Positions 1 through 64,000 of a DNA stretch of 64,000 bases are shown one piece after another (the first letter of the stretch is position 1; each line of letters begins with the position of its first letter). Under the pieces are notes generated by a model, which did no database searches, was not told where the DNA came from, and saw nothing but the letters and a program-made list of their open reading frames with translations. This DNA is from Phragmitibacter flavus (GTDB taxonomy: Bacteria > Verrucomicrobiota > Verrucomicrobiia > Verrucomicrobiales > Verrucomicrobiaceae), in contig NZ_VAUV01000001.1 in NCBI RefSeq assembly GCF_005780165.1, positions 124,001-188,000 of the forward strand, written 5' to 3'. A program made the position numbers and the translations under genes.

Positions 1-75
1 TCCCCCCGTGAGCAACAACTGCTCCCCGGCAAAGACTGCATGCTCAATCGACTCCCCCGATAATAGTTCACTCAT
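1..75 (-). CDS. N-terminal end of an unidentified protein (partial)
   Basis: An ATG at 75 on the minus strand opens a frame that stays open for 25 codons to the window edge, beginning M-S-E-L-L-S-G-E-S-I-E-H. The peptide is too short to assign. It would be divergent from the YqgE gene, with about 185 bases between the two starts, which fits a shared promoter region. No clear Shine-Dalgarno sequence was seen, so this could also be a chance frame. Confidence 0.4.
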   Translation of the reverse strand, partial: MSELLSGESIEHAVFAGEQLLLTGG

Positions 76-260
76 GCCGTGATTATGCCCGGGTAAAAAT
101 CCTCTGTCAAATATTACCCGGATCTAATTGAAATGGCCCGCGCATCGCGAATTGCTTGCCTCACCACGTCGGTCCCACGTATTTTTATTAAACATCGATC
201 TCCTGCTCCGGCACGAAACATGCATTGTAAATCCACCAACCCATCAAGCCTCAAAACCAC

Positions 261-818
261 ATGAATCTTGACGACAGCCAATCCAAGTCCCTAAGCGGTT
301 CGCTGTTGCTGGCGGCCCCTTCCTTACGTGATCCCAACTTTTTCCACACGGTGCTGCTCCTCGCCGCGCACGACTGTGCTGAAGGTGCTTTTGGTTACAT
401 CCTCAATCGTCCGTTGGACAAAAAAGTCGCTGATCTGGTTGATGACGAAAAGCTCGGCACGCTGGGTGACGTCCCCGTTTTCATCGGCGGTCCGGTGGGC
501 ACCAACAAACTTTCATTTGCCGCCCTCGACTGGAACACCCGCAAACGCACGCTACGTGTGCAGTCCCATCTCTCCACCGCCCAGGCCAAAAAGGAGATCG
601 AGAAAGGTCGCCTTGTGCGCGGATTTATCGGCTACTCCGGCTGGTCCGAGGGTCAGCTTGAGAATGAGCTGGAGCAAAAATCCTGGATCACTTGTGCCCC
701 TCCGTCCAAAACGGTGATGAACCAAAGTCCCGAGGAGCTTTGGAAAGCGATCCTTGGGCACATGGGTCCTTATTATAAATTGATGGCGAACATGCCGGCG
801 GATTTGTCTTTGAATTGA
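261..818 (+). CDS. YqgE/AlgH family protein
   Basis: A 185-residue protein of the usual length for the YqgE/AlgH (UPF0301) family. The family start pattern is visible: G-S-L-L-L-A-A-P at residues 13-20, then D-P-N-F, a V-L-L-L stretch and G-A-F-G-Y-I-L-N-R-P near residue 45, followed by the internal F-I-G-G-P-V. The family is cytoplasmic; AlgH was named in Pseudomonas for an effect on alginate regulation, but the biochemical role is not settled. It stands alone on the plus strand, with a divergent partial gene upstream and a convergent propeller gene downstream. The ATG at 261 places the family motif where expected. Confidence 0.9.
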   Translation: MNLDDSQSKSLSGSLLLAAPSLRDPNFFHTVLLLAAHDCAEGAFGYILNRPLDKKVADLVDDEKLGTLGDVPVFIGGPVGTNKLSFAALDWNTRKRTLRVQSHLSTAQAKKEIEKGRLVRGFIGYSGWSEGQLENELEQKSWITCAPPSKTVMNQSPEELWKAILGHMGPYYKLMANMPADLSLN

Positions 819-821
819 ACC

Positions 822-905
822 TTTGGAGTGCGGCGATTTTCGCCGCTTTGGGTTTGAGAAGATATGATGCGGAATTCAAAGCGGTGCCGAGCACCGCACT
901 CCAAA
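822..905. repeat. Double-hairpin inverted repeat (REP-like family 2)
   Basis: The element begins TTTGGAGTGCGG and ends CCGCACTCCAAA, and fills the space between two convergent genes. Inside are two short hairpins with 3-base loops: GCGGCGA-TTT-TCGCCGC on the left and GCGGTGC-CGA-GCACCGC on the right. A second conserved pair, CTTTG and CAAAG, flanks the centre. One copy is present here. The layout is the same as in the family found at 28433, 32621 and 62141. It could act as a bidirectional terminator or be a transposase-mobilised REP element; neither is shown. Confidence 0.75.
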
Positions 906-907
906 TT

Positions 908-2248
908 TCATTTCGCACGCACATCCAGGCACACCACGTCGCCTGCGTTGTTTTTGCAGAGAATGCGGCCGTTGCTCAATACGGGCAGCACATAACCCTT
1001 GCCAGCGAGCACCTGCACGCGACTGACGATCTCCAGAGCTTCTCTGCCGGGTTTGGCCAGCACCAGCTCACCCGTGTTGGTCAAAATCAGCAAATGCCCA
1101 TCGCTTAAGATCGCCGTGCCTTTGTCGATGTCGCTGTTCACCCACAACGATCCACCCGTGGTTAGGTCGATGCAGCGGAAGTCTTTGGCCCCACGTTTCT
1201 GATCGTTGAAGGCGATCAGATTACCCTCCCAAGGGACTCCCGAGTTAAACAACAATCCGAGATCGCGATCATTCCACGCGGACTTCAACTTGCCATCCGC
1301 ATAGTTGAAGACGGAACTCCCCTGCGATCCCGTGTGCGAGATGAACACGCGATTGCCATTCACATAAGGCGTTGCACAGTTGGAGAAATCACGGGTCGTG
1401 GCGGCATATTCGGCCAGCAAATTTCCGTTCGATGGATCAAGCAAAGTCAGAGCTTCACCCTTGAACAAAACCAACGTCCGTGTCGAGCTGCCGAAGGAGG
1501 CAAAACCTGGCGTCGCATAACCGGCCTCGCCCTTGCCTTTTGCCCAAATAATCTCACCCGACTTCTGTTCAAGGCACAAGGTCGATTGCGTATCGCCGCC
1601 GTTGTCGACAAACAGATGTCCACCCTCTGCCAGCACGCTGCCAGCATACCCATAAACCGGCCGTTTGCCTTTAAAATCTTCCACCAGATGTTTCTTCCAG
1701 ATCAGCTTTCCTGTCCCTGCATCCAGGGCATGCAAATGACCCTCGCGGCTTAACGTAAACACCCGGCCGTCCACCACTGTTGGAGTGGCTCCGGGACCAT
1801 AGGGCACAATCGGCATGGGATGCGTCGCCGTCACACAGGCATATTCAAAACGCCAAAGCTCCTTGCCGGAATCGAGATCAAGACACACCACCACGTCCTT
1901 GTCCGCCCCATCATTTCCTGCCGTATAAATCCGGTTGCCGACCACTGCAAAGGAAGCCAGACCACGCCCCACATTCGCCTTCCACAAAGTAGGAGGGCCA
2001 TCCGCCGGCCAGTCCTTGGTCCATCCCGATTCCGTCGTGGTGTTGTTTCGCGCAGGTCCCTGGAAATGGGGCCAATCGACCGCCTTCACTTCGACCTCTT
2101 GCGCGCTCACCGCCGAAATACTTTCCGACTTTTGCGCCGGAGCGGAAGCCAGCAAACAAAGCAAAAATGCAAGGGCGATGATGAAGCCGATCATCAATCC
2201 ACGGTGCAGGCCGTGCGGTTTGGTCATGGATGTCGTGCCTGGGTTCAT
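908..2248 (-). CDS. PQQ-binding-like beta-propeller repeat protein
   Basis: A 446-residue protein with an N-terminal membrane or signal segment (I-G-F-I-I-A-L-A-F-L-L-C-L-L-A-S) after a short basic start, then repeated blades of the PQQ/BamB-like type: W-P-H-F-Q-G-P near residue 58, D-L-D-S-G-K-E-L-W-R-F, D-A-G-T-G-K-L-I-W-K-K and later V-V-C-L-D-V-R at the end. These fit an exported eight-bladed propeller that binds partners or a quinone cofactor; no dehydrogenase active-site region is evident. It lies 23 bases downstream of the Kelch gene on the same strand, so the two are probably co-transcribed. An alternative ATG lies at 2227. Confidence 0.85.
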   Translation of the reverse strand: MNPGTTSMTKPHGLHRGLMIGFIIALAFLLCLLASAPAQKSESISAVSAQEVEVKAVDWPHFQGPARNNTTTESGWTKDWPADGPPTLWKANVGRGLASFAVVGNRIYTAGNDGADKDVVVCLDLDSGKELWRFEYACVTATHPMPIVPYGPGATPTVVDGRVFTLSREGHLHALDAGTGKLIWKKHLVEDFKGKRPVYGYAGSVLAEGGHLFVDNGGDTQSTLCLEQKSGEIIWAKGKGEAGYATPGFASFGSSTRTLVLFKGEALTLLDPSNGNLLAEYAATTRDFSNCATPYVNGNRVFISHTGSQGSSVFNYADGKLKSAWNDRDLGLLFNSGVPWEGNLIAFNDQKRGAKDFRCIDLTTGGSLWVNSDIDKGTAILSDGHLLILTNTGELVLAKPGREALEIVSRVQVLAGKGYVLPVLSNGRILCKNNAGDVVCLDVRAK

Positions 2249-2271
2249 GGGAAGAGGAGAGTGGTGGTGGT

Positions 2272-3255
2272 TTATTTTTTGATCTTCGCGACCTCAACAT
2301 CGTCGAGTGGTTCATCACCGCTGGTGCCGCCAAGTGCGATCACGCGCCCGTCATCCAACGGCTCCAGTTGATGGAAATATCGCGACTGCTCGAGCTTGCC
2401 CGCCTCCTGCCAGGTGTCATTGCGCAGCGCAAAGATCTTGCCGCCACGGGGACTCGCAATCAGTTCGCCATCCACTTCACAAGCTGCCGTGGCAAAACCT
2501 TTCGTGCGTCCTTCCACCGGCATCTCAGGCAGCTTGCTCCAGGTCTTGCTGGCAATGTCATACACATCGGCTTCGGCACTCACCTTGTTCTCGGCATCCA
2601 TTCCCCCCAGCACATACAACTTCCCGGCCAGGGCGACCAATGCAATGGCGCGACGTTGGAACGGTTGCTCAAAGCTCTGCCAGCCTGCACCCGGATTGGC
2701 CAGATCAAGCACCAATCCCTTGTCGTGAAACGCACGCTCGGCATGACGGTCGTCCGGTGCCTCGTCCGCTGAATCTTTTGCCGTGTTCAATGGCCAGCCG
2801 CCGACCACATACAGCTTGTTGTTCAAGATGGCCACGTCATGACTCGAACGCGGCTCCGGCAGTTTTGGCAACTCGCTCCACTGGCTGGTTTTCGTGTCAA
2901 ACACCAGCGCATGATCGAGAGACTTCAACACCGGATCTTCCCCCTGGCCATTCTGAGGCTGCATGCCGCCAATCAGATAAACCTTTCCATCCGCTGCCGC
3001 CACTCCCGGACTCTGCACCTGTGGACCCGATGACAGAGCCTCCCATTTCCCGGGCTCTTTCAAATTGATCCGTTGCAACGCTCCGCTCGTGGTTGGCAAT
3101 GACCACGAATGCGATTCCGCCATGTGTCCGCCGTAAGTGTAAAGATAACCCTCGGTCACTGCGGCACCAAAACTGGTGACCGGTTCCGACAATGCAGGAA
3201 TTTCGATGGCATGAAGGGCGGGGGCAAAGAGCAGGGTGAGCAGGGTAAAACGCAT
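2272..3255 (-). CDS. Kelch-repeat exported protein
   Basis: A 327-residue protein that starts with a signal peptide (M-R-F-T-L-L-T-L-L-F-A-P-A-L-H-A). Kelch blades follow: Y-T-Y-G-G-H, K-V-Y-L-I-G-G-M, N-K-L-Y-V-V-G-G-W, G-K-L-Y-V-L-G-G-M and a closing V-I-A-L-G-G-T. The paired glycines and spaced aromatics are the Kelch signature, so a six- or seven-bladed propeller for protein or sugar binding outside the cytoplasm is expected. The start at 3255 was chosen because the signal peptide begins there; a longer frame adds 24 residues that do not resemble one. It lies between a PEP-CTERM gene and the PQQ-type propeller. Confidence 0.85.
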   Translation of the reverse strand: MRFTLLTLLFAPALHAIEIPALSEPVTSFGAAVTEGYLYTYGGHMAESHSWSLPTTSGALQRINLKEPGKWEALSSGPQVQSPGVAAADGKVYLIGGMQPQNGQGEDPVLKSLDHALVFDTKTSQWSELPKLPEPRSSHDVAILNNKLYVVGGWPLNTAKDSADEAPDDRHAERAFHDKGLVLDLANPGAGWQSFEQPFQRRAIALVALAGKLYVLGGMDAENKVSAEADVYDIASKTWSKLPEMPVEGRTKGFATAACEVDGELIASPRGGKIFALRNDTWQEAGKLEQSRYFHQLEPLDDGRVIALGGTSGDEPLDDVEVAKIKK

Positions 3256-3301
3256 GGATTGTTTGGATGGATTGAATGGGAAAATGATCAAAAGAATAAA
3301 T

Positions 3302-5512
3302 TTAACGTCGGCGACGCAAGGCCGCAAAGCTCAGTGCGACCAGCAGGAGGGCCGCACGCCCAGGCTCTGGCACCACGTGAACATAACGCAGCACGAGGTC
3401 ATTGTTTTGGGTCAGCAGACTGAAATGCCCCAAGATTTCTGCATCGAAAGCACTGGTATCAAACTGAAACGCATTGGCCTGGAAACCGGTGATGCCACCC
3501 GTGGCACTGGCAATCACCCAGTCAATGTCTTGAAACGCATCAAACCCCGCCGCCGCAGTGGTCGAAAGCTCGATGGTGAACCGTTCATTCGCATCAGCAC
3601 TCATCACTAGCGAACCATAGATTTGCAGATGATCCCATCCGGCACCAGCAGCACCATCCGCATCGCTCATCTCCCAGCGATACGTGCCTCCTTTGCCAAA
3701 CGTCAGTGTTTGCGACAAGGCGGCCTCCCCGATGGTCAGGCGCCCGACGCTGTTTCCTGGACTGATCACATCCCCGGCATCCACGGTGAAATTCTTTTTG
3801 ATGATGCCCGCTCCTGACAACGTTCCCCCGTTCAGCGTGAGCAGCGTGTTGCTGGAGTTCCCCAAGATGGTGTTGACCCTCAACTCAGCCCCCGCCAGAA
3901 CGGTGGTGTCGGCGAAATAGGTTTTGGCATTGCCAGAAAATTCCACCACTCCCGCGCCCCCAATATAGACCTGGGATCTCATTCCCGTTCCTGCCGCTGA
4001 ATTACTCCCTCCGGTGATGTTGCCGGTAAAATTGACCCTGTCACCAGCGGCCGCTGCGGAGAAAGTGACGTTCGAAGTGCTCGCCGTGGTGGTTCCCAGT
4101 GAAATGTTGCCTGAAACCGTTGCACCGTTTGGAGCGGAAATCGCACCGATTGTTTTTTGGGTGGTATTGGCCGAGAGGGAAATGTTTCGACCCATGGTCC
4201 GGTTTCCTTCGATGTGGATTCTTGCGATGCTGTCAGGGTCCATCGCATAACTTGATCCGGCACCCAAGTTCACGTTGGTGGTTGAAACTCCCAGTGCTCC
4301 CGAACCATTCAAAGCATCCGCCGCTACGATCAAAGTCCCATAAAGCACGGTGGTAACTCCCGCATACAGGTTGCTTCCCCCGAACCTCAAGGTGCCATCA
4401 TAAACCTCCACGTTGGAGAGCGCATCCAGGGAGGTGGCACGGTTGAAACTATTGTTATTGGTCAGGTCCAGCAATCCACCACCCATCTTCACCAGTCCGC
4501 CGAATCCTCCACTGACGGCACCGTTGATTCGCACCGTGGATCCCGTGTCGACGTCCATCACATTGGTGGCACCAATTCGATAGTTGGAATTGATGGTCAA
4601 TTGTGAGGAATTCGTGGCCGAAATTCCGGTGTTGACGATGAGCGTCCGACCGCTGTTGACGGTCACATTCTGGCCGGTGAGAATCAGCTCCCCGACTTCC
4701 CGATCAACCGTTCCCAGTGAGATTGCGGCCGGTGCACTGTTGCTAAATTTGATGTTGCCCCCGACATCAACGGGTGCCGAGCCCTGCTGCCAGTTTCCGC
4801 CCGTCGCCCATCCCAAGGAAGAGCCGCTTGCGTTCCAGGTGTAGGCTTTAGAAACGGCTTGGGAAAACTGTGGCGAGGTATCCAAAACCGCGACCTGCAG
4901 ACTGGTATGATCCGGGGTATCAAAGAGAATTTGATAAGTCGTATTCCCCGACAAATTCATCCCGCTGATGTCCCACTGAATGGCCGTGCGGTTTTCAATG
5001 CCGCCGTATGAAGAGGCTCCCGCGTATTCACGGATGTATTCGGCCAGTTCCCCATTGGCGGCATATTCAACGCCTCCGATTTTCAACCTCACTTGGGAAA
5101 GGTCAATCATGCTGCCGGAGACCTGATACTGAAACACAATAGTGTCCGTATTGAAGGGCGTGGTGTCGTTGATGACAATGGAGAGGCTTCCACCGGGATT
5201 GTAAATGTTGGCACCGCCATCACCCCAACCACCCGATCCACCGGAGGTCACGATGGCCCCGGGGGTGGTCTGGGTGAGAATCGGCGGGTTTGATGGAGCC
5301 GCCAGGTTGTCGGGAGCCGCCGGGACATTGACGAAGGCCTGGCTCGGATTGCCAAAGATGTCCCACTGGCTGAACTCTCCATTCGAACCAAAGCCCGGGT
5401 CGATGAACCCGTTGTAAAGATTCTCGCCGTTTGACGCAGAAGTGGTCGCGAACACGACCACCACCGTCGCCATGAAAAGGCCGGTCACCCGGTTGAAAAA
5501 CATGCCTGCCAT
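3302..5512 (-). CDS. Large PEP-CTERM protein with autotransporter-like beta repeats
   Basis: A 736-residue secreted protein. It has an N-terminal signal segment (F-M-A-T-V-V-V-V-F-A-T-T-S-A-S), a long Gly/Asn/Thr/Ser-rich body and a C-terminal sorting tail: V-V-P-E-P-G-R, a hydrophobic segment, then R-R-R-R. The middle holds repeated short beta-strand units (N-N-N-S-F, V-E-V-Y-D-G-T-L-R-F-G-G, G-T-L-S-G-A-G) like passenger beta-helix repeats, and L-S-P-G-N-S-V-G-type closing motifs. PEP-CTERM tails are processed by exosortase at the inner membrane; none is encoded here. The start lies only 4 bases after the stop of the upstream pseudopilin gene, so the two are surely one transcript. Confidence 0.85.
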   Translation of the reverse strand: MAGMFFNRVTGLFMATVVVVFATTSASNGENLYNGFIDPGFGSNGEFSQWDIFGNPSQAFVNVPAAPDNLAAPSNPPILTQTTPGAIVTSGGSGGWGDGGANIYNPGGSLSIVINDTTPFNTDTIVFQYQVSGSMIDLSQVRLKIGGVEYAANGELAEYIREYAGASSYGGIENRTAIQWDISGMNLSGNTTYQILFDTPDHTSLQVAVLDTSPQFSQAVSKAYTWNASGSSLGWATGGNWQQGSAPVDVGGNIKFSNSAPAAISLGTVDREVGELILTGQNVTVNSGRTLIVNTGISATNSSQLTINSNYRIGATNVMDVDTGSTVRINGAVSGGFGGLVKMGGGLLDLTNNNSFNRATSLDALSNVEVYDGTLRFGGSNLYAGVTTVLYGTLIVAADALNGSGALGVSTTNVNLGAGSSYAMDPDSIARIHIEGNRTMGRNISLSANTTQKTIGAISAPNGATVSGNISLGTTTASTSNVTFSAAAAGDRVNFTGNITGGSNSAAGTGMRSQVYIGGAGVVEFSGNAKTYFADTTVLAGAELRVNTILGNSSNTLLTLNGGTLSGAGIIKKNFTVDAGDVISPGNSVGRLTIGEAALSQTLTFGKGGTYRWEMSDADGAAGAGWDHLQIYGSLVMSADANERFTIELSTTAAAGFDAFQDIDWVIASATGGITGFQANAFQFDTSAFDAEILGHFSLLTQNNDLVLRYVHVVPEPGRAALLLVALSFAALRRRR

Positions 5513-5516
5513 GAGT

Positions 5517-6377
5517 TTAGAGGCGCCCTCCGCCGGATGCTTTTTTCGTCCGATAGTCAGGGTTGTCCTGTGCCGCTGCCATGTGGCTCCACAACCTCAT
5601 GTCCCGCAGTTCTTCAATGCTGTGCAACCGCACCGCGCCATCTAGAAATGCACACACCGCCTTGCCGCCATATCGTGCATCGACATGACCATAATCTTTT
5701 GCAGAAGAGGCGCTGGTCCATTCGATGTCCTTCCAGTTGGTGCCGGTCAAATTGGGGGGCGTGAGGAAGCAATATCCATCCACCTGTTCCTCTCCCATCT
5801 CGCCATTCGATGCAGAAGCAAAGACCAGCGGGGCAGAGCTTGCCTGGCTCAGGGAGGTGAGACAATCGGACGTCGATACCGGGTTTGCACCGTTGGAACG
5901 TGAACCACCAACAAACTGATGATTCATGCCCAAGGCGGGATAGAGGCTCACCAGATAGTGATCGTTTTTGTCGAACTGAGAGGCATTGCGATTCACCAGC
6001 ACCGTGCCTTCCATGACGTAGTCAAAAAATTCCGCCAAACGGTAGGGATAACGTTGCGCTGCGGGTCCATGCACCGCATCGCCATTCGGCAATTCAATGA
6101 CTCCCACCGTCAGATCATTCCCCGGAAGCAAGATGCCGTAGTTGTCTGCTGGATAAGTCAAATAAGCGCCGACCAGACTTTTTGCCGCAGTGATCTCACG
6201 AGTCTTCGCAGCCTGCTGGAGGGCCACCTTGGTTCCAGCGAAACCTAGCGAGGAAAGGATGGCGATGATGCCAATGACCACCAACAGCTCGATAAGGGTA
6301 AAGCCTGATCGACGACCCCTCGACGGGTTGTGGGGACAGTTCATTTGATTCTGTTTTAGTTTCAGTTTCATACTCAT
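5517..6377 (-). CDS. Type II secretion/type IV pilin-like pseudopilin
   Basis: The protein carries a prepilin N-terminus: a basic leader ending R-R-S-G, then F-T-L-I-E-L-L-V-V-I-G-I-I-A-I-L, with the conserved glutamate at +5 of the mature form. The rest is a soluble C-terminal domain with a late region (Y-G-G-K-A-V-C-A-F-L-D-G-A-V-R) of the H-X9-DG-like type seen in Planctomycetes and Verrucomicrobia pseudopilins. ATGs at 6377 and 6344 are both possible; the first follows a GGGAG about 10 bases upstream and gives 286 residues. The gene sits directly before the large PEP-CTERM gene, which suggests coordinated export or display. Confidence 0.85.
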   Translation of the reverse strand: MSMKLKLKQNQMNCPHNPSRGRRSGFTLIELLVVIGIIAILSSLGFAGTKVALQQAAKTREITAAKSLVGAYLTYPADNYGILLPGNDLTVGVIELPNGDAVHGPAAQRYPYRLAEFFDYVMEGTVLVNRNASQFDKNDHYLVSLYPALGMNHQFVGGSRSNGANPVSTSDCLTSLSQASSAPLVFASASNGEMGEEQVDGYCFLTPPNLTGTNWKDIEWTSASSAKDYGHVDARYGGKAVCAFLDGAVRLHSIEELRDMRLWSHMAAAQDNPDYRTKKASGGGRL

Positions 6378-6479
6378 TGAAGGAAGCTCCCGCCGCACCG
6401 TCCGAACCCTGCTCAAAGGTGCACGCAGCCCTCACCCAGACCCGCGTGTTTTTGCACGGATGAATGCGACGGGAAGATT

Positions 6480-7169
6480 TTATCTGACCAAGGAGCGCCG
6501 GCGACGCATGAACAAAGCGCCCAGTGCAAGACCCCCAAGCATCAACCGCGAAGGTTCAGGGACGACTGCTGCATTGGTCTGAAGTTGAAAGGCTTCATAT
6601 CCGGTGTGCGCCTCGCTGTTGAACCAGGTCAGCGTGATGGTTTGACCCGCCGTGAAATTCAAGTTCGACCAGCTATATCCGATTCCCACCACGGCACTGT
6701 CAGTGGTGATTGGAACCACGTTCTCGGGAGAGGCTGCCAGACCATTGAGCAGCACACCGTCACCACCAAAACCGCCTGCCGTGGTCAAACCTTGGAAAGC
6801 AAGATCGGTCAGGGTCCCGGAAGCCACCGTCAACACCATGGAAAACTGGGTGCGGGACCACAAGGTGTAGAAGGTTTCATTCGCATTGGTCGGACCGAAA
6901 GGATTGGCAGGGGCGGGATTGCCAGGATGATAGGTCTGACCTGGAGTCGCCGAGGCGGTGAGTCCGATGGTGACGTTGTTCGTGCTGGGATTTCCCGGGA
7001 TGCCCGAAGCAAAAGCATAGGAGGGTTGATAATTTCCCCCCGCGAACAGATCCCAAGAGGCCGTGGTGCCTCCCGTATAGCCGTAATTGGTGAAAGCAGA
7101 GATGGCGGCTTGTGTTCTCCCGGCGGTAGACAGAAGGACTGCGGAGACGACAATGGCTAAGATCTTCAT
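6480..7169 (-). CDS. PEP-CTERM sorting domain protein
   Basis: A 229-residue exported protein. It has a signal peptide (M-K-I-L-A-I-V-V-S-A-V-L-L-S-T-A-G), a beta-rich body with many Gly, Thr, Asn and aromatic residues, and a C-terminal V-V-P-E-P-S-R, hydrophobic segment and R-R-R-R-S-L-V-R. No enzyme motif was seen. The start at the ATG 7169 is preferred over a TTG four codons earlier. About 100 bases separate it from the pseudopilin gene downstream, so it may open the minus-strand run that ends at 908. A structural or surface-coat role is inferred from the sorting tail only. Confidence 0.85.
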   Translation of the reverse strand: MKILAIVVSAVLLSTAGRTQAAISAFTNYGYTGGTTASWDLFAGGNYQPSYAFASGIPGNPSTNNVTIGLTASATPGQTYHPGNPAPANPFGPTNANETFYTLWSRTQFSMVLTVASGTLTDLAFQGLTTAGGFGGDGVLLNGLAASPENVVPITTDSAVVGIGYSWSNLNFTAGQTITLTWFNSEAHTGYEAFQLQTNAAVVPEPSRLMLGGLALGALFMRRRRSLVR

Positions 7170-7267
7170 AGGAGAATTCAATTCGATTCACAACCTTTTG
7201 TTGCGAATGCGTCTCACTACCATCTTTGCTGATTGTCTGCTTGCCTGCGCTTGCACTTTGATTAGCC

Positions 7268-7283
7268 CGAACTTGCATGTTCG
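7268..7283. promoter_or_regulatory. Inverted repeat in a divergent intergenic region
   Basis: CGAAC-TTGCAT-GTTCG is a 5-base inverted repeat with a palindrome-like 6-base centre, placed between the divergent PEP-CTERM (7169) and small membrane protein (7340) genes. It could be an operator for either. It is similar to, but spaced differently from, GAAC-N4-GTTC type LexA boxes, so no regulator is assigned. Confidence 0.3.
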
Positions 7284-7339
7284 ACTTTTGATCGAGGCAG
7301 TCGTTTGCTACGCTGAGGTTTCAAACCCACCCAGCCCAC

Positions 7340-7576
7340 ATGGACCGCCACGAACCGTCAGATCATGATCACACCGGATGGATCGTCGCGGCGGTATCAG
7401 CGCCATTCGTTTATGCATTTAGCATCTTTCCCGTTGCCATCGTGGCCAAGTTTTTGGGCTGGGGTAAGCCTCCTGATTGGATTTTTGTTTTCTACGCACC
7501 CCTCTACAAGCTTTTGGATTGGTGTGAACCGGCAAGGAAATTGTTTCAACACATTGGTCAATGGTTCGGGATATAG
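7340..7576 (+). CDS. Small membrane protein of unknown function
   Basis: A 78-residue protein with an acidic, His-rich start (M-D-R-H-E-P-S-D-H-D-H) and one clear membrane segment (G-W-I-V-A-A-V-S-A-P-F-V-Y-A-F-S-I-F), followed by F-V-F-Y-A-P-L-Y-K-L-L-D-W. The second hydrophobic part may be a re-entrant or second helix. No family is recognised. It starts with ATG, faces away from the PEP-CTERM gene, and ends 19 bases before the mutY start codon, which suggests a shared transcript with mutY. Confidence 0.55.
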   Translation: MDRHEPSDHDHTGWIVAAVSAPFVYAFSIFPVAIVAKFLGWGKPPDWIFVFYAPLYKLLDWCEPARKLFQHIGQWFGI

Positions 7577-7595
7577 ACCTTCAACCAAAGTTTGA

Positions 7596-8675
7596 TTGAG
7601 CGACCGCCCCGGCCTAGGTTGGCCCCTGTCCTTGAAATCCCAACCGCCAGATCATGCTCCCGAAATCGCTGCCGCACTGGATCTGTGGTTTCAACAGCAT
7701 GGCAAGGACTACCCCTGGCGGCAAACGACTGATCCGTATGCCATTCTGGTTTCGGAAATGATGCTGCAGCAAACGCAGATTACCACCGTCCTCTCGCGGG
7801 GATTCTACGCCCGCTGGATGGAACGTTTTCCTGACTTCGCCACCCTGGCCATCGCTGACGAAGAATCGGTGCTGCGCACTTGGGAAGGCCTCGGTTATTA
7901 TCGTCGCGCGCGTTTTTTGCAAAAGCTCGCCCTAGCGATTGTCGGCCAACATGATGGCGTTTTCCCGCGCGATCTGGCCACGGTCCGTTCACTTCCCGGC
8001 ATCGGTGCCTACACGGCGGGTGCGGTGCTCAGTTTCGCGTTCGATCAGGCGGAACCCATTGTTGATGGCAACATCGCGCGGGTGCTCTCCCGGGTGAACA
8101 ACGATCCGACACCCATCGACTCCACCGCCGGTCAGAAGCGTCTTTGGGCTGCTGCCAGCCAGCTTTTGCAGCACGCCAAAAGTCCGCGCCGACACAACAG
8201 CGCCTTGATGGAACTCGGCCAGACGCTCTGCCGCACCGCCCAACCTGATTGCATTCGTTGCCCGATCAAAACTTGGTGCCGTGTTGAAAATCCCTCGCAG
8301 ATCCCGGTCAAAATCAAAAAGATCGTGCTCACCGAAATCACCGAACGCGTCTTTTTCCATCAAACCCCTGCCGGCATCTGGCTGGAGCAGGAACAGGGCA
8401 ACCGCCGCACCGGCTTCTGGAAACTTCCGGCTCTCGCGGAGACCCCCTCAAAAAGTCTGCCCCCAGTCCTGCATCGTTCCCGTTATGGCATCACCCGCTA
8501 CAAGGTCACGCTCTGGGTGCATGAGAAAATGCCGGACAATCAGGACCAATCGACTGGCGAAGGACGTTATATTTCCATGGCAGAACTGCCCACCCTGCCC
8601 ATGGCAACCCCTCATCGACGCGCGCTCAATGCGGTGTTGACCCTGCAAAATTTTTCCCTCCAAGATCCACCCTGA
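7596..8675 (+). CDS. mutY: A/G-specific adenine glycosylase MutY
   Basis: The enzyme removes adenine mispaired with 8-oxoguanine or guanine in base-excision repair. Visible features: P-W-R near residue 40, S-E-M-M-L-Q-Q-T-Q with the catalytic glutamate, the helix-hairpin-helix G-I-G-A-Y-T-A-G-A followed by V-D-G-N-I-A-R-V with the catalytic aspartate, the iron-sulphur cluster cysteines in the order C-X6-C-X2-C-X5-C (C-R-T-A-Q-P-D-C-I-R-C-P-I-K-T-W-C), and a C-terminal NUDIX-like domain that reads 8-oxoG. The length of 359 is normal. The start is uncertain: no ATG occurs before the catalytic motif, so a TTG at 7596 is used, and a second TTG lies at about 7632. Confidence 0.93.
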   Translation: MSDRPGLGWPLSLKSQPPDHAPEIAAALDLWFQQHGKDYPWRQTTDPYAILVSEMMLQQTQITTVLSRGFYARWMERFPDFATLAIADEESVLRTWEGLGYYRRARFLQKLALAIVGQHDGVFPRDLATVRSLPGIGAYTAGAVLSFAFDQAEPIVDGNIARVLSRVNNDPTPIDSTAGQKRLWAAASQLLQHAKSPRRHNSALMELGQTLCRTAQPDCIRCPIKTWCRVENPSQIPVKIKKIVLTEITERVFFHQTPAGIWLEQEQGNRRTGFWKLPALAETPSKSLPPVLHRSRYGITRYKVTLWVHEKMPDNQDQSTGEGRYISMAELPTLPMATPHRRALNAVLTLQNFSLQDPP

Positions 8676-8714
8676 GTTTGTGCCCACCTGCTTTTGCACT
8701 ATGTTGACCGTCCG

Positions 8715-9938
8715 ATGACCACCGCCGCAACCGACTTCACTACCCAGCCCGATGCCCACGGTCACTTCGGCCAGTATGGCGGCATGTTCGTCCCCGAGAC
8801 GCTCATGGCAGCCCTTACCGAGCTGTCCGACGAATACGCCCGCGCCCGCAAAGACCCCACGTTTCAGGCTGAACTCGATGACCTTTTGGCCAACTACGTG
8901 GGTCGCCCCACGCCTCTTTACTTCGCCAAACGCTGGTCCGAAGAACTCGGTGGTGCCAAGATTTACCTCAAACGCGAAGACCTCCTTCACACCGGCGCCC
9001 ATAAAATCAACAACGCCGTCGGCCAGATCCTGCTTGCCAAACGCCTTGGCAAAACCCGCATCATTGCGGAAACCGGCGCCGGTCAGCACGGCGTGGCCAC
9101 CGCCACCGTCGCCGCCCGCGCCGGACTCGAATGCGTCATTTACATGGGCAAGGTCGACACGGAACGCCAGGCGCTCAACGTTGCCCGCATGCGTTTCCTC
9201 GGTGCCGAAGTTCGCGGTGTCTCTGCCGGTCAGGCCACACTCAAGGAAGCCGTCAACGAAGCCATGCGCGACTGGGTCACCAACGTCCGTCACACGCATT
9301 ACATTCTCGGCACTGCTTATGGTGCCCATCCTTATCCGATGATGGTGCGCGACTTCCATCGCGTCATCGGCCTCGAAGCCCGCCGCCAGATTCTTGAACA
9401 CGAAGGCCGTTTGCCCCAGCTGCTCATCGCTTGCGTTGGCGGCGGCAGCAATGCCATCGGCCTGTTTCACCCCTTCCTCAACGATGCGGATGTGCGCATG
9501 GTCGGAGTGGAAGCCGGTGGTGAAGGCATCATCCCTGAACGTCACGCGGCTCGATTCCAAGGCGGTCGCCTCGGCGTCCTGCAAGGGGCAAAAACTTGGT
9601 TGCTCGCCAACGAAGATGGGCAAATTGAGCTTACCCATTCCGTCAGCGCCGGACTCGACTATGCCGCCGTCGGACCTGAACATGCTTGGTTGCACGATCA
9701 GGGCCGTGCTGACTACACCTACGCCACGGATGACGAGGCCCTCGCTGCGTTCCAGTCGCTGGCCAAAATCGAAGGCATCATCCCCGCTTTGGAAAGCTCA
9801 CACGCTCTGGCCCACGCCATGAAAGTCGCTCCCGGCATGGCTAAAGATGACTTGATCATCGTCAACGTCAGTGGTCGCGGTGACAAGGACGTGGCCCAAG
9901 CTGCCCGTTTTGTGTTTGGTGAAGAACTGAAATTTTGA
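8715..9938 (+). CDS. trpB: Tryptophan synthase beta subunit
   Basis: TrpB joins indole and L-serine to form tryptophan with PLP. The 407-residue protein shows [13 protein letters not shown] at the start, the PLP lysine in H-T-G-A-H-K-I-N-N, the G-A-G-Q-H-G-V-A-T motif, the phosphate-binding [10 protein letters not shown] and the terminal S-G-R-G-D-K-D. All are typical of the TrpB1 form that works with TrpA. trpA is not in the window, so the trp genes are not clustered here. The ATG at 8715 is preferred to a TTG seven codons upstream. It follows mutY by 39 bases. Confidence 0.97.
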
Positions 9939-9947
9939 AGCTTCAAA

Positions 9948-10034
9948 AACCACAGATGGACACCGATAAACACAGATAATTTTTCTTATCCCCTCGCTGA
10001 TAAAATCTGTGTCCATCCGTGTTAATCTGTGGTT
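9948..10034. repeat. Long imperfect inverted repeat (ACCACAGAT type)
   Basis: Two 30-base arms, 9948-9977 and 10005-10034, match as reverse complements at 25 of 30 positions and are separated by an AT-rich centre. The arms are built from short ACA(C/G)GAT and CACAGAT units. The element occupies nearly the whole space between trpB and the methyltransferase gene. No other copy occurs here. It would fold into a strong stem in RNA and may terminate or stabilise trpB mRNA. Confidence 0.7.
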
Positions 10035-10048
10035 GAACGAACTCTTTT

Positions 10049-10633
10049 ATGGCCCTCCCCAACAACCCCATCGCGCAAGACATGCAGGTGTTGAGCGGAC
10101 TGCTGCAAAACACCGTTGCCCCGCATCTTCGCAGCGCCACCAAAAACGACCTGCGCATCCTCAACCTTGCTTGTGGCCAGTGTGATGAAGCGGAAACGCT
10201 GGTGAACTTCGCCAAGTCGCAAACCGAAGGCGCGGTGCAACTGATCGGAGCCGACATCCGCATTCGCGAGATTCTTCAAGCGCGCGCCCAGCATTCGCAC
10301 CTGCCTGCCGAGTTCCTGCTCGAAGACGCCACCAAACTCCAGCACCACAAACAGCTGGGCGAGGACTTCAACATGGTGCTCCTCCGACACCAGAATTACT
10401 GGCACGGACCCGAACTATGGAAACGCATCTTTGAACAGGGCCTCGCCCGCATGGATGAAAACGGCCTCCTCGTCATCACCAGCTATTTCGACAAGGAACA
10501 TCAACTGGCACTCGAAGCCCTCGACAAACTTGGGGCGGAACTGATCACCACCCACAGCAACCAGGTTTCGCGCCAGCTGCTGACTCCTGGCAAGTCGATC
10601 GACAAACACATTGCCGTATTTCGCCGCCGCTGA
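10049..10633 (+). CDS. Class I SAM-dependent methyltransferase
   Basis: A 194-residue protein with a Rossmann-type methyltransferase core: motif I I-L-N-L-A-C-G-Q-C-D-E-A near residue 37, an acidic strand L-I-G-A-D-I-R, and D-F-N-M-V-L-L-R-H-Q-N-Y-W around residue 105. The substrate cannot be told from sequence. It lies downstream of trpB after the inverted repeat and may have its own promoter. The ATG at 10049 starts 15 bases after the end of the repeat. Convergent with the oxidoreductase gene, with a terminator hairpin in between. Confidence 0.7.
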   Translation: MALPNNPIAQDMQVLSGLLQNTVAPHLRSATKNDLRILNLACGQCDEAETLVNFAKSQTEGAVQLIGADIRIREILQARAQHSHLPAEFLLEDATKLQHHKQLGEDFNMVLLRHQNYWHGPELWKRIFEQGLARMDENGLLVITSYFDKEHQLALEALDKLGAELITTHSNQVSRQLLTPGKSIDKHIAVFRRR

Positions 10634-10648
10634 GCTGGCCCAAGAACG

Positions 10649-10684
10649 AAAAAGCGTCCTGCTGCACAAGGGCAACAGGACGCT
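10649..10684 (-). terminator. Rho-independent terminator of the Gfo/Idh gene
   Basis: Read on the minus strand, AGCGTCCTG and CAGGACGCT form a 9-base-pair stem around a 14-base loop, followed directly by a run of five T. It starts 25 bases after the oxidoreductase stop codon. The same hairpin also lies just downstream of the plus-strand methyltransferase, but without a T run on that side. Confidence 0.8.
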
Positions 10685-10708
10685 GAAGGGTTTAACGAGT
10701 GAGTTTAG

Positions 10709-12061
10709 TTACACCTTCCACTCGCCGCGATAGCTTTCGCGGGTGAGCCATTTGGCATCGCCGCCGCTGACGATCGTGTGGGTTTCTGGATTCCACTTCA
10801 TGTTGGCACCGTAGTAGTAGGCGAAGTTCATGAGATGGCAGGCAATCACGCTGCTGGCACCAATCGCGACATCGCAAATCGGACGTTGGCGGCTGTGGAT
10901 GGAGTCGATCCAGTCCTGATGATGCCCTTTGCTGTTGTAAAGTTTGACCTTCGCATCGGCAAGCAGTTCGCGTTCAGTGAGAATCACTTCGCGGTCCAGT
11001 GAGGTGCCTTTGTCGACTTCCTTGTCCCAGAACTTGTGGATGGTTTTGCCACCACGGATGAGTTCGAACTTGCCGCGGTTAACGTGCACTTCACCTTCGG
11101 AACCGAAGAAGGAGCAGCCTTTGCCCTCCGCATGGGTAAGCACCACACCGTTGGCATACACCAGCTGGGCTCCGCGTTTGGCGGTTTCCCATTTCTCGGG
11201 TGCACGGACTTCAACTGGTCCGCCGCCGTCGACGCCAAGACCCCATTGGGCGATGTCGATGTGGTGAGCGCCCCAGTCGGTGATCATGCCGCCGCCGAAT
11301 TCGCGGGTCATGCGCCAGTTGGGGAAGTTGTCGTGAACGCCACGTGGGCAGAGGAAGGTGTTGTAGTTCACCAGCGGACCAGGACCGCACCAGCGATCCC
11401 AATCAAGGCCGGGTTCCATTTCTTCCGCCGGTTTGTTGTAGGGAGGAGCCGGGTCACCGAAGGAGGTGGTGATGGTTTTGAGTTCGCCAATGATGCCATT
11501 GCGCACCAGTTCGGCAGCGACGCGGAATTCTTTGGAAGAGCGCTGTTGGGAGCCGGTTTGAAAAACGCGGTCGGTCTTGCGAACGGCTTCGGTAAGGGTG
11601 ACGGCCTCGTGGATGTTGTAGGTGAGCGGTTTTTCGCAATAAACGTCCTTGCCAGCATTGACGGCGGCGATGGCGATGAACGCGTGCCAGTGGTCGGGAG
11701 TGGCGATGACCACCGCGTCGATGTCCTTGCGGTCGAGCAGTTCGCGGAAGTCGTTGTAAGCCGCGCAGCCTTTGTATTCGGCGTTCTTTTTGTCGGCGTA
11801 GGTTTTCTCGACAATCGATTTAGCGTTTTCGCGACGGGTGGTGTCGACATCGCAAACGGCGAGGACCTGGCAGTCGTCGCGATTGACAAAGTTTTTGAGG
11901 TGACCGCCGTTCATCTTGCCCATGCCGATGAAGCCGAGCGTGATGCGTTTGCTGGGGGCGGACTCCTGCGACCACACACGGCCGGGAAGAATCAGAGGTG
12001 CGCTGAGCGCGGCGGCGGTGCTTTGAAGAAAGCGACGGCGGGTGGGTATGGTGTTTTGCAT
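10709..12061 (-). CDS. Tat-exported Gfo/Idh/MocA family oxidoreductase
   Basis: A 450-residue NAD(P)-dependent sugar or sugar-acid oxidoreductase. A twin-arginine signal (P-T-R-R-R-F-L-Q-S-T-A-A-A-L-S-A-P) points to export of the folded enzyme with its cofactor. Then come the dinucleotide fold G-F-I-G-M-G-K-M-N-G-G-H, the D-A-V-V-I-A-T-P-D-H-W-H motif and C-E-K-P-L-T near residue 133. The C-terminal half has the family's W-R-M-T-R-E-F-G-G-G-M-I-T-D-W-G-A-H-H segment. Such exported paralogues are numerous in Planctomycetes and Verrucomicrobia. The ATG at 12061 begins the Tat signal; a TTG eight codons upstream is less likely. Monocistronic, with its own terminator. Confidence 0.9.
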   Translation of the reverse strand: MQNTIPTRRRFLQSTAAALSAPLILPGRVWSQESAPSKRITLGFIGMGKMNGGHLKNFVNRDDCQVLAVCDVDTTRRENAKSIVEKTYADKKNAEYKGCAAYNDFRELLDRKDIDAVVIATPDHWHAFIAIAAVNAGKDVYCEKPLTYNIHEAVTLTEAVRKTDRVFQTGSQQRSSKEFRVAAELVRNGIIGELKTITTSFGDPAPPYNKPAEEMEPGLDWDRWCGPGPLVNYNTFLCPRGVHDNFPNWRMTREFGGGMITDWGAHHIDIAQWGLGVDGGGPVEVRAPEKWETAKRGAQLVYANGVVLTHAEGKGCSFFGSEGEVHVNRGKFELIRGGKTIHKFWDKEVDKGTSLDREVILTERELLADAKVKLYNSKGHHQDWIDSIHSRQRPICDVAIGASSVIACHLMNFAYYYGANMKWNPETHTIVSGGDAKWLTRESYRGEWKV

Positions 12062-12392
12062 GGATGGATTGGAATGGAAACGCAATCTTTCCCTTACGGG
12101 TCAGGTGGGGGATTCTTGCATTTCTGGCGAGAAATAGAAAGGATGAACTACCAGCCTGTCGGTTGGCGGTCTCTGCTTCGCACCACACGGGCCTAACGTT
12201 GACGCTCGCGCGGATTGCGCTGGGAAACACAAAGCTCCCTCCACCAGCACATGCGCGAGTATCTCAACACACCACCTCAATACGGGCGATCTGATTCCGT
12301 TGATCCTCTGGAGACAATGAATCTCCATCCATTGGCGGCCTGTCTTGATTGACCGAGTTTAGGATGTAATTTTTCAAAGCATGCCGTATCGA
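12062..12392. other. Non-coding stretch upstream of the oxidoreductase
   Basis: About 330 bases without a convincing gene. It should hold the oxidoreductase promoter and the end of the toxin transcript. It contains a GCCTAAC heptamer at 12191-12197, considered as an integron core site and rejected. Small frames on the minus strand have no start context or recognisable product. Confidence 0.5.
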
Positions 12393-12743
12393 TCAAGTTT
12401 CGTCGGAGTCATCTTCAGGAAATTCTTGCCCAAAAAACTTCCTCGCACCGTGCAGCACGCGAATGATGGTGATGCGGTTCTTTTCCGATGTGAATAAGAC
12501 GCGGTATTTTGTCCGGCTTTTGCCGTGAAGCACCTGATAGACGGTCTCGTCAGTGAAACCAAGTTTCGTCTCGGGTGACAGAGAATGTCGGCCTGGAAAA
12601 TCAGGAATTTTTTCGATCACGAGTGAGATCGAATGGAGCAATTGAAGCGCGGCTTTCGGGTTGTCTCTGGCAATCCACCGGCATGCTTCCCGAATATCTT
12701 GCTCGGCTTCTGGGGATATGCCGACAATTGGACGGCTCGGCAT
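12393..12743 (-). CDS. RelE/ParE-type toxin
   Basis: A 116-residue protein of the RelE/ParE toxin superfamily. The N-terminal I-S-P-E-A-E-Q-D-I-R-E-A helix, the spaced I-P-D-F-P-G-R-H region and the C-terminal Y-R-V-L-F-T-S-E-K-N-R-I-T-I-I-R-V-L-H-G-A-R strand-turn-strand with conserved Arg and His are typical. ParE members poison gyrase and RelE members cleave ribosomal mRNA; this sequence does not decide between them. Its ATG overlaps the antitoxin stop as TGATG, so translation is coupled. It is slightly longer than most, with an acidic tail. Confidence 0.85.
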   Translation of the reverse strand: MPSRPIVGISPEAEQDIREACRWIARDNPKAALQLLHSISLVIEKIPDFPGRHSLSPETKLGFTDETVYQVLHGKSRTKYRVLFTSEKNRITIIRVLHGARKFFGQEFPEDDSDET

Positions 12744-13042
12744 CAGTCCTTGGCTTTAATGTCTTGAGCAAGCTCCTCCTCCAACTCTTTCACGAAGGAA
12801 GAAAATTTGCGGGATTTTCCTTCGCGCACCGATTGTAATCCACGATTGATGCTTCTGGCCGATTCAAGCAGCGCCAATCGGTCGAGAATCTCCTGGTAGG
12901 CTTCTGCACTCTGAACGACCAATTCGGCTTTGCCTTGCACCGTCAGGACTTGCGGCAGACCACTTTCGCGCATGCTGCTGATATGACGTGACGTGTTACG
13001 CTGGAAATCAGTCAGTGAGTGGATGTTTTGGATGTGAATCAT
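12743..13042 (-). CDS. Phd/YefM-type antitoxin
   Basis: A 99-residue antitoxin. The N-terminal half has the Phd/YefM DNA-binding pattern: S-L-T-D-F-Q-R-N-T-S-R-H, then L-T-V-Q-G-K-A-E-L-V-V-Q-S-A-E-A-Y-Q, where the last part is the conserved dimer segment. The charged C-terminal tail (E-G-K-S-R-K-F-S-S-F-V-K-E-L-E-E-E) would wrap the toxin. It is first in the two-gene operon, as usual, and a palindrome lies 25 bases before its ATG, which suggests autorepression by the toxin-antitoxin complex. Confidence 0.88.
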   Translation of the reverse strand: MIHIQNIHSLTDFQRNTSRHISSMRESGLPQVLTVQGKAELVVQSAEAYQEILDRLALLESARSINRGLQSVREGKSRKFSSFVKELEEELAQDIKAKD

Positions 13043-13067
13043 GTTCTCTCCTCACGCAGTTAATTGA

Positions 13068-13081
13068 CTGTTAATTAACAG
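13068..13081. promoter_or_regulatory. Candidate operator of the Phd/RelE module
   Basis: CTGTTAATTAACAG is a perfect 14-base palindrome just upstream of the antitoxin start (13042). A second TTAATTGAC half lies next to it. Phd/YefM antitoxins bind such AT-rich palindromes, so this is the likely autoregulatory site; the assignment is by position and symmetry. Confidence 0.6.
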
Positions 13082-13241
13082 TGTAACAACCCGATAGATG
13101 CAAGTCAACAACTCATCCACCTAGCGAGTCTCAGCGTTCGTTGCGGGTCACGGCTCGGAAAGCAACCGTTGCGCCCTCGATGTTTAATTGAGAGCACATT
13201 GAAGTCCCAGTTCAATCGAGTGGTGGGGAATCAATTTATCT

Positions 13242-13946
13242 CTACACAGGAGCCGAATCGCTGAGCAGGGGGCTCATGGGAAGAGGTTCTCCACCGCGGG
13301 CGAGATAGATTTGATAGAGTTGGCGGTCGAGGTGTTCGACCGCAAAGGCGATCAGGGCCATCACAACATACATCCCGACGCAGAAGGCGATGGCCCCGAT
13401 GGGCAGGAGGACCATGCCGGCGACGCCGACGAGGACGGTGCAAATGAGAGATTCCATCCACATGAGGGTGAGGAAACGTTTGATGAAAACGAAGTCGAAT
13501 GAGGGAACGAAGTCCTGGGCAAACACGGCGCGGATTTTCAACGGCTTGAGGATGAGAATGGCGGCGAGCCAGACGGCCGTCGACAACAGGAACATGATGA
13601 AACCGACGATGGCGGAGAGGAATCCATTGTCGCCAGCGATCATCCCGAGGATGAAACCGGGGATGCCGAGGACAATTAAGATAACCAGCCACATGCCGAC
13701 CATGGCGGCGAAGAGAACCAGGAAGGGCCAGAGTCCGCGCTGAAGGTAGATGCCGAATTTGCCGAAGTCGAAGTCAGGGAAGGTTTTGGGATCCTGATCC
13801 TGCCGGGCCCAGAAGCCGAGGGAAAGCCAGCCAAGAAGCACCATGGGTCCGACAATGGGGATGAGCATGCACAGACCGCCAAAGAGCAGATTCTTGACGT
13901 AGTTGGGCTGCTGGAAAAAGTCCGTGATTGATTCGACGTATTTCAT
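13242..13946 (-). CDS. DUF4013-type membrane protein
   Basis: A 234-residue integral membrane protein with about five or six hydrophobic segments. The opening F-F-Q-Q-P-N-Y-V-K-N-L-L-F-G-G, then I-P-I-V-G-P-M-V-L-L-G-W, is typical of DUF4013 proteins, which carry small-residue repeats and have no known function. The C-terminus ends in the cytoplasm with R-Q-L-Y-Q-I-Y-L-A-R-G-G. It is last in the minus-strand run that starts with the MBOAT gene, 50 bases after the exported-protein gene, so it may or may not be in the same transcript. Confidence 0.75.
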   Translation of the reverse strand: MKYVESITDFFQQPNYVKNLLFGGLCMLIPIVGPMVLLGWLSLGFWARQDQDPKTFPDFDFGKFGIYLQRGLWPFLVLFAAMVGMWLVILIVLGIPGFILGMIAGDNGFLSAIVGFIMFLLSTAVWLAAILILKPLKIRAVFAQDFVPSFDFVFIKRFLTLMWMESLICTVLVGVAGMVLLPIGAIAFCVGMYVVMALIAFAVEHLDRQLYQIYLARGGEPLPMSPLLSDSAPV

Positions 13947-13996
13947 GATGGGAATGGTGGATGACTGACTGCTGGATGTTTGTGGAAGCGATCCGT

Positions 13997-14494
13997 CTAG
14001 TGACCGGCTTCCTTCATGGTGGCGACAAGGTGGTCGCTGAGGTAGGCGAGGTTGCGGTCAAAGAAACGCTGGCGGGAGCGGAATTCTTCCTCGGTGGCGA
14101 GGGCTTCCAGTTTGGCGAACTCTTCGCGGCAGTAGGCGAGGTTGAGCTTTAAAGATTCGACGCGCAGCTTGAAGTAGTCGCGCACGGAAACGGGAGCGTC
14201 GGTGTCGGCAAGGCCCTGAATTTCGGCATCCATGACGGCGAGTCCGCGGGTGGCTTTTTTGGAGTATTGAACGCGGTCCATGGTGAGGTGATCCTTGGAG
14301 CGTTCCCAGAAGGCATCTTCGCTTTCCTTGTCACTGGATTTTTTGGTGGCCTTGTCGGCGGCGTCTTTGACTTCGCCCAAAAGTTTTTGCAGGGCATCCT
14401 TGGCTTTGTCGGAATCAATTTTGTCAACCTGGGCATGGGAGGCCAGAGGCAGGCTGAGCGCGCAGGCGGCGAGGAGGAGAACAATCGGTTTCAT
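13997..14494 (-). CDS. Exported helical protein of unknown function
   Basis: A 165-residue protein with a signal peptide (M-K-P-I-V-L-L-L-A-A-C-A-L-S-L-P-L-A-S-H-A) and a charged, mostly helical mature part rich in Lys, Asp and Glu (D-K-I-D-S-D-K-A-K-D-A-L-Q-K-L-L). No family is recognised. The longer frame from 14722 was rejected because the signal peptide starts at 14494. Its position between a DoxX-like and a DUF4013 gene suggests an envelope role, but the 130-base gap upstream leaves room for a separate promoter. Confidence 0.7.
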   Translation of the reverse strand: MKPIVLLLAACALSLPLASHAQVDKIDSDKAKDALQKLLGEVKDAADKATKKSSDKESEDAFWERSKDHLTMDRVQYSKKATRGLAVMDAEIQGLADTDAPVSVRDYFKLRVESLKLNLAYCREEFAKLEALATEEEFRSRQRFFDRNLAYLSDHLVATMKEAGH

Positions 14495-14624
14495 GCGTGG
14501 GTCTTTCGGTTTTGTGCTTGCAGTTATTACGCCGATGATGGTGGGAATCACGCGGGATGCGTTGGTTCCAAGGTCATTTTTCGCTGTTGGGATCGACTTC
14601 ACCAACCATGAGGAAGGCAGATCG

Positions 14625-15068
14625 TCAACCCACAAGGACGTGAGGTCGACGTGGCCACCACCATACCAAGGCGGCGCATACAAACAAACATGCATCTTTG
14701 GCAAGTCCACCAAAAGGATCATGCAGGGCTTCGGGATGGTTGCCGATGACGAGCACCATCAGGACAAGCACGGCGAGGGTGGCGACGGCCACGGCGAGTC
14801 GCTCAAGGATGCCGCTGATGATGGCGAGTCCGGCGAGAATCATGGCGATGCCGAGCCAATGGAGGGTGGCTTCGGGAGTGTGCCACCACCAACCGCTGCG
14901 TTCGACCATTTGGATCTGCAACGTTGAGGGAAACAAGATCTTGGGAACGAGCCCCTCCCAAATCCAAACGAAGCCAATGGAGATGCGGGCGGCGTTTTTG
15001 ATGCGTCGGAGCTTTGTCCAATCGTCCTGTGGCATGGAAATGGTGGCAGTGTCTGGGTGTTGGTTCAT
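14625..15068 (-). CDS. DoxX-like membrane protein
   Basis: A 147-residue protein with four predicted membrane helices. The pattern R-I-S-I-G-F-V-W-I-W-E-G-L-V-P-K-I near residue 30, and a G-I-A-M-I-L-A-G-L-A-I-I-S-G helix in the middle, match DoxX-like (DoxX_3) proteins. Characterised DoxX relatives form part of quinone-linked membrane oxidoreductases; the function here is not known. The gene starts 12 bases after the DUF2071 stop and is clearly in the same operon. Confidence 0.75.
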   Translation of the reverse strand: MNQHPDTATISMPQDDWTKLRRIKNAARISIGFVWIWEGLVPKILFPSTLQIQMVERSGWWWHTPEATLHWLGIAMILAGLAIISGILERLAVAVATLAVLVLMVLVIGNHPEALHDPFGGLAKDACLFVCAALVWWWPRRPHVLVG

Positions 15069-15080
15069 GGCTGTATGGAT

Positions 15081-15845
15081 TTAAGCGAGGCGGGGACGGC
15101 TCATCCAGACTTCGTCGAATCCGGGTGAGTAGGTGGCTCCGACAAACCCGGCGTGTTGGGTCCAATGTCCTTCGAGGTCCATCAAGGTATTTTCACGGAG
15201 GCAAATCGCAGCAGGAGCGTGTTGCCACGGAGGATGCCAGACGCGAAAGAGGCGGTCGATGCCAAAGGAATGCGTGAAGGCGGTGTAGCGTTCGAGAAGA
15301 AATTCGTGAAGTGAACCGGGCGTCGAAGCCTCGAATCCCCCATCGACGTGGCCGAGATAATCGAGGGTCGCTTTTCCGTCCGGGGTGCTGACCGTTCCAT
15401 TAAGATTGCCAGTTCGTTGGGGATGTTGATAGCGAAGTTTGCCGAGCCGGTAGGGCAGGCCGAAGAGGGGTTTGCCTAAAGCGACGCTCAGAGCGTTGGG
15501 GAGCCATTCGCTAAGAAAATAGATGCCCGGCTCGCCGCGATGTTTGACATAGGTTCGGACGTTGAGGAATTCATGGGTGGCAATGGGGCGAAGCAGCCAG
15601 CGTCCAACGATTCCACCGTGGCGGAAGTGCATCTCTCGCAGGGTGAAAGCGACCAAACTGACGTAGGCGAGACCATCATAAGTGTCCAGCTTGAAGGGGA
15701 CGTGGGTTTGCAAAGCCTCGACATCCACCGCGAAATGAAGCATCAGGATACGCTCCCAACCCGCGAGGAACAGCGGCTCGCCACGCAGGTGTTTCATGCG
15801 TTGCAGGCCGGTTTCGCTGGGCGTGGGATGATCGAGAAGTTTCAT
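15081..15845 (-). CDS. DUF2071 (YqjF-like) protein
   Basis: A 254-residue soluble protein of the DUF2071/YqjF family, which shares a fold with acetoacetate decarboxylase. Visible family marks are the early F-L-A-G-W-E-R-I-L-M-L-H-F-A-V-D, then H-V-P-F-K-L-D-T-Y-D-G-L-A-Y-V-S-L-V, and the central N-V-R-T-Y-V-K-H-R-G-E-P-G-I-Y-F-L-S. The reaction is unknown; members often sit beside DoxX-like genes. The start is 4 bases after the upstream membrane-protein stop and the DoxX-like gene follows 12 bases later, so translation is probably coupled. Confidence 0.85.
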   Translation of the reverse strand: MKLLDHPTPSETGLQRMKHLRGEPLFLAGWERILMLHFAVDVEALQTHVPFKLDTYDGLAYVSLVAFTLREMHFRHGGIVGRWLLRPIATHEFLNVRTYVKHRGEPGIYFLSEWLPNALSVALGKPLFGLPYRLGKLRYQHPQRTGNLNGTVSTPDGKATLDYLGHVDGGFEASTPGSLHEFLLERYTAFTHSFGIDRLFRVWHPPWQHAPAAICLRENTLMDLEGHWTQHAGFVGATYSPGFDEVWMSRPRLA

Positions 15846-15849
15846 CGGA

Positions 15850-16272
15850 TTAGGCGAGAACGGCGAAGAAATACACGGTGGTCCAGGCGAAATAACCGAC
15901 GAACAACAGCCAGTGAATGAAGGTGCGTCCTGGTTTGCCCTGCCAGTGGGCGGGGCTGTAGTGAAGCCATTGCAGGACGCAGCGGATGCCCCAGAATATG
16001 CCGATGGCGGCGCACAACCAGCGGCTCAATTCGGTGGGGGCATGAGCCATTTCGGGTGCAAAACGCCAAGTGAGAATGCCGAACATGGCAACGGTGATGG
16101 TGATGAACCAGCCGTGAATGATGAAGACATCTCGGACCAGCGGGCTCATGGCGTCGACCTCGGGTTTCCAGTTAAGGATGCGTGCGATGAACAGGTTCAG
16201 CACCGCCAGGGCGAGCTGAAGGAGGGCGACAAAACGGAGAAGAAGATCCAGATTTTCGAAGATGAGTTTCAT
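15850..16272 (-). CDS. Four-helix membrane protein, duplicate 2
   Basis: A 140-residue protein with four hydrophobic segments. It is clearly related to the product of the preceding gene: both share I/V-L-N/D-W-K, a P-L after it, an F-I-x-x-x-G-x-F-I segment, F-W-G-x-R and Q, and a G-Y-x-A aromatic final helix. No named family is recognised. Start at 16272 overlaps the upstream stop by 4 bases (ATGA). The His/Trp-rich linkers between helices could bind a cofactor or lipid headgroup, but this is conjecture. Confidence 0.75.
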   Translation of the reverse strand: MKLIFENLDLLLRFVALLQLALAVLNLFIARILNWKPEVDAMSPLVRDVFIIHGWFITITVAMFGILTWRFAPEMAHAPTELSRWLCAAIGIFWGIRCVLQWLHYSPAHWQGKPGRTFIHWLLFVGYFAWTTVYFFAVLA

Positions 16273-16706
16273 GGTTGGAAGGCGGTGAAGGTGTAGATGA
16301 CGGTGAGGAGGATGAAGGTGACGGTGAGGGCATGGTATCCAAGCTTCAGCCAGGAGTTGGTGAGGTAGGGTCGGGCATCGAAAACGAAGCATTGCACCAG
16401 CAGTCGCGCGCCCCAGAACACAGCGGCGAAGGCGGCGATGCCACGGGCTGGGGCGTTGCCGCCGGCCATGGGTTCACGAAAGGTCAGGGTGAGGGTGCCG
16501 ATACCAATGATGGTCAGCACGATGAAGATGCCGTAGACCCAGAACAGGCGGTGCAGCAGGGGCGGTAGTTTTTGCAGTTCATTTTTCCAGTCGAGCACTT
16601 TCGGAGTAAGTGCACTGGCGAAAAGGATGCCGAAGTTGGCCAGTCCGGCGAACAGCAGTGCGAGGTTGAGGGTGCATGGATTGATGAGGGCGGTGGCAGT
16701 ATTCAT
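16269..16706 (-). CDS. Four-helix membrane protein, duplicate 1
   Basis: A 145-residue membrane protein with four helices, paralogous to the next gene (shared L-D/N-W-K, P-L, F-W-G-A/I-R and G-Y-x-A patterns). Its start overlaps the MBOAT-like gene's stop by 4 bases (ATGA), and its own stop overlaps the next start in the same way. Such tight packing suggests that the acyltransferase and the two small proteins form one membrane complex in fixed stoichiometry. Function is unknown. Confidence 0.75.
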   Translation of the reverse strand: MNTATALINPCTLNLALLFAGLANFGILFASALTPKVLDWKNELQKLPPLLHRLFWVYGIFIVLTIIGIGTLTLTFREPMAGGNAPARGIAAFAAVFWGARLLVQCFVFDARPYLTNSWLKLGYHALTVTFILLTVIYTFTAFQP

Positions 16707-17482
16707 GGCAGGGCTCCGATGGTTTTGAAAAAGGGCAGCATCACGCGGCTGACAAAAGGCGGATGAAACAGCAGTCCGACCGGCAGAAGGGTAAAGGCGT
16801 GGGTGAAGAACCAGCTGCGGAGGCGGAATCGACGCTCAATGAGCTGCCCGACGGCTTGCAGCATGAAGTAGCCGAAGGGGAGTCCGTATCCCGCACCGGC
16901 GGGGATGCTGATGACCAGCTCATGGACGATCCCTGACACGGCAAAACAGGCGAGCAGGGCAGGGACGGCACCGAATCGACGATGGACCGGCAGCAACACC
17001 AATGGGTGGGCGAGGTCACGAAAGGCCCGATTCCAGCGTTTGCCCCAGAACTCCGCGAGCGTCATGGCCGCAGCGGGCCGGTTCATCAACGGTTGCACGG
17101 CGTGACCTTGGGTTTGCCAAAAGTCGGCGAGGAGTCTGAAGAGTCCGAAGTGCAGGATTAGAACCAATCCCACCATGCCACACCATCCGGCGGCAAGCGG
17201 ATGTGGCAGCAATCGGGCGATGCCCCACAACAACAACACACCGAGAAGGAGGGCGATAACTCCGGCACCGGTTTGCCGAACAAGGGGGCGACGTTGGGCG
17301 GGGGCATTCCATTCCTGCGGGTTCATGCCGACCCATCCAAACGCAAAGGCGGCCACCTGGAGGGGTCGATGAGTGATTTTCCAAAGCCACCAGGCACTGA
17401 TGGTTTTGCCCACCGCGAACAGCAGTCCGGCGACGATCCACATGCTGACCCAGGCGGGGAGAGTTGTGTGGAGGGCGTTCAT
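16703..17482 (-). CDS. MBOAT-like / wax-synthase-type acyltransferase
   Basis: A 259-residue polytopic protein with about seven hydrophobic segments. Key marks are E-F-W-G-K-R-W-N-R near residue 145 and S-G-I-V-H-E-L near residue 185, the conserved motif and catalytic-type histidine of membrane-bound O-acyltransferases (plant wax synthase-like subgroup). Such enzymes move an acyl chain from acyl-CoA or acyl-carrier protein to an alcohol or sugar hydroxyl. Here the acceptor is not known. It is the first gene of the operon; an 18-base palindrome lies 18 bases before its ATG. It is short for a full MBOAT but matches the wax-synthase domain length. Confidence 0.75.
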   Translation of the reverse strand: MNALHTTLPAWVSMWIVAGLLFAVGKTISAWWLWKITHRPLQVAAFAFGWVGMNPQEWNAPAQRRPLVRQTGAGVIALLLGVLLLWGIARLLPHPLAAGWCGMVGLVLILHFGLFRLLADFWQTQGHAVQPLMNRPAAAMTLAEFWGKRWNRAFRDLAHPLVLLPVHRRFGAVPALLACFAVSGIVHELVISIPAGAGYGLPFGYFMLQAVGQLIERRFRLRSWFFTHAFTLLPVGLLFHPPFVSRVMLPFFKTIGALP

Positions 17483-17499
17483 GTTGGTTGTGACGGATG

Positions 17500-17517
17500 T
17501 TTCGGTAATTACCGAAA
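17500..17517. promoter_or_regulatory. Perfect 18-base operator palindrome before the MBOAT operon
   Basis: TTTCGGTAATTACCGAAA is a perfect palindrome 18 bases upstream of the MBOAT-like start and downstream of the GbsR/MarR-type gene. A related site, 14 of 18 matching, precedes the regulator gene itself (18095-18112). The regulator is the obvious candidate to bind both. Confidence 0.75.
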
Positions 17518-17541
17518 TCGTTTTTAAAAAAAAGGGGAGGG

Positions 17542-18084
17542 TCAGAGGCGTTCGAGAAGTTTCATGGCTTTGTCTCCCATTTTGGCGGCGCGGACGAGGG
17601 TTTTGGTGCTCATGCGGTCAAGCTGGCCGGCGAAGTTGAGCGTGATTTCAAAAAACTCTTTCATGGATTCCAGCTGGGCGCGCACATGGGCTTCGTCGGG
17701 TTGGGGGTGAGTTTGAGGTTTGCCATCATCCGTGAGGCAGTCGTTGATCAGGGCTAGGGTGGGGTCGATTTCGCGACGCCGACGTTCATTCATGATGACG
17801 CGGAACATTTCGAAAACGTCCTTCATGCTTTCGAAGTGATCACGTCGGTCACCTGGAAGGTGGACCAGTTTGACGATGCCCCAGCCTTGAAGTTCGCGCA
17901 GCGCCACGCTGACATTCGAGCGGGCAAGTTGGAGGGCGGTGCAGATTTCTTCGGCGTTGAGCGGCCGTTCTGAGAGAAACAGTAGCGCATGGATTTGCGC
18001 GAGCGTGCGGTTGATGCCCCAGCGCATGCCCATCTCACCCCAATGGAGAACGAATTTTTGGGTGATGGGTGGCAGCTCGGTCAT
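17542..18084 (-). CDS. GbsR/MarR-type transcriptional regulator
   Basis: A 180-residue winged-helix protein. The N-terminal F-V-L-H-W-G-E-M-G-M-R-W-G-I-N-R-T-L-A-Q-I-H-A-L-L-type start and the helix-turn-helix (L-N-A-E-E-I-C-T-A-L-Q, R-S-N-V-S-V-A-L-R-E-L-Q-G-W) are characteristic of GbsR-like repressors. The wing is L-V-H-L-P-G-D-R-R-D-H-F. The C-terminal helices form the dimer and ligand part. In Bacillus GbsR senses choline; the ligand here is unknown. The gene sits directly upstream of the MBOAT operon on the same strand, with operator-like sites in front of both. Confidence 0.88.
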   Translation of the reverse strand: MTELPPITQKFVLHWGEMGMRWGINRTLAQIHALLFLSERPLNAEEICTALQLARSNVSVALRELQGWGIVKLVHLPGDRRDHFESMKDVFEMFRVIMNERRRREIDPTLALINDCLTDDGKPQTHPQPDEAHVRAQLESMKEFFEITLNFAGQLDRMSTKTLVRAAKMGDKAMKLLERL

Positions 18085-18094
18085 GCGTCTTAAA

Positions 18095-18112
18095 TTTCGG
18101 TTAAGACAGAAA
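18095..18112. promoter_or_regulatory. Candidate autoregulatory operator of the GbsR-type gene
   Basis: TTTCGGTTAAGACAGAAA agrees at 14 of 18 positions with the perfect palindrome at 17500-17517. It overlaps an inverted repeat, GTCTTAA-ATTTCGG-TTAAGAC (18087-18107). It lies 10 bases upstream of the regulator ATG, which fits negative autoregulation. Confidence 0.65.
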
Positions 18113-18177
18113 TAACGGAAGGATGCGGCACTGTCAAGTGGGGAGACTGCAAATAGTTCGGCATTCCACCAAAGCTC

Positions 18178-18816
18178 TCAGTCTGGAGTCGAAAGTTCCT
18201 TGCGCAGATTTTGAATCGCTGCACTGAGATTGCGCCGCGCCTGGGTTTCGCAACGTTCGCGAAAGATGGGAGTCAGGTAGACGAAATCGCGTGCGAGAAA
18301 TTGATCGAGGACTTCGATGCGTTTGGCGGAAAAGAGGGCGGGTGGAACCCAGTGGTATTCAGCGCGAATTTGAGCTTCGTATTGCCAGTAGCGTTCGGAG
18401 GGTTTGCCAAGGATGCTGAGGTCGATGTCCAGCATGATGGCGATGGCAGGATTGTTGGAAGACGGATGGGTTTTGGTGGCCAGGATCAAGGCGCTTACCT
18501 GATCGATGAAGGAACGGGAGGCGTTGGCAGCAGAGAGCGTTTGCACAGCAAATTCCGCGCTGCGTGCTTCGTTGTCTGCGGCGTGGGTGTCGTAGACGGC
18601 ATCATGAAACCACAGGGCCATTTCGACCGCGTGGATTTCGTGCTGCGGAAGCGCGGGTCTTACTGCTTCGAGTTCCGACAGGCATTCGGACAGGTGTTGA
18701 AGGTTGTGATAATGCCGGTGCGTTTCCGAGTAGGCGCGATACAACTGATCAAAAACGGCATCGGAATTACCATCAAGCTGACAATGCGTCCAAAGCTGGT
18801 GAAACGCGTCATTCAT
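18178..18816 (-). CDS. HD-superfamily metal-dependent hydrolase
   Basis: A 212-residue protein of the predicted HD phosphohydrolase group. Marks are R-H-Y-H-N-L-Q-H near residue 35, A-L-W-F-H-D-A-V-Y-D near residue 66 (the HD pair), and D-I-D-L-S-I-L-G in the middle. These bind one or two metal ions; the natural substrate is not known, though nucleotides are likely. The ATG at 18816 is used; a GTG at 18828 overlaps the upstream stop as TAGTG and could give four more residues with coupled translation. It follows the thioredoxin-fold lipoprotein gene. Confidence 0.82.
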   Translation of the reverse strand: MNDAFHQLWTHCQLDGNSDAVFDQLYRAYSETHRHYHNLQHLSECLSELEAVRPALPQHEIHAVEMALWFHDAVYDTHAADNEARSAEFAVQTLSAANASRSFIDQVSALILATKTHPSSNNPAIAIMLDIDLSILGKPSERYWQYEAQIRAEYHWVPPALFSAKRIEVLDQFLARDFVYLTPIFRERCETQARRNLSAAIQNLRKELSTPD

Positions 18817-18827
18817 GGACCGCTTCA

Positions 18828-19688
18828 CTACTGTCTTCGCTGGTTGATCCAGTCCTGATCTTCCTGACTGAGTCGGTTGGTGAATGAACTGAATTCATTG
18901 CCCCATTCGCCGGTAAACGTCGCTTGATTGGCGTCCAACTTGGTCAGACGGGCGAAGACATCGCGACCATCCTTGCTGTGCCAGTTCCGGTAACCCTGGC
19001 CTTCCATCCGCTCCCGCCGGGTCTCAATCGCTTTGGGAACATCTTTTTCAGCCGCATGGAGGATGCGCTTCAAGTAACTGTCATGGTATTCCGGTTTGTA
19101 ACCGGCCAGATTCAATACTTCCGTTCCGTCCGGCAGAGTAAGCACCAGAGTGGGATAGCCGCTTGCCTTGAGACGCTTCTTCAGCGATTGATAGTAGTCG
19201 CTGCGCCGCGCCTCGGTATTGGAGAAATCCACCCGCAGCAGTGTCAATTGTTGTTCCGCAACACGCCGAAAATCCGGGGCACGCAGCAAGGTGTTTTCCA
19301 TCTGCTTGGCGGGGATGCTGCTCTGATGCGTGACCAAAGTCAGCAAGGCCCGGCCCTTTTGGCGCGACTCTTCAATCGCCACCGTGGCGCTGGGATGCCA
19401 GGCAAGCCCGCCCATCGCGGCGCTGCTTTGCGGGAGCACGCTGGAAAAATCAAACAACCCCGGTGCCGCTGTCGAAGGAGTGCCACCATCCGCTGCCATC
19501 ATGGTCCCCGAGGCGTCCACCTGGCCGCCGCCCGGGTTCATCAGTTCAGGATAAACCAAGGCCCAACCACGTGGAGAATTCTCATCGACAGAAGGTCCAG
19601 CCGTGACGTCGCGATTCTTCGTCAGCATCCCGCACGAAGTTAAACCAGCCGCACAGGTGGCGATGAGGATGGGGAGAACCGACTTCAT
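18828..19688 (-). CDS. Thioredoxin-fold lipoprotein lacking CxxC
   Basis: A 286-residue lipoprotein: the signal M-K-S-V-L-P-I-L-I-A-T-C-A-A-G-L-T-S-C has a lipobox (L-T-S-C). A low-complexity linker leads to a thioredoxin-like domain (G-R-A-L-L-T-L-V-T-H-Q, L-L-R-V-D-F-S-N, G-Y-P-T-L-V-L-T-L-P-D-G-T-E-V-L with the cis-proline). Where the redox C-x-x-C should lie the sequence reads S-S-I-P, so it cannot do disulphide chemistry; a binding or chaperone role is inferred. It follows the small lipoprotein gene by 24 bases and overlaps or abuts the HD gene. Confidence 0.72.
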   Translation of the reverse strand: MKSVLPILIATCAAGLTSCGMLTKNRDVTAGPSVDENSPRGWALVYPELMNPGGGQVDASGTMMAADGGTPSTAAPGLFDFSSVLPQSSAAMGGLAWHPSATVAIEESRQKGRALLTLVTHQSSIPAKQMENTLLRAPDFRRVAEQQLTLLRVDFSNTEARRSDYYQSLKKRLKASGYPTLVLTLPDGTEVLNLAGYKPEYHDSYLKRILHAAEKDVPKAIETRRERMEGQGYRNWHSKDGRDVFARLTKLDANQATFTGEWGNEFSSFTNRLSQEDQDWINQRRQ

Positions 19689-19712
19689 AAATCCATGCGC
19701 CACCGGCCAACA

Positions 19713-20210
19713 TCAATAGCGATAGTCCGTGGGCACCGCGACATCACGAAGCACATCAGCACTGCTCGGCGTATAACCCCGCTCGTTGCGCGCTCCCGTG
19801 GTCGGGTTCTGGAACGATCCGAAGCCTGACCCGACCTCACCCTTCGGCTGATAAAAACTGTTCGCCACGCCACCCAGTTGCGGAGCTTGAGGCGCGACCG
19901 GGGCATCGCCAGTCGGCTCTCCCCAGGCACGTTTTTCACTCTCGGAAAGCTCGTGGTGGGTCCAAGCCAGATCGTGCGCCTTTTTGCGAATGCCCGCACG
20001 AAGGCTGTCCGCACCCCTGTCGCGCTGCGCCTGACTAATCTCCCCACGCGCCAGTTGGGCGTCCAACAACGCAATCTGCCGCTCGGCAAGGTCGGTCGCC
20101 TGTTTCTCATATCGATCCAGATCCGCCGTGTCGGGAATGGTTGACTGACAAGACACCAAAGCCAGCAGGCCAAAGGCGAGAATGAAGAACGCTCGGAAAA
20201 AATCAGTCAT
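19713..20210 (-). CDS. Small lipoprotein of unknown function
   Basis: A 165-residue protein with a lipoprotein signal (M-T-D-F-F-R-A-F-F-I-L-A-F-G-L-L-A-L-V-S-C; lipobox L-V-S-C). The mature part has a charged helical region (Q-A-T-D-L-A-E-R-Q-I-A-L-L-D-A-Q-L) and a Gly/Pro-rich tail. No family is recognised. The ATG at 20210 starts the signal; a TTG three codons earlier is less likely. Probably first in an operon with the thioredoxin-fold lipoprotein and HD genes; about 280 bases upstream separate it from the divergent protease gene. Confidence 0.72.
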   Translation of the reverse strand: MTDFFRAFFILAFGLLALVSCQSTIPDTADLDRYEKQATDLAERQIALLDAQLARGEISQAQRDRGADSLRAGIRKKAHDLAWTHHELSESEKRAWGEPTGDAPVAPQAPQLGGVANSFYQPKGEVGSGFGSFQNPTTGARNERGYTPSSADVLRDVAVPTDYRY

Positions 20211-20493
20211 GCAGATCAATAGACACCCGCATCCTAAAAAATTGCTGCAAAAAGTTCAACCAAAACCGGGAAAATCCTCTGCTCCGAGCTCCACTCGACG
20301 CTTGAACAGGAAAAAGAATGCCCTCTCGTGACAATTTTGGCAGTCTTCATTGATCCAACGCGTAATCGAAAGATGCCCCTTCCGAAACGATGTCCTGCTC
20401 CCAGCGAGCCGGGCTCGGTAAAAAAAGATTTGAGAACTCTTGTCAGTATGGTGTCTCATAGTGCCTGCTGTCTTTTTTGTTAATTGCTTTGTC

Positions 20494-22002
20494 ATGATCC
20501 TGCCCCGCGTCATCCGAACCGCCTTCCTCGTGCTGGCTTCCACCGGTCTGTTGCTTCAAGCTCAAGCTCAAGCCCAGGAACCAAAAACTCCCATCTCCGC
20601 CGACTCCGTCGTGCCCGAACCCTGGGAAGGCATTGTGCGCATTGAGGCCTCGTTCCTCATCCCTGACTTCCGCGTGCCATGGAACTCCGGCCGTCCAACC
20701 TCAGGCAACGGCACCGGCTGGCTGGTCGGCAAAAACAAATTCATCACCAATGCCCACGTAGTCAGCAATGCCACCAAGATCGTCATCCGCACCATGAACG
20801 ATCCCGAGCCTCTTGAGGCCCGGCTGGTGCATGTCGCCCACGACTGCGACCTGGCCATGCTGGAACTGGTCGACCCCAAACGCTTCGAGAACGTCAAACC
20901 GCTGGAAATTGACGGCATTCCCAAATTGAACTCCGAAGTGATCGCCGTGGGTTATCCGATTGGCGGCGAACGCGTCAGCGTCACCCGGGGGGTGGTGTCA
21001 CGCATCGACTTCCAAAGTTATTCGCACAGCGGCATCGACCAGCATCTTGCCATTCAGGTGGACGCCGCCATCAACCCCGGCAACAGCGGCGGCCCGGTGT
21101 TGCAAAATGGCAAGGTCGTCGGCGTGGCTTTTCAGGGCTACAGCGGCTCAGTCGCCCAAAATGTAGGTTACATGATTCCCGTTCCCGTTCTCAATCGTTT
21201 CCTCAAGGATGTCGAAGACGGTGAATACGACCACTACATGGACCTTGCCATTGGAACCTTTGCCATCGAAAACCCCGCCCAGATCAAGGCTCTTGGACTT
21301 GAAGACAACGGCATCGGCGTGATGGTCAGCAGCGTGGAAAGCGCCGGCTCTGCTGGTGGCTTCCTCGAACCGGGCGATGTCATTCTCAGCATCGACAACA
21401 ACCCGGTGTTCAACAACGGCTTGATCCGTGTCGATGGCGAAATGATGGACATGAACGAGATCGTCGAACGCAAGTTCGCCGGCGACAAGATCAATGTGGA
21501 AATCCTCCGCAAAGGGAAGATGGCGAAGATCGAGATTACCCTCAAACGTTTCCTTCCCTACCTGACCCTGGGCGAACAATACGACCGTCGTCCCGAATAC
21601 CTGTTGTATGCCGGTCTGTTGATGCAGCCCATGACCCGCAACCTCATGGAGTCCCATGGCATCCGTGATCCCCTGGTCAACTACACCTTCGACAATTACC
21701 TCACCAAGGAAATCTACAAGGAGAGACCTGAAGTCGTCATTCTCACCGCCATCCTTCCCGATGAAGTGAACAGTTATCTTCAGGGGTATCAGCACAGCAT
21801 TGTCGACGAGATCAATGGTGTGAAAATCAAAGCCCTCAAGGACGTTAGTGAAGCCCTCAAAAAAGGCGACGAGAAGTTTGTGGTCATCAAACTTCTTGAG
21901 AAAAACCGGCCCCTGGTGCTGCGTCGCGATCTGGCCGAAGAAGCCCATCCGCGCATCATGCAAACCTACAATATTTCGACCGACCGCTATCTCGGCGAAT
22001 AA
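20494..22002 (+). CDS. HtrA/Deg-like trypsin-type serine protease with PDZ domain
   Basis: A 502-residue exported protease. After a signal peptide (A-F-L-V-L-A-S-T-G-L-L-L-Q-A) the trypsin-like domain shows all three catalytic residues: His88 in T-N-A-H-V-V, Asp119 in D-C-D-L-A-M-L and Ser198 in P-G-N-S-G-G-P. A PDZ region follows (G-I-G-V-M-V-S-S-V, E-P-G-D-V-I-L-S-I-D), then a C-terminal region like that of plant Deg9-type proteases. It should degrade damaged envelope proteins. The ATG at 20494 is chosen because it starts the signal peptide. It is followed after 41 bases by a relative that has lost the active site. Confidence 0.92.
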   Translation: MILPRVIRTAFLVLASTGLLLQAQAQAQEPKTPISADSVVPEPWEGIVRIEASFLIPDFRVPWNSGRPTSGNGTGWLVGKNKFITNAHVVSNATKIVIRTMNDPEPLEARLVHVAHDCDLAMLELVDPKRFENVKPLEIDGIPKLNSEVIAVGYPIGGERVSVTRGVVSRIDFQSYSHSGIDQHLAIQVDAAINPGNSGGPVLQNGKVVGVAFQGYSGSVAQNVGYMIPVPVLNRFLKDVEDGEYDHYMDLAIGTFAIENPAQIKALGLEDNGIGVMVSSVESAGSAGGFLEPGDVILSIDNNPVFNNGLIRVDGEMMDMNEIVERKFAGDKINVEILRKGKMAKIEITLKRFLPYLTLGEQYDRRPEYLLYAGLLMQPMTRNLMESHGIRDPLVNYTFDNYLTKEIYKERPEVVILTAILPDEVNSYLQGYQHSIVDEINGVKIKALKDVSEALKKGDEKFVVIKLLEKNRPLVLRRDLAEEAHPRIMQTYNISTDRYLGE

Positions 22003-22043
22003 AAATTCCTACGTTGCCCTGCCTGCCTTTTTCTGACTCGATC

Positions 22044-23672
22044 ATGAAACCATTTTTTATCGCCCTTCTGCTGTTCCTTACCGCTGGCGTTTCCATTGCC
22101 CAGCCAGCCGACAGCCCTCCTTCCACCACCCCGCCCGCAGACAGTCCGCCAGCGACGCCCGGAGAACCCAAACCTTCGACCCCCGGTAATGAAGCCCCAG
22201 ATACCACTGCGTCTGCCCCCATCAATGCCCCGCCCTTGCTTGATCCCACGGCACCCACGCGAAAGAACACGTCATTGGTAAAAGTCAACGTCACCAGCCA
22301 GCCATGGAGCGACCGCATCCCCTGGCAAAAAAGCTCACCCAGCGCCCGCCGTGGACTTGGAGTCCTGCTCAAAGGCAACCGTATTCTGGTCACCGGTCAG
22401 ATGGTGGCCGACGCCACTTATATTGAACTGGAACTTGCCGACTCCGGTCGTCGCATTCCTGCCAAGGTCAAAGGTCTCGATTATGAAGCCAACCTCGCCC
22501 TGTTGGAACCGGCGGGTGATGCCAAGACCTTCTTTGAAAAGCTCACCCCGTTGGAGATCGAGCCAAATGCCAGCGTGGGCGACCTGATGGAGACCTGGCA
22601 GCTAGGCCGGGTCGGCGAGTTGATTGTCACCCCGTTGCAGATCAACAAGGTGCTTACCTCACGCTATGTATTAGATACCAGCTTGTTTCTCGTTTATGAA
22701 GCCCTTGGCATCATTCGCAGCGAAGCGAACAGCTTTACCCTGCCAGTGACCAAAGATGGCAAGCTTACTGGATTGCTGCTGCGCTACGACTCAAAGGATC
22801 AAACCTCCACCGTGCTGCCTGGTCCGATCATCCAGCACTTCCTGAAAGACATGGATGATGGCGAGGGCTATCGCGGTTTCCCGAGCCTCGGAGTGGAGTT
22901 CCAGCAGACGCTGGATGACCAGTTCCGCGAATACATTGGCATGAAGCCCGACCAGCAGGGAGTGTATGTCAGCAACGTCACCAAAGACGGTTCCGCTGAA
23001 GCCATCGGCATCAAGAAGGAGGACATCATCCTTGAAATGAACGGCCACAAAATTGATTCCCGCGGTGACTATCAGCATCCGCAGTATGGCACGCTCAACA
23101 TGAGCCACATCGTGCGGGGCGCGAGTTATGTGGGAGACGAACTCAAGGTAAAGCTTCTTCGCGAAGGCAAGGAGCAGCTTCTCAGCGGCAAACTGATTCG
23201 CAAGGAAGCCAAAGATTTTCTTGTGCCGCCCTTCCGTTTTGATACCGGCACCAATTATCTCATCCAGGGCGGCTTGTTGTTTCAGGAACTTAGTTTGCCT
23301 TACTTGAAGAGCTTCGGTGAAAACTGGGAAACCAGCGCCCCGTTGCGTCTCGTCTTCGCCGCCCAGCATACGGAAGAATATGAGAAAGCCGGAAGGCGCA
23401 AGATTGTCATTCTGACCGCCACCTTGCCAACGCGCACGACCCAGGGTTATGAAAGCCTCGGGGGATTGATCGTCAATCGGGTCAATGGCAAACCGGTGAA
23501 CGACCTCGCCGATCTGAATGAATGCTTCAAAGAACCCAAGGACGGCATCCACACCGTTGAGTTTGATGATTTCCCCAAAATCATCTATCTCGACGCCTTT
23601 GCCACCGAGTCCGACAACCTGCGCTTGATCGACGGGGTTTATCGCATTGGCTCGCTGAAGCGCATTCAGTAG
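22044..23672 (+). CDS. HtrA-like pseudoprotease with PDZ domain
   Basis: A 542-residue exported protein with a signal peptide (M-K-P-F-F-I-A-L-L-L-F-L-T-A-G) and a Pro/Ser/Thr-rich linker of about 50 residues. It matches the upstream protease throughout: S-A-R-R-G-L-G-V-L-L-K for the first strands and a PDZ region (G-V-Y-V-S-N-V-T, I-K-K-E-D-I-I-L-E-M-N). The catalytic His is Met120 (T-G-Q-M-V), the Asp is Asn150 (E-A-N-L-A-L-L), and the G-N-S-G-G motif is replaced by A-N-S-F-T-L. It is therefore expected to be inactive as a protease, perhaps a regulatory or substrate-binding partner of its neighbour. Confidence 0.85.
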   Translation: MKPFFIALLLFLTAGVSIAQPADSPPSTTPPADSPPATPGEPKPSTPGNEAPDTTASAPINAPPLLDPTAPTRKNTSLVKVNVTSQPWSDRIPWQKSSPSARRGLGVLLKGNRILVTGQMVADATYIELELADSGRRIPAKVKGLDYEANLALLEPAGDAKTFFEKLTPLEIEPNASVGDLMETWQLGRVGELIVTPLQINKVLTSRYVLDTSLFLVYEALGIIRSEANSFTLPVTKDGKLTGLLLRYDSKDQTSTVLPGPIIQHFLKDMDDGEGYRGFPSLGVEFQQTLDDQFREYIGMKPDQQGVYVSNVTKDGSAEAIGIKKEDIILEMNGHKIDSRGDYQHPQYGTLNMSHIVRGASYVGDELKVKLLREGKEQLLSGKLIRKEAKDFLVPPFRFDTGTNYLIQGGLLFQELSLPYLKSFGENWETSAPLRLVFAAQHTEEYEKAGRRKIVILTATLPTRTTQGYESLGGLIVNRVNGKPVNDLADLNECFKEPKDGIHTVEFDDFPKIIYLDAFATESDNLRLIDGVYRIGSLKRIQ

Positions 23673-23845
23673 CCGGTTTCAGCATCAGAGGTGCCCGCTC
23701 ACAGCGGGATCACCGGCGGCGGGAAAAAATGGGCCGCTCATCTTATCGGATGGAGGCGAAAAATTACCCGCATCCTTCGTGTGCGGTTCGCTGGCACCTG
23801 AAAAATCTTCGTGTGTTTGTGTCTTCGTGTGAGATACTTCAACCT

Positions 23846-24058
23846 GTGAAAACCACTGCAGCTATCGTTGGCGAACCACCCGACTCCTCTGTCCTCGCAG
23901 TGGCTCGGGAAGCGCTTGCGACCTACCGCACCCGCTGTTTTTGGTCGCTTGCGCCCGATTTTGACGTTACTCCGGAGACGCTGCCCATCATCATCGCGGG
24001 GCTTCGCCGCCACGGGGACCGCAAGGCCTTCCAGCTCGCCGCACGGCTATGCCGATAA
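23846..24058 (+). CDS. Small conserved-type protein, probable partner of a nucleotidyltransferase
   Basis: A 70-residue protein read from a GTG at 23846 (V-K-T-T-A-A-I-V-G-E-P-P). The sequence has T-R-C-F-W-S-L-A-P-D-F-D-V-T and L-P-I-I-I-A-G-L-R-R-H-G-D, then A-A-R-L-C-R at the end. I recall similar short proteins encoded directly before AbiEii-type nucleotidyltransferase genes, which would make it an antitoxin-like partner; this is memory, not a search. Its stop overlaps the start of the downstream truncated nucleotidyltransferase by 10 bases. A longer frame from 23729 includes repetitive intergenic sequence and is unlikely. Confidence 0.5.
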   Translation: MKTTAAIVGEPPDSSVLAVAREALATYRTRCFWSLAPDFDVTPETLPIIIAGLRRHGDRKAFQLAARLCR

Positions 24059-24198
24059 CCGCATTTCAGCATGAAGTCTTTGCGACACTCCGCCGAAGTC
24101 GCAGCCCCGAGAGTTTCGTTTTCGGTGCGACCGTGCTCAACGCCAGGTTGAACACACCGCGTTACTCACGCGACATCGAACCTCTGCCACGATCTTGA
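24049..24198 (+). pseudogene. Truncated AbiEii-type nucleotidyltransferase
   Basis: An ATG at 24049 opens 49 codons ending in TGA. The peptide begins M-P-I-T-A-F-Q-H-E-V-F and continues S-P-E-S-F-V-F-G-A-T-V-L-N, then P-R-Y-S-R-D-I-E. This matches the start of nucleotidyltransferase toxins of the AbiEii/AbiGii type, which continue with a G-A/G-T-x-L-N region and a D-I-D metal-binding motif. Here the second Asp is Glu and the frame then stops, whereas the family is about 200-300 residues. No continuation was found in the other frames before the Nif3 gene. It looks like a decayed toxin gene whose partner survives. Confidence 0.5.
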
Positions 24199-24281
24199 GA
24201 TAGGCCTGTAGTGAATAGAAATACCATTTTCATGCGCCCGTTCTGTTTCAGGGTGCACAAAATCAAGCAAAGGGCATGCGC

Positions 24282-25040
24282 TTACAATCCGGTGGGATGA
24301 TCAATGAACTCCCATTCCAACCCAAAGCGTTGGGCCAGGTCGGCTGCCAGGGCTTTGACTCCAAAGGTCTCGGTGGCATAGTGGCCTCCGTAAAACACGT
24401 TGATCCCCAACTCCTCGGCGAGGGTGTAACTCCAGTGAGGGCCTTCGCCGGTGATGAGTGTATCAATCCCGAGGGCTTTCACCGCTGCGACTTCCGAGCC
24501 GGCACCGCCAGTGATCACGCCGACATTTCGAATTACTTCGGGTCCGCCCGCGCACAGATGCACCTGGCCGTTAAGGGCATGGCCAAGCCGGTTGTGAAGT
24601 TCGTCGCGGGATATTTCGACCTCGGCACGCACTCCGATATTGAAGTTTTTATACGGGAAGAAGGGTGACCACGAAGCTTCAAGTTTGAGGGCCTGAGCCA
24701 GCAGGATGCTGTTGCCGTGCTCAAGATGCCCGTCCAACGGCAGGTGCGCGCTGTAGATCGCGAGGTTGGCTTCCATGGACTCGCGAAATTTCTGGAAGAC
24801 TGCTCCCGTGATCGGCTGCAGGCCGCTCCAGAACAAGCCGTGATGCACCAGAAGAAAATCGCATCCACTCGCAATCGCCTTCTGCAGGACGGGGAGATGG
24901 GCATCCACCGCCGCTCCGATTTTGGTCACTTTGCCCGAGGTGTTTTCCAACTGAAGCCCGTTTAGTGCCGGCGGATAGTCCGGCAGCGTCGCGATGCTCA
25001 AATAGGCATCCAGGTGGGCGGTTAACTCAGCGAGTTGCAT
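24282..25040 (-). CDS. Nif3-like dinuclear metal-centre protein
   Basis: A 252-residue member of the Nif3/YbgI (NIF3, GTP cyclohydrolase I type 2-like) family. It has the metal-binding H-H-G in F-L-L-V-H-H-G-L-F-W near residue 66, S-A-H-L-P-L-D and the late H-W-x-x-x-x-A and G-G-H-Y-A-T-E-T motif. Family members form toroidal hexamers with two metals per subunit; their substrate is not agreed. The length is normal. It stands alone on the minus strand, downstream of the TPR gene by about 50 bases. Confidence 0.93.
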   Translation of the reverse strand: MQLAELTAHLDAYLSIATLPDYPPALNGLQLENTSGKVTKIGAAVDAHLPVLQKAIASGCDFLLVHHGLFWSGLQPITGAVFQKFRESMEANLAIYSAHLPLDGHLEHGNSILLAQALKLEASWSPFFPYKNFNIGVRAEVEISRDELHNRLGHALNGQVHLCAGGPEVIRNVGVITGGAGSEVAAVKALGIDTLITGEGPHWSYTLAEELGINVFYGGHYATETFGVKALAADLAQRFGLEWEFIDHPTGL

Positions 25041-25091
25041 GCGTCCAGCATGCCGTCAGCCGAATCAGACCACAAGCGCAACGTGGCGAAC

Positions 25092-26306
25092 TTACGGCGT
25101 TTTCTTCAGGGTCGGGTCCGCAGTGACGGTATTGGAACTGAGTTCGTCCAACGCCCGTTTCACCGTGGTGGAATCAGGATGATCCTGTCCCAAAGCCTTC
25201 ACCAGCACTCCGTAGGCAATCTCCAGATCCTTGCGTGCCGCATCGCGCTGCCGCAGGTCCACACGGGCAAGTCCCGACAACAGAAAACAGCGGGCGTATT
25301 CCGAATGCTCCTTGGAAAAATGTTTCTCACAAAGAACCCGGGCGTCCTCCGTGTGTTGAAGCACATCTTCAGGATTGCCTTTTTTCAGCGCGGCATTTCC
25401 GAGAGCCAGATGGGCCGCTACCAGTATTTTCATATCGGCGGAATCGCTGTTCTTCGACTGGGTGATGGTATCGTTGAGCAGTAATTCAGCCTCATCCAGC
25501 TTGCCATCCTGAATGAGGATGCTTGCCAGTTGCTGCTGAACCCTGAGCCGGTCCTTGTCCGCCGGCGGCAGATGTTGGGCCGCGAGACGCACCGACCGTT
25601 GCAGAAGAATGCGCGCCTGATCAATCCTCTGGTGATTCAGATAAATCCCGCCCATCACAGAGCAAACGCGTGCGGTGTGCACCGGATTTTCCTCTGCCGT
25701 CAGTTCAGTGATCTCCATCACCTCTTTGGCGGCCTCGGTTGCTTCATCCTCCCGATTCAACAACAAAAACATGTCGGTCAACATGGCGAGAAAGTGGGTG
25801 CCCTCTTCCAGTCGGCGACCGTGCTTGACGTTGTCGTCCAAAGCCACCTGGAGCGTTTTGATGGTGTTTTCGTATTGTCCGGCCCCCTGATAACAGCGGG
25901 CGAGTTTCTCCGCACAGCTCATGGCCATGTCGCCTTCATGCCCGTTCCATCGCTTGGTCAGAGTCGCGTCATATTTGGAACGCTCCCATGCATACTTGAG
26001 CTGGGCGATGGCATCATCCCATCGGCCTTCGGCACGATACGCCTCCCCGAGCTCCGCACGCCGAATGGTCAGTTCAATGTCGCCCTCCTTGAAGATCAAC
26101 ATGGCCGAAGTGAGTGCCTTCTCGAACAACGCAACCGCCTGTTGGTTGTCGCCTCTGGAGGCGGCTTCCCTTGCCTGTTCACGAAACGACTGGGCGCTGG
26201 TAGAACTGGGCCAGATCAGCGCTAGCATTAGAGAAAGTAATGAATAGGCTCGGAACATTAGGCGATGTGATCGTTGATTTTGCGCCTCAGGCAAGTTTTT
26301 TTGCAT
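25092..26306 (-). CDS. TPR-repeat exported protein (copy 2)
   Basis: A 404-residue protein with a signal-like hydrophobic segment (Y-S-L-L-S-L-M-L-A-L-I-W-P) and many 34-residue helical repeats (G-D-N-Q-Q-A-V-A-L-F-E-K-A-L, W-D-D-A-I-A-Q-L-K-Y-A-W, L-A-R-C-Y-Q-G-A-G-Q-Y). It is a close paralogue of the next gene upstream, sharing the start of the mature part (S-F-R-E-Q-A) and the repeat layout. Two ATGs are possible, at 26306, with a GGGG nearby, and 26258 directly before the hydrophobic segment. TPR proteins bind partner proteins; nothing more specific is visible. Confidence 0.8.
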   Translation of the reverse strand: MQKNLPEAQNQRSHRLMFRAYSLLSLMLALIWPSSTSAQSFREQAREAASRGDNQQAVALFEKALTSAMLIFKEGDIELTIRRAELGEAYRAEGRWDDAIAQLKYAWERSKYDATLTKRWNGHEGDMAMSCAEKLARCYQGAGQYENTIKTLQVALDDNVKHGRRLEEGTHFLAMLTDMFLLLNREDEATEAAKEVMEITELTAEENPVHTARVCSVMGGIYLNHQRIDQARILLQRSVRLAAQHLPPADKDRLRVQQQLASILIQDGKLDEAELLLNDTITQSKNSDSADMKILVAAHLALGNAALKKGNPEDVLQHTEDARVLCEKHFSKEHSEYARCFLLSGLARVDLRQRDAARKDLEIAYGVLVKALGQDHPDSTTVKRALDELSSNTVTADPTLKKTP

Positions 26307-26336
26307 TTCATCCCCAGGGGAACAAGGCGGAAAAAG

Positions 26337-27536
26337 TCATTTTTTAGTGGTCTTTTTTTCAATATCGACCCCGGATGCGGCTGGCTGGGGTGGCTGGTTC
26401 TGCTTTTTCAGCATGTCTGAAAGCGCCTTCTTGATGATCAGCACATCCGGGTGCTCTGTCCCCAGTAATCGTTCAAAAATGTCCTGCGCAAATTCCAAAT
26501 CGTGCCGCGCCAGAACCGGCTGTTTCAGCTTGGCATGGGTCAGACCGGAGAGCAGATAGCTGCGGCCATTTTCATAACGGTCCTCCCAACCATTCTGCTC
26601 ACACAATCGTCGAACCTCTGCGGTATGCACAAACGCGTCCTTGGGATCTTCTTTTCTGAGCTCGATGGAAGCCAGCGATAGGTGGCAGGCAAGCAGGGTT
26701 TGTTTGTCGGGCACGGCATTTTTGGAGAGTTGCTCCAGCGTTTGTTCCAACAACTGCTCGGCCTCTTTGAGTTTGCCATCTTTGATCTGCACCACAGCCA
26801 GTTCACGTTGCATCTGCGCACGCTCATTATCTGAAGGTGGCATGTGTTGGGTGGCGAGTTCCACCGCCCGATGCAGCATTTTGCGCGCCTCGTCCTGGCG
26901 TTGATGATCGAGATAAACCTTCCCAAGCACGAAGCAAACCGAAGCGGACTGACGGGGATCTTCCACGAGGGTCAGTTCGGCAATTTCGCTCGCTTCCTTA
27001 GCAGCGTCGGATGCTTCTTTTTCACGTTTCTGAAACAGGTAGGAGTCGGCGAGCAAAACCAGATACTGCGCCCTCTCCGGCAGCCGCCGCCGGTGCAGTG
27101 CGTTGTCATCCAGCGCCATTTTCGCCACTTCGATGACCTTGTCGTGATTGCCGATGGCCTGATAACATTGGGAGAGTTTGACGGCGCAGCCCATGCTGAG
27201 ATCGCCTTCCTGCTCCTCCCAGCGGTTCAGGGCGATGGCGTCTGCTCGCGACCGTTTCCAGGCGTAGTCGAAATGCACAATCGCTTCCGTCCAGCGGGAT
27301 TCGATTCGATAGGCTTCGGCCAGCTCCGCCCGCCGGACGGTCATTTCAATATCCGTATCCTTGAACACCTGACTTGCCGAGCTCACGGCTTTTTCAAACA
27401 ATTCCACTGCCAGCTTGTGATCACCCATTTCGGCTGCAAGCTTCGCCTGTTCACGAAAGGACTGGGCACTGAGGCTGCTGGTCCAAACAAGCGCCAGCAG
27501 CAATCCGAATCCAAAATAGCGACGGTTGCGTTGCAT
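26337..27536 (-). CDS. TPR-repeat exported protein (copy 1)
   Basis: A 399-residue protein with a signal peptide (F-G-F-G-L-L-L-A-L-V-W-T-S-S-L-S-A) and TPR-type helical repeats (G-D-H-K-L-A-V-E-L-F-E-K-A-V, W-T-E-A-I-V-H-F-D-Y-A-W, L-S-Q-C-Y-Q-A-I-G-N-H-D). It is a tandem paralogue of the downstream gene, 31 bases away, and the two are probably co-transcribed. The C-terminal part carries A-R-H-D-L-E-F-A-Q-D-I-F-E and the tail is Lys/Gln-rich. A scaffold role outside the cytoplasm is inferred. Confidence 0.8.
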   Translation of the reverse strand: MQRNRRYFGFGLLLALVWTSSLSAQSFREQAKLAAEMGDHKLAVELFEKAVSSASQVFKDTDIEMTVRRAELAEAYRIESRWTEAIVHFDYAWKRSRADAIALNRWEEQEGDLSMGCAVKLSQCYQAIGNHDKVIEVAKMALDDNALHRRRLPERAQYLVLLADSYLFQKREKEASDAAKEASEIAELTLVEDPRQSASVCFVLGKVYLDHQRQDEARKMLHRAVELATQHMPPSDNERAQMQRELAVVQIKDGKLKEAEQLLEQTLEQLSKNAVPDKQTLLACHLSLASIELRKEDPKDAFVHTAEVRRLCEQNGWEDRYENGRSYLLSGLTHAKLKQPVLARHDLEFAQDIFERLLGTEHPDVLIIKKALSDMLKKQNQPPQPAASGVDIEKKTTKK

Positions 27537-27682
27537 CTTGCGATGCCATCGCCTCGTTCACGCGACAGGCAAGTTTTAATTTTGCCACCGACCCTGCATC
27601 AATCTCGCGGGGTAGATGTTGCAAAAACCGCAAAATCCGCATTGCCAATCCTCCCGTTTGGCGGCAGGGCTTTTCACACTTC

Positions 27683-28420
27683 ATGGCTTCCTTCGCGTTT
27701 TTTGACCTCGACCACACCCTGTTGCCGTTCGATACGCAAACGCTGTTTGCGAACTTCGTGCAACGTCGCGAACGCTGGCGGTCCGTCTACTTGTTGGGTT
27801 TCGTTCCGGTGGCGTTGCTGCGCGCGGTGAAGGTAGTGCCCACGGTGACGGCGAAACGCGCGTTCATGGGTTACTTGTGGGGGATGAAGCGCGAAACCAT
27901 GCAGGCGATGGCGAGGGAGTTTGCGGAGACCGAAGTGAAACGCTGGATCTATCCCGAGTTGCTGAAGATCATTGAGGAGCATCGCGCTGCGGGCCGAACC
28001 TTGATCCTGAACTCGGCCAGCCCGGATTTTTATCCCCACGAAATCGCACGCGTGTTGGGATTCGACCACTGCATCGCCACCCGTATTGAAGCGCACCCGG
28101 TGCTTCCTTTCATGCCTCAGGTCATCGGCACCAACAACAAACGCGAGGCCAAAATCAGTGCGATGAAACGCGACATTCCCGTGGTCGCCAACGCCACCGC
28201 CGAGGAGCTGGCGGATTCGTGGGCTTACTCGGACAGCTCCGCCGATCTCCCTCTGCTGGAGTTTGCCGGGAATGCGGTATTGGTGCATCCGTCTGCCTCG
28301 CTCGAAGCCATTGGCAAAGAACGGGGCTGGCCGGTGCTTCGGCCCGAGCGGCCCTATGGCGGAAAGTTCGGCGACATGTTTGCCGCCGGCCGCCAGGTGT
28401 TGGGAATTTATGGCCGCTGA
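27683..28420 (+). CDS. HAD-IB family phosphatase
   Basis: A 245-residue HAD hydrolase. Motif I is F-F-D-L-D-H-T-L, with the nucleophile Asp at residue 8; the motif II serine lies in L-I-L-N-S-A-S-P near residue 112; the late D-S-S-A-D-L-P-L motif supplies the acidic pair. The group includes phosphoserine phosphatase and related small-molecule phosphatases; the substrate is not known. Convergent with tex, with a REP-like element in the 96 bases between. The ATG at 27683 starts directly before motif I, as expected. Confidence 0.88.
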   Translation: MASFAFFDLDHTLLPFDTQTLFANFVQRRERWRSVYLLGFVPVALLRAVKVVPTVTAKRAFMGYLWGMKRETMQAMAREFAETEVKRWIYPELLKIIEEHRAAGRTLILNSASPDFYPHEIARVLGFDHCIATRIEAHPVLPFMPQVIGTNNKREAKISAMKRDIPVVANATAEELADSWAYSDSSADLPLLEFAGNAVLVHPSASLEAIGKERGWPVLRPERPYGGKFGDMFAAGRQVLGIYGR

Positions 28421-28432
28421 AGCGGGCGGGAA

Positions 28433-28500
28433 AAAGTAGAAGGGACGTCCCGTCCCTTGTCGTTTGAGTTCGGCAAGGCTCGGGACGAGCCTTCTACTTT
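28433..28500. repeat. REP-like double hairpin, family 1, copy A
   Basis: Two short hairpins lie between AAAGTAGAAGG and its complement CCTTCTACTTT. The left is AAGGGACG-TCC-CGTCCCTT and the right GGCTCG-GGA-CGAGCC. The two loops are reverse complements of each other. The element fills the gap between convergent HAD phosphatase and tex genes. Other copies lie at 32621 and 62141 with different stems but the same loops. Confidence 0.85.
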
Positions 28501-28516
28501 CTAACAGTGCGCGAGG

Positions 28517-30859
28517 TTATTTTTTGCCCTTGGTAACGGCTGCGGAGAACCAGTCGCCTCCACCCATTCCACCACCGCCGCCGCCGCTGTTGGAATTGTT
28601 GCGGGAGCCACCACCACCGCCACCGAATGAGCGGTTGCCACCGCCACCACCAGCCTGGGCAGGTCGGGCACCACCAGGTTGACCGCGTTTTTCAAAGTCA
28701 GGATTAGCCTTCATCGAAAGGGCGATGCGTTTGCGCTGGAGATCGACCTCCACCACGGTCACCTGCACGCGCTGCTGCACTTTCACCACCTCGCTGGCGT
28801 CTTTGATGAAGTGATCGGCGAGCTGGCTGACATGGACCAATCCATCCTGATGCACGCCGATGTCCACGAACGCTCCGAAGGCGGTGACGTTGGTGACAAT
28901 GCCGGGGAGCTTCATGCCCACCTGCAAATCTTCCGGCTTCTCGACGCCTTCCTGGAACTTGAAGATCTCAAACTGCTTGCGTGGGTCACGACCCGGCTTG
29001 GCCAGCTCGTTGACAATGTCCTGCAAGGTCGGCAAACCGACGGTTTCGCTGACGTATTTTTTGAGATCGATGCGCTTGCGAACGTCTTCTTTACCGAGGA
29101 GGGCAGCGATGTCGCTGGAGAGGTCACGCGCCATTATCTTCACCAGATCATAACGCTCTGGATGCACGGCACTGGAGTCCAGGGGGTTTTCCGCCCCGCG
29201 AATGCGCAGGAATCCGGCGGCTTGTTCAAACGCTTTGTCGCCGAGTCTTGGGACTTTTTTGAGTTCCGCGCGTGATTTGAACGGACCGTTTTCGTTGCGA
29301 TAACTGACGATGTTGGCGGCAAGGGTGCTGTTGAGTCCGGCAACGTAGGAGAGCAGTTGTTTGCTGGCGGTATTGACCTCAACCCCCACGGCGTTCACGC
29401 TGCTTTGCACGGTGTCGTCGAGACTGTCTTTGAGCAGATTTTGATCAACATCATGCTGATACTGACCGACTCCGATGGACTTGGGATCGATTTTGACCAG
29501 TTCGGCAAGCGGGTCCATGAGACGTCGCGCAATGGAGACGGAACCGCGCACGGTGATGTCGTGATCGGGAAATTCTTCTCGGGCCACGTCGCTGGCACTG
29601 TAAATGGAGGCACCACTCTCATTCACCATGACGACCGAAACGTGGCTCGGCAGTCCGATACGATTGAAGAACATCTCTGTTTCGCGGCTCGCGGTGCCGT
29701 TGCCAATAGCGACGGCTTCAATCTTGAAGCGGTCGACAAGGGCGAGGATGAGGGCCTTGGCTTTGAGCAGGTTGTTGCCTTCGCCGAGAAGATAAATGAC
29801 ATCGTTGTGCAGCAGTTTTCCCTGGGCGTCGAGACAGGTGATTTTGCAACCGGTGCGGAAGCCGGGGTCAACGCCCATCACGCGCTTCTGGCCGAGGGGC
29901 GCGGCGAGAAGGAGCTCGCGAAGGTTGTCGGCAAACACCCGGACAGCTTCGGCGTCGGCTTTCTTTTTGTTTTCCAGACGCGCTTCGGTCTCCATGCTGG
30001 GCTGAAGCAGGCGTTTGTAGCCATCGTGAACGGCTTCGACGATCTGTTTGCTGGCGGCGCTGTTGCCTTTGACGAACAGGTTTTCGAGAAGTCGGAGCGC
30101 GTCGGCTTCCGGCGCGGTGATGCGCATGATGATGAATCCTTCCTTCTCGCCGCGGCGCATGGCGAGCATGCGGTGGGACGGGCAGTTTTTAAGGGGTTCG
30201 CTCCAGTCGAAATAGTCACGGAACTTGGCGGCTTCCTGGTCCTCTTCCTTGCCGAACATGACCTTGGAAGAAACGGTGCCTTGCTCGGCAATGAGCTTGC
30301 GGATGGCGGCGCGGGCATCGGCATGATCGCTGACCCGCTCGGCAATGATGTCGCGGGCACCGGCGAGGGCTTCATCGGCGGTAGCAACCTGTTGCTCGGC
30401 TTCGCCGTCGGTTTTGATGTAGCTGACGGCTTCCGTTTGCGGATTGGCAGCGGTGTTGGTCTGGTTCGCTTCCAGCCAGTCGGCCAATGGCTCCAGGCCT
30501 TTTTCTTTGGCAATGGTGGCGCGGGTGCGACGTTTCGGACGGAACGGGGCGAAGATGTCTTCTAGTGCGGTGATGGTCTCGGCCGCGAGGATTTTGGCCT
30601 TGAGGAGATCGGTGAGCAGCTTGCGCTCGTCGAGGGATTTGAGGATGGCTTCGCGGCGGTCATCCAACTGGGCGAGACGCAGCATGCCGTCGCGGATTCC
30701 GGTGATGGCGACTTCATCGAGCATTCCGGTGGCCTCCTTTCGATAGCGGGCGATGAAGGGCACGGTGCCGCCTCCGGCGATCAGTTCGGCAGTGGCGGCG
30801 ACTTGGGCGACCTTGATGTTGAGTTCGCGGGCGAGCGTTTGGAGGTGTTCGGGTTTCAT
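28517..30859 (-). CDS. tex: Tex-family S1-domain transcription accessory protein
   Basis: A 780-residue nucleic-acid-binding protein, close to the usual Tex length. From the N-terminus: the Tex start E-L-N-I-K-V-A-Q-V, F-I-A-R-Y-R-K-E-A-T-G (residue 40 region), the YqgF-like domain with V-M-G-V-D-P-G-F-R-T-G-C-K, helix-hairpin-helix segments (N-S-T-L-A-A-N-I-V, L-G-D-K-A-F-E-Q), and the S1 domain (V-T-N-V-T-A-F-G-A-F-V-D-I-G). The C-terminal 60 residues are mainly Gly with Asn, Ser and Arg, an RGG-like tail often absent in other Tex proteins. The ATG at 30859 begins the family sequence; an earlier one adds 13 unrelated residues. Confidence 0.95.
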   Translation of the reverse strand: MKPEHLQTLARELNIKVAQVAATAELIAGGGTVPFIARYRKEATGMLDEVAITGIRDGMLRLAQLDDRREAILKSLDERKLLTDLLKAKILAAETITALEDIFAPFRPKRRTRATIAKEKGLEPLADWLEANQTNTAANPQTEAVSYIKTDGEAEQQVATADEALAGARDIIAERVSDHADARAAIRKLIAEQGTVSSKVMFGKEEDQEAAKFRDYFDWSEPLKNCPSHRMLAMRRGEKEGFIIMRITAPEADALRLLENLFVKGNSAASKQIVEAVHDGYKRLLQPSMETEARLENKKKADAEAVRVFADNLRELLLAAPLGQKRVMGVDPGFRTGCKITCLDAQGKLLHNDVIYLLGEGNNLLKAKALILALVDRFKIEAVAIGNGTASRETEMFFNRIGLPSHVSVVMVNESGASIYSASDVAREEFPDHDITVRGSVSIARRLMDPLAELVKIDPKSIGVGQYQHDVDQNLLKDSLDDTVQSSVNAVGVEVNTASKQLLSYVAGLNSTLAANIVSYRNENGPFKSRAELKKVPRLGDKAFEQAAGFLRIRGAENPLDSSAVHPERYDLVKIMARDLSSDIAALLGKEDVRKRIDLKKYVSETVGLPTLQDIVNELAKPGRDPRKQFEIFKFQEGVEKPEDLQVGMKLPGIVTNVTAFGAFVDIGVHQDGLVHVSQLADHFIKDASEVVKVQQRVQVTVVEVDLQRKRIALSMKANPDFEKRGQPGGARPAQAGGGGGNRSFGGGGGGSRNNSNSGGGGGGMGGGDWFSAAVTKGKK

Positions 30860-31041
30860 GCGGGAGGTGACCGTTGGCGATGTGGGGAAAAGGGGCAAGC
30901 GAAAGTCGCAGGGGGGTGTTTTTTAGCTTGAAATCGCTCAGCAGGGCGTTGCTTCAAATCGAACTGCTTGGAGATTGCCTTGTCCAATCAGTAGCCGGAT
31001 ACTTTCCCCTAGGGTTTGGCTTTACGTGGGCGTTGAATGAC

Positions 31042-31866
31042 ATGAAAAACCTGTTTTGGATGAGCTTTCTGGCGGTCGCGCTTTTTGCGTGGAGCTACCG
31101 TCGCGAAGTCTCACCGCCCTGCCTGACCTGCATCCCGATGCCTGAGTTTGAATTTCGACCCGAAATGCTTGATTCCCTGCCGAAACATCCGCTTCCACCC
31201 GAACCGGGCGCCTGGCAGAGCCTTGAGCCTGAGCAACGGCTGAAGGACGTTCACGAGCGCGTGAAGCCGGTTCTGGCCACTGAGCTAGAGGCGGAAGGTT
31301 CCAGTTTGGGCACGCCGGTGTTTCTGCGCGTGTTTAAGGAATCCCGCGAAATGGAGTTGTGGATGAAAGTGAGTTCCGACTGGACGCGATTTCGGAACTA
31401 TCGCATCGCCGCGATGTCTGGTGAACTGGGTCCTAAACTGAAGGAAGGCGACCGTCAGGCTCCCGAGGGGTTTTATGCGGTGAGGGCATCCGCGCTGAAT
31501 CCGCGCAGTGCATTCCACCTGTCTTTTGACATTGGATATCCCAACGCCTACGACCGATTTCATGACCGCACCGGGACCCACATCATGGTGCATGGCAATG
31601 AGGTGAGCCTCGGATGTTTTGCGATGACTGATCCGATGGTGGAGGAAATTTATCTGCTGGTCTCGGAGGCGTTGAAAGCCGGGCAAAAAGAGGTGCCGGT
31701 GCATGTGTTTCCATTTCGGATGACGGAGCAACGGATGCTGGCTGCGGGAGGGCATTCATCGCGGGAGTTCTGGGAGAATCTGCGCGAGGGCTACGAACTT
31801 TTTGATCGCGACCGTGAAGTGCCGGTGATGGGGGTGAAAGACGGTCGGTATGTGGTGGAAAAGTGA
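31042..31866 (+). CDS. YkuD-type L,D-transpeptidase
   Basis: A 274-residue protein with an N-terminal membrane segment (L-F-W-M-S-F-L-A-V-A-L-F-A-W-S) that anchors it or acts as a signal. The catalytic region H-G-N-E-V-S-L-G-C-F-A-M near residue 190 contains the L,D-transpeptidase Cys, preceded by G-T-H-I-M-V. These enzymes form 3-3 cross-links or attach proteins to peptidoglycan. The start at 31042 is chosen because it opens the membrane segment. Divergent from tex, with about 180 bases between them, so a shared promoter region is likely. Confidence 0.88.
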   Translation: MKNLFWMSFLAVALFAWSYRREVSPPCLTCIPMPEFEFRPEMLDSLPKHPLPPEPGAWQSLEPEQRLKDVHERVKPVLATELEAEGSSLGTPVFLRVFKESREMELWMKVSSDWTRFRNYRIAAMSGELGPKLKEGDRQAPEGFYAVRASALNPRSAFHLSFDIGYPNAYDRFHDRTGTHIMVHGNEVSLGCFAMTDPMVEEIYLLVSEALKAGQKEVPVHVFPFRMTEQRMLAAGGHSSREFWENLREGYELFDRDREVPVMGVKDGRYVVEK

Positions 31867-31893
31867 CCATCCCCGGATCCCGATGGTCATCGG

Positions 31894-32328
31894 TTACAAA
31901 GGAACGATGAGGCCTTCCGCCTCGGCGAGCTTTTTCTGATTGTGGTCGAAGGTGAGGAAGTGCGTGGCTTTCAGCTTGAGTGCTCCTGCCACATGAAGGA
32001 TGTCAAAACCGCGATGGCCGCCCAATAGCGTGCGCATCGCAGAAAGACGATCAGCCACTTCCACCACGTCAGCCAGATTGCAGTTTTCGACGATCAAGCG
32101 CCCTTGTGAGATGGCGACTTCAAATCGCGTCCGATGCTGCAAAGCTTCTCCTGATTTGAGGACCTTGCGGAATTCGGCAAATCGAAGCGCATTGCCAAAT
32201 TCAAACTGCGTCAAAGTGGTCAGACGTAGTGGCACAGCAATGGTGGATATGAAAGACACCGCACGCTCGCTGTGTCGATCGGATCCATACAGCGAAAAGA
32301 GAAAGCTGGTGTCACATGCGATTACCAT
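31894..32328 (-). CDS. VapC-type PIN-domain toxin
   Basis: A 144-residue PIN-domain nuclease. The acidic metal-binding residues are visible as D at residue 6 in V-I-A-C-D-T-S-F-L, E in L-T-Q-F-E-F-G-N, D in R-G-F-D-I-L-H and D in F-L-T-F-D-H-N-Q. VapC toxins cut specific RNAs such as tRNA. It overlaps the antitoxin gene by 7 bases, in the usual antitoxin-first order. Convergent with the transpeptidase gene, 27 bases apart. Confidence 0.88.
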   Translation of the reverse strand: MVIACDTSFLFSLYGSDRHSERAVSFISTIAVPLRLTTLTQFEFGNALRFAEFRKVLKSGEALQHRTRFEVAISQGRLIVENCNLADVVEVADRLSAMRTLLGGHRGFDILHVAGALKLKATHFLTFDHNQKKLAEAEGLIVPL

Positions 32329-32573
32329 TTGCCCGATGCTTCCGCGAGGATGGCTGCCGATTCTTGAGCGGTCAACATGGTCTCCCCGCTGCGATCGCGC
32401 AATACTTCCGGACTCTGAGACCAGTCGACGGTCGCCGGGCTGGCCGGAGGCTCGGGGATGAGGCGGGCGATGGGTTTACCGCGCTGGGTAATGATGATTT
32501 CTTCGCCAGCGCCAATCCAGCTCAACAAGCTGGTGTAGCGATTTCTCAGGTCGCGGACGGTGGCGGTTTTCAT
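32322..32573 (-). CDS. Phd/YefM-type antitoxin of the PIN toxin
   Basis: An 83-residue antitoxin. The start M-K-T-A-T-V-R-D-L-R-N-R-Y and then I-I-I-T-Q-R-G-K-P-I-A-R-L-I-P match the Phd/YefM-type fold of PIN-toxin partners, and the acidic, Ala-rich C-terminus (A-Q-E-S-A-A-I-L-A-E-A) would bind the toxin. The ATG at 32573 is used; a GTG at 32594 lies within the operator-like inverted repeat and is unlikely. The start is 2 bases from that repeat, so binding would block translation or transcription initiation. Confidence 0.82.
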   Translation of the reverse strand: MKTATVRDLRNRYTSLLSWIGAGEEIIITQRGKPIARLIPEPPASPATVDWSQSPEVLRDRSGETMLTAQESAAILAEASGKW

Positions 32574-32574
32574 T

Positions 32575-32594
32575 GTGCTACATGATCGTAGCAC
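32575..32594. promoter_or_regulatory. Candidate operator of the PIN toxin-antitoxin pair
   Basis: GTGCTAC-ATGATC-GTAGCAC is a 7-base inverted repeat around a 6-base centre, directly upstream of the antitoxin ATG (32573). The complex of toxin and antitoxin probably binds here. Identified by symmetry and position only. Confidence 0.6.
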
Positions 32595-32620
32595 ATCGTG
32601 GATACGTCAAGAGCGGGGAG

Positions 32621-32685
32621 AAATTAGAAGGGCCGTCCCGGCCCTTGGCGTGGAATGAAAGGCTCGGGACGAACCTTCTACTTTC
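32621..32685. repeat. REP-like double hairpin, family 1, copy B
   Basis: Same structure as the copy at 28433: AAGGGCCG-TCC-CGGCCCTT then AGGCTCG-GGA-CGAACCT, between AAATTAGAAGG and CCTTCTACTTT. It lies between the antitoxin start and the NHL gene stop, both on the minus strand. The right arm ends at the NHL stop codon. Confidence 0.8.
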
Positions 32686-33766
32686 ACTTTTTGCGCAGGA
32701 CTCGCACGCGATGGGCTTCGCTGTCGCCGATGTAAATGGCTCCATCCGTATCGACAAAGATGCCGTGAAGTCGGGCCATTTTGCATTGTAATGGGTCGCC
32801 AACAGGGCCATCGCCTTTTTCGCCGGTGCCGACAATGAGCTCAAGGTTGCCGGTTTTGGCGTCCACCATGCGCACGGTATGGCTTTCCGTGTCAGCAAGC
32901 CAGATGTTGCCGTCGGCGTCGATGGCGATGCCTTTGGGTCCTTTCAATGTCGCCTCCTTTGCGGGACCCCCGTTTCCGGTGAAGCCGCTTTTTCCGGTGC
33001 CGGCGATGTGATGAATCTTCCCGGCGGCAAGGTCGAATTTAAAAACCTGATTGCCTTCGCGGGTGGCGAGCCAGAGATGGCCGTCCTTGTCGAAGTCAAG
33101 GGTGCGCGGGCCTTTGAGGGGCGTGCCCTTGATGGGTGATCCGTCAGGCGTGGGTCCCGGCGCTCCGGTGCCGGCAAAGGTTTCAATGTTGCCGGTTTCC
33201 ATGTCGATCTTGCGAATGACGTGATTGCCGATGTCGCAGATGTAAAGGTCGCCGTCAGGGCCGAACTGAATGCTGTGGGGCTGTTTAAACTGGGCGTCTT
33301 TGGCGGGGCCACCATCGCCGCTGTAACCGGGTTTTCCAGTGCCGGCAATGGTGGAGATGATGCCGGTTTTCATGTCGACCTTGCGAACGCAATGGTTGGT
33401 CATGTCGACGATGTAAAGATCGCCATTTTTGTCGAAGCGAATTTCGTGGGGCAGGTTGAGTGACGCCTCCAGAGCGGGACCGCCATCGCCACTGTAGCCT
33501 TTTTTGCCATTGCCGACGATGGTTTGGATGGTGCCATCAGGGTTGATCTTGCGCACCCGCTGACCGCCGTATTCACAAAACCAAAGGGCACCATCGGGAC
33601 CGCGAACGACACCAAAGGGATCGTCAATATCGGCTTGCGTGGCTGGACCGCCATCACCACTAAATCCTTTTTTACCGGTGCCTGCCACGTTGTCGATGGT
33701 CCATTCTGCCGCGCTGAGAGGGAGGGCAATGGAGAGGATCAGGGGAAGCAAAAGAATAGGGCGCAT
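32684..33766 (-). CDS. Six-bladed NHL-repeat exported protein
   Basis: A 360-residue protein with a signal peptide (M-R-P-I-L-L-L-P-L-I-L-S-I-A-L-P-L-S-A) followed by six NHL blades. Each blade carries a G-T/N-G-K-x-G-(F/Y)-(S/T)-G-D/N-G-G-P-A-type turn, for example A-G-T-G-K-K-G-F-S-G-D-G-G-P and V-G-N-G-K-K-G-Y-S-G-D-G-G-P, and a D-G-(A/D)-L-(W/Y) stretch. This gives a full six-bladed propeller for binding proteins or sugars in the periplasm or outside. The start at 33766 begins the signal peptide; the longer frame adds 23 residues without one. Confidence 0.88.
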   Translation of the reverse strand: MRPILLLPLILSIALPLSAAEWTIDNVAGTGKKGFSGDGGPATQADIDDPFGVVRGPDGALWFCEYGGQRVRKINPDGTIQTIVGNGKKGYSGDGGPALEASLNLPHEIRFDKNGDLYIVDMTNHCVRKVDMKTGIISTIAGTGKPGYSGDGGPAKDAQFKQPHSIQFGPDGDLYICDIGNHVIRKIDMETGNIETFAGTGAPGPTPDGSPIKGTPLKGPRTLDFDKDGHLWLATREGNQVFKFDLAAGKIHHIAGTGKSGFTGNGGPAKEATLKGPKGIAIDADGNIWLADTESHTVRMVDAKTGNLELIVGTGEKGDGPVGDPLQCKMARLHGIFVDTDGAIYIGDSEAHRVRVLRKK

Positions 33767-33955
33767 GGTGAATTGGAAGAGGGAAAAGGTTACGGTCGGA
33801 CAAGGAAGGAACTGGCGAATTTCTTTGCGGTTCACCCCATTTTTTGCCGGATGCCGTGGTGCAGCAAGTCCAAAAATCGCAACCGCTGGTTGCGCAATGC
33901 ACGGTTTCGGTGATCATAAATGCCCGGTTAGTTTATTCGATTTCATTCCATTGTT

Positions 33956-34696
33956 ATGGCAGACGACCAGTCCAACGATCTTTGGCGCGGCCTCAGCAGC
34001 GTCGCACGCGCGGCCCTGCAGACCCGCGATTACAGCGACAGTTCACTGGCCGCCCGGCTGCATCAGACGGGGAGAGTGGAAGCCCGCGAACTGGTTGGAG
34101 GCGTTCCTCCAGAAGTGGGGATTCCCGGCGTGGAAGTGTTCCAGCGCCGCATTTTTCATCAGCGTTATCGCGGTTATTTTGGCGAGTTCGCGCGTGAGGG
34201 CGAGTCGGTGCTTGGCAAGATCGGCATGTGGCCAAAACAATGGGCCACCGCCAAGATGTTCGCCGGCACCAGCAAGGGGTTTCATATCCATCCGCCTGCC
34301 ATTCCTGCAGACATTGCGCCGGAAGACTGGTTCAAGCGATTGTTTGTGGATGAACCCACCAACTACGGTCTGCGGCCTTATGACGACGAGCAGTGGGACG
34401 TGATGTTCTTCATTCAGGGCATTTGCGAAATGTTCCTCATCGACGAACGCGCCGGCATGCCCCGCAAGAAAATGCGCTTCATCATCGAAGGCGATGACCT
34501 GCGTGGCGACAACAACGTTGGCGTGGTGATTCCCGCCGGGGTTGCCCACGCGATCCGCAGCGCGAGTTCGCAGGATTTGATCATGGTGTATGGCACCAGC
34601 ACCAAGTTCCTGCCCGAGAACGAAGGCCGCATCGAACACGCCATCGAAACCCCCGAAACCCCCGCCGACTGGGAGAAGTTCTGGGATCTCGTGTAA
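33956..34696 (+). CDS. Cupin-type protein related to sugar 3,5-epimerases
   Basis: A 246-residue protein with a cupin core like dTDP-4-dehydrorhamnose 3,5-epimerase: F-Q-R-R-I-F-H-Q-R-Y-R-G-Y-F near residue 65, K-G-F-H-I-H-P-P with metal or catalytic histidines near residue 105, and the late V-V-I-P-A-G-V-A-H-A-I-R-S-A-S. The RmlC hallmark K-G-x-x-R-G-x-H is not strictly kept, so the substrate may differ. Start at ATG 33956. It is followed after 24 bases by the small conserved-type gene, probably co-transcribed, and is divergent from the NHL gene. Confidence 0.72.
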   Translation: MADDQSNDLWRGLSSVARAALQTRDYSDSSLAARLHQTGRVEARELVGGVPPEVGIPGVEVFQRRIFHQRYRGYFGEFAREGESVLGKIGMWPKQWATAKMFAGTSKGFHIHPPAIPADIAPEDWFKRLFVDEPTNYGLRPYDDEQWDVMFFIQGICEMFLIDERAGMPRKKMRFIIEGDDLRGDNNVGVVIPAGVAHAIRSASSQDLIMVYGTSTKFLPENEGRIEHAIETPETPADWEKFWDLV

Positions 34697-34720
34697 TCGA
34701 TTTAAAACGACATCCAAGCC

Positions 34721-35056
34721 ATGCCGACGCCAACCCTCGCTGCGTTTCCAAAACTTGAACAAGATTACCCGCGTGAAGTCATCGAGCGCGTGTGGCAGTC
34801 CGCGCAAACCGTGACTGGCAATGATCCGGATTTGTGGCGCAAGGACGAACGCGGAGCCTGGATCCACCGCGCGTCCTACCGGGATCGGCACAACGAGTTT
34901 GGCTGGGAGATCGCCGACTGTGCTTTTACCCAAGGCAGTTTTGGCATCGCCGCATTGCGTGCGATGCAGTGGCAGAATCATCTGGATTTTTTGATGGCAT
35001 CAAGGCAAAGCGTGGTCACTGCGGACGGACTCCGCAATGCCCGGCGCTTGCTTTAG
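34721..35056 (+). CDS. Small protein of unknown function
   Basis: A 111-residue soluble protein. It has a distinctive aromatic/charged pattern (D-P-D-L-W-R-K-D-E-R-G-A-W-I-H-R, D-R-H-N-E-F-G-W-E-I-A-D) that suggests a conserved family, but I do not recognise its function. No signal or membrane segment is present. It lies 24 bases after the cupin gene and probably shares its transcript, so a link to sugar-nucleotide metabolism is possible by context alone. Confidence 0.6.
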   Translation: MPTPTLAAFPKLEQDYPREVIERVWQSAQTVTGNDPDLWRKDERGAWIHRASYRDRHNEFGWEIADCAFTQGSFGIAALRAMQWQNHLDFLMASRQSVVTADGLRNARRLL

Positions 35057-35232
35057 GAGAGGCTAAATCGAGAATGTGTCCACTGGCGGAGAAACCGTTG
35101 CGTGGCCTGCACGTCCAGACCGGGTGACTCCATCTCCATTTGGCGTATTCGTCTGATGTAGCGTTATTTGGAAACTCTGATCACAAAGGGGAGTTGAACA
35201 GGCACGTCGCAATCATCGAGCGCCTTCCCCTC

Positions 35233-36408
35233 ATGAAACACCCCACCCCCACGCGTTCCATTTCCGTAACCATCTTGATCGTGCTTGCGTCGCTCGCGGC
35301 TTTTCAAAGGCCCTGTATCGCCCACCCTTGGAAGGCAGATCACGACCACCACCATCATGATCACAATCATAATCATCGCCACCCGACTATTCCCAGCCAT
35401 TCCTCCACCACCATCAGTCCAACTCGAGTGGTTTCACAAGCTCCCGCACTGGCAATCGCCGCCGCCGTTGTCGCCAATGCCGCCAACGCACCGGCCACGG
35501 CCAAATCTTTCCTTCTCTTCCCCAATCTCGAACTCAAATTCGACCGGGACCATTTGTATGTAGGTTCCAACGGGCTTCCCGCCCATCCCATGATGATCGG
35601 CATCACCAACTGGCAGCAGCAGGTCCCTCTTCCGCAAAACTACACCGGCGACAATGCCTGGCGCATCCCCCTCAACCCGATTCCAGCCGCGAGCCCTGCG
35701 ATGATCGACGATCGCTTCTTGCGTGGTGCCATCGCCCTTGCTGTCAATGGCATCCCCATCTTCAATCCGCAGAACAACCGCGGCGAAATCTCCTATGAAA
35801 TCGGTGAACTCGATCAATGGGGTGGCCATTGCGGTCGGGCTGATGACTACCACTATCATATCGCGCCGCTCCATCTGCAAAACACCGTGGGCAAAGGCAG
35901 GCCCATCGCCTTTGCCCTCGACGGCTATCCCATCTATGGCCTCACCGAGCCCGACGGCTCAGCCGTCCGGAACCTTGACGCCTGCAACGGCCATCATCAG
36001 CCGGGCTTGGGCTACCATTACCATGCCTCCAACCAGTATCCCTACGTCATTGGTGGCTTCCACGGTCAGATCAACGAGGTGGAAGGCCAGGTCGATCCCC
36101 AGCCCCGCGCCCAACCGGTGCGCCCAGCCGCCACCCCTTTGCGCGGTGCCAAAATCACCAAGTTCGAAGCCATCAATCCCACCACCTACAAGCTCAGCTA
36201 TACCCTCGGAGCCGACCAACACTCGATCAGCTACACCATCAAACCCGACAACGTCTACGAGTTCACCTACGACAACAGCACGGCTGGCACCACCACCGAA
36301 AGTTACACCCCTCGTCCCCGAGGCCAGGACCGGAATCGACCTCCAAGACGCGACGCCGGGACACGCCCACCGCGCCCGACACCTTCTTCCCCTAAGCCCA
36401 CCAACTGA
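35233..36408 (+). CDS. YHYH-domain exported protein with His-rich N-terminus
   Basis: A 391-residue protein. A signal peptide (V-T-I-L-I-V-L-A-S-L-A-A-F) is followed by a strongly His/Asp-rich stretch (H-D-H-H-H-H-D-H-N-H-N-H-R-H), a likely metal-binding tail. The YHYH domain then shows D-D-Y-H-Y-H-I-A-P, F-A-L-D-G-Y-P-I-Y-G and G-L-G-Y-H-Y-H-A-S. The family is often found near sulfatases or metal proteins; function unknown. The start at 35233 is chosen as it opens the signal. It is followed 29 bases later by the sulfatase gene, so the two form a transcript. Confidence 0.88.
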   Translation: MKHPTPTRSISVTILIVLASLAAFQRPCIAHPWKADHDHHHHDHNHNHRHPTIPSHSSTTISPTRVVSQAPALAIAAAVVANAANAPATAKSFLLFPNLELKFDRDHLYVGSNGLPAHPMMIGITNWQQQVPLPQNYTGDNAWRIPLNPIPAASPAMIDDRFLRGAIALAVNGIPIFNPQNNRGEISYEIGELDQWGGHCGRADDYHYHIAPLHLQNTVGKGRPIAFALDGYPIYGLTEPDGSAVRNLDACNGHHQPGLGYHYHASNQYPYVIGGFHGQINEVEGQVDPQPRAQPVRPAATPLRGAKITKFEAINPTTYKLSYTLGADQHSISYTIKPDNVYEFTYDNSTAGTTTESYTPRPRGQDRNRPPRRDAGTRPPRPTPSSPKPTN

Positions 36409-36437
36409 CGGAGCAGGCAACCCTTCTCCCGCAAGCC

Positions 36438-37880
36438 ATGAACATTCGCCCACCTGGTTCCCTTGATTCGCCGCTCCTGCTGCTTCTCACGTCATTAATG
36501 TTGCTCTCGGTCGCTCCGCTTCACGCCTCCGTCCCACTCACCAAGAAGCCCAACTTCATTGTCATCCTCGCCGAAGCTCAAGGATGGGCCTCCATGTCCA
36601 GTCCTCAGGACGACCGCCATCCCGAAGCCTCCACCAGCTCCATCATCCGCACTCCCCATCTCGATGCCCTCGCGAAACGCGGCATGCGCTTTTCCGACTT
36701 CTATGCCGCCTCCCCGCGATGCACGCCCACCCGCGCCGCGTTGTTCACCGGTCGCAGCCCCGCCAGCCTCCACATGACCTTTGTCCATGAAGGCAGAAAA
36801 GCCCCCGTCGTTCATCCCAGCCAAAAAACCATCGGTCCGATCTCCATCACCCAACTCCCCACTGACATTCCCACCATCGGCAGCCTTCTCCAGCAACAAG
36901 GCTACACCACCGCCCACTTTGGAAAATGGCACTGTGGCCGAACCCAGCCCTCCCAACACGGATTTGAACATCACGACGGACCCAACGGCAACGGCGGTCC
37001 CGACAACGTCGAAGATCCCAACCCCAAACAGGCCTACGCCATCGCCGAAAAAGGCATCCAATTCATCACCGCGCAGTCAGCATCCGGACAACCTTTCTAC
37101 CTGCAACTCTCCCAATACCCCTCGCGCGGACCCGTCACCGCCCGACTGGACACCATCGAATCCGTCAAAAAACGCCTCGGCACGCGGATTGGATACCAGC
37201 GCATTGGCATCGCCGCCGGAGCCGAAGAAATCGACAAAACCCTCGGCCTCCTCTTCGCCAAACTGGCGCAGCTCAACCTTCTCGACAACACCTACCTCAT
37301 TTACACTTCCGATCACGGTGCCCAGGGCATCAACGCCAACGGCGGGCTCTCCCAAGGCAAAGGCAGCGTCTGGGAAGGCGGTCTGCGTGTCCCCCTCATC
37401 ATCGCCGGGCCCGGCATTTCACCCAACTCTTTCACCCATGTTCGGGCCAGCACCGTTGACCTGCTTCCCACCGTTCTCCACCTCGCCGGTGCCACCAGAA
37501 GCCAGCTCCCGACCCACCTTGAAGGAACCAGCCTCGCTTCGACCCTTCTGAATAATCCGACTCCCAGCGCCATCCGCCAACATGAAGAGTTCGTGGTGCA
37601 TTTTCCTCATCACGACAAAGACCCGCTGGGACCCGCCAGCGCCATCTACTCAGGCAAATACAAGCTCATCCATTTCTACGAAACGGGCGACCTCAAACTC
37701 TTCGATCTCAGCACTGATGTGGCCGAGCAGACCGATGTCGGCCCTCAGCAGTCCGAAATGGTTCAGCGCCTCCACCGACTCCTCACCGACCATCTCGCCT
37801 CGGTCCAGGCCGCCATGCCCACTGCCAATCCCGACTATGATTATGATTCCGGCAACTCCGTTATTGGCCCGGGTAGATAG
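36438..37880 (+). CDS. Sulfatase-family protein with altered metal site
   Basis: A 480-residue alkaline-phosphatase-superfamily hydrolase with a signal peptide. The formylglycine motif is intact: C95-T-P-T-R in S-P-R-C-T-P-T-R, followed by A-A-L-F-T-G-R. The G-K-W-H-x-G and Y-T-S-D-H-G motifs are also present. At the first calcium-binding site the usual I-L-A-D-D is I-L-A-E-A (Glu46, Ala47), so metal binding may be weakened or changed. The natural substrate, a sulfate ester of a polysaccharide or other glycan, cannot be told. It follows the YHYH gene, which also has a metal-binding look. Confidence 0.88.
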   Translation: MNIRPPGSLDSPLLLLLTSLMLLSVAPLHASVPLTKKPNFIVILAEAQGWASMSSPQDDRHPEASTSSIIRTPHLDALAKRGMRFSDFYAASPRCTPTRAALFTGRSPASLHMTFVHEGRKAPVVHPSQKTIGPISITQLPTDIPTIGSLLQQQGYTTAHFGKWHCGRTQPSQHGFEHHDGPNGNGGPDNVEDPNPKQAYAIAEKGIQFITAQSASGQPFYLQLSQYPSRGPVTARLDTIESVKKRLGTRIGYQRIGIAAGAEEIDKTLGLLFAKLAQLNLLDNTYLIYTSDHGAQGINANGGLSQGKGSVWEGGLRVPLIIAGPGISPNSFTHVRASTVDLLPTVLHLAGATRSQLPTHLEGTSLASTLLNNPTPSAIRQHEEFVVHFPHHDKDPLGPASAIYSGKYKLIHFYETGDLKLFDLSTDVAEQTDVGPQQSEMVQRLHRLLTDHLASVQAAMPTANPDYDYDSGNSVIGPGR

Positions 37881-37994
37881 CGATCCAAATAAGGCGGCGG
37901 CTCTGCCATACAGCCAAACGTTTACCGACGGCAATTGAGGTCCCAACGGCGCATGAGAAACGGCGTCCCTCCGATTCTCCATGAACGCGAAGAT

Positions 37995-38272
37995 TTTTTC
38001 CGAAAAAGGTGAGGCGATCTGCTTTTGAGGATGTGGACGCCATGCCTTGAGATGCGCGTGCGCAATGCGGTGAGCCAGTGTTTGCGGGAGTATGGCAGCC
38101 TTGGAGCAGTCTTGGTCACCGATCATCTGAATGAGCCGATGGGTGATGATGAAGCGAGGTGACCCGAGGCATTGAAAATGAGCGCGCAGCTTGAGAGAGG
38201 GGAAGGCTGAAGCGTTCAAGCCCATCCACAGGGTGTTGACGCGCCATCTTGGGGAACTGGAGGCTTATTGAA
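37995..38272 (+). pseudogene. Possible decayed gene of unknown type
   Basis: Consecutive frames give protein-like pieces: V-R-R-S-A-F-E-D-V-D-A-M-P, then M-R-V-R-N-A-V-S-Q-C-L-R-E-Y-G-S-L-G in another frame, L-V-T-D-H-L-N-E-P-M-G, and finally A-F-K-P-I-H-R-V-L-T-R-H-L-G-E-L before a stop. The pieces are in order and would join by one or two frameshifts. I do not recognise the family, so this could also be chance. Confidence 0.28.
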
Positions 38273-38306
38273 AAGGTGGATCGCGAGGATCGGTTGATAG
38301 ATCAAG

Positions 38307-38322
38307 ATGGCTAGCTAGCCAT
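38307..38322. repeat. Perfect 16-base palindrome
   Basis: ATGGCTAGCTAGCCAT lies in the decayed region between the sulfatase and the exported Pro-rich protein. Contains two overlapping CTAG steps. Possible operator or recombination scar. Confidence 0.5.
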
Positions 38323-38449
38323 GAATTGAGTCGGCTTGAATGGGTCGGCAACTCAGTCGGATATTGACGCAAAAAGACCACCGCTTGATGCCTTCGTTGG
38401 CAACCGAAGCGATGGTCCGAGTCCAGGTAACGGCGACAAACGCTTATGA

Positions 38450-39016
38450 TTATTGTTCGGCGGCTTCTCTGAGCTCTTCACGGCGTTCCGCTTCGATTTC
38501 AGCGGCTTCGGCGGCGGCTTCCTGCTCTTCTTCGGTCATTTGACGAGTCGTCGTCGTCGTGGTCTTTTCCCTCTCAACGGCAGGAACGGGGACTGCTGGG
38601 ACCGGGACTGGAGCAGGGGCAGGAGCGGCGGTGGTGGCGGTGGTTTGAACCACGATGCGCGATGCTACGATCTGATCGCCCATGGTGGTGTAATGAACTT
38701 CAGCGGGAACTCCGGCCTGGATGGCGTCGATCATCATCGGACGTCCGGTCTGGTCGACCACGATGGTTTTTTCGGTGACGCTGTAACTCACGGGATTGGG
38801 ATCGGTTTTGGTGGTCACCACCACCGTTTTGGAAGCAGGAGTGTATTGGGTGATGGAGCCTCGGGTGACCGTGGCCTGGGTTTGACCCGTGGCTGCGGTT
38901 TCTGTGACCACTTGTTGTTGCTCGGTCACCACGGATTGGGCTGGCGCATGTGGAGAAGCAGCAAGGAGCAGCGTCGCCGCCAGGGAGCCTCCGAGGTAAT
39001 GATTGATGTTTTTCAT
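38450..39016 (-). CDS. Exported Pro/Ala-rich protein of unknown function
   Basis: A 188-residue exported protein. After a signal peptide (L-A-A-T-L-L-L-A-A-S-P-H-A) the body is rich in Thr, Val and Gln. A central Pro/Ala region (A-P-A-P-A-P-V-P-V-P-A) leads to a charged helical end (M-T-E-E-E-Q-E-A-A-A-E-A-A-E-I-E-A). No enzyme motif was seen. The start at 39016 opens the signal. It lies about 220 bases downstream of the kinase gene on the same strand, and could be under its own promoter. Confidence 0.7.
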   Translation of the reverse strand: MKNINHYLGGSLAATLLLAASPHAPAQSVVTEQQQVVTETAATGQTQATVTRGSITQYTPASKTVVVTTKTDPNPVSYSVTEKTIVVDQTGRPMMIDAIQAGVPAEVHYTTMGDQIVASRIVVQTTATTAAPAPAPVPVPAVPVPAVEREKTTTTTTRQMTEEEQEAAAEAAEIEAERREELREAAEQ

Positions 39017-39238
39017 AGATTTGGGTTTCTTTTGTTTTTGTTTTTCTTGATCGCCATCCTGCGCTTGAAAAGACCAGCGCCCGGTTGACGGAAATGGGTT
39101 TTTGCACACTCCTTCAACATTCGGAGTGCAGGTCACAGTAGGACGTGTGAATGCCGACCCTTACTCAATGGCCCAGCACCCACTACCCGTTGCTCAGGGT
39201 GATTCCTGAGAATTTCACTGGTTCTCAAGGCACACTGT

Positions 39239-41461
39239 TCAGGGCGTTTTTTCCGCCTCTGCCAATAGCAGCGATGCAATCTCCCAATCATACCACTTGG
39301 GGAAGATCGCCTTTTCCTCGTTGGTGTTGTCGACCCGCGGTTTTCTGATGATGGAACGAGCCGACTCCAGCCCGGCTTTTGATTCCTCAAGGTTTCCAAG
39401 CTCTCGGTGTGAAACCGCCATCAGAACGCGGAGGGCGGCAGCGCAGATTTCCCGAATGTTGGGAGAGAAAATGGTTCGCTGACCGATCTCGATGACCTTG
39501 GCAAAGTTACCTTTGCGGTAGTAATAGAGAGATAGTGACAGTCCTTCCCACGCCGGAAAAGGTCCTTCAACATACTCGTTGATTTGTTTCTCACACAAGG
39601 CAGCCGCCCCTTCCAACTGCTGCAACATCTGGGGCGATGCTTTGGTGATGAGGCAGGCTTTCAGAATGTGCTCCGCTTGTAGAGAGTCAGATACCGGCAA
39701 ATGGCGCGCCAGAGTCTCTTGCCGAAACTTTTCGTATCCAATATTGTCTCCGAGTTTTAACAGTGCCGGAGCCGTTACCAGAAGGTCAGTTCCACGAAGA
39801 ATTTCTTCAGCGCGATTCATTTTTGTGGCCTGCGCCATGAGCCGATAACATTCCACCGCTTCTGACCATCGATCATAAGTGGCATACCAGTTACCAAGCG
39901 TCCTGAAAACCGACGAGGCTTCTTTGGAAGGTTCAATGGAGACCAGCGGGTTTAGCTGCAACAACTCATCCGCCTCACTTACTTTGCCTTCCCCAAGCAG
40001 GAAGGCGGCGTAGGAAACATTCGCTCTTGATTGAGCCTGACGTCGCAAGCGCAATTCCTGATCGCGCGATCTTTCGGCTTCAAGGCTCAAGCGCTCCTGC
40101 TCCTTAAGTGCCGCTTTCTCGCGGAGATACAAAGTGGTGGAGGTTCCAAATCCGAACAGGATGGAAAGGATGGCGGCTAGTGCGGAAAAGAACGGCACGC
40201 GATTGCGCCGGACAAACTTCGTGAAGGTGTAGAGGCCGTTGGGTTTGCGGGCCGCCACGGGTTTGTTGTCGAGATGCCTCTTCAGATCCAGCATGAGGGC
40301 ATTGGCCGTCTCATATCGCGCATTGCGATCTTTATCGAGCGCCTTCATCACGATCCAATCAAGATCTCCTTTGATGCTGGAAAGCAATCGAACGGGATCG
40401 GTGCCGCGCGCATCCGCGATGGCCTGCGCTTCGCTCGCGCTGAATTCACCAAGACGCGTGGATGGTTTGAGATACTGATTGTCCAGGATCGCTTTGCGAA
40501 TGCCGGACATGCCGGAGTTCGGCAGCTTGTGAAAATCCAATGGAGTGGCGGAAGTCAGCAGTTCATAAAACAACACGCCAAGGCTGTAAACATCGCTGCG
40601 GGTGTCGATGTCGATGCCGATCATCTCCACCTGCTCCGGACTCATGTAGGCGGGGGTTCCGATGAACTGATCATGCCCCGTGATCAAAGGTTGCACCTTG
40701 TAGTCGGCCACCACTGCTTTCGCGATGCTGAAATCAATCACCTTGGTCACGCGCTGGTTGCCTGAACCACCGACCAGCACGTTGGATGGTTTGATGTCGC
40801 GGTGAATGATTCGTTTGGAATGCGCGTGCTGGATGGCGTCGCAGACCTGGATGAAAAGTTCGATGCGCTGCCTGATATCGAGTTTGTTCTCATCGCAGTA
40901 GCGGGTGATGGGGATTCCCTCAACGAGTTCCAACACGAAATAGGGGTTGCCATTGTGAAAGCCGCCCACATCCAGGACCTTGGCGATGTTGGGGTGATCC
41001 ATGATCGCGAGCGCCTGACGTTCGATGTCAAATCGAGCTTTCGCCAGAACGCTTTCGGTATCGAGATGGAAGATCTTGAGGGCGACCCGCCGCTTCACGG
41101 GATGGGCCTGTTCCGCTTCATAGACGTTGCCGCTTCCTCCAGAGCCAAGACAGCGAAGCAGACGGTAGTCTCCGATCGTCGCTCCTAGCTCAACCGTGGT
41201 TGAAGGGTCGTCAGCAACGGCCGGTCGCTGCGGAAGTTCTCCAACCAGCCCGCCTGCCAGTTGGTCACGAGCCTCGCGCGCTTCCAGAAAAAATGACGTG
41301 GCTTCTCCTGCCGATTCCAGAAGCCTTTCCATGCGATCCTGACCTTTGGGATCATCCTTGAAGGTGCGCTTTAGAAATTCCTGACGCAGGCTTTCATCTT
41401 CGAGAGAAAGGGCGGTCTCAAAAATTAAAGTATCGACTTCCTGATTCAGCGAACTTTCCAT
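39239..41461 (-). CDS. Membrane-anchored serine/threonine kinase with helical-repeat C-terminus
   Basis: A 740-residue Hanks-type kinase. The order is an N-terminal helical part, the kinase domain from about residue 99 to 370, a membrane segment (F-F-S-A-L-A-A-I-L-S-I-L-F-G-F-G, about residue 430) and a TPR-like C-terminal region. The G-loop is G-S-G-G-S-G-N-V-Y, the ATP lysine is Lys129 (V-A-L-K-I), the catalytic loop H-R-D-I-K-P-S-N has Asp222. The usual D-F-G is D-F-S (Asp243-Phe-Ser245). The A-P-E-type motif reads A-Y-M-S-P-E-Q. It overlaps the ECF sigma gene by 16 bases, a coupling typical of ECF-kinase pairs in this phylum. Confidence 0.93.
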   Translation of the reverse strand: MESSLNQEVDTLIFETALSLEDESLRQEFLKRTFKDDPKGQDRMERLLESAGEATSFFLEAREARDQLAGGLVGELPQRPAVADDPSTTVELGATIGDYRLLRCLGSGGSGNVYEAEQAHPVKRRVALKIFHLDTESVLAKARFDIERQALAIMDHPNIAKVLDVGGFHNGNPYFVLELVEGIPITRYCDENKLDIRQRIELFIQVCDAIQHAHSKRIIHRDIKPSNVLVGGSGNQRVTKVIDFSIAKAVVADYKVQPLITGHDQFIGTPAYMSPEQVEMIGIDIDTRSDVYSLGVLFYELLTSATPLDFHKLPNSGMSGIRKAILDNQYLKPSTRLGEFSASEAQAIADARGTDPVRLLSSIKGDLDWIVMKALDKDRNARYETANALMLDLKRHLDNKPVAARKPNGLYTFTKFVRRNRVPFFSALAAILSILFGFGTSTTLYLREKAALKEQERLSLEAERSRDQELRLRRQAQSRANVSYAAFLLGEGKVSEADELLQLNPLVSIEPSKEASSVFRTLGNWYATYDRWSEAVECYRLMAQATKMNRAEEILRGTDLLVTAPALLKLGDNIGYEKFRQETLARHLPVSDSLQAEHILKACLITKASPQMLQQLEGAAALCEKQINEYVEGPFPAWEGLSLSLYYYRKGNFAKVIEIGQRTIFSPNIREICAAALRVLMAVSHRELGNLEESKAGLESARSIIRKPRVDNTNEEKAIFPKWYDWEIASLLLAEAEKTP

Positions 41462-42063
41462 GGATCGGTCTGATGGTGGCCAAGATCGTCGCGGATGATC
41501 TGAAACAATTTGGCTTTGGCGAAGGTCCACTGCCTTTCGATGGTGCGCACGCTTTGCTTCATCACCGAAGCGATTTCCGCGCTCGTGCAGCCGCTAAAAA
41601 ATTTGAGGGTTACGATCTCCGCCGCATCCGGGTCTTCCACTTCCAATTGTTTCAATGCCTCCTCAATGAGCAGGAGATAATCCTGATCGGTCTGTGGATC
41701 ACTTAGTGCAGTGACAACTTGCTCGGTAAGTTGACGTTTCGCGGTCGCCCTGGCTCTGGCACGGTCCACCAGAATGCGCCGCATCGCCTCCGCCGCTGCT
41801 CCAAAGAAGTGGGCCTGACTATCCCAATCCGTATTGGCTCTGTCCAAGCGCAACCAGGCTTCATGCACCAGTGCCGTAGGTTGCAAGGTTTGCATGCCGG
41901 GCTCATAAGACATCTTGGATGCTGCCAGCCGTCGCAGCTTTTCATACAGGATGGGCATCAACTCATTGGATGGCAGACTCTTCCCAGGCTCCAGGCTGTC
42001 AAAACTCTCAGACCCGTTGATGCCGGTCAGGTCAGTGTTGTCAGCCTGGTGAGTGTTTCTCAT
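41446..42063 (-). CDS. ECF-type RNA polymerase sigma factor
   Basis: A 205-residue ECF sigma factor of the group often paired with protein kinases in Planctomycetes and Verrucomicrobia. Region 2 includes Y-E-K-L-R-R-L-A-A and A-L-V-H-E-A-W-L-R-L, then F-F-G-A-A-A-E-A-M-R-R-I-L-V-D-R-A-R. Region 4 is I-V-T-L-K-F-F-S-G-C-T-S-A-E-I-A-S-V-M and V-R-T-I-E-R-Q-W-T-F. It probably directs a stress or surface regulon, with activity adjusted by the kinase. The start at 42063 is used; another frame adds nine residues. Translation of the kinase start overlaps its end by 16 bases. Confidence 0.92.
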   Translation of the reverse strand: MRNTHQADNTDLTGINGSESFDSLEPGKSLPSNELMPILYEKLRRLAASKMSYEPGMQTLQPTALVHEAWLRLDRANTDWDSQAHFFGAAAEAMRRILVDRARARATAKRQLTEQVVTALSDPQTDQDYLLLIEEALKQLEVEDPDAAEIVTLKFFSGCTSAEIASVMKQSVRTIERQWTFAKAKLFQIIRDDLGHHQTDPWKVR

Positions 42064-42616
42064 TGAAAATGAATGGGGTGCGCTGCTCAAAGAATGATGG
42101 ATGCATCGGGATTTGGCAAGCGTCTATCGCGTCACATGAACCGACATCCGGGGACGCGGAACGAATTTTTTAAAACTTTGGCGGACTTGGCGGATCGATC
42201 TCGCATTCACTGATGACCATGATCCGACCATCTGGGAATGATACAATTCAATCGCATCATTTCAAGCCGCTAACTGAGCTTGCTGGCCCTACTCGGATCA
42301 AACTAAGTGACAAAAACGTCACCGTTACCCGGCATCTAAGTTGGCAACCAAAACCTACTCCAGAGTTCCCCTTGGCGTGTGATGTTAGTCATGCGCTGCG
42401 CGTTGGCACCAAGGTTTTGGGAACAATTTCTCCACCTATTTTGAGGTCAGTTACGACAAAAGTTCTATCTCGCTTTCGATGCAAATCTAAGGGCGCGTTA
42501 GTTAGGGTCCTGGAGGAAAACGGCGTCATTTGCTTGCTGGTAATATCCGGGCGGCAACCCCTGCCATGGTCAGGTCAACACCTTCCACATGTTAGTCATA
42601 GCAACCCGCTGAATTC
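42064..42616. other. Long upstream region of the Verru_Chthon-linked block
   Basis: About 550 bases between the divergent ECF sigma and PEP-CTERM genes. It contains a frame of 135 codons (42213-42620) overlapping the PEP-CTERM start as ATGA, but without a recognisable product or a codon pattern like its neighbours, so it is treated as leader. AT-rich stretches (TTTTTTAAAAC near 42165) may hold promoters for both directions. No long hairpin was seen. Confidence 0.5.
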
Positions 42617-45088
42617 ATGAGTTTACTTCGCTTGATCATCCTCGCCACCCTCGCCGCACCGCTCTCCTCCGGTCGTGCCGCCACCATCATCTCGACAGGT
42701 TCCGGTCACTGGAACACCAATGCCTCCACCATTTGGACTGGGGGTGCGGGGACGACAGGCCCACGAGTAGGAAACGCGGCGAGCTCCGCTGACAGCGTTG
42801 AAATTCTGGCAGGCCACATCATCAGTTTCTCCGCCGGAAGTCCTGGCACCGGCAGCATCGGAACCAACGACTTCGCTCTTGGCAATGGCAACGTCGTCAG
42901 CATCAATGGTGGCGTCTTTGCCCATGCCAACAACGGCGGCAACTGGTTCCGCCTCGGACAGTTCAGCGGCGGAACTTTTAATATCAACGATGGTGCCGCC
43001 TACCTTCCAGTAGGCAACGTTCAGGTCGGACTCGGACCCGCCGGCAGCAGCACGGTTCGCATCGGCGATGGCACCGGTGCAGCCGGATCGGCCATTCTTA
43101 ACATGCGCGATGCCTTCAACGTGACCAACGGCACGACCTCCGCCAGCGGACATATCTCCGAGTTGAACCTCGGTTCCCAGCAGGACAACACGCTGACCGG
43201 CAGTGCCGGATTCATCATCATTGAATCGGACGGCATTCTCGAAGGTGCCCAACACACCACCACCAATACCGCGACCGCTGGCAACCCGCCCAACTGGGTC
43301 TACAGTCAGAGCACCACCCGCATCGGCCGCTACGGCTCGGAAACGGAAAGCTCTCTCATCATCAAGGCGGGCGGGCGTTTCAATGCGCGCGGCAACATCG
43401 AAGTTGGAGCCAATCGCACTGCGGCAGGATTGTCCGCCAAAGGATTGCTTCACCTGGATGGCACCGGAGCCAACCTCACCCACAGCTTTGGCGACCTGAC
43501 CATCGGTTACACCGGCGACGGACGGATGATCATCGAGAACGGTGCCGAATACATTCGTCTCACCCACGCGGTTGATCCCATCAGTGGGGTCATCCCTCGC
43601 AGGAACACCCTCCACATCGGAAGAAATGCTGCTGGCGTTGGCACCCTTGATATTCGTTCCGGTGGGAAATTTATCCGCGACTCCGGCGGTAACGTCGGAG
43701 ATTTATACATTGGCACCAGTGGCCGGGGAACCGTCACCATCTCTGATGGCGGCGAATTCATCAACCGCTCCACCAACTGGGATTGGGTCGGTGTCGACCC
43801 CGGCGGTCAAGGAGCCATCATCGTTAACGAAGGAGGCATCTACACCTCAAGCGCCAATCTTGTGCTCGGTCGCGACGCAGCCAGCGGCTCACTGGCAGCC
43901 GCAAACGGACGGCTCGAAATCAACAACGGTCAGATGACGATTGGCGATATCCACATCGGCCAGGATGGCAGGGGCCATTTCCTCATGAATGGCGGCACCG
44001 CCTCTGTGAACAGACTCACCATGGCTCGAGGCACGGGAACCAGCACTCTCGACATCAGGGACGGGGAACTCACCATCCGTGGCAACTTCTTCGCCGGCGG
44101 CGATTCCGACGCGGCCTACGCCAACAGCACCGCCCCCGGCATCGCGACCATCACCCAAAGCGGCGGCACCGTCACCGCCACGAACGCCATGTCCATCGGC
44201 CTCTCCGCCGGACACACTGCCACGTTCGACATGACCGGCGGTGAGTTCTACCACGAAATCGGCGATATCACCATCGGGGAAAAAGGAACCGGCACGACGC
44301 GCATTGGCAAGGACGCCACCTTCATCGACCAGTCCAACCAAGTGGATTCGTTTCTGTTCGTTGGGCGTCAAGACGGGTCCAATGGCATCCTCATGGTCGA
44401 TGGCTACCTTGAAAAAACCAATGCCGCTGCGGGCATCCGTGTGGGTTATGGCAGTGATGCAGCCGGTCTTGAGAACAATACTACTGGTGTCGGATTGATC
44501 GGTGGAACTGGGGAGATCAAAGCACCTGGCAGCATCTGGGTGGGCAATCGTGGCACCATCACCGGCGGCACCAAAACAACGGCGGGGCTGCTGACCATTG
44601 ATGGCGGACTCAACCTGGTTTCCACCGTTGGTTCAGCCACGCAAAGCACCCTGTTCGTCAACTTCGACAGCAATTTTGAACTCGGTGCCGACCGCATCGA
44701 GATCCATGGGGCGTTCAACGTCGACGGTGCCGTTATCGACGGCATTTGGGATGGCGGCGGTGAGGTGGGTTTTGACAGCCGCTACTGGATCGTGGTGAAC
44801 AGCGACGCAGATCAGATCGGCGCAGGGTTGTTTGCCAACATGAGTTTCGACTCCACCCATGAACTGGCGAATGCCTACCTCAATGATCTCTATGCCGATG
44901 GTTTCATCACCCTTGGCGGGATGGAATTCGCCATGTTCTACTCAGCCGACTTTGAAACCAGAGCCACCACCGGCGGCAACGACCTGCTCCTTTCCGCCAT
45001 GGGGTCCGTGGTGCCCGAACCCTCCATGGCGACGCTGTTCGGTGCTGGCCTTGCCGCCCTCGTGATGCGCCGTCGCCGTCGTCATTGA
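42617..45088 (+). CDS. Large PEP-CTERM protein of the Verru_Chthon block
   Basis: An 823-residue secreted protein. It has a signal peptide (L-L-R-L-I-I-L-A-T-L-A-A-P-L-S-S-G), many short beta-strand repeats rich in Gly, Asn and Thr (L-H-I-G-R-N-A-A-G-V-G, G-R-L-E-I-N-N-G-Q-M-T-I-G) typical of a beta-helix passenger, and a tail V-V-P-E-P-S-M-A, a hydrophobic segment and R-R-R-R-R-H. It is the gene just before cassette A (19 bases), so it is likely the first gene of the operon and a candidate substrate of the pseudopilin-like assembly. Function in display or fibre formation is inferred. Confidence 0.85.
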   Translation: MSLLRLIILATLAAPLSSGRAATIISTGSGHWNTNASTIWTGGAGTTGPRVGNAASSADSVEILAGHIISFSAGSPGTGSIGTNDFALGNGNVVSINGGVFAHANNGGNWFRLGQFSGGTFNINDGAAYLPVGNVQVGLGPAGSSTVRIGDGTGAAGSAILNMRDAFNVTNGTTSASGHISELNLGSQQDNTLTGSAGFIIIESDGILEGAQHTTTNTATAGNPPNWVYSQSTTRIGRYGSETESSLIIKAGGRFNARGNIEVGANRTAAGLSAKGLLHLDGTGANLTHSFGDLTIGYTGDGRMIIENGAEYIRLTHAVDPISGVIPRRNTLHIGRNAAGVGTLDIRSGGKFIRDSGGNVGDLYIGTSGRGTVTISDGGEFINRSTNWDWVGVDPGGQGAIIVNEGGIYTSSANLVLGRDAASGSLAAANGRLEINNGQMTIGDIHIGQDGRGHFLMNGGTASVNRLTMARGTGTSTLDIRDGELTIRGNFFAGGDSDAAYANSTAPGIATITQSGGTVTATNAMSIGLSAGHTATFDMTGGEFYHEIGDITIGEKGTGTTRIGKDATFIDQSNQVDSFLFVGRQDGSNGILMVDGYLEKTNAAAGIRVGYGSDAAGLENNTTGVGLIGGTGEIKAPGSIWVGNRGTITGGTKTTAGLLTIDGGLNLVSTVGSATQSTLFVNFDSNFELGADRIEIHGAFNVDGAVIDGIWDGGGEVGFDSRYWIVVNSDADQIGAGLFANMSFDSTHELANAYLNDLYADGFITLGGMEFAMFYSADFETRATTGGNDLLLSAMGSVVPEPSMATLFGAGLAALVMRRRRRH

Positions 45089-45107
45089 TGCCTGCTTTGT
45101 CTCCTCA

Positions 45108-48100
45108 ATGAATCCATTTTCCCATCATCCCTCTCCGCGCCGCCAAGGCATCGCTTTGGTAATGGTGCTGGTGGCGATCGCCGTCATCTCCATGTTGGTG
45201 CTGGCTTTCCTGGCGAACGCTCGCACCGAACATCGTTCCGCGTCGGCCTTTTCGGACATCGCTTCGGCGCGGACCTTGGCGGAACTGCCCGTCAACATCG
45301 CGATCGGGCAAATCCGCCGTGCGACCGAACAAAACGGACTGGAGAAAACCTGGGCTTCACAGCCGGGACTCATCCGCGTGTTTGGCACCGAGCCGGATGC
45401 CCAGAACAGTGGACCGCGCTCGAAGACCACCGCCCTCTACAAATTGTATTCCGATGAAACCATGGTGGTTGCTCCCGCCAGTGCCAGCGCCACCGCCGAT
45501 GGCATGAACATCAATGTGGTCAGAAACGCCCTCGACAGCGACGCCAATGATCTCGCCGACTGGCAGAATGTGCCAGGCATGTATGTGGACATCAATGAAC
45601 CCGCACCGGTGATACAGGAAGGGTCCAACAAGGTTCAGACCGTGTTTCCCATCAGTGATCCGCGCGGCACTTTTTCGCGTGACAACGGCCGGCCAGTGGA
45701 TGGCTTCCAATTTGATGACAATGCGGTGCCCGGCACTGAATCCCCCTCCAGTGTCGAAGACATCAGTGCGCGCCTGCCCATGCCGGTGAAGTGGCTTTAC
45801 GTGTTGGCCGACGGTCAGGTGCTGCCGCCGACGGGAGGCAATGCCACCACCGGCCTGTCCTTTGGAGGCGATGGCGCGGCCGTTCCTAGTGAAGCGAATC
45901 CCATCGTCGGACGCATCGCGTTTTGGACTGACGACGAAAGCACCAAAATCAACATCAACACCGCCACTGAAGGAACGGGCTGGGATGTGCCTCGCGCCTA
46001 CACGGCCACAACCGTCAAGTTTGCCCGCCGCCAGGCTGCGCAGAACGAATATTCGAGATATCCCGGTCATCCCGCGCAGACTTCACTCAGCCCGGTGTTC
46101 CAGGCGTTTGGAGAAAAGCTGGTGGCGGAACCGTCCATGAGTGATGACGAACTCGCCACGGTGCTGGAGCGCTATCATCGCATCAGTCCACGAGTGCCTT
46201 GGGGCGGAAGCATGGGCGGCACGCAACCCACCGCCGCTGCCGTGGTGGCAGACAAGGAGGACCGCCTTTACACCACACTTGATGAGATGCTCTTCAATCG
46301 AGACCGCGACGATCAAGACCCCGCGTTGACCCAGCAGGACATCGCCACCTCGAGATTTTTCCTGACCACCCACAGCCGGGCTCCAGAGCTCAATCTCTTC
46401 AACCAGCCGCGCATGATGTTATGGCCCATTTCGGCAGACCCGGTGGACCGCAACGCCAAGGACAAACTACTGTCCTTCGTAGGCACCGGTGGCGGCAAGC
46501 CTTGGTATTTTTCCCGACTGCAAAACTTCAAGACCGTGGACAACGCCGGCTCCGCCCAGCGCATCCGCGGTGATCTGGATCTGGATAACTCAACGGGCGC
46601 TTCGAGTGCCCTGGCACGCAACCGTGAGCTTTATGAAGATCACCTCATCCCGCTCACCGGTGGTAATGGCGGGAGCTCTGCTCATGACATTCCCGGTTTC
46701 GGCAGCAACTTTGCCGAGAAATACACTCCTCTGCGACGCGACCAGATCCTCACGCAGATCTTCGATTTCATGCGTTGGTCGGTCAACAGCTACAGCACTG
46801 GACTCGCTCCAAAATACACCTACACGCCGCCACGCGCTGGCGACCGTCGCGGTGAATCCTCCGCCGTGCCTCTCATCCCCGGCAACGACACCAAGGGATT
46901 TGGACGATTCCCCACCATCACCGAAGCGGCGATTGTCTTCATGGCCACCAGCAAACATCCCGTGACTGACGCCACCACCCAGATGCAGGCCTTCATCGCA
47001 CTGGAACCCTTCATCCCCGTGACCGGAGCCCCCTCAGCAGCCCCCAATGTTCGCTATCGAATCTCCGGTCTGAACACCTTTACCGCTGCTGGCAGACCCA
47101 TGCTGTTTCCCGCAGCGGCCACCATTCTCTGCAACACGGCAGGCGGTTATCTGGACTCCGCCGGCAGCACGGCATTCAACGGATTCGGCCAGCAATTCAG
47201 AATGGCCAATCGCGACTCTGGAGACCAGAAAGCTCGCGAGATGACTAGAGGAAAAGAACGTGACGGCTTCCCCTTTTGTAGCAGCTTCCTAACGGTAAGC
47301 AATCTCACCGAGTTCGCCTTCAGCGGAGGCACCATCACCATCGAAGTGCTCACCGGTTTTGCCGCTTCAGGCTCCGAGGAACTGGTGCAAAAGATCGAGC
47401 TCAACTTCCCGGCGGCGACCCTTAAAGTGCCGCAGATGCGCGGCGCCGACGCGGCCACCTACAACACCTTGGCCAAGCGCATTGACGGCTCTGCTGGCAA
47501 CTTTGTGAACACGTTGGTCCGGGATGGCGATGTCACCCGCAGCGTCGAAGTGGACGTCAACGGTCCGTCACGTGGCGACCTGCGTCTGCTTTGTGCAATG
47601 AGCGACGTGCCTGCGAACTGGTTCACCAGCCATCCCCGATACCCCGACACCAGTGTGGAAAGGCTGCACTTTCTGCGCGTCGACAGCCAGATGGTCAACG
47701 GTCAGTTTGGCCCATCCGACAGTGCCACAGGCCCGTTGGGCGTTGATCGCGGCGGACGCGTTTCCACCGTCAACACCGCAGGCACCCTCGTCAATGGCAT
47801 CTGGTATGCCCGCGACTCCATCCCCGCCGTGGTTCGCGGTCAAAATGGTGCGCTCAACCGCAACAACCGACCCGGTGATTTCGACAATGGCATCGGCCGC
47901 ATGGCAGACGGTCCCTACATCAACAAGGCCGACGAAAACAACATCAACAGCAACACCAGCGCTGTCGACGGTGATCTCGGCTACTTTAGCCGCCACAGTT
48001 TCGGAACCGAAAACGGCATCAGTTTCAGCCCCAACCGCCAGATCGCATCCGCCGTGGCTTTCGGTTCGCTGCCCTCCGGCATCTTCGGCAGTCAGGCCGC

Positions 48101-49013
48101 CAACGCCCACCAACCCTGGCAAACCTTGTTGTTTTCTCCTATTCCCGCCGCGCGCTCGACTCCTGCCGATCAGGAGCCGGATGAAAACGATCACGAAGGT
48201 TTCAAGGGTCCCCGCGATCACCTTTGGCTCGACCTGTTTTGGATGCCGGTGGTGGAGCCTTATGCGATCAGCGAATCCTTCGCCACCGGTGGCAAGATCA
48301 ACATGAATTACCAGCTCATGCCGTTCCGCCACATCGAAAGAAGCACCGGCCTTCACGCGGTTCTCAAACCCACCCTGCTCAGCGCCATCTCTCCGAACTC
48401 CGTCGGCGGCACCACCCCCGCAGGTCACACCAATGTGGGCGGAAAAAACTACAAGGAAGGCACCTCCCACCAATACGAACTCCACTATCAGGTCAATCGA
48501 TCCGAAACCCTCAAAGCGTTTTCCCGACGATTCAACTCCGGCGACGTTTTTCGCTCCGCCTCGGAGATCTGCGAAATCTTCCTCGTTCCGCAACGCATCG
48601 CCGGTGCCACTTACAATACCGACGCTTCTGCTCCACCGACCAGCTACGACGACATGGTCACCTGGTGGAACGGCAGCCTTAACAATGTCGACGCCTTCGA
48701 ACCCACCGGCGACAACAGCCGCGAAGCTCCCTACAACCAGCTTTATCCGCGACTCACCACCAAATCGAACACCTTCACCGTGCACTTCCGCGTGCAAACG
48801 CTCAAGAAAGCCCGCAGCACTCCTCAAGACCGCTGGCTGGAGGACGAGGACATGGTGCGCTCCGAACATCGCGGCTCCGCCACTCTCGAGCGTTATCTCG
48901 ACCCCAATGATCCCGAGCTCACCGTCCTCGCCAGCAATCCCCCGGACCCCACGCAAAGCTGGGATCAATACTACCGCTTCCGCATCATCAACCGCAAAAC
49001 CTTCTCCCCGTAA
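45108..49013 (+). CDS. Verru_Chthon cassette protein A (GspK-like giant pseudopilin)
   Basis: A 1301-residue protein of the family named Verru_Chthon cassette protein A. The N-terminus (R-R-Q-G-I-A-L-V-M-V-L-V-A-I-A-V-I-S-M-L) is a prepilin-type segment whose +5 residue is not glutamate, as in GspK/PilX minor pseudopilins. A long extracytoplasmic domain follows, with N-I-N-T-A-T-E-type GspK-like segments (S-T-K-I-N-I-N-T-A near residue 285). It is far larger than GspK (about 300-400 residues). The gene is followed 17 bases later by B. It should sit at the tip of a pseudopilus-like fibre. Confidence 0.9.
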   Translation: MNPFSHHPSPRRQGIALVMVLVAIAVISMLVLAFLANARTEHRSASAFSDIASARTLAELPVNIAIGQIRRATEQNGLEKTWASQPGLIRVFGTEPDAQNSGPRSKTTALYKLYSDETMVVAPASASATADGMNINVVRNALDSDANDLADWQNVPGMYVDINEPAPVIQEGSNKVQTVFPISDPRGTFSRDNGRPVDGFQFDDNAVPGTESPSSVEDISARLPMPVKWLYVLADGQVLPPTGGNATTGLSFGGDGAAVPSEANPIVGRIAFWTDDESTKININTATEGTGWDVPRAYTATTVKFARRQAAQNEYSRYPGHPAQTSLSPVFQAFGEKLVAEPSMSDDELATVLERYHRISPRVPWGGSMGGTQPTAAAVVADKEDRLYTTLDEMLFNRDRDDQDPALTQQDIATSRFFLTTHSRAPELNLFNQPRMMLWPISADPVDRNAKDKLLSFVGTGGGKPWYFSRLQNFKTVDNAGSAQRIRGDLDLDNSTGASSALARNRELYEDHLIPLTGGNGGSSAHDIPGFGSNFAEKYTPLRRDQILTQIFDFMRWSVNSYSTGLAPKYTYTPPRAGDRRGESSAVPLIPGNDTKGFGRFPTITEAAIVFMATSKHPVTDATTQMQAFIALEPFIPVTGAPSAAPNVRYRISGLNTFTAAGRPMLFPAAATILCNTAGGYLDSAGSTAFNGFGQQFRMANRDSGDQKAREMTRGKERDGFPFCSSFLTVSNLTEFAFSGGTITIEVLTGFAASGSEELVQKIELNFPAATLKVPQMRGADAATYNTLAKRIDGSAGNFVNTLVRDGDVTRSVEVDVNGPSRGDLRLLCAMSDVPANWFTSHPRYPDTSVERLHFLRVDSQMVNGQFGPSDSATGPLGVDRGGRVSTVNTAGTLVNGIWYARDSIPAVVRGQNGALNRNNRPGDFDNGIGRMADGPYINKADENNINSNTSAVDGDLGYFSRHSFGTENGISFSPNRQIASAVAFGSLPSGIFGSQAANAHQPWQTLLFSPIPAARSTPADQEPDENDHEGFKGPRDHLWLDLFWMPVVEPYAISESFATGGKINMNYQLMPFRHIERSTGLHAVLKPTLLSAISPNSVGGTTPAGHTNVGGKNYKEGTSHQYELHYQVNRSETLKAFSRRFNSGDVFRSASEICEIFLVPQRIAGATYNTDASAPPTSYDDMVTWWNGSLNNVDAFEPTGDNSREAPYNQLYPRLTTKSNTFTVHFRVQTLKKARSTPQDRWLEDEDMVRSEHRGSATLERYLDPNDPELTVLASNPPDPTQSWDQYYRFRIINRKTFSP

Positions 49014-49030
49014 CCCACAAATTTTATACG

Positions 49031-49570
49031 ATGAATCACCCAACATTTTCCATCAGCAAACAAGGGTTTTCCCTGCCCGAGGTAGCCCTGTCTCTGGGCA
49101 TTGCGGCCACTGCGCTGCTCACGCTTATCTCGCTGCTTCCCATGGGGCTCGACACCCTGCGCGATTCCAGCAACAAACAGGCCGAAGCCCGCATTGTGCA
49201 ATCCATCATGGACCGCTATCAAACCAGCGGCTGGCTCGAGCAAGACGACGGCGGCGGTCGCGGATCGGTGCTGCAAGACCGCACGCTATTCTTCGACCAG
49301 ACTGGCACCGAAGTTGCCAATGCGGCGGATTTCGACTGCAACTACGCCGTGCAAATCAGTGTCGGCAACACGCCCACTTTGCGGGGCGATGCCCGGGCCA
49401 ATGACTATCTGCGCCGCTTGATCGTTCGCATCACCGACAACGCCAAAAACTATCAATCCGCCCTTTCCAACGGTTCCGGCAAGTATCGCGAGCGCAGCGT
49501 GTGGATTGCCCTGCTCGAACAAACCGGCCCGCTTCCAGCCATTCCGACCACCACGGTCTCTTCCTTGTGA
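49031..49570 (+). CDS. Verru_Chthon cassette protein B (GspI-like pseudopilin)
   Basis: A 179-residue pseudopilin-like protein. The N-terminus K-Q-G-F-S-L-P-E-V-A-L-S-L-G-I-A-A has G/F at the cleavage site and the +5 glutamate. The soluble part is short. It is the second gene of the block, as in the Verru_Chthon cassettes known from Verrucomicrobium and Chthoniobacter, and is followed by C with a GTGA overlap. By order and size it corresponds to GspI. Confidence 0.88.
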   Translation: MNHPTFSISKQGFSLPEVALSLGIAATALLTLISLLPMGLDTLRDSSNKQAEARIVQSIMDRYQTSGWLEQDDGGGRGSVLQDRTLFFDQTGTEVANAADFDCNYAVQISVGNTPTLRGDARANDYLRRLIVRITDNAKNYQSALSNGSGKYRERSVWIALLEQTGPLPAIPTTTVSSL

Positions 49571-50649
49571 GAAGGGGATCTCCATCAACGAATCGGAACG
49601 CTGCATTCACCCTCATTGAGGTGCTCGTCTCGGTTTCCGTTCTGGCGCTGATGATGACCATCATTGCCGAGATGATGCGCCGCACCCAGGACACCGTCTC
49701 GAAGGCCAGTTCCCACGCGAGCGAATTCCAGGAAGGGCGCCGTGCTCTGGATGCCATCACGCATGCGCTCTCACAGGCCACCATGGACGCGGTGTGGGGT
49801 TATCGTCGCTCCGCCACCGATGCCAGCGTCATCACGGGTTATGAACGCGTGTCTGATCACCATTTCGTCCTTGCGCCTGCCGCCGAACTCCTTCCCCCCG
49901 ATACCACCGCCGAAGCCGGGCAGGCGGTGTTTTTTCAAGCGCCTTTGGGCAAGGTCAACGACGAAACCAAACGACGTCTGCATCATTTGATCAACGGCTG
50001 TGGATTCTACATCCGGTATGGCAGCGACCTCGACACTCGTCCCGCCTTTCTGCAATCCGGTCAGCCCGTTCAACTCAACCCGGATCGCAACCGATTCCGG
50101 CTCATGCAATACCTGCAACCTGCCGAGGACAGCATCCTCTACAGCAGCGGACTCGGACTCAACCGGCTCACCAACCGCAGTCAGGCACTTCAATGGTTTC
50201 AAAACGACCTCGACGCCACGTCGCAACCGCTCGCCGACAACATCCTCGCCCTCATCCTGATTCCCTATGCCGCCAATGTTCAGTCCGGCAGCGGCAACAC
50301 CACTATTGTTCCCGACGCCCATTACCAATACGACAGCCGCGACTTCCAATGGAGTGGACTTAATGACGACAACCAATCGCGCCGCCATCAACTGCCTCCC
50401 ATGGTGGGCGTTTCACTGATCATCGCCGACGAGCACAGCTATGAAGGCCTGGCCATACGCATGGGCGAATCCGCTGCCGCTGCTGCCATTCGTGCGGTTC
50501 TGACCGGAAAATTTTCTGATCATCACAAGCTTCAAGATGACCTCGCCGCAGTGGAGTCAGGCCTGGCCGCCCTGCCTCTGCATCACAAAATCCTCAGTGC
50601 CAACGTCGCCTTGCGCGGCTCCAAATGGATCTCCGAAAATGAACAGTAA
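49567..50649 (+). CDS. Verru_Chthon cassette protein C (GspJ-like pseudopilin)
   Basis: A 360-residue pseudopilin-like protein. The GTG at 49567 overlaps the B stop as GTGA and was chosen over a long frame from 49501. The N-terminal leader (V-R-R-G-S-P-S-T-N-R-N-A) leads to A-F-T-L-I-E-V-L-V-S-V-S-V-L-A-L, where the residue before the cleavage site is Ala instead of the usual Gly. The larger C-terminal domain would match GspJ. It overlaps D by 11 bases. Confidence 0.88.
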   Translation: MRRGSPSTNRNAAFTLIEVLVSVSVLALMMTIIAEMMRRTQDTVSKASSHASEFQEGRRALDAITHALSQATMDAVWGYRRSATDASVITGYERVSDHHFVLAPAAELLPPDTTAEAGQAVFFQAPLGKVNDETKRRLHHLINGCGFYIRYGSDLDTRPAFLQSGQPVQLNPDRNRFRLMQYLQPAEDSILYSSGLGLNRLTNRSQALQWFQNDLDATSQPLADNILALILIPYAANVQSGSGNTTIVPDAHYQYDSRDFQWSGLNDDNQSRRHQLPPMVGVSLIIADEHSYEGLAIRMGESAAAAAIRAVLTGKFSDHHKLQDDLAAVESGLAALPLHHKILSANVALRGSKWISENEQ

Positions 50650-51244
50650 AAAACGAACGAAAGGGTTCACCTTGGTGGAGCTGCTCTTTGTGGTCGCCAT
50701 CGTCGGCCTTCTCACCACCGTCGCCGTCGCCTCCGTGTCCGGTGCCCTGGCCAGCCAGCGGCTCTCCACAGCGATGCGCCAGTTGTCCGCTGACCTCCAT
50801 CAAGCCACCATGCTGGCAAGAAAGGAAAACCTTCCGGTGGAGCTGAGATTTTATCAGCTGCCACCTGCTACCCAGCCCGGTGCCATGGCCTGGCGGGCCT
50901 ACCAGATCGGACTGCTCAATGGCTGGGACGCAGAAGGCAATCCCCGTGTCAACTTTCCTACCGAGATGCAGCGTTTTCCCGAGGATGTGGTGTTGATGCC
51001 TGACGCCCAATACAACTCCTTCCAAGGACAACCCGTTCATCAAAACGCCTCCACCGGCCCCGCCGCGGATGCGCCCTATGTCAGCTATTTCATTCACAGC
51101 AACGGAGCCACCACCCTACCGCTCCATGCGCCTGCCGTGCTGACCCTCGTGCGCGAAACCACCAAAGGCATCCCCGCCACCCTGCCAAAGGATTTCCGCT
51201 CCATCGTCATCGACCCGCAAACCCACCAAAGCCGAACTTACTAA
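50639..51244 (+). CDS. Verru_Chthon cassette protein D (GspH-like pseudopilin)
   Basis: A 201-residue pseudopilin-like protein. The ATG at 50639, inside the end of C, opens a leader (M-N-S-K-K-R-T-K-G) then F-T-L-V-E-L-L-F-V-V-A-I-V-G-L-L with the +5 glutamate and a canonical Gly before the cleavage site. The soluble domain is GspH/FimT-like in size. It closes the A-B-C-D set; PEP-CTERM and nuclease-type genes follow on the same strand. Confidence 0.9.
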   Translation: MNSKKRTKGFTLVELLFVVAIVGLLTTVAVASVSGALASQRLSTAMRQLSADLHQATMLARKENLPVELRFYQLPPATQPGAMAWRAYQIGLLNGWDAEGNPRVNFPTEMQRFPEDVVLMPDAQYNSFQGQPVHQNASTGPAADAPYVSYFIHSNGATTLPLHAPAVLTLVRETTKGIPATLPKDFRSIVIDPQTHQSRTY

Positions 51245-51350
51245 CTGCCCACCTCTTGTCGGACAATGTCTTGTCCCTTGTCCCTGGCTTCCTAGATTTG
51301 CCGATTTTTTCATCTCAGTCATACAACACCACCCTAACAAACCAATAACC

Positions 51351-52217
51351 ATGCGCCCATTTTTATCTTATCTTTGCAAACCTCTCGCATGCTGTGCGTT
51401 AACCGCCAGCTTGTTATCTCCTCTTACGGCAGCTACGATCATCGACGCGAACTTCAATTCAGGAACTTTTGCCGATGCAGGCTTGGTTGACTACAGCACC
51501 CTGGCAAATCCGACACTCACCGCTGGTATAGGGGTGGGTGGCTCAACAGGCTTGAACTTTGGCACCAATGGAGGATCCGCCACCGCCTCCATGACCATCC
51601 TGACCACCGCGAGCTTCTCCATGTTCGGCCAGTTTACTGTTAATGCGAATGGTTCGACAGCAACACGGATTGATGGCAGCGCCATGGCCTTTGGCTGGAC
51701 AAAGGCCTCGGAAGCATTCAGGCCATTTCAAGGCACTGTCAGCGGTAGTTCAGCGGTGGCCATAACAGACACCGTCATGGTCGGTCTCGCACGGACAGCA
51801 ACGGGTGGCTTCAGTCTTGGCTTTGGCAACGGTGCCACCGAATTGGTGAGCAGGAACCTCTTCGGAAACTCCGTGACCTTTGGCGAACTCACAGCAAACA
51901 ACTGGTATCGCCTGGAGGGAACGATTCAATACAACTCGTCGACAGGCACCTTCACTTTCCTGGATGTTTCTTTGGATGACTTCGGAACCAATGGCACCAC
52001 TGAAGTAAATGCCAATTTACTCTACGGCACCGGAGGCTCCCTTTCGGTGGCAGGCTTTGGATCGACTGGTCGTGCCATCTGGGCGAACAATTTAGACCGC
52101 GGCGTCTTATCCATGGACAACTACTATCTCGCCGCAGTGCCAGAACCTGCGGCCGCCCTTCTGCTTGGAGTAGGTGGATTTGCCATCTTATTGCGTCGCC
52201 GCCGTTCCCGCGTCTAG
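51351..52217 (+). CDS. PEP-CTERM protein downstream of the cassette
   Basis: A 288-residue secreted protein: signal peptide (L-A-C-C-A-L-T-A-S-L-L-S-P-L-T-A-A), a beta-rich body (I-D-A-N-F-N-S-G-T-F-A-D, N-N-W-Y-R-L-E-G-T-I) that resembles concanavalin-like jelly-roll PEP-CTERM proteins, and the tail A-V-P-E-P-A-A-A, hydrophobic segment and R-R-R-R-S-R-V. It lies about 100 bases after cassette D and so may be in the same transcript or have its own promoter. A candidate substrate of the same export route. Confidence 0.85.
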   Translation: MRPFLSYLCKPLACCALTASLLSPLTAATIIDANFNSGTFADAGLVDYSTLANPTLTAGIGVGGSTGLNFGTNGGSATASMTILTTASFSMFGQFTVNANGSTATRIDGSAMAFGWTKASEAFRPFQGTVSGSSAVAITDTVMVGLARTATGGFSLGFGNGATELVSRNLFGNSVTFGELTANNWYRLEGTIQYNSSTGTFTFLDVSLDDFGTNGTTEVNANLLYGTGGSLSVAGFGSTGRAIWANNLDRGVLSMDNYYLAAVPEPAAALLLGVGGFAILLRRRRSRV

Positions 52218-52256
52218 TTGGACTCTATCTAGGACAGCCATCTTCTTTTTCCTAAC

Positions 52257-53231
52257 ATGACCACATTTGATAAAACAAGTAACCCATCAAATCTAAGGCT
52301 TCTTACTTTGACAACTTCTCGATCCATCATCATCAGGGTCATGCTATTGGGTGTGATTTGGTGCACGAGCATTCAATCCTCCCATGCCATTGTCGTCGGC
52401 AGTTATAACATTCGATACGATAACTCCAAAGATGAAACCAATGGCAATGGATGGGCGCAGAGAGCCTCCGTCATTGCGTCACTCATTCGCTTTCACCAGT
52501 TCGATATCTTGGGAAGCCAGGAGGCACTGAAACATCAGGTGGATCAACTTCAATCGCTCCTGCCAGCTTTTGCTCACAGCGGTTGCGGACGTGATGATGG
52601 ACAGAATGAAGGGGAATTTGCCGCTATCTTCTATCGCAAAGACCTCTTTACGTTGAAAGATGGCGGCACCTTCTGGCTGTCGGAAACGCCTGAAAAACCC
52701 TCCATCGGTTGGGATGCCAAGTTCATGCGCATCTGCACTTGGGTGAAACTCGACAACATCAAAACCGGCAGGACCTTGTTTGTGTTCAACACCCACTTTG
52801 ATCATCATGGAACCATCGCCCGGGTCGAAAGCGCCCGGCTACTGGTTCGATCGGTTCAAGCGATTGCCAAAGATCAGCCCGTTGTTCTCACCGGTGATTT
52901 TAATGCGGACCAAACCAGTGAAGGCTACCTGATCCTTCATGGGGTGGACTTGCTCAGAGACGCCTTTGCCACCGCCGAGGAAAAATACGTGTTGAACGGC
53001 ACTGCCAACGGTTTTCAAATCGCAAACTTTACCGACCGCCGCATCGATCACATTTTTCATACCCGGGATTTCAAGGTGTCCCGCTATGGAGTGCTCACCG
53101 ACAGTTACCGGGTTTCCACAGGAGACGAAAGGGAAGTGACCTCCACCGCATTCCCCGTCGAGGTGAAGTTCAAGAATGTCGAAGCGCGCATCCCTTCCGA
53201 TCATTTCCCCATTCTGGTCGAACTCGACTGA
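52257..53231 (+). CDS. Exported endonuclease/exonuclease/phosphatase-type protein
   Basis: A 324-residue protein of the DNase I-like superfamily with a hydrophobic signal (V-M-L-L-G-V-I-W-C-T-S-I-Q-S-S-H-A). The catalytic motifs are visible: G-S-Y-N-I-R-Y-D-N (Asn), G-S-Q-E-A-L (Glu), T-H-F-D-H, T-G-D-F-N-A-D (Asp/Asn), R-R-I-D-H-I-F and the terminal S-D-H-F-P-I (Asp/His). These fit a metal-dependent phosphodiesterase acting on nucleic acid, phosphoinositol or a sugar phosphate. It starts 39 bases after the PEP-CTERM gene, on the same strand, so the whole 42.6-53.2 kb block may be one unit. Confidence 0.9.
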   Translation: MTTFDKTSNPSNLRLLTLTTSRSIIIRVMLLGVIWCTSIQSSHAIVVGSYNIRYDNSKDETNGNGWAQRASVIASLIRFHQFDILGSQEALKHQVDQLQSLLPAFAHSGCGRDDGQNEGEFAAIFYRKDLFTLKDGGTFWLSETPEKPSIGWDAKFMRICTWVKLDNIKTGRTLFVFNTHFDHHGTIARVESARLLVRSVQAIAKDQPVVLTGDFNADQTSEGYLILHGVDLLRDAFATAEEKYVLNGTANGFQIANFTDRRIDHIFHTRDFKVSRYGVLTDSYRVSTGDEREVTSTAFPVEVKFKNVEARIPSDHFPILVELD

Positions 53232-53264
53232 GTGCGTGGAGTTGGGTCCAAGGTCCGTTTTAAG

Positions 53265-53338
53265 TGGCTACCGCGCCTGGATTCGAACCAGAACTAAAAG
53301 AATCAGAATCTTTCGTGCTACCGTTACACAACGCGGCA
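53265..53338 (-). tRNA. tRNA-Gln (CTG)
   Basis: Read on the minus strand, 74 bases form a full cloverleaf. Acceptor TGCCGCG pairs with CGCGGTA, followed by G-CCA encoded in the gene. The anticodon arm AAAGA-TTCTGAT-TCTTT has CTG at the anticodon, which reads CAG glutamine codons. The T arm contains TTCGAAT. It lies between the nuclease-type gene and chrA. Confidence 0.95.
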
Positions 53339-53393
53339 GTTGTGGCTTACGAATGAAGCGTAATGCATTTGATGGGGATTTGCAACCGGTGCG

Positions 53394-54722
53394 TTATGGA
53401 ACGACCCAGTGGGCGAGCAAACCCAAAAGGGCGCAGGCACCAATGACCGGGAGGAGGCCGATTTTGAAACGCTCCATGGCGATGAGCGCGGCGATGGCAA
53501 GCACGGCCACAAAAATGTCCATCGATCCCCATCCGGCTCCGGTCCGAGCGGGCCAGAGCGCATGTTGGGTGAACTGCACGCCGAGGTTCAGGATCACCCC
53601 AACCACGGCGGCAGTGATGGTGGTGAGGGCGGCGGCAAGTCGGGGTTGACGGCGCAGGTGCTCAACATGAGGAGCACCGAGGAAGACAAAAAGAAAACAC
53701 GGCACGAAGGTTACCCAGGTGGTGATGAGGGCGCTCAAGGTGGCGCTCCATGCCGGTGTCAGGATGCCGGGATGTTGCCATCCACCAATGAAGCCAACGA
53801 ATTGAAGCACCATGATGAGGGGCCCCGGCGTGGTTTCGGCCAAGGCGAGTCCGGACATCATTTGGGCATGGGTCAGCCATTCGTGATGCTCAACCGCCTG
53901 CTGGGCGACGTAGGGCAACACGGCATAAGCTCCGCCAAACGTGACCAGCGCGGCTTTGCTGAAAAAGATGCCTTGCTGGGCCTGGGTGCTTTCCCATCCT
54001 AGCCACGTAATGAGGGCAATGACGGGCAGCCACCAGCAGGCCAGGCAGGTGAGGCTCAAGCGGAGAGTTCGAGTCCAGGAAGCTTTAACTGGCAGCGGTA
54101 ACACGACAAAATTGGCTTCTTCGGCAAGCTGAGCTGCCCCGTGGGAGCCTCCGGCAGGGAATTGATTGGGCGCGAGCCGGTTTCCGATCCACCCGACAAA
54201 AGCGGCGGCGAAGATGATGTAAACAAACGAGATTTTGAAGAAGAAGATGGCCATGAACGACAGGGCGGCAATGCACCACAAGGCATTCGATTTCAATGCT
54301 TTGCGACCGATGCGTAGCAACGCGGAAGCGATGATGGCGATCACGGCGGGCAGCAACCCGTGAAAAATGGCCTGCAGCCAGGGCACTTCCGCGCCGACAA
54401 GGTAAACCCAGCTCAGCGCATAGAGGATGAACATCGAAGGCAGCACAAACAGGACCCCGGCGGCGAGTCCTCCCTTGGCACCATGCAGACGCCAGCCGAG
54501 ATAAGTGGCAAGCTGCTGCGCTTCAGGTCCAGGCAACAGCATGCAAAAATTCAGGGCGTGAAGGAAGTGGCTTTCGGAGATCCAGCGACGTTTTTCCACC
54601 AGCTCCTTATGCATGAGGGCGATTTGTCCAGCCGGGCCACCGAAGCTGATGAAACCCAGCTTGATCCAGTATCGCAGGGCTTCGCGAAAGGCGGGCGCGG
54701 CGGGTGGTGGTGGTGTTTCCAT
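53394..54722 (-). CDS. chrA: Chromate efflux transporter
   Basis: A 442-residue transporter with two homologous halves of the CHR family. The first half shows F-I-S-F-G-G-P-A-G-Q-I-A-L-M-H and L-L-P-G-P-E-A-Q-Q-L-A-T-Y-L-G-W; the second carries L-V-T-F-G-G-A-Y-A-V-L-P and E-T-T-P-G-P-L-I-M. These are the two signature pairs of long-chain ChrA. It exports chromate, or sulfate-like anions, across the inner membrane. The start at 54722 begins with M-E-T-P-P-P-P-A-A-P; a longer frame adds 11 unrelated residues. tRNA-Gln genes lie on both sides. Confidence 0.93.
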   Translation of the reverse strand: METPPPPAAPAFREALRYWIKLGFISFGGPAGQIALMHKELVEKRRWISESHFLHALNFCMLLPGPEAQQLATYLGWRLHGAKGGLAAGVLFVLPSMFILYALSWVYLVGAEVPWLQAIFHGLLPAVIAIIASALLRIGRKALKSNALWCIAALSFMAIFFFKISFVYIIFAAAFVGWIGNRLAPNQFPAGGSHGAAQLAEEANFVVLPLPVKASWTRTLRLSLTCLACWWLPVIALITWLGWESTQAQQGIFFSKAALVTFGGAYAVLPYVAQQAVEHHEWLTHAQMMSGLALAETTPGPLIMVLQFVGFIGGWQHPGILTPAWSATLSALITTWVTFVPCFLFVFLGAPHVEHLRRQPRLAAALTTITAAVVGVILNLGVQFTQHALWPARTGAGWGSMDIFVAVLAIAALIAMERFKIGLLPVIGACALLGLLAHWVVP

Positions 54723-54820
54723 GAATGAGACGAGGAGGAGCCAAAGGGAGGCCATCAGGCGCTACACCTTCCAGACGGAATCGTCATCCAACATCTTTGC
54801 CAGACTCCCCAGTTTGGGGT

Positions 54821-54894
54821 TGGCTACCTCGCCAGGATTCGAACCTGAACAAAGAGAATCAAAATCTCTTGTGCTACCGTTACACCACGAGGCA
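54821..54894 (-). tRNA. tRNA-Gln (TTG)
   Basis: A 74-base cloverleaf on the minus strand. Acceptor TGCCTCG pairs with CGAGGTA, followed by G-CCA. The anticodon arm AGAGA-TTTTGAT-TCTCT gives TTG, reading CAA glutamine codons. It is very similar to the tRNA-Gln at 53265 and lies upstream of chrA. Confidence 0.95.
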
Positions 54895-54993
54895 ATTTGG
54901 GAAAGCGGCCAACAATGTAGGCGGTATTTTGTGGGTGGCAAGTGGGAAAATGGATTGTCTTCTTTGGTGTCGCCTCGCGCCAGCAATGATTAA

Positions 54994-55434
54994 TCATGCC
55001 TTGGCAAACAACAGATCAAGATCGTAGGGAACCGCCAATTCGGGCATCTCATGGCGTGAGAAATATCGGAGTTCTTTGGTCTCGCCGGTATCGATGACCG
55101 CTTCCGAGCTCCCGACCTCACACTCGAACAGAACGATCACATACTCGACCTGATCGCCGTTGGAGTAGGTGTATCGATAGGGGGAACCGCCAAGCACTCC
55201 CCGAACGCGAAGATTGGTGCCGTGAATGCCAGTTTCTTCCAGAATTTCACGAAGCACGGCTTGTTCGGGAGATTCTCCGGGTTCGATAGCCCCTGCGGGA
55301 AGGCTCCACGACCCGTTATGCTTCAATTGCAAAAGCAAACGGCCGTCTTCATCGTGAATGACGGCCGCCACGGATGGCATGATCAGAAGGTCGTGTCCGA
55401 CTGCGTTCCGCAGACTCTGGTAGTAAGGTGACAT
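54994..55434 (-). CDS. Nudix hydrolase
   Basis: A 146-residue Nudix protein. The Nudix box begins [11 protein letters not shown] and ends R-E-I-L-E-E-T-G, with all conserved Glu and Arg, near residues 48-70. It is preceded by [15 protein letters not shown] and followed by [10 protein letters not shown]. Such enzymes cleave nucleoside diphosphate derivatives. The ATG at 55434 is used; another four codons upstream is possible. It lies downstream of the ThuA gene on the same strand, with about 50 bases between. Confidence 0.9.
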
Positions 55435-55487
55435 CTCAAGAAGCAAACCCTACCCAACCGTGCCTGGCTGCGTTGAGGATAACATGC

Positions 55488-56408
55488 TCAGGCCTTTTTC
55501 TTCGGTGCTTCTGGCAGGCCTTGACCGGGTTTTGGATCGAGGTTCGCCTTGAGATCTTCCGGAGTGAGGGTGGTCTCGACTCCTTCCGCAGGGACTTCGG
55601 CTTTGGCAGTCCAGAGAATGGCGTTGAGAAGCAGTTTGCGTTGGGAATCGTTGCCCCAGCTGGCGTGGAAGTGACCGCCGGTGAAGCCGAATCCGCGACC
55701 GCCACCTTCTCTCTCCGCAGCCCAGGCGACGTGTTGAGGTTGTTTCGCGGCCACCGCTTCACGAACGGCGGGGTTGCCGCTGTGTTTGCCATCAGGACGG
55801 CTCATGGTGTCGTCGGGTGGGACGTCGGTCAGGATTGGGGTGACGCCTTTCATGTTGGAACGGAAACGCATGTGAAAATACCATTCGTCGCGGGTGGTGA
55901 ATGGTTTGACGCCGTTGCTGATGGGATGCTGGGGAATGTTGGTGAAGTTGGCATCCCAGTGTGGGTTGACACTCCAGTTGGTTTCAAAACAGCCGCCAAT
56001 CCAGTCGATGAACTCCTTGTTGCCTTTTTCCAACGTGGGCTCAACCGCATAATGGATGCAAAGCAAACCGGCACCGCGATCCATCTCCTTTTGCAATTGC
56101 TGAAGCCGGTCGCCTTGCAACGCAGGGTGCCCGCCACCGCCGTCGGAATAGATCACGATGGTGTCGGCTTTGGCCAAAGTTTCGTCTGCGGGCCACTCGC
56201 CGCTGAGGTGAACTTTAACGTCCACAGGCGCTTTGGCATCGGCGAGACACTTGGCGAAAAGCTGCACGCCGGCGTTGTGTTCGTGCTGACCCGGGCCGTG
56301 GGAAGGTTTGCCGGCAATGAAGACGACAAACTTATTGTCGTTCGCCGACAAAGGTTGGGCCGCGAAAGCGGCGACAAGGGTGAGAAGGGTAAGGAAGCGC
56401 AGGGTCAT
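55488..56408 (-). CDS. ThuA-domain exported protein
   Basis: A 306-residue protein with a signal peptide (L-R-F-L-T-L-L-T-L-V-A-A-F-A-A-Q-P) and a ThuA trehalose-utilisation-type fold: F-I-A-G-K-P-S-H-G-P-G-Q-H-E-H, I-V-I-Y-S-D-G-G-G-G-H, C-I-H-Y-A-V and G-R-G-F-G-F-T-G-G-H-F-H. ThuA proteins resemble glutamine amidotransferases without their usual activity and often act in sugar metabolism. It begins a minus-strand pair with the Nudix gene. The C-terminal tail is Lys-rich and Pro-rich. Confidence 0.92.
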   Translation of the reverse strand: MTLRFLTLLTLVAAFAAQPLSANDNKFVVFIAGKPSHGPGQHEHNAGVQLFAKCLADAKAPVDVKVHLSGEWPADETLAKADTIVIYSDGGGGHPALQGDRLQQLQKEMDRGAGLLCIHYAVEPTLEKGNKEFIDWIGGCFETNWSVNPHWDANFTNIPQHPISNGVKPFTTRDEWYFHMRFRSNMKGVTPILTDVPPDDTMSRPDGKHSGNPAVREAVAAKQPQHVAWAAEREGGGRGFGFTGGHFHASWGNDSQRKLLLNAILWTAKAEVPAEGVETTLTPEDLKANLDPKPGQGLPEAPKKKA

Positions 56409-56604
56409 GGGTCTACTGGGTTGGAAATCGAATCAGATCGGATTGAATCGTTGAACGTGGTTTGATTAGATAGGCTAGAAGAACAGAAAACGTGGTTGGC
56501 ATCAAGAGCCTTTCGGCGGGTTTGAGTCCTGTTGTGCCCCAAGGCCGGGTATGGATGCCCGCAATCCTGTTGCCACCAGCGACTTTCCAGCGAAGATAGG
56601 GGTT

Positions 56605-57342
56605 ATGAGAACGTCGAACCCCACCATGAGTGAGAGCACCTTTATCGATGTTGCACCCCACGGTGGAGCGGTGATGACGCTTCAAGGCACGGTCAACAAG
56701 ACGTTGATTTTTCTCGGGCTGCTGTGCACCACTGCGATGTGGAGCTGGAACCGGTTTTGGTCGGACCCTTCCTCCGCCATGCCATTTATCTTGGGCGGGG
56801 CGATTGCCGGGTTGGTTTTGGCATTGATCACCGCCTGGAAAAAGCAGTGGGCTCCGATCACGGGATCGCTCTACGCAGTGGCGGAGGGTCTTTTCGTGGG
56901 AGCTCTCTCAGCGCTGTATGCCAGTCAATATGAAGGCATTGTGCCGCAGGCGATTTTGCTGACGGTCGGGGTGCTGCTGGCGTTGCTGGCGGCCTACACC
57001 ACGCGGCTGATCAAACCCTCGCAAAATTTCAAGATGGGCATCGCGGCGGCCACCGGCGGCATTGCTTTGGTGTATATCGCGACGCTGGTGTTGGGCATGT
57101 TTGGCATTCAGGTTCCCTTCATTCACGGCAACGGATTGTTCGGCATTGGATTCAGCCTATTTGTGGTGATCATCGCGGCATTGAATCTGGTGCTCGATTT
57201 TGATTTTATTGAGAACGGCGTTTCAGCAGGCGCGCCGAAGTATCTTGAGTGGTATGCGGCGTTTGGATTGTTGGTAACGCTGGTCTGGCTCTACGTCGAG
57301 ATCCTGCGTTTGCTGGCCAAACTGGCCGGACGAAAGGAGTAG
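56605..57342 (+). CDS. Bax inhibitor-1/YccA family membrane protein
   Basis: A 245-residue protein with seven membrane segments of the BI-1 family (bacterial YccA/YetJ-like group). Visible parts: T-V-N-K-T-L-I-F-L-G-L-L-C, E-G-L-F-V-G-A-L-S-A-L-Y, D-F-D-F-I-E-N-G-V and the terminal W-Y-A-A-F-G-L-L-V-T-L-V-W-L-Y-V-E-I-L-R-L-L. Bacterial members act as pH-gated Ca2+ leak channels or modulate FtsH. The ATG at 56605 follows AGGGG by a few bases, and is preferred to an earlier ATG at 56551. It is divergent from ThuA. Confidence 0.93.
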   Translation: MRTSNPTMSESTFIDVAPHGGAVMTLQGTVNKTLIFLGLLCTTAMWSWNRFWSDPSSAMPFILGGAIAGLVLALITAWKKQWAPITGSLYAVAEGLFVGALSALYASQYEGIVPQAILLTVGVLLALLAAYTTRLIKPSQNFKMGIAAATGGIALVYIATLVLGMFGIQVPFIHGNGLFGIGFSLFVVIIAALNLVLDFDFIENGVSAGAPKYLEWYAAFGLLVTLVWLYVEILRLLAKLAGRKE

Positions 57343-57387
57343 AAGTGGGACGCAGGCGGGTCTCGACATTCGAATTCCCATGATGCC

Positions 57388-58101
57388 ATGAAAGCGCTTC
57401 TGGTCAGCTTGATTTTGTGGGGGACCGCCTTGGTGTTGTCCGCCACCGCCCAGTCGGTGGAAGATCCAACGAAAATCCCGGTGTATGTGACGCCATTCTA
57501 CAATTCCAAAGGCCCGAAAATTGAGGTCGGCGAATTCAGTGCGGGGCTGGCTTCGAAAGACGAGAAGACGTTTGTCGAAACCATCAAGAAGATGCGGCAA
57601 AACTGGGACCGGCTGAGCTTTGAATCGATGTATGTGGCGGCCGTTCGTCTTTATGACCTCGGATTTCGGGATGAGTCGGTCTACTGGTTTTATTCGGCGC
57701 AATATCGCGGTCGTCTGTTTGGGGTGCTCGTCGATCCGGCATCGGCCAAGGAGATGGGGCAACCGGGATTCGAGCGCGTGCATGCCCATCGCTCCTTTTT
57801 TCAATTAACGGGACCGTATTTTAATGGTTATGCGTTTCGGGACGTCGCGGGTCTGGCCAACATCGTGCGCAAAGTGCAGAAGGAAGGGGCGACGCCTCCT
57901 GATTTGCAGGCCGCCTACCCGGGGATCAAATTCCGTGAGAAATCCGCATGGGACGCTGCCAATCAGGGGGTCAACAAAGGCATGACCAACCTGATCGACA
58001 TGCTGCGAAAGGATCGCGAAAACATCAAAAAACAACGCGTCGCTTCCGGGGTAGAAGCGAAATTTTCGGAGCTGACCAGCAGGGAACTGCCGATGGATTA
58101 A
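57388..58101 (+). CDS. Exported protein of unknown function
   Basis: A 237-residue protein with a signal peptide (L-L-V-S-L-I-L-W-G-T-A-L-V-L-S-A-T-A). The mature part is mixed helical and has V-Y-W-F-Y-S-A-Q-Y-R-G-R-L-F and K-K-M-R-Q-N-W-D-R-L-S-F-E. I do not recognise the family. It is 45 bases after the BI-1 gene and 14 bases before convergent opcA, so it ends tightly. A role in the envelope is inferred from the signal only. Confidence 0.72.
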   Translation: MKALLVSLILWGTALVLSATAQSVEDPTKIPVYVTPFYNSKGPKIEVGEFSAGLASKDEKTFVETIKKMRQNWDRLSFESMYVAAVRLYDLGFRDESVYWFYSAQYRGRLFGVLVDPASAKEMGQPGFERVHAHRSFFQLTGPYFNGYAFRDVAGLANIVRKVQKEGATPPDLQAAYPGIKFREKSAWDAANQGVNKGMTNLIDMLRKDRENIKKQRVASGVEAKFSELTSRELPMD

Positions 58102-58115
58102 GTGCTCATCGGTTC

Positions 58116-59174
58116 TTAGCCACACTTCAGCAACTGCCGAAGCATGGGCACCATCTGCAAATAGAGGCTCTGTCGGCCTAGACGACTGAGAAGGTTAGCA
58201 ATCAATGCGGCGTCGGTTGGAAGATCGGCCGGAAGCAGCTCTTCGCGTTGATGATCGGGAAGTGCCACCCGGGTGCTCACATAAGCGGAACCACACTCGC
58301 GCTCGACACTGAATGAGGCGTTGGCGGAGCTGAGCACGACCGATTGCAAGGGGGCTTCGCCGGCGACTTCAGAAACATGAACGCTGATGGTCTGCCCTTC
58401 GGGCAAAACCAGAGTCGGGGAGCAGTCGATCACCTGCATTTCTGCCTTCAATCGCACTCCCACCCACGCGGCGAGCAACAACCCCGCGACGCGGTGACCG
58501 GGGCCGTGGGTGATGGTCATGTTGGTTACCTTCGGCAACTCCGCCAAGGCAAGCGGATCATGAAAACACGTGGCCAACGCAGTGCGAAAGAAGTGCGAGC
58601 GCAGCCAGCTGAGGTCATACACATGGAAACGCGCGGCGTTTTCGCACTCGGCCTGCAGCAGCCGTTCGAAGTCGTGCGCAGGATTCGACCAACGCGAGCT
58701 GTCGATGAACAACAGATCGATGACGTTGTAGAGTCGCTCATCAAAGTTGTCGGTGATGTCGCCCTGCCACCAGAACACCAATGGCAGATCGGAGTCGAGA
58801 TGGGCGAACACGGTGTTGCGCACTTGATTGGCACCACCGCCTTCAAGCACAAAGGAAACCTGCTCGCTGCACACGGATTTCCGACCATCGTGAATCTGGC
58901 AATGAGCGGTCACCCAGGCGCGGCTGCGTGGCTTCCGATCGCCCGGCTGGCTGAGGATGAGCAGTCCGCGGCACGCATGTTCCTTGGTGATTTCGGCCAG
59001 CAACTGCGTGTTGGTGGCGATGGAGGCAGGATCTTCGCTGTAGATGGCGAAGTTCATCAAGGATGCTTTGTCGCGCGCTTCATCAGCGCCCCAAAGTTCC
59101 TTGAGGGCCTTGTCCACGCGTCCAAGCGGAACTTCCTGGCCAAGGATGGAAAGGGTGGATTCGAGGTCAGTCAT
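58116..59174 (-). CDS. opcA: Glucose-6-phosphate dehydrogenase assembly protein OpcA
   Basis: A 352-residue OpcA-family protein. The family pattern is seen in L-L-I-L-S-Q-P-G-D-R, C-S-E-Q-V-S-F-V-L-E-G, L-P-L-V-F-W-W-Q-G-D and F-I-D-S-S-R-W. In Cyanobacteria OpcA activates Zwf, in part by thioredoxin-controlled assembly. The gene is directly downstream of zwf, 35 bases apart on the same strand, which supports that role. The C-terminal part is less conserved in general, as expected. Confidence 0.9.
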   Translation of the reverse strand: MTDLESTLSILGQEVPLGRVDKALKELWGADEARDKASLMNFAIYSEDPASIATNTQLLAEITKEHACRGLLILSQPGDRKPRSRAWVTAHCQIHDGRKSVCSEQVSFVLEGGGANQVRNTVFAHLDSDLPLVFWWQGDITDNFDERLYNVIDLLFIDSSRWSNPAHDFERLLQAECENAARFHVYDLSWLRSHFFRTALATCFHDPLALAELPKVTNMTITHGPGHRVAGLLLAAWVGVRLKAEMQVIDCSPTLVLPEGQTISVHVSEVAGEAPLQSVVLSSANASFSVERECGSAYVSTRVALPDHQREELLPADLPTDAALIANLLSRLGRQSLYLQMVPMLRQLLKCG

Positions 59175-59209
59175 GAGAAAAAAATTTGAGGGAGTTTGTC
59201 ACGTCGTTC

Positions 59210-60748
59210 TCAGAGCCGACGCCAGACGCGATTGTTCTCCTGCAGAAGCTGGTCGGCTTCTTTCGGACCCCACGAACCGGCGGGATATTCGCACATCGGC
59301 GGCTGTGGACCGTCGTTGTGCCAGGCATGTTCGATCTCGTCGATGAAGGACCACGCGTGCTCAACTTCATCGCGACGGGCAAACAAAGTGGCGTCGCCGG
59401 CCATGGCATCCAGTAGTAACCGTTCGTAGGCCTCCGGGCTGGCCTTGCCAAAGCTGGTGCTGTAGCGGAAGTCCATTTTGACCGGTTGCAAAAGCAGCTG
59501 CACGCCGGGGAGTTTGGACATCATGCGCAACGAAATGCCTTCGTCAGGCTGGATGCGGAACACCAAAACGTTGCGGCTTCCGCCCAACTCACCGGTCGCA
59601 AAAGGAACTTGCGGCGGTTGTTTGAAATGGATGGAGATCTCGGTGGCTTTTTTGGGCAACTGTTTGCCGACGCGCATGTAAAACGGCACGCCCTGCCAGC
59701 GCCAGGTGTCGATGAACAACCGAAGCGCCACATAACTTTCGGTCATCGACTTGGGATTGACGCGATCTTCCTGACGATATCCCACCCGCTCCACACCATC
59801 GACACTGCCAGCGGTGTATTGGGCGCGGATGACATTTTTCGCGACTTCATCCACCCCACGCCATTTGCGCAGCGAACGAATGACCTTCACTTTTTCATCG
59901 CGCACCGCATCGGCGCCGAGTCCGGTCGGCGGTTCCATGGCAACGAGGCTGAGAAGCTGGAAAAGGTGATTCTGCACCATGTCGCGCAAGGCACCGGCGG
60001 TGTCGTAATAACCGCCGCGACCGCCTTCCATGCCGAGGTTTTCGGCACAGGTGATCTGGACTTGCTCAATAAAAAGGTTGTTCCACAGCGGCTCAAAAAT
60101 GTGGTTGGCAAACCGCATGACCATGATGTTCTGCGCGGTTTCTTTGCCGAGGTAATGGTCGATGCGGTAGGTGTCGCTTTCGTGGAAGGTCTGGCTGACC
60201 ACTTCGTTGAGATGGCGGGCACTTTTGAGGTCCTTGCCGAAAGGTTTTTCGCAAACCACCCGAGCCCATTTGCCGCTTGGACCTTCATTGAGGCCGCTCT
60301 CGCGCAGCATCAGCATGATTTCGTCGAAAAATTCGGGGGCGGAGGCGAGATAGAACAGACGGTTGGCCGCAGCGCCCCGTTCTTTGTCGAATTCGTCGAG
60401 CAGGACTTTCAAAGCCTTGTAGCCTTCGAGGTCCTGAAATTCGCTGCGGTGATAATGGATGCTCTGACCGAAGTTTGCCCATAGGGCTGCGTCATGCCCC
60501 TGACGGGAGTTTTTTTTGTTCGACTCCTCCAGCTCAGTGCGGAATTCGTCGTCCGCCTTGTCGCGACGGGCAAAGCCCACCACCTTGAACTGGGGTGGCA
60601 GATCACCTCCGGCGGCAAGGTTGTAGAGGGCGGGGATCAGCTTGCGGTGGGTCAGGTCGCCGGTGGCGCCGAAGATGACGACCGTGCAGGGCTCGGCGCG
60701 ATGGCGCGAGATGAGCGTTTCCTGAAAAGGATTTTCAATGTCGGACAT
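59210..60748 (-). CDS. zwf: Glucose-6-phosphate 1-dehydrogenase
   Basis: A 512-residue enzyme of the oxidative pentose phosphate route, making 6-phosphogluconolactone and NADPH. The coenzyme fold G-A-T-G-D-L-T-H-R-K-L is near residue 30, the catalytic R-I-D-H-Y-L-G-K-E around residue 200, and the substrate pocket R-F-A-N-H-I-F and R-V-G-K-Q-L-P-K-K downstream. The length is normal. The ATG at 60748 is chosen, as upstream residues in the longer frame are not family-like. It is followed by opcA in the same operon, and is divergent from an MFS gene. Confidence 0.96.
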   Translation of the reverse strand: MSDIENPFQETLISRHRAEPCTVVIFGATGDLTHRKLIPALYNLAAGGDLPPQFKVVGFARRDKADDEFRTELEESNKKNSRQGHDAALWANFGQSIHYHRSEFQDLEGYKALKVLLDEFDKERGAAANRLFYLASAPEFFDEIMLMLRESGLNEGPSGKWARVVCEKPFGKDLKSARHLNEVVSQTFHESDTYRIDHYLGKETAQNIMVMRFANHIFEPLWNNLFIEQVQITCAENLGMEGGRGGYYDTAGALRDMVQNHLFQLLSLVAMEPPTGLGADAVRDEKVKVIRSLRKWRGVDEVAKNVIRAQYTAGSVDGVERVGYRQEDRVNPKSMTESYVALRLFIDTWRWQGVPFYMRVGKQLPKKATEISIHFKQPPQVPFATGELGGSRNVLVFRIQPDEGISLRMMSKLPGVQLLLQPVKMDFRYSTSFGKASPEAYERLLLDAMAGDATLFARRDEVEHAWSFIDEIEHAWHNDGPQPPMCEYPAGSWGPKEADQLLQENNRVWRRL

Positions 60749-60926
60749 GTGATTGGAATGGGATGCCGCCACCGCGAAGGCAACGAGGGGCAAAAACTAA
60801 GCTGCGTTATCGTTGCGCGCAACCAAGGACGTTTGCCCGACGGGGTGCAAGTGATGAAAGTGTTTCATCATAAGCATGAAATGCGCCCTGGAAGGCGGTG
60901 AGATTCGTATCCGTAATTTCCCAAAG

Positions 60927-62132
60927 ATGTCCCCGCCTCAAATCGCCGAGCGCCCTTTGCTGTTCCTGCTCGCTGCGGTGCAGTTCACGCATTTGATGGA
61001 TTTTATGGTGATGATGCCGCTGGGACCCCAGTTGATGCGGCTGTTTGAGATCGCCCCGGACCAGTTCAGCTTGCTGGTGGCAGTTTACACTTTTAGCGCG
61101 GCGATCGCGGGAGTGGCGGGAGCGTTGTTTGTGGATCGCTTTGATCGACGCACCGCGCTTTTGTTCACCTACGGCGGTTTTATCCTGGGCACCCTGGCTT
61201 GTGCCTTGGCCCCCGGCTACCACTCGCTGCTGGTTGCCCGGGCGATCAGTGGTGCTTTTGGAGGAGTGGCGGGATCGTTGGTGTTGACCATCATCGGCGA
61301 TGTCGTTCCGCCGGAACGTCGCGGTCGCGCCATTGGGGTGGTGATGGCCGCTTTTTCGCTCGCGTCGGTCGTGGGGGTGCCGGTCGGTCTCTGGCTGGCG
61401 GCGCAATGGAGCTGGCACGCGCCGTTTTTGATGATCGTCGGCACCGGCCTGATGGTCTGGGCGGCGGTTTGGGGAGTGCTGCCAAGGATGCGTGCCCACA
61501 TGCTCGCCGCCGATGCACCGGCCGTTAAAGTGCTCGCCGGCGTGAAAGAACTTTTGTCGAATCGCAACTCCCGAACTGCGCTTGGATTCATGATGATGAT
61601 GGTGTTTGGCCATTTCATCCTCATCCCGTTTCTGAGTCCGAGTCTGGTTTCCAACGCGGGATTGATGGAGAGTGAGCTGTTCTGGTTTTACCTCGCAGGC
61701 GGCATTGCCAGTTTGTTCAGCGCGCCGTTGATTGGTCGTATGGCCGATCGATTCGGAAAAAAATGGATGTTTGCCGTCACCATCGTGTGCGGGGCGGTGC
61801 CCGTCTATTTCATCGCCAACCTCGGCCCAACCTCACTGCCAATCATCATCATTCTTGCCGCCGTGTTTTTCATGTTTGCCGGCGGTCGTTTTGTGCCGGG
61901 GCAGGCGATCATCACCGGGTCCGTGCCGCCTCGTCTGCGCGGGAGTTTTATGAGCCTCAACAACAGCGTTCGCGATTTTGCCGCAGGTGCCGCTTCGTTG
62001 ATTGGCGGACAGATCATCGTGAAGGATCTGGTTACCGGCAAACTGCTTCACCTTCCCGTCCTGGGTTGGATCGCGATCACCGTGAGTCTGCTCAGCATGG
62101 TGTTGATGTCGCGGGTGAAACCGGTGTCGTGA
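60927..62132 (+). CDS. Major facilitator superfamily transporter
   Basis: A 401-residue transporter with 12 predicted helices. The N-terminal half has the D-F-M-V-M-M-P-L-G opening, D-R-F-D-R-R-T-A-L in loop 2-3 (motif A) and the motif C-like G-V-P-V-G-L-W-L-A. It belongs to the drug/sugar-type DHA1 group; substrate unknown. The ATG at 60927 starts just before the first helix; a longer start at 60876 adds 17 residues. Convergent with the RsuA-type gene; a REP-like repeat lies between. Confidence 0.9.
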   Translation: MSPPQIAERPLLFLLAAVQFTHLMDFMVMMPLGPQLMRLFEIAPDQFSLLVAVYTFSAAIAGVAGALFVDRFDRRTALLFTYGGFILGTLACALAPGYHSLLVARAISGAFGGVAGSLVLTIIGDVVPPERRGRAIGVVMAAFSLASVVGVPVGLWLAAQWSWHAPFLMIVGTGLMVWAAVWGVLPRMRAHMLAADAPAVKVLAGVKELLSNRNSRTALGFMMMMVFGHFILIPFLSPSLVSNAGLMESELFWFYLAGGIASLFSAPLIGRMADRFGKKWMFAVTIVCGAVPVYFIANLGPTSLPIIIILAAVFFMFAGGRFVPGQAIITGSVPPRLRGSFMSLNNSVRDFAAGAASLIGGQIIVKDLVTGKLLHLPVLGWIAITVSLLSMVLMSRVKPVS

Positions 62133-62140
62133 TCGAAAAG

Positions 62141-62206
62141 AAAGTAGAAGGCTCGTCCCCGAGCCCTGTTCCATCATGCAAGGCCCGGGACGGGCCTTCT
62201 ACTTTC
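62141..62206. repeat. REP-like double hairpin, family 1, copy C
   Basis: The same structure as at 28433 and 32621: AAGGCTCG-TCC-CCGAGCC then AAGGCCCG-GGA-CGGGCCTT, between AAAGTAGAAGG and CCTTCTACTTT. It lies between convergent genes. Its right arm overlaps the end of the RsuA-type gene by 8 bases and supplies that gene's TAG stop. Confidence 0.85.
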
Positions 62207-62900
62207 TTAGCGCCAACTCGCGCTCCTCTTCACTCAGCTCGCGCCATGTCCCAACCGCCAGATCATCCGGCAACGCCAGTGCGCCGATGCGCTCACGATG
62301 GAGGCTCACCACCCGGTTGCCAACGCGATGAAACATGCGTTTGATCTGATGATAGCGCCCCTCATGCAGCGTGACTCGTGCACGATGGCTTCCAAGAATC
62401 TCCAGCTCCGCAGGCAGCGTATGAATGTCCTCCGTGTGAAAATAGAATCCTGCCGCAAAGGCCGCCACTGCCTCTGGAGCAATCACCTCCGCCATTTCCA
62501 CCAAATACGACTTGGGCACCTTATGATGCGGATCCATCAACCGTTTTGACCACCGACCATCATTGGTCAAAAGCAGCAATCCTGAACTCGCCCGATCCAG
62601 TCGACCCGCCAGATGCAGGGACCCTTTGTCTGGATCGTCGATCAAATCCATCACCGTTGGATGTTGCGGGTCCGACGTTGCGCTCAAATAACCCGTCGGT
62701 TTGTGCAGAATCACATACAGCGACCGCACCTCTTCCTGAATACAGACCCCCTCCAGCTCCACGCGCATGAAACGATCCACCTCCCAGCGGCTGTCGCGAA
62801 TGACCACCCCATCCACGCTCACCCTGCCAGTCGCAATCCAGCGATGCGCCGCCGTGCGACCGGCAGAATCATGACTGGCAACCAGGCGATCAAGCTTCAT
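62199..62900 (-). CDS. RsuA-family rRNA pseudouridine synthase
   Basis: A 233-residue enzyme with an N-terminal S4 RNA-binding domain (M-K-L-D-R-L-V-A-S, G-R-V-S-V-D-G) and the catalytic domain with G-R-L-D-R-A-S-S-G-L-L-L-L-T, whose Asp is the nucleophile. The Y-H-Q-I-K-R-M-F motif and later V-V-S-L-H-R-E-R-I-G fit the RsuA/RluE group, which modifies one uridine in 16S rRNA or a nearby site in 23S. The stop codon lies in the REP-like repeat, suggesting that the repeat arrived later or shifted the end. Confidence 0.92.
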   Translation of the reverse strand: MKLDRLVASHDSAGRTAAHRWIATGRVSVDGVVIRDSRWEVDRFMRVELEGVCIQEEVRSLYVILHKPTGYLSATSDPQHPTVMDLIDDPDKGSLHLAGRLDRASSGLLLLTNDGRWSKRLMDPHHKVPKSYLVEMAEVIAPEAVAAFAAGFYFHTEDIHTLPAELEILGSHRARVTLHEGRYHQIKRMFHRVGNRVVSLHRERIGALALPDDLAVGTWRELSEEERELALRK

Positions 62901-62996
62901 ACCCGGCTACTGACGCCAAGATCTGACCAGTTTCTACCATGAAATCTCCCTTGTGAGCCTTGCATGTGTTCTTATCTGCATCAATCTTTGGGCCTC

Positions 62997-64000
62997 ATGG
63001 CGGCACACGTTGGAATTGATCTCGGCACCACCTTATCCGGCCTCGCCTACTTGAAGGCTGATGGCACCCCAGAAATCGTCCCCAATTGTGACGGCGAACG
63101 CCTCACCCCATCCGTCGTTTACTTCGAACAGAAAGAGAGCGTCAAACTGGTCGGCACGCCCGCCCGCAATGGCGGCGATCCGGAACGCACCGTGTTCCAG
63201 ATCAAACGCCACATGGACGATCCCGATTACTCCGTCGAGTTCGACGGGCACCGCTGGACTCCGTCAGAAATCTCCGCGCTCATCCTCAGCAAACTGAAAC
63301 AAGATTGCTCGAGGATCATTGGCGCGATCAAGGACGTCATCATCACCGTTCCCGCCAACTACAACGAGCTCGCCCGCAAAAGCACCATCGCCGCCGCCGA
63401 AATGGCCGGCATGAACGTGACCCGCCTCGTCAACGAACCCACCGCCGCCGCTCTTTACTACGCCTACCGCCACCATTCCCGCGGACGTGTTCTCGTCTTC
63501 GACCTCGGAGGCGGCACATTGGATGTCACCATCCTCGACATCGACTTCAACAACATCCGCATCATCACCAGCGAAGGCGCACGCCATCTCGGCGGCGGCC
63601 ATATTGACGATCTGCTGCTCGAACTCTACAGCGAGCAATACCGGCAGCATCTCAACACCGAACTCTACACCAACGAGCGCCAGCGCCGCCGCATTTTGCA
63701 GTCCATCGAAGACTCCAAAAAGATGCTCAGCAAACTGCGAAACATCCAGGACACCATCAGCAACAGCACCCACGGCAACGTCGCCATTGATCTCAGTCGC
63801 GAGACCTTCGAGACCATCATCTCACGCCTCCTCACCCGCGCCGTCATGCTCGTCGAGCAAACCCTCGACAGCGCCAAACTCAAACCCGGCGACATCGATC
63901 ATGTGGTGCTCGTCGGCGGCTCCACCCGCATTCCGAAGGTCAAAGCTGTCCTGCACAAGTTCTTCGGCAAAGCGCCCGAATTCTGCGGCAATGTCGACGA
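62997..64000 (+). CDS. DnaK/Hsp70-family chaperone (3'-truncated by the window)
   Basis: The first 334 codons of an Hsp70-type ATPase run off the end. The nucleotide-binding domain is clear: H-V-G-I-D-L-G-T-T-L-S-G-L at residues 4-16, N-E-P-T-A-A-A-L-Y-Y-A near residue 145, F-D-L-G-G-G-T-L-D-V near residue 167, and V-L-V-G-G-S-T-R-I-P-K near residue 303. The opening G-I-D-L-G-T-T-L-S-G differs from the usual G-I-D-L-G-T-T-N-S, so this may be a specialised Hsp70 instead of the housekeeping DnaK. The C-terminal substrate domain is not in view. Confidence 0.92.
   Translation, partial: MAAHVGIDLGTTLSGLAYLKADGTPEIVPNCDGERLTPSVVYFEQKESVKLVGTPARNGGDPERTVFQIKRHMDDPDYSVEFDGHRWTPSEISALILSKLKQDCSRIIGAIKDVIITVPANYNELARKSTIAAAEMAGMNVTRLVNEPTAAALYYAYRHHSRGRVLVFDLGGGTLDVTILDIDFNNIRIITSEGARHLGGGHIDDLLLELYSEQYRQHLNTELYTNERQRRRILQSIEDSKKMLSKLRNIQDTISNSTHGNVAIDLSRETFETIISRLLTRAVMLVEQTLDSAKLKPGDIDHVVLVGGSTRIPKVKAVLHKFFGKAPEFCGNVD

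What the first reader, a model, noticed from the sequence alone, without database searches (positions are those of the whole stretch)
45108..51244. Verru_Chthon A-B-C-D block looks like a GspK-I-J-H pseudopilus tip without a secretion core
Seen in sequence: four genes with prepilin-like N-termini in the order A (no +5 Glu, 1301 residues), B, C and D, with GTGA and 11-base overlaps between B-C and C-D. Established: GspK lacks the +5 Glu, and GspK-I-J-H cap the type II secretion pseudopilus; the Verru_Chthon A-D families were defined by their cassette order. Inference: the block is a specialised tip complex that uses ATPase, platform and secretin proteins from another locus. The giant A protein would be the exposed, possibly substrate-selecting, end.
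Basis: partly seen in the sequence, partly recalled or inferred. Interest (0 to 1): 0.85.

Follow-up and report, generated by a model that had tools for sequence, protein, structure and literature searches.

The report
Cargo-linked giant pseudopilus tip cassette
Four genes here encode parts that look like the tip of a bacterial protein-pushing piston, one of them oversized, and they travel as a unit with a giant surface protein that may be the load this tip pushes out of the cell.

Summary
In detail: A-B-C-D lie at 45108-51244 with the stated overlaps and pass the Verru_Chthon A-D cut-offs; A lacks the +5 Glu. A has the GspK fold: the AlphaFold2 model of a 38%-identical relative matches XcpX/GspK at Z 10.9/10.4 (next row 4.7); window A without its first 101 residues matches GspK at Z 7.0 (next 3.9). 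The extra residues include a variable beta-sandwich. No ATPase, platform or secretin match lies on this contig, but the genome has several elsewhere.

This is one of 15 A loci in the genome (27 in a relative), and they are linked to PEP-CTERM proteins, mostly giant: 8 of 15 A loci have one within 600 nt (0.37 expected), 12 of 27 in the relative (0.35 expected). Here it is 42617-45088, ending 19 nt before A. Of all genes called in the window, only these five match two Verrucomicrobium loci. One paralogue has a PEP-CTERM protein and A in a single open frame. Best reading: exchangeable, cargo-dedicated tips that share few engines. Export itself is untested; B's identity is unresolved; most relatives' cassettes (61 of 78) show no called PEP-CTERM neighbour.

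The parts
42617..45088 (+). Putative cargo: 823-aa protein with signal-peptide-like start, T5SS/PEP-CTERM-associated repeats and a C-terminal PEP-CTERM sorting signal
   Evidence: TIGR04393 29.3 bits (cut-off 23), TIGR02595 21.5 (16), PF07589 22.2 (20.7); 55% identical over 737 aa to the gene at the same place in L088 and L089, 52% over 813 aa in G247
45108..49013 (+). A: giant GspK-like minor pseudopilin (Verru_Chthon A), 1301 aa
   Evidence: TIGR02600 1432 bits; model of residues 102-1301 pLDDT 79.0, pTM 0.86; GspK 3ci0_K Z 7.0, 219 of 280 residues
45147..45164 (+). Prepilin cleavage site of A: Gly14 then I-A-L-V-M, so no Glu at +5
   Evidence: sequence
45909..45965 (+). Conserved motif 1 of A, residues 268-286 (G-R-x-A-F-W-T-D-D-E-x-x-K-x-N-I-N-T-A)
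   Evidence: alignments A1 and A2, several invariant columns; likeness to a GspK motif is recalled, not tested by itself
46893..47636 (+). Inserted, most variable part of A, residues about 596-843; beta-sandwich in both models
   Evidence: model range of the C2/YEATS-like rows; mean identity 0.20-0.30 in 50-residue blocks against 0.54-0.55 in the best-kept blocks; segment 606-835 is 200-364 residues long over 49 rows
48291..48308 (+). Conserved motif 2 of A, residues 1062-1067 (G-K-I-N-M-N)
   Evidence: alignment A1
49031..49570 (+). B: minor pseudopilin, GspI position by gene order
   Evidence: TIGR02598 187 bits; hhalign cannot choose between GspJ (70%) and GspI (59%)
49567..50649 (+). C: minor pseudopilin, GspJ-like
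   Evidence: TIGR02599 387 bits; hhalign to E. coli GspJ 95.1% over 78 columns, best of five references, nothing beyond the N-terminal part
50639..51244 (+). D: minor pseudopilin, GspH-like
   Evidence: TIGR02596 155 bits; TIGR01708 gspH 42.9 bits, below its cut-off of 80; hhalign GspH 94.6% over 64 columns, GspG 96.0% over 28
51351..52217 (+). Second PEP-CTERM gene after D, 288 aa; role uncertain, not conserved with L088/L089
   Evidence: TIGR02595 22.9 bits; no match
41446..42090 (-). ECF sigma factor, divergent; possible regulator, not shown to belong
   Evidence: PF07638 145 bits

Best explanation
Window 42617-51244 is a five-gene cargo-plus-tip operon. B, C, D and A make a minor-pseudopilin tip of the type II secretion kind, with A at the very end in the place of GspK (A: shown by structure; B, C, D: inferred from families, N-terminal profiles and gene order). 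The tip primes a pseudopilus built by ATPase, platform, major pseudopilin and secretin proteins encoded elsewhere in the genome (genes shown to exist; use by this tip inferred). The large variable domain inserted in A recognises the PEP-CTERM beta-strand-repeat protein encoded just upstream, after exosortase has handled its C-terminus, and the piston pushes it through the secretin to the surface (inferred). The genome carries about 15 such tips with different cargoes, each a plug-in for a few shared engines (numbers shown, sharing inferred).
For: A has the GspK fold: relative L161 A, pLDDT 86.3, pTM 0.88, XcpX 6utu_F Z 10.9 (217 of 238 residues) and GspK 3ci0_K Z 10.4 (254 of 280), next row 4.7; window A 102-1301 GspK Z 7.0 (219 of 280), next row 3.9. 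No +5 Glu in A. D-B-C-A in the five most divergent own paralogues, equal to gsp H-I-J-K; B stands directly before C in 70 of the 70 loci where both were called. Linkage to PEP-CTERM genes: own genome 8 of 15 A loci within 600 nt, null mean 0.37, reached in 0 of 20000 draws; independent genome G247 12 of 27 within 600 nt (null 0.35) and 18 of 27 within 2600 nt (null 1.12), 0 of 20000; 78 relatives: 17 of 141 neighbour slots against 21 of 568 background genes, Fisher p 5e-4. Block conservation: the only genes matching between the window and L088 or L089 are cargo, A, B, C, D; L038 and L107 share B-C-A-D plus a GH5 cellulase, 61% identical, and one more gene. L037: PEP-CTERM signal and A in one 2074-aa frame. 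Six of six cargoes scanned carry the autotransporter-type beta-strand repeat, and no autotransporter barrel family was reported for the window cargo or the six proteins, so an own exit pore was not seen. Few engines: five extension-type ATPases to 15 A loci here; eight to 27 in G247, none nearer than 19 kb to an A gene. Precedents seen as passages: MYXO-CTERM and GlyGly-CTERM proteins reach the surface through T2SS (PMC11980579); several tip sets sharing one machine in Myxococcus (PMC7541494; PMC12075869).
Against: No experiment. No complex could be predicted. Sequence profiles alone link A to GspK only over the N-terminal 65 columns (95%, E 3e-8); the rest is not significant. Foldseek alone gave no match at E up to 0.001 for either model. 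PDB profile searches with B, C and D found only the N-terminal pilin helix or nothing. 61 of 78 relatives' cassettes have no PEP-CTERM gene called next door, though the detector missed at least two seen by eye (L094, L111); in the own genome L038, L039, L041, L044 and L050 have none within 4 kb, and L041 and L044 have no B, C or D found within 6 kb. In G247 46 of 63 PEP-CTERM genes lie more than 2600 nt from any A gene. One T2SS locus already has its own weak H-I-J-K set. The fused frame was found in none of the 78 relatives and could be a lost stop or a sequence error.
Confidence: 0.5

Rival explanations
1. The quartet caps a type IV pilus, not a secretion pseudopilus, and the PEP-CTERM protein is a tip-mounted adhesin in the way PilY1 rides on PilX. 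The filament displays it instead of releasing or anchoring it.
For: PilX also lacks Glu5 and PilY1 is called an analogue of T2SS substrates in PMC7541494 (passages). The genome has three Amuc_1098-type pilus secretins over their cut-off, one of them 3.7 kb from the L048 cassette. Four PilT-like ATPase matches exist.
Against: The fold match is to GspK/XcpX. No PilY1 domain was reported for the window cargo or six other cargo proteins. Cargoes carry a membrane sorting signal, and one pair of orthologous cargoes is a GH5 cellulase, a usual kind of secreted enzyme. The L048 secretin is separated by three genes on the other strand.
Confidence: 0.25
2. Surface-protein islands: tip cassettes and PEP-CTERM genes sit together because both are envelope genes under common control or because such regions gain genes often; there is no physical partnership.
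For: Regulators (histidine kinase, response regulator) also cluster near cassettes: 7 and 6 of 323 near genes against 3 and 2 of 568 far ones. Most PEP-CTERM genes are not linked. Many relatives' cassettes lack a called PEP-CTERM neighbour.
Against: Only the five-gene block, not its surroundings, is conserved between window and L088/L089. Orthologous cassettes keep orthologous cargo. Gaps of 19 and 17 nt and overlaps. The in-frame PEP-CTERM plus A gene.
Confidence: 0.2
3. The giant A protein is itself the surface-exposed product (for example an adhesin), secreted by the shared engine as a terminal pseudopilin; the neighbour protein is only its matrix partner outside the cell.
For: A is 750-970 residues longer than E. 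coli GspK (327 aa), with a variable inserted domain. L041 and L044 are A genes without B, C, D or near PEP-CTERM genes.
Against: Most A loci sit with B, C and D (63 of 92 have all four called), which fits a tip assembly better than a lone adhesin.
Confidence: 0.05

Closest known systems
T2SS pseudopilus tip GspH-I-J-K (XcpU-V-W-X)
   Same: Four type III-signal pseudopilins; the K-like member lacks +5 Glu and has the GspK fold; divergent cassettes keep the H-I-J-K order; tip complex of P. aeruginosa is described as critical for recognising substrates (PMC6211770, passages)
   Different: A is four times as long as E. coli GspK; no engine genes alongside; 15-27 paralogous A loci per genome; a cargo gene in the unit; A scores 20.9 bits on the GspK model, cut-off 130
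NCBIfam Verru_Chthon cassette A-D (TIGR02600, 02598, 02599, 02596)
   Same: All four cut-offs passed; this is a member of that named but functionally unassigned set
   Different: The models name the families only.
Myxococcus interchangeable tips: three PilY1/minor-pilin clusters (PMC7541494) and four Kil/Tad tips (PMC12075869)
   Same: Several tip sets, few machines; large domain on the terminal minor pilin
   Different: Pili for motility and predation, 3-4 sets; PilY1 has its own conserved domain; no PEP-CTERM cargo described in the passages seen
MYXO-CTERM/myxosortase and GlyGly-CTERM/rhombosortase surface proteins
   Same: C-terminal tripartite sorting signal; transport across the outer membrane by T2SS; an internal MYXO-CTERM in a fused gene (MXAN_5598) resembles L037 (PMC11980579, passages)
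   Different: Different sorting enzymes; no dedicated tip cassette described in the passages seen
PEP-CTERM/exosortase system (PMC1569441, passages)
   Same: The cargo has the signal; three exosortase matches in the genome; defined on V. spinosum
   Different: I saw no link to pseudopilins in the passages read

Membership tests
T2SS minor pseudopilin tip (GspH-I-J-K) | Prepilin signal in all four members, no +5 Glu in the K member | tested here: met
   sequence; PF07963 over cut-off in C and D only
T2SS minor pseudopilin tip (GspH-I-J-K) | GspK fold in the terminal member | tested here: met
   Z 10.9/10.4 for relative L161, Z 7.0 for window A 102-1301; predicted models, Foldseek alone not significant
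T2SS minor pseudopilin tip (GspH-I-J-K) | A reaches the NCBIfam GspK equivalog cut-off | tested here: not met
   20.9 bits, cut-off 130; hence 'GspK-like', not filed as GspK
T2SS minor pseudopilin tip (GspH-I-J-K) | B, C, D are GspI, GspJ, GspH beyond the N-terminal helix | tested here: inconclusive
T2SS minor pseudopilin tip (GspH-I-J-K) | Gene order H-I-J-K | tested here: inconclusive
   window has A-B-C-D; D-B-C-A in 8 of 92 loci, plus one with an extra D
T2SS minor pseudopilin tip (GspH-I-J-K) | Encoded with GspC-G and L-M engine genes | tested here: not met
   no PF00437, PF00263 or PF00482 match on contig C1
T2SS minor pseudopilin tip (GspH-I-J-K) | The quartet forms one complex and binds substrate | not testable with these tools
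Verru_Chthon cassette A-D | Curated cut-offs of the four models | tested here: met
PEP-CTERM protein (42617-45088) | PEP-CTERM model over cut-off, exosortase in the genome | tested here: met
   TIGR02595 21.5 bits against 16, PF07589 22.2 against 20.7; three PF09721 matches over cut-off
Autotransporter (T5SS) for the cargo | C-terminal autotransporter barrel | tested here: not met
   no barrel family reported for the window cargo or six other cargoes, while PATR/TIGR02601 repeats are
Type IVa pilus tip FimU-PilV-PilW-PilX with PilY1 | PilY1 domain in the partner protein | tested here: not met
   no PilY1 family reported

The most novel reading that the evidence does not exclude
In Verrucomicrobiaceae, giant PEP-CTERM beta-strand-repeat proteins leave the cell through a T2SS-type engine fitted with exchangeable tips, each tip dedicated to the cargo encoded beside it and carrying its specificity in a giant GspK-like subunit; 15 to 27 such tips compete for a handful of engines. 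In one case cargo and GspK-like protein are made as one chain that two membrane proteases, exosortase and prepilin peptidase, would cut apart.
Probability: 0.4. Interest if true: 0.88.

Novelty: new variant of a known kind. Interest (0 to 1): 0.72.

Why it matters
How T2SS picks its substrates, and how PEP-CTERM proteins get past the outer membrane, are open questions (the second as far as the passages I saw go). A natural set of 15-27 cargo-tip pairs in one genome, most with one obvious candidate partner, would make specificity testable by swapping tips or inserted domains. It also gives a function hypothesis to four families that carry only a cassette name, and explains why these genomes have so many pseudopilin genes and so few engines.

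Tried and rejected
Sequence-only proof of A = GspK: hhalign of 54 A proteins (of 93 at hand) with 13 GspK-like proteins gives only the N-terminal 65 columns; seven sub-segments gave no significant match. PDB profile search with 15 A proteins found one chance hit (Prosaposin, E 3.1). Structure was needed.

B, C, D against PDB by profile: B none relevant (two chance hits), C weak N-terminal pilin hits at E 0.24 or worse, D many N-terminal pilin hits, FimU only at E 0.98.

First gene calls by longest ORF gave many spurious ORFs in this GC-rich DNA (15 of 76 loci with an adjacent PEP gene, 23 of 666 background). I replaced them with codon-trained calls; the direction of the result is the same. B, C and D were told apart by length (under 175, 175-264, above), so a few orders are wrong, for example L123. 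L041's A was not called by that script and is left out of the order counts (92 of 93 loci).

Rows dropped: the own-genome linkage test used 17 contigs of known length (4.45 of 5.91 Mb, 87 PEP genes). L042 is not counted there because its PEP frame overlaps A by more than 120 nt; read by eye it is adjacent, which would make 9 of 15. The C8 PEP gene was given its cargo half only.

More in-frame fusions: none in 78 relatives (16 had more than 60 open codons upstream of the match, none with a PEP-CTERM-like element).

G247 copy of the block (L212): cargo, A and C matched; B and D were not recovered by the simple ORF picker.

A viral origin was considered: two viral contigs carry an A fragment, 49% identical over residues 224-325; not followed.

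Prior art: searches found no paper naming Verru_Chthon or linking PEP-CTERM proteins to pseudopilins in Verrucomicrobiota; only open-licence PMC papers were searched. Passages of PMC13274419 report 67 pulG-like pseudopilin homologues in one Opitutales genome and suggest T2SS export of alginases; passages of PMC12487129 note pseudopilins enriched in two Verrucomicrobiae populations. All papers cited were seen as passages, none in full.
Full report
Observation. A lacks the +5 Glu, as do 15 of 15 own-genome A proteins and all 67 of 78 relatives in which the site could be placed.

What A is. A profile of A matches GspK only over the N-terminal 65 columns. Structure settles it better. A full-length relative, L161 A (1077 aa, 38% identical to window A), was modelled with pLDDT 86.3 and pTM 0.88. 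VIA-align puts XcpX (6utu_F, Z 10.9, 3.6 A, 217 of 238 residues) and GspK (3ci0_K, Z 10.4, 3.5 A, 254 of 280) far above the next row (4.7). Window A without its first 101 residues (pLDDT 79.0, pTM 0.86) matches GspK at Z 7.0, 4.0 A, 219 of 280, next row 3.9. Foldseek alone was not significant in either case, with 3ci0_K at ranks 6 and 5. So A is a GspK fold stretched by insertions. The most variable stretch, window residues about 600-900, covers the inserted beta-sandwich.

B, C and D. All are pseudopilin-like. C is nearest GspJ and D nearest GspH or GspG, over the N-terminal part only; B is unresolved. In 92 A loci (14 own, 78 relatives) the called orders are A-B-C-D 28, B-C-D-A 16, B-C-A-D 10, D-B-C-A 8, the rest partial or odd. 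B is directly before C in 70 of 70 loci with both. The five own paralogues least like window A have D-B-C-A, one with an extra D, which reads H-I-J-K if A is K.

Engines. The own genome (5.9 Mb, 99.9% complete) has five extension-type and four PilT-type ATPase matches plus one weak one, six secretins (three nearest GspD, all below its cut-off, three Amuc_1098-type over theirs), five GspF-like genes and three GspK-like genes of normal size. None of the ATPase, platform or secretin matches is on the window's contig. The C9 locus looks like a whole T2SS with its own G-H-I-J-K, though only G passes its NCBIfam cut-off. The nearest engine genes to any cassette are a lone GspF-like gene about 2.6 kb from the L044 A gene and an Amuc_1098-type secretin 3.7 kb from L048.

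Copies. There are 15 A loci in this genome, 12 over the model cut-off, and 27 in G247, a closed genome of another genus in the same family, 24 of them over it (my merging of the 40 rows). 14 of 15 family genomes match. Over 240 phylum genomes 135 match at E up to 0.001 but only 7 pass the cut-off (at most two candidates per genome were scored there).

The partner. A PEP-CTERM gene ends 19 nt before A. In this genome 8 of 15 A loci have a PEP-CTERM gene within 600 nt against 0.37 expected; in G247 12 of 27 against 0.35, and 18 of 27 within 2600 nt, room for B-C-D, against 1.12. None of 20000 random draws reached any of these. Of 63 PEP-CTERM genes in G247, 17 lie within 2600 nt of an A gene, 15 of them with frames of 600 codons or more. 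In the 78 relatives, mostly other families, the link is weaker: 17 of 141 neighbour slots against 21 of 568 background genes.

The block is inherited as a unit. Among all genes called in the 64-kb window, only cargo, A, B, C and D match anything in L088 or L089 (Verrucomicrobium sp. BvORR034 and BvORR106), at 55%, 70%, 72-73%, 66-67% and 59-60% identity. G247 has it too (cargo 52%, A 71%, C 64%). L038 and L107 share B-C-A-D, a GH5 cellulase with 61% identity and one further gene; the L107 version adds beta-strand repeats. L037 and L094-L096 share D-C-B-A and a related cargo. In L037 the cargo, with a PEP-CTERM signal at residues 676-699, runs in frame without a stop into A, whose cleavage site follows about 30 residues later. 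Topology would allow both signals to work, which is inference.

Mechanism. The simplest account is a plug-in tip: the quartet nucleates a pseudopilus on a shared platform, A at the end grips the cargo encoded beside it, and the piston drives it through a secretin. Shown: fold of A, linkage, block conservation, few engines per genome. Inferred: complex formation, engine sharing, cargo recognition, export. Six of six cargoes scanned carry autotransporter-type repeats, and no autotransporter barrel was reported for the cargoes scanned against Pfam, so another exit is needed. T2SS exit of C-terminally tagged surface proteins has precedents in MYXO-CTERM and GlyGly-CTERM, and tip exchange in Myxococcus.

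Limits. No complexes, no experiments. Many relatives' cassettes lack a called PEP-CTERM neighbour, five own loci have none near, two own A genes stand alone. The link may partly reflect surface-gene islands with shared regulators.

Noticed in passing
window 3302-7181, minus strand: A lone prepilin-like gene (5517-6416) between two genes with PEP-CTERM signals (3302-5512 and 6480-7181): a second pilin/PEP pairing in this window, without an A gene.
   Followed up: no
window 39239-42090, minus strand: Ser/Thr kinase and ECF sigma factor directly upstream, divergent from the cargo. Other cassettes (L037, L049, L107, L110, L111, L112, L090, L092) have histidine kinase and response regulator genes within three genes, suggesting one regulator per cassette.
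   Followed up: partly
L037:7958-14182 minus (G000 C8, about 143.5-149.7 kb): One 2074-aa frame holding signal-peptide-like start, beta-strand repeats, PEP-CTERM and a whole A protein.
   Followed up: partly
L044 (G000 C2:303500-323499): A gene without B, C or D found within 6 kb, near a lone GspF-like gene (C2:318031-318939) and recA.
   Followed up: no
L048/L201 (G000 C17): D-B-C-A cassette 3.7 kb from an Amuc_1098-type secretin, with two-component genes and a small PEP-CTERM gene between on the other strand.
   Followed up: partly
G015, G039, G045, G156 and others: Several frames of 1000-1500 codons per genome whose start matches the GspK model only at the N-terminus: giant GspK-like genes may be common well beyond TIGR02600.
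   Followed up: no
L086, L087 (IMG/VR contigs): Two viral-collection contigs carry an A fragment 49% identical to residues 224-325; could be host DNA.
   Followed up: no
L199 and L200 (G000 C6 and C18): Tandem giant PEP-CTERM genes (three and two) directly after D-B-C-A cassettes, so one tip may serve several cargoes.
   Followed up: partly
G247 C1:6538493-6543505: A gene with an in-frame stop: one apparently decayed copy.
   Followed up: no
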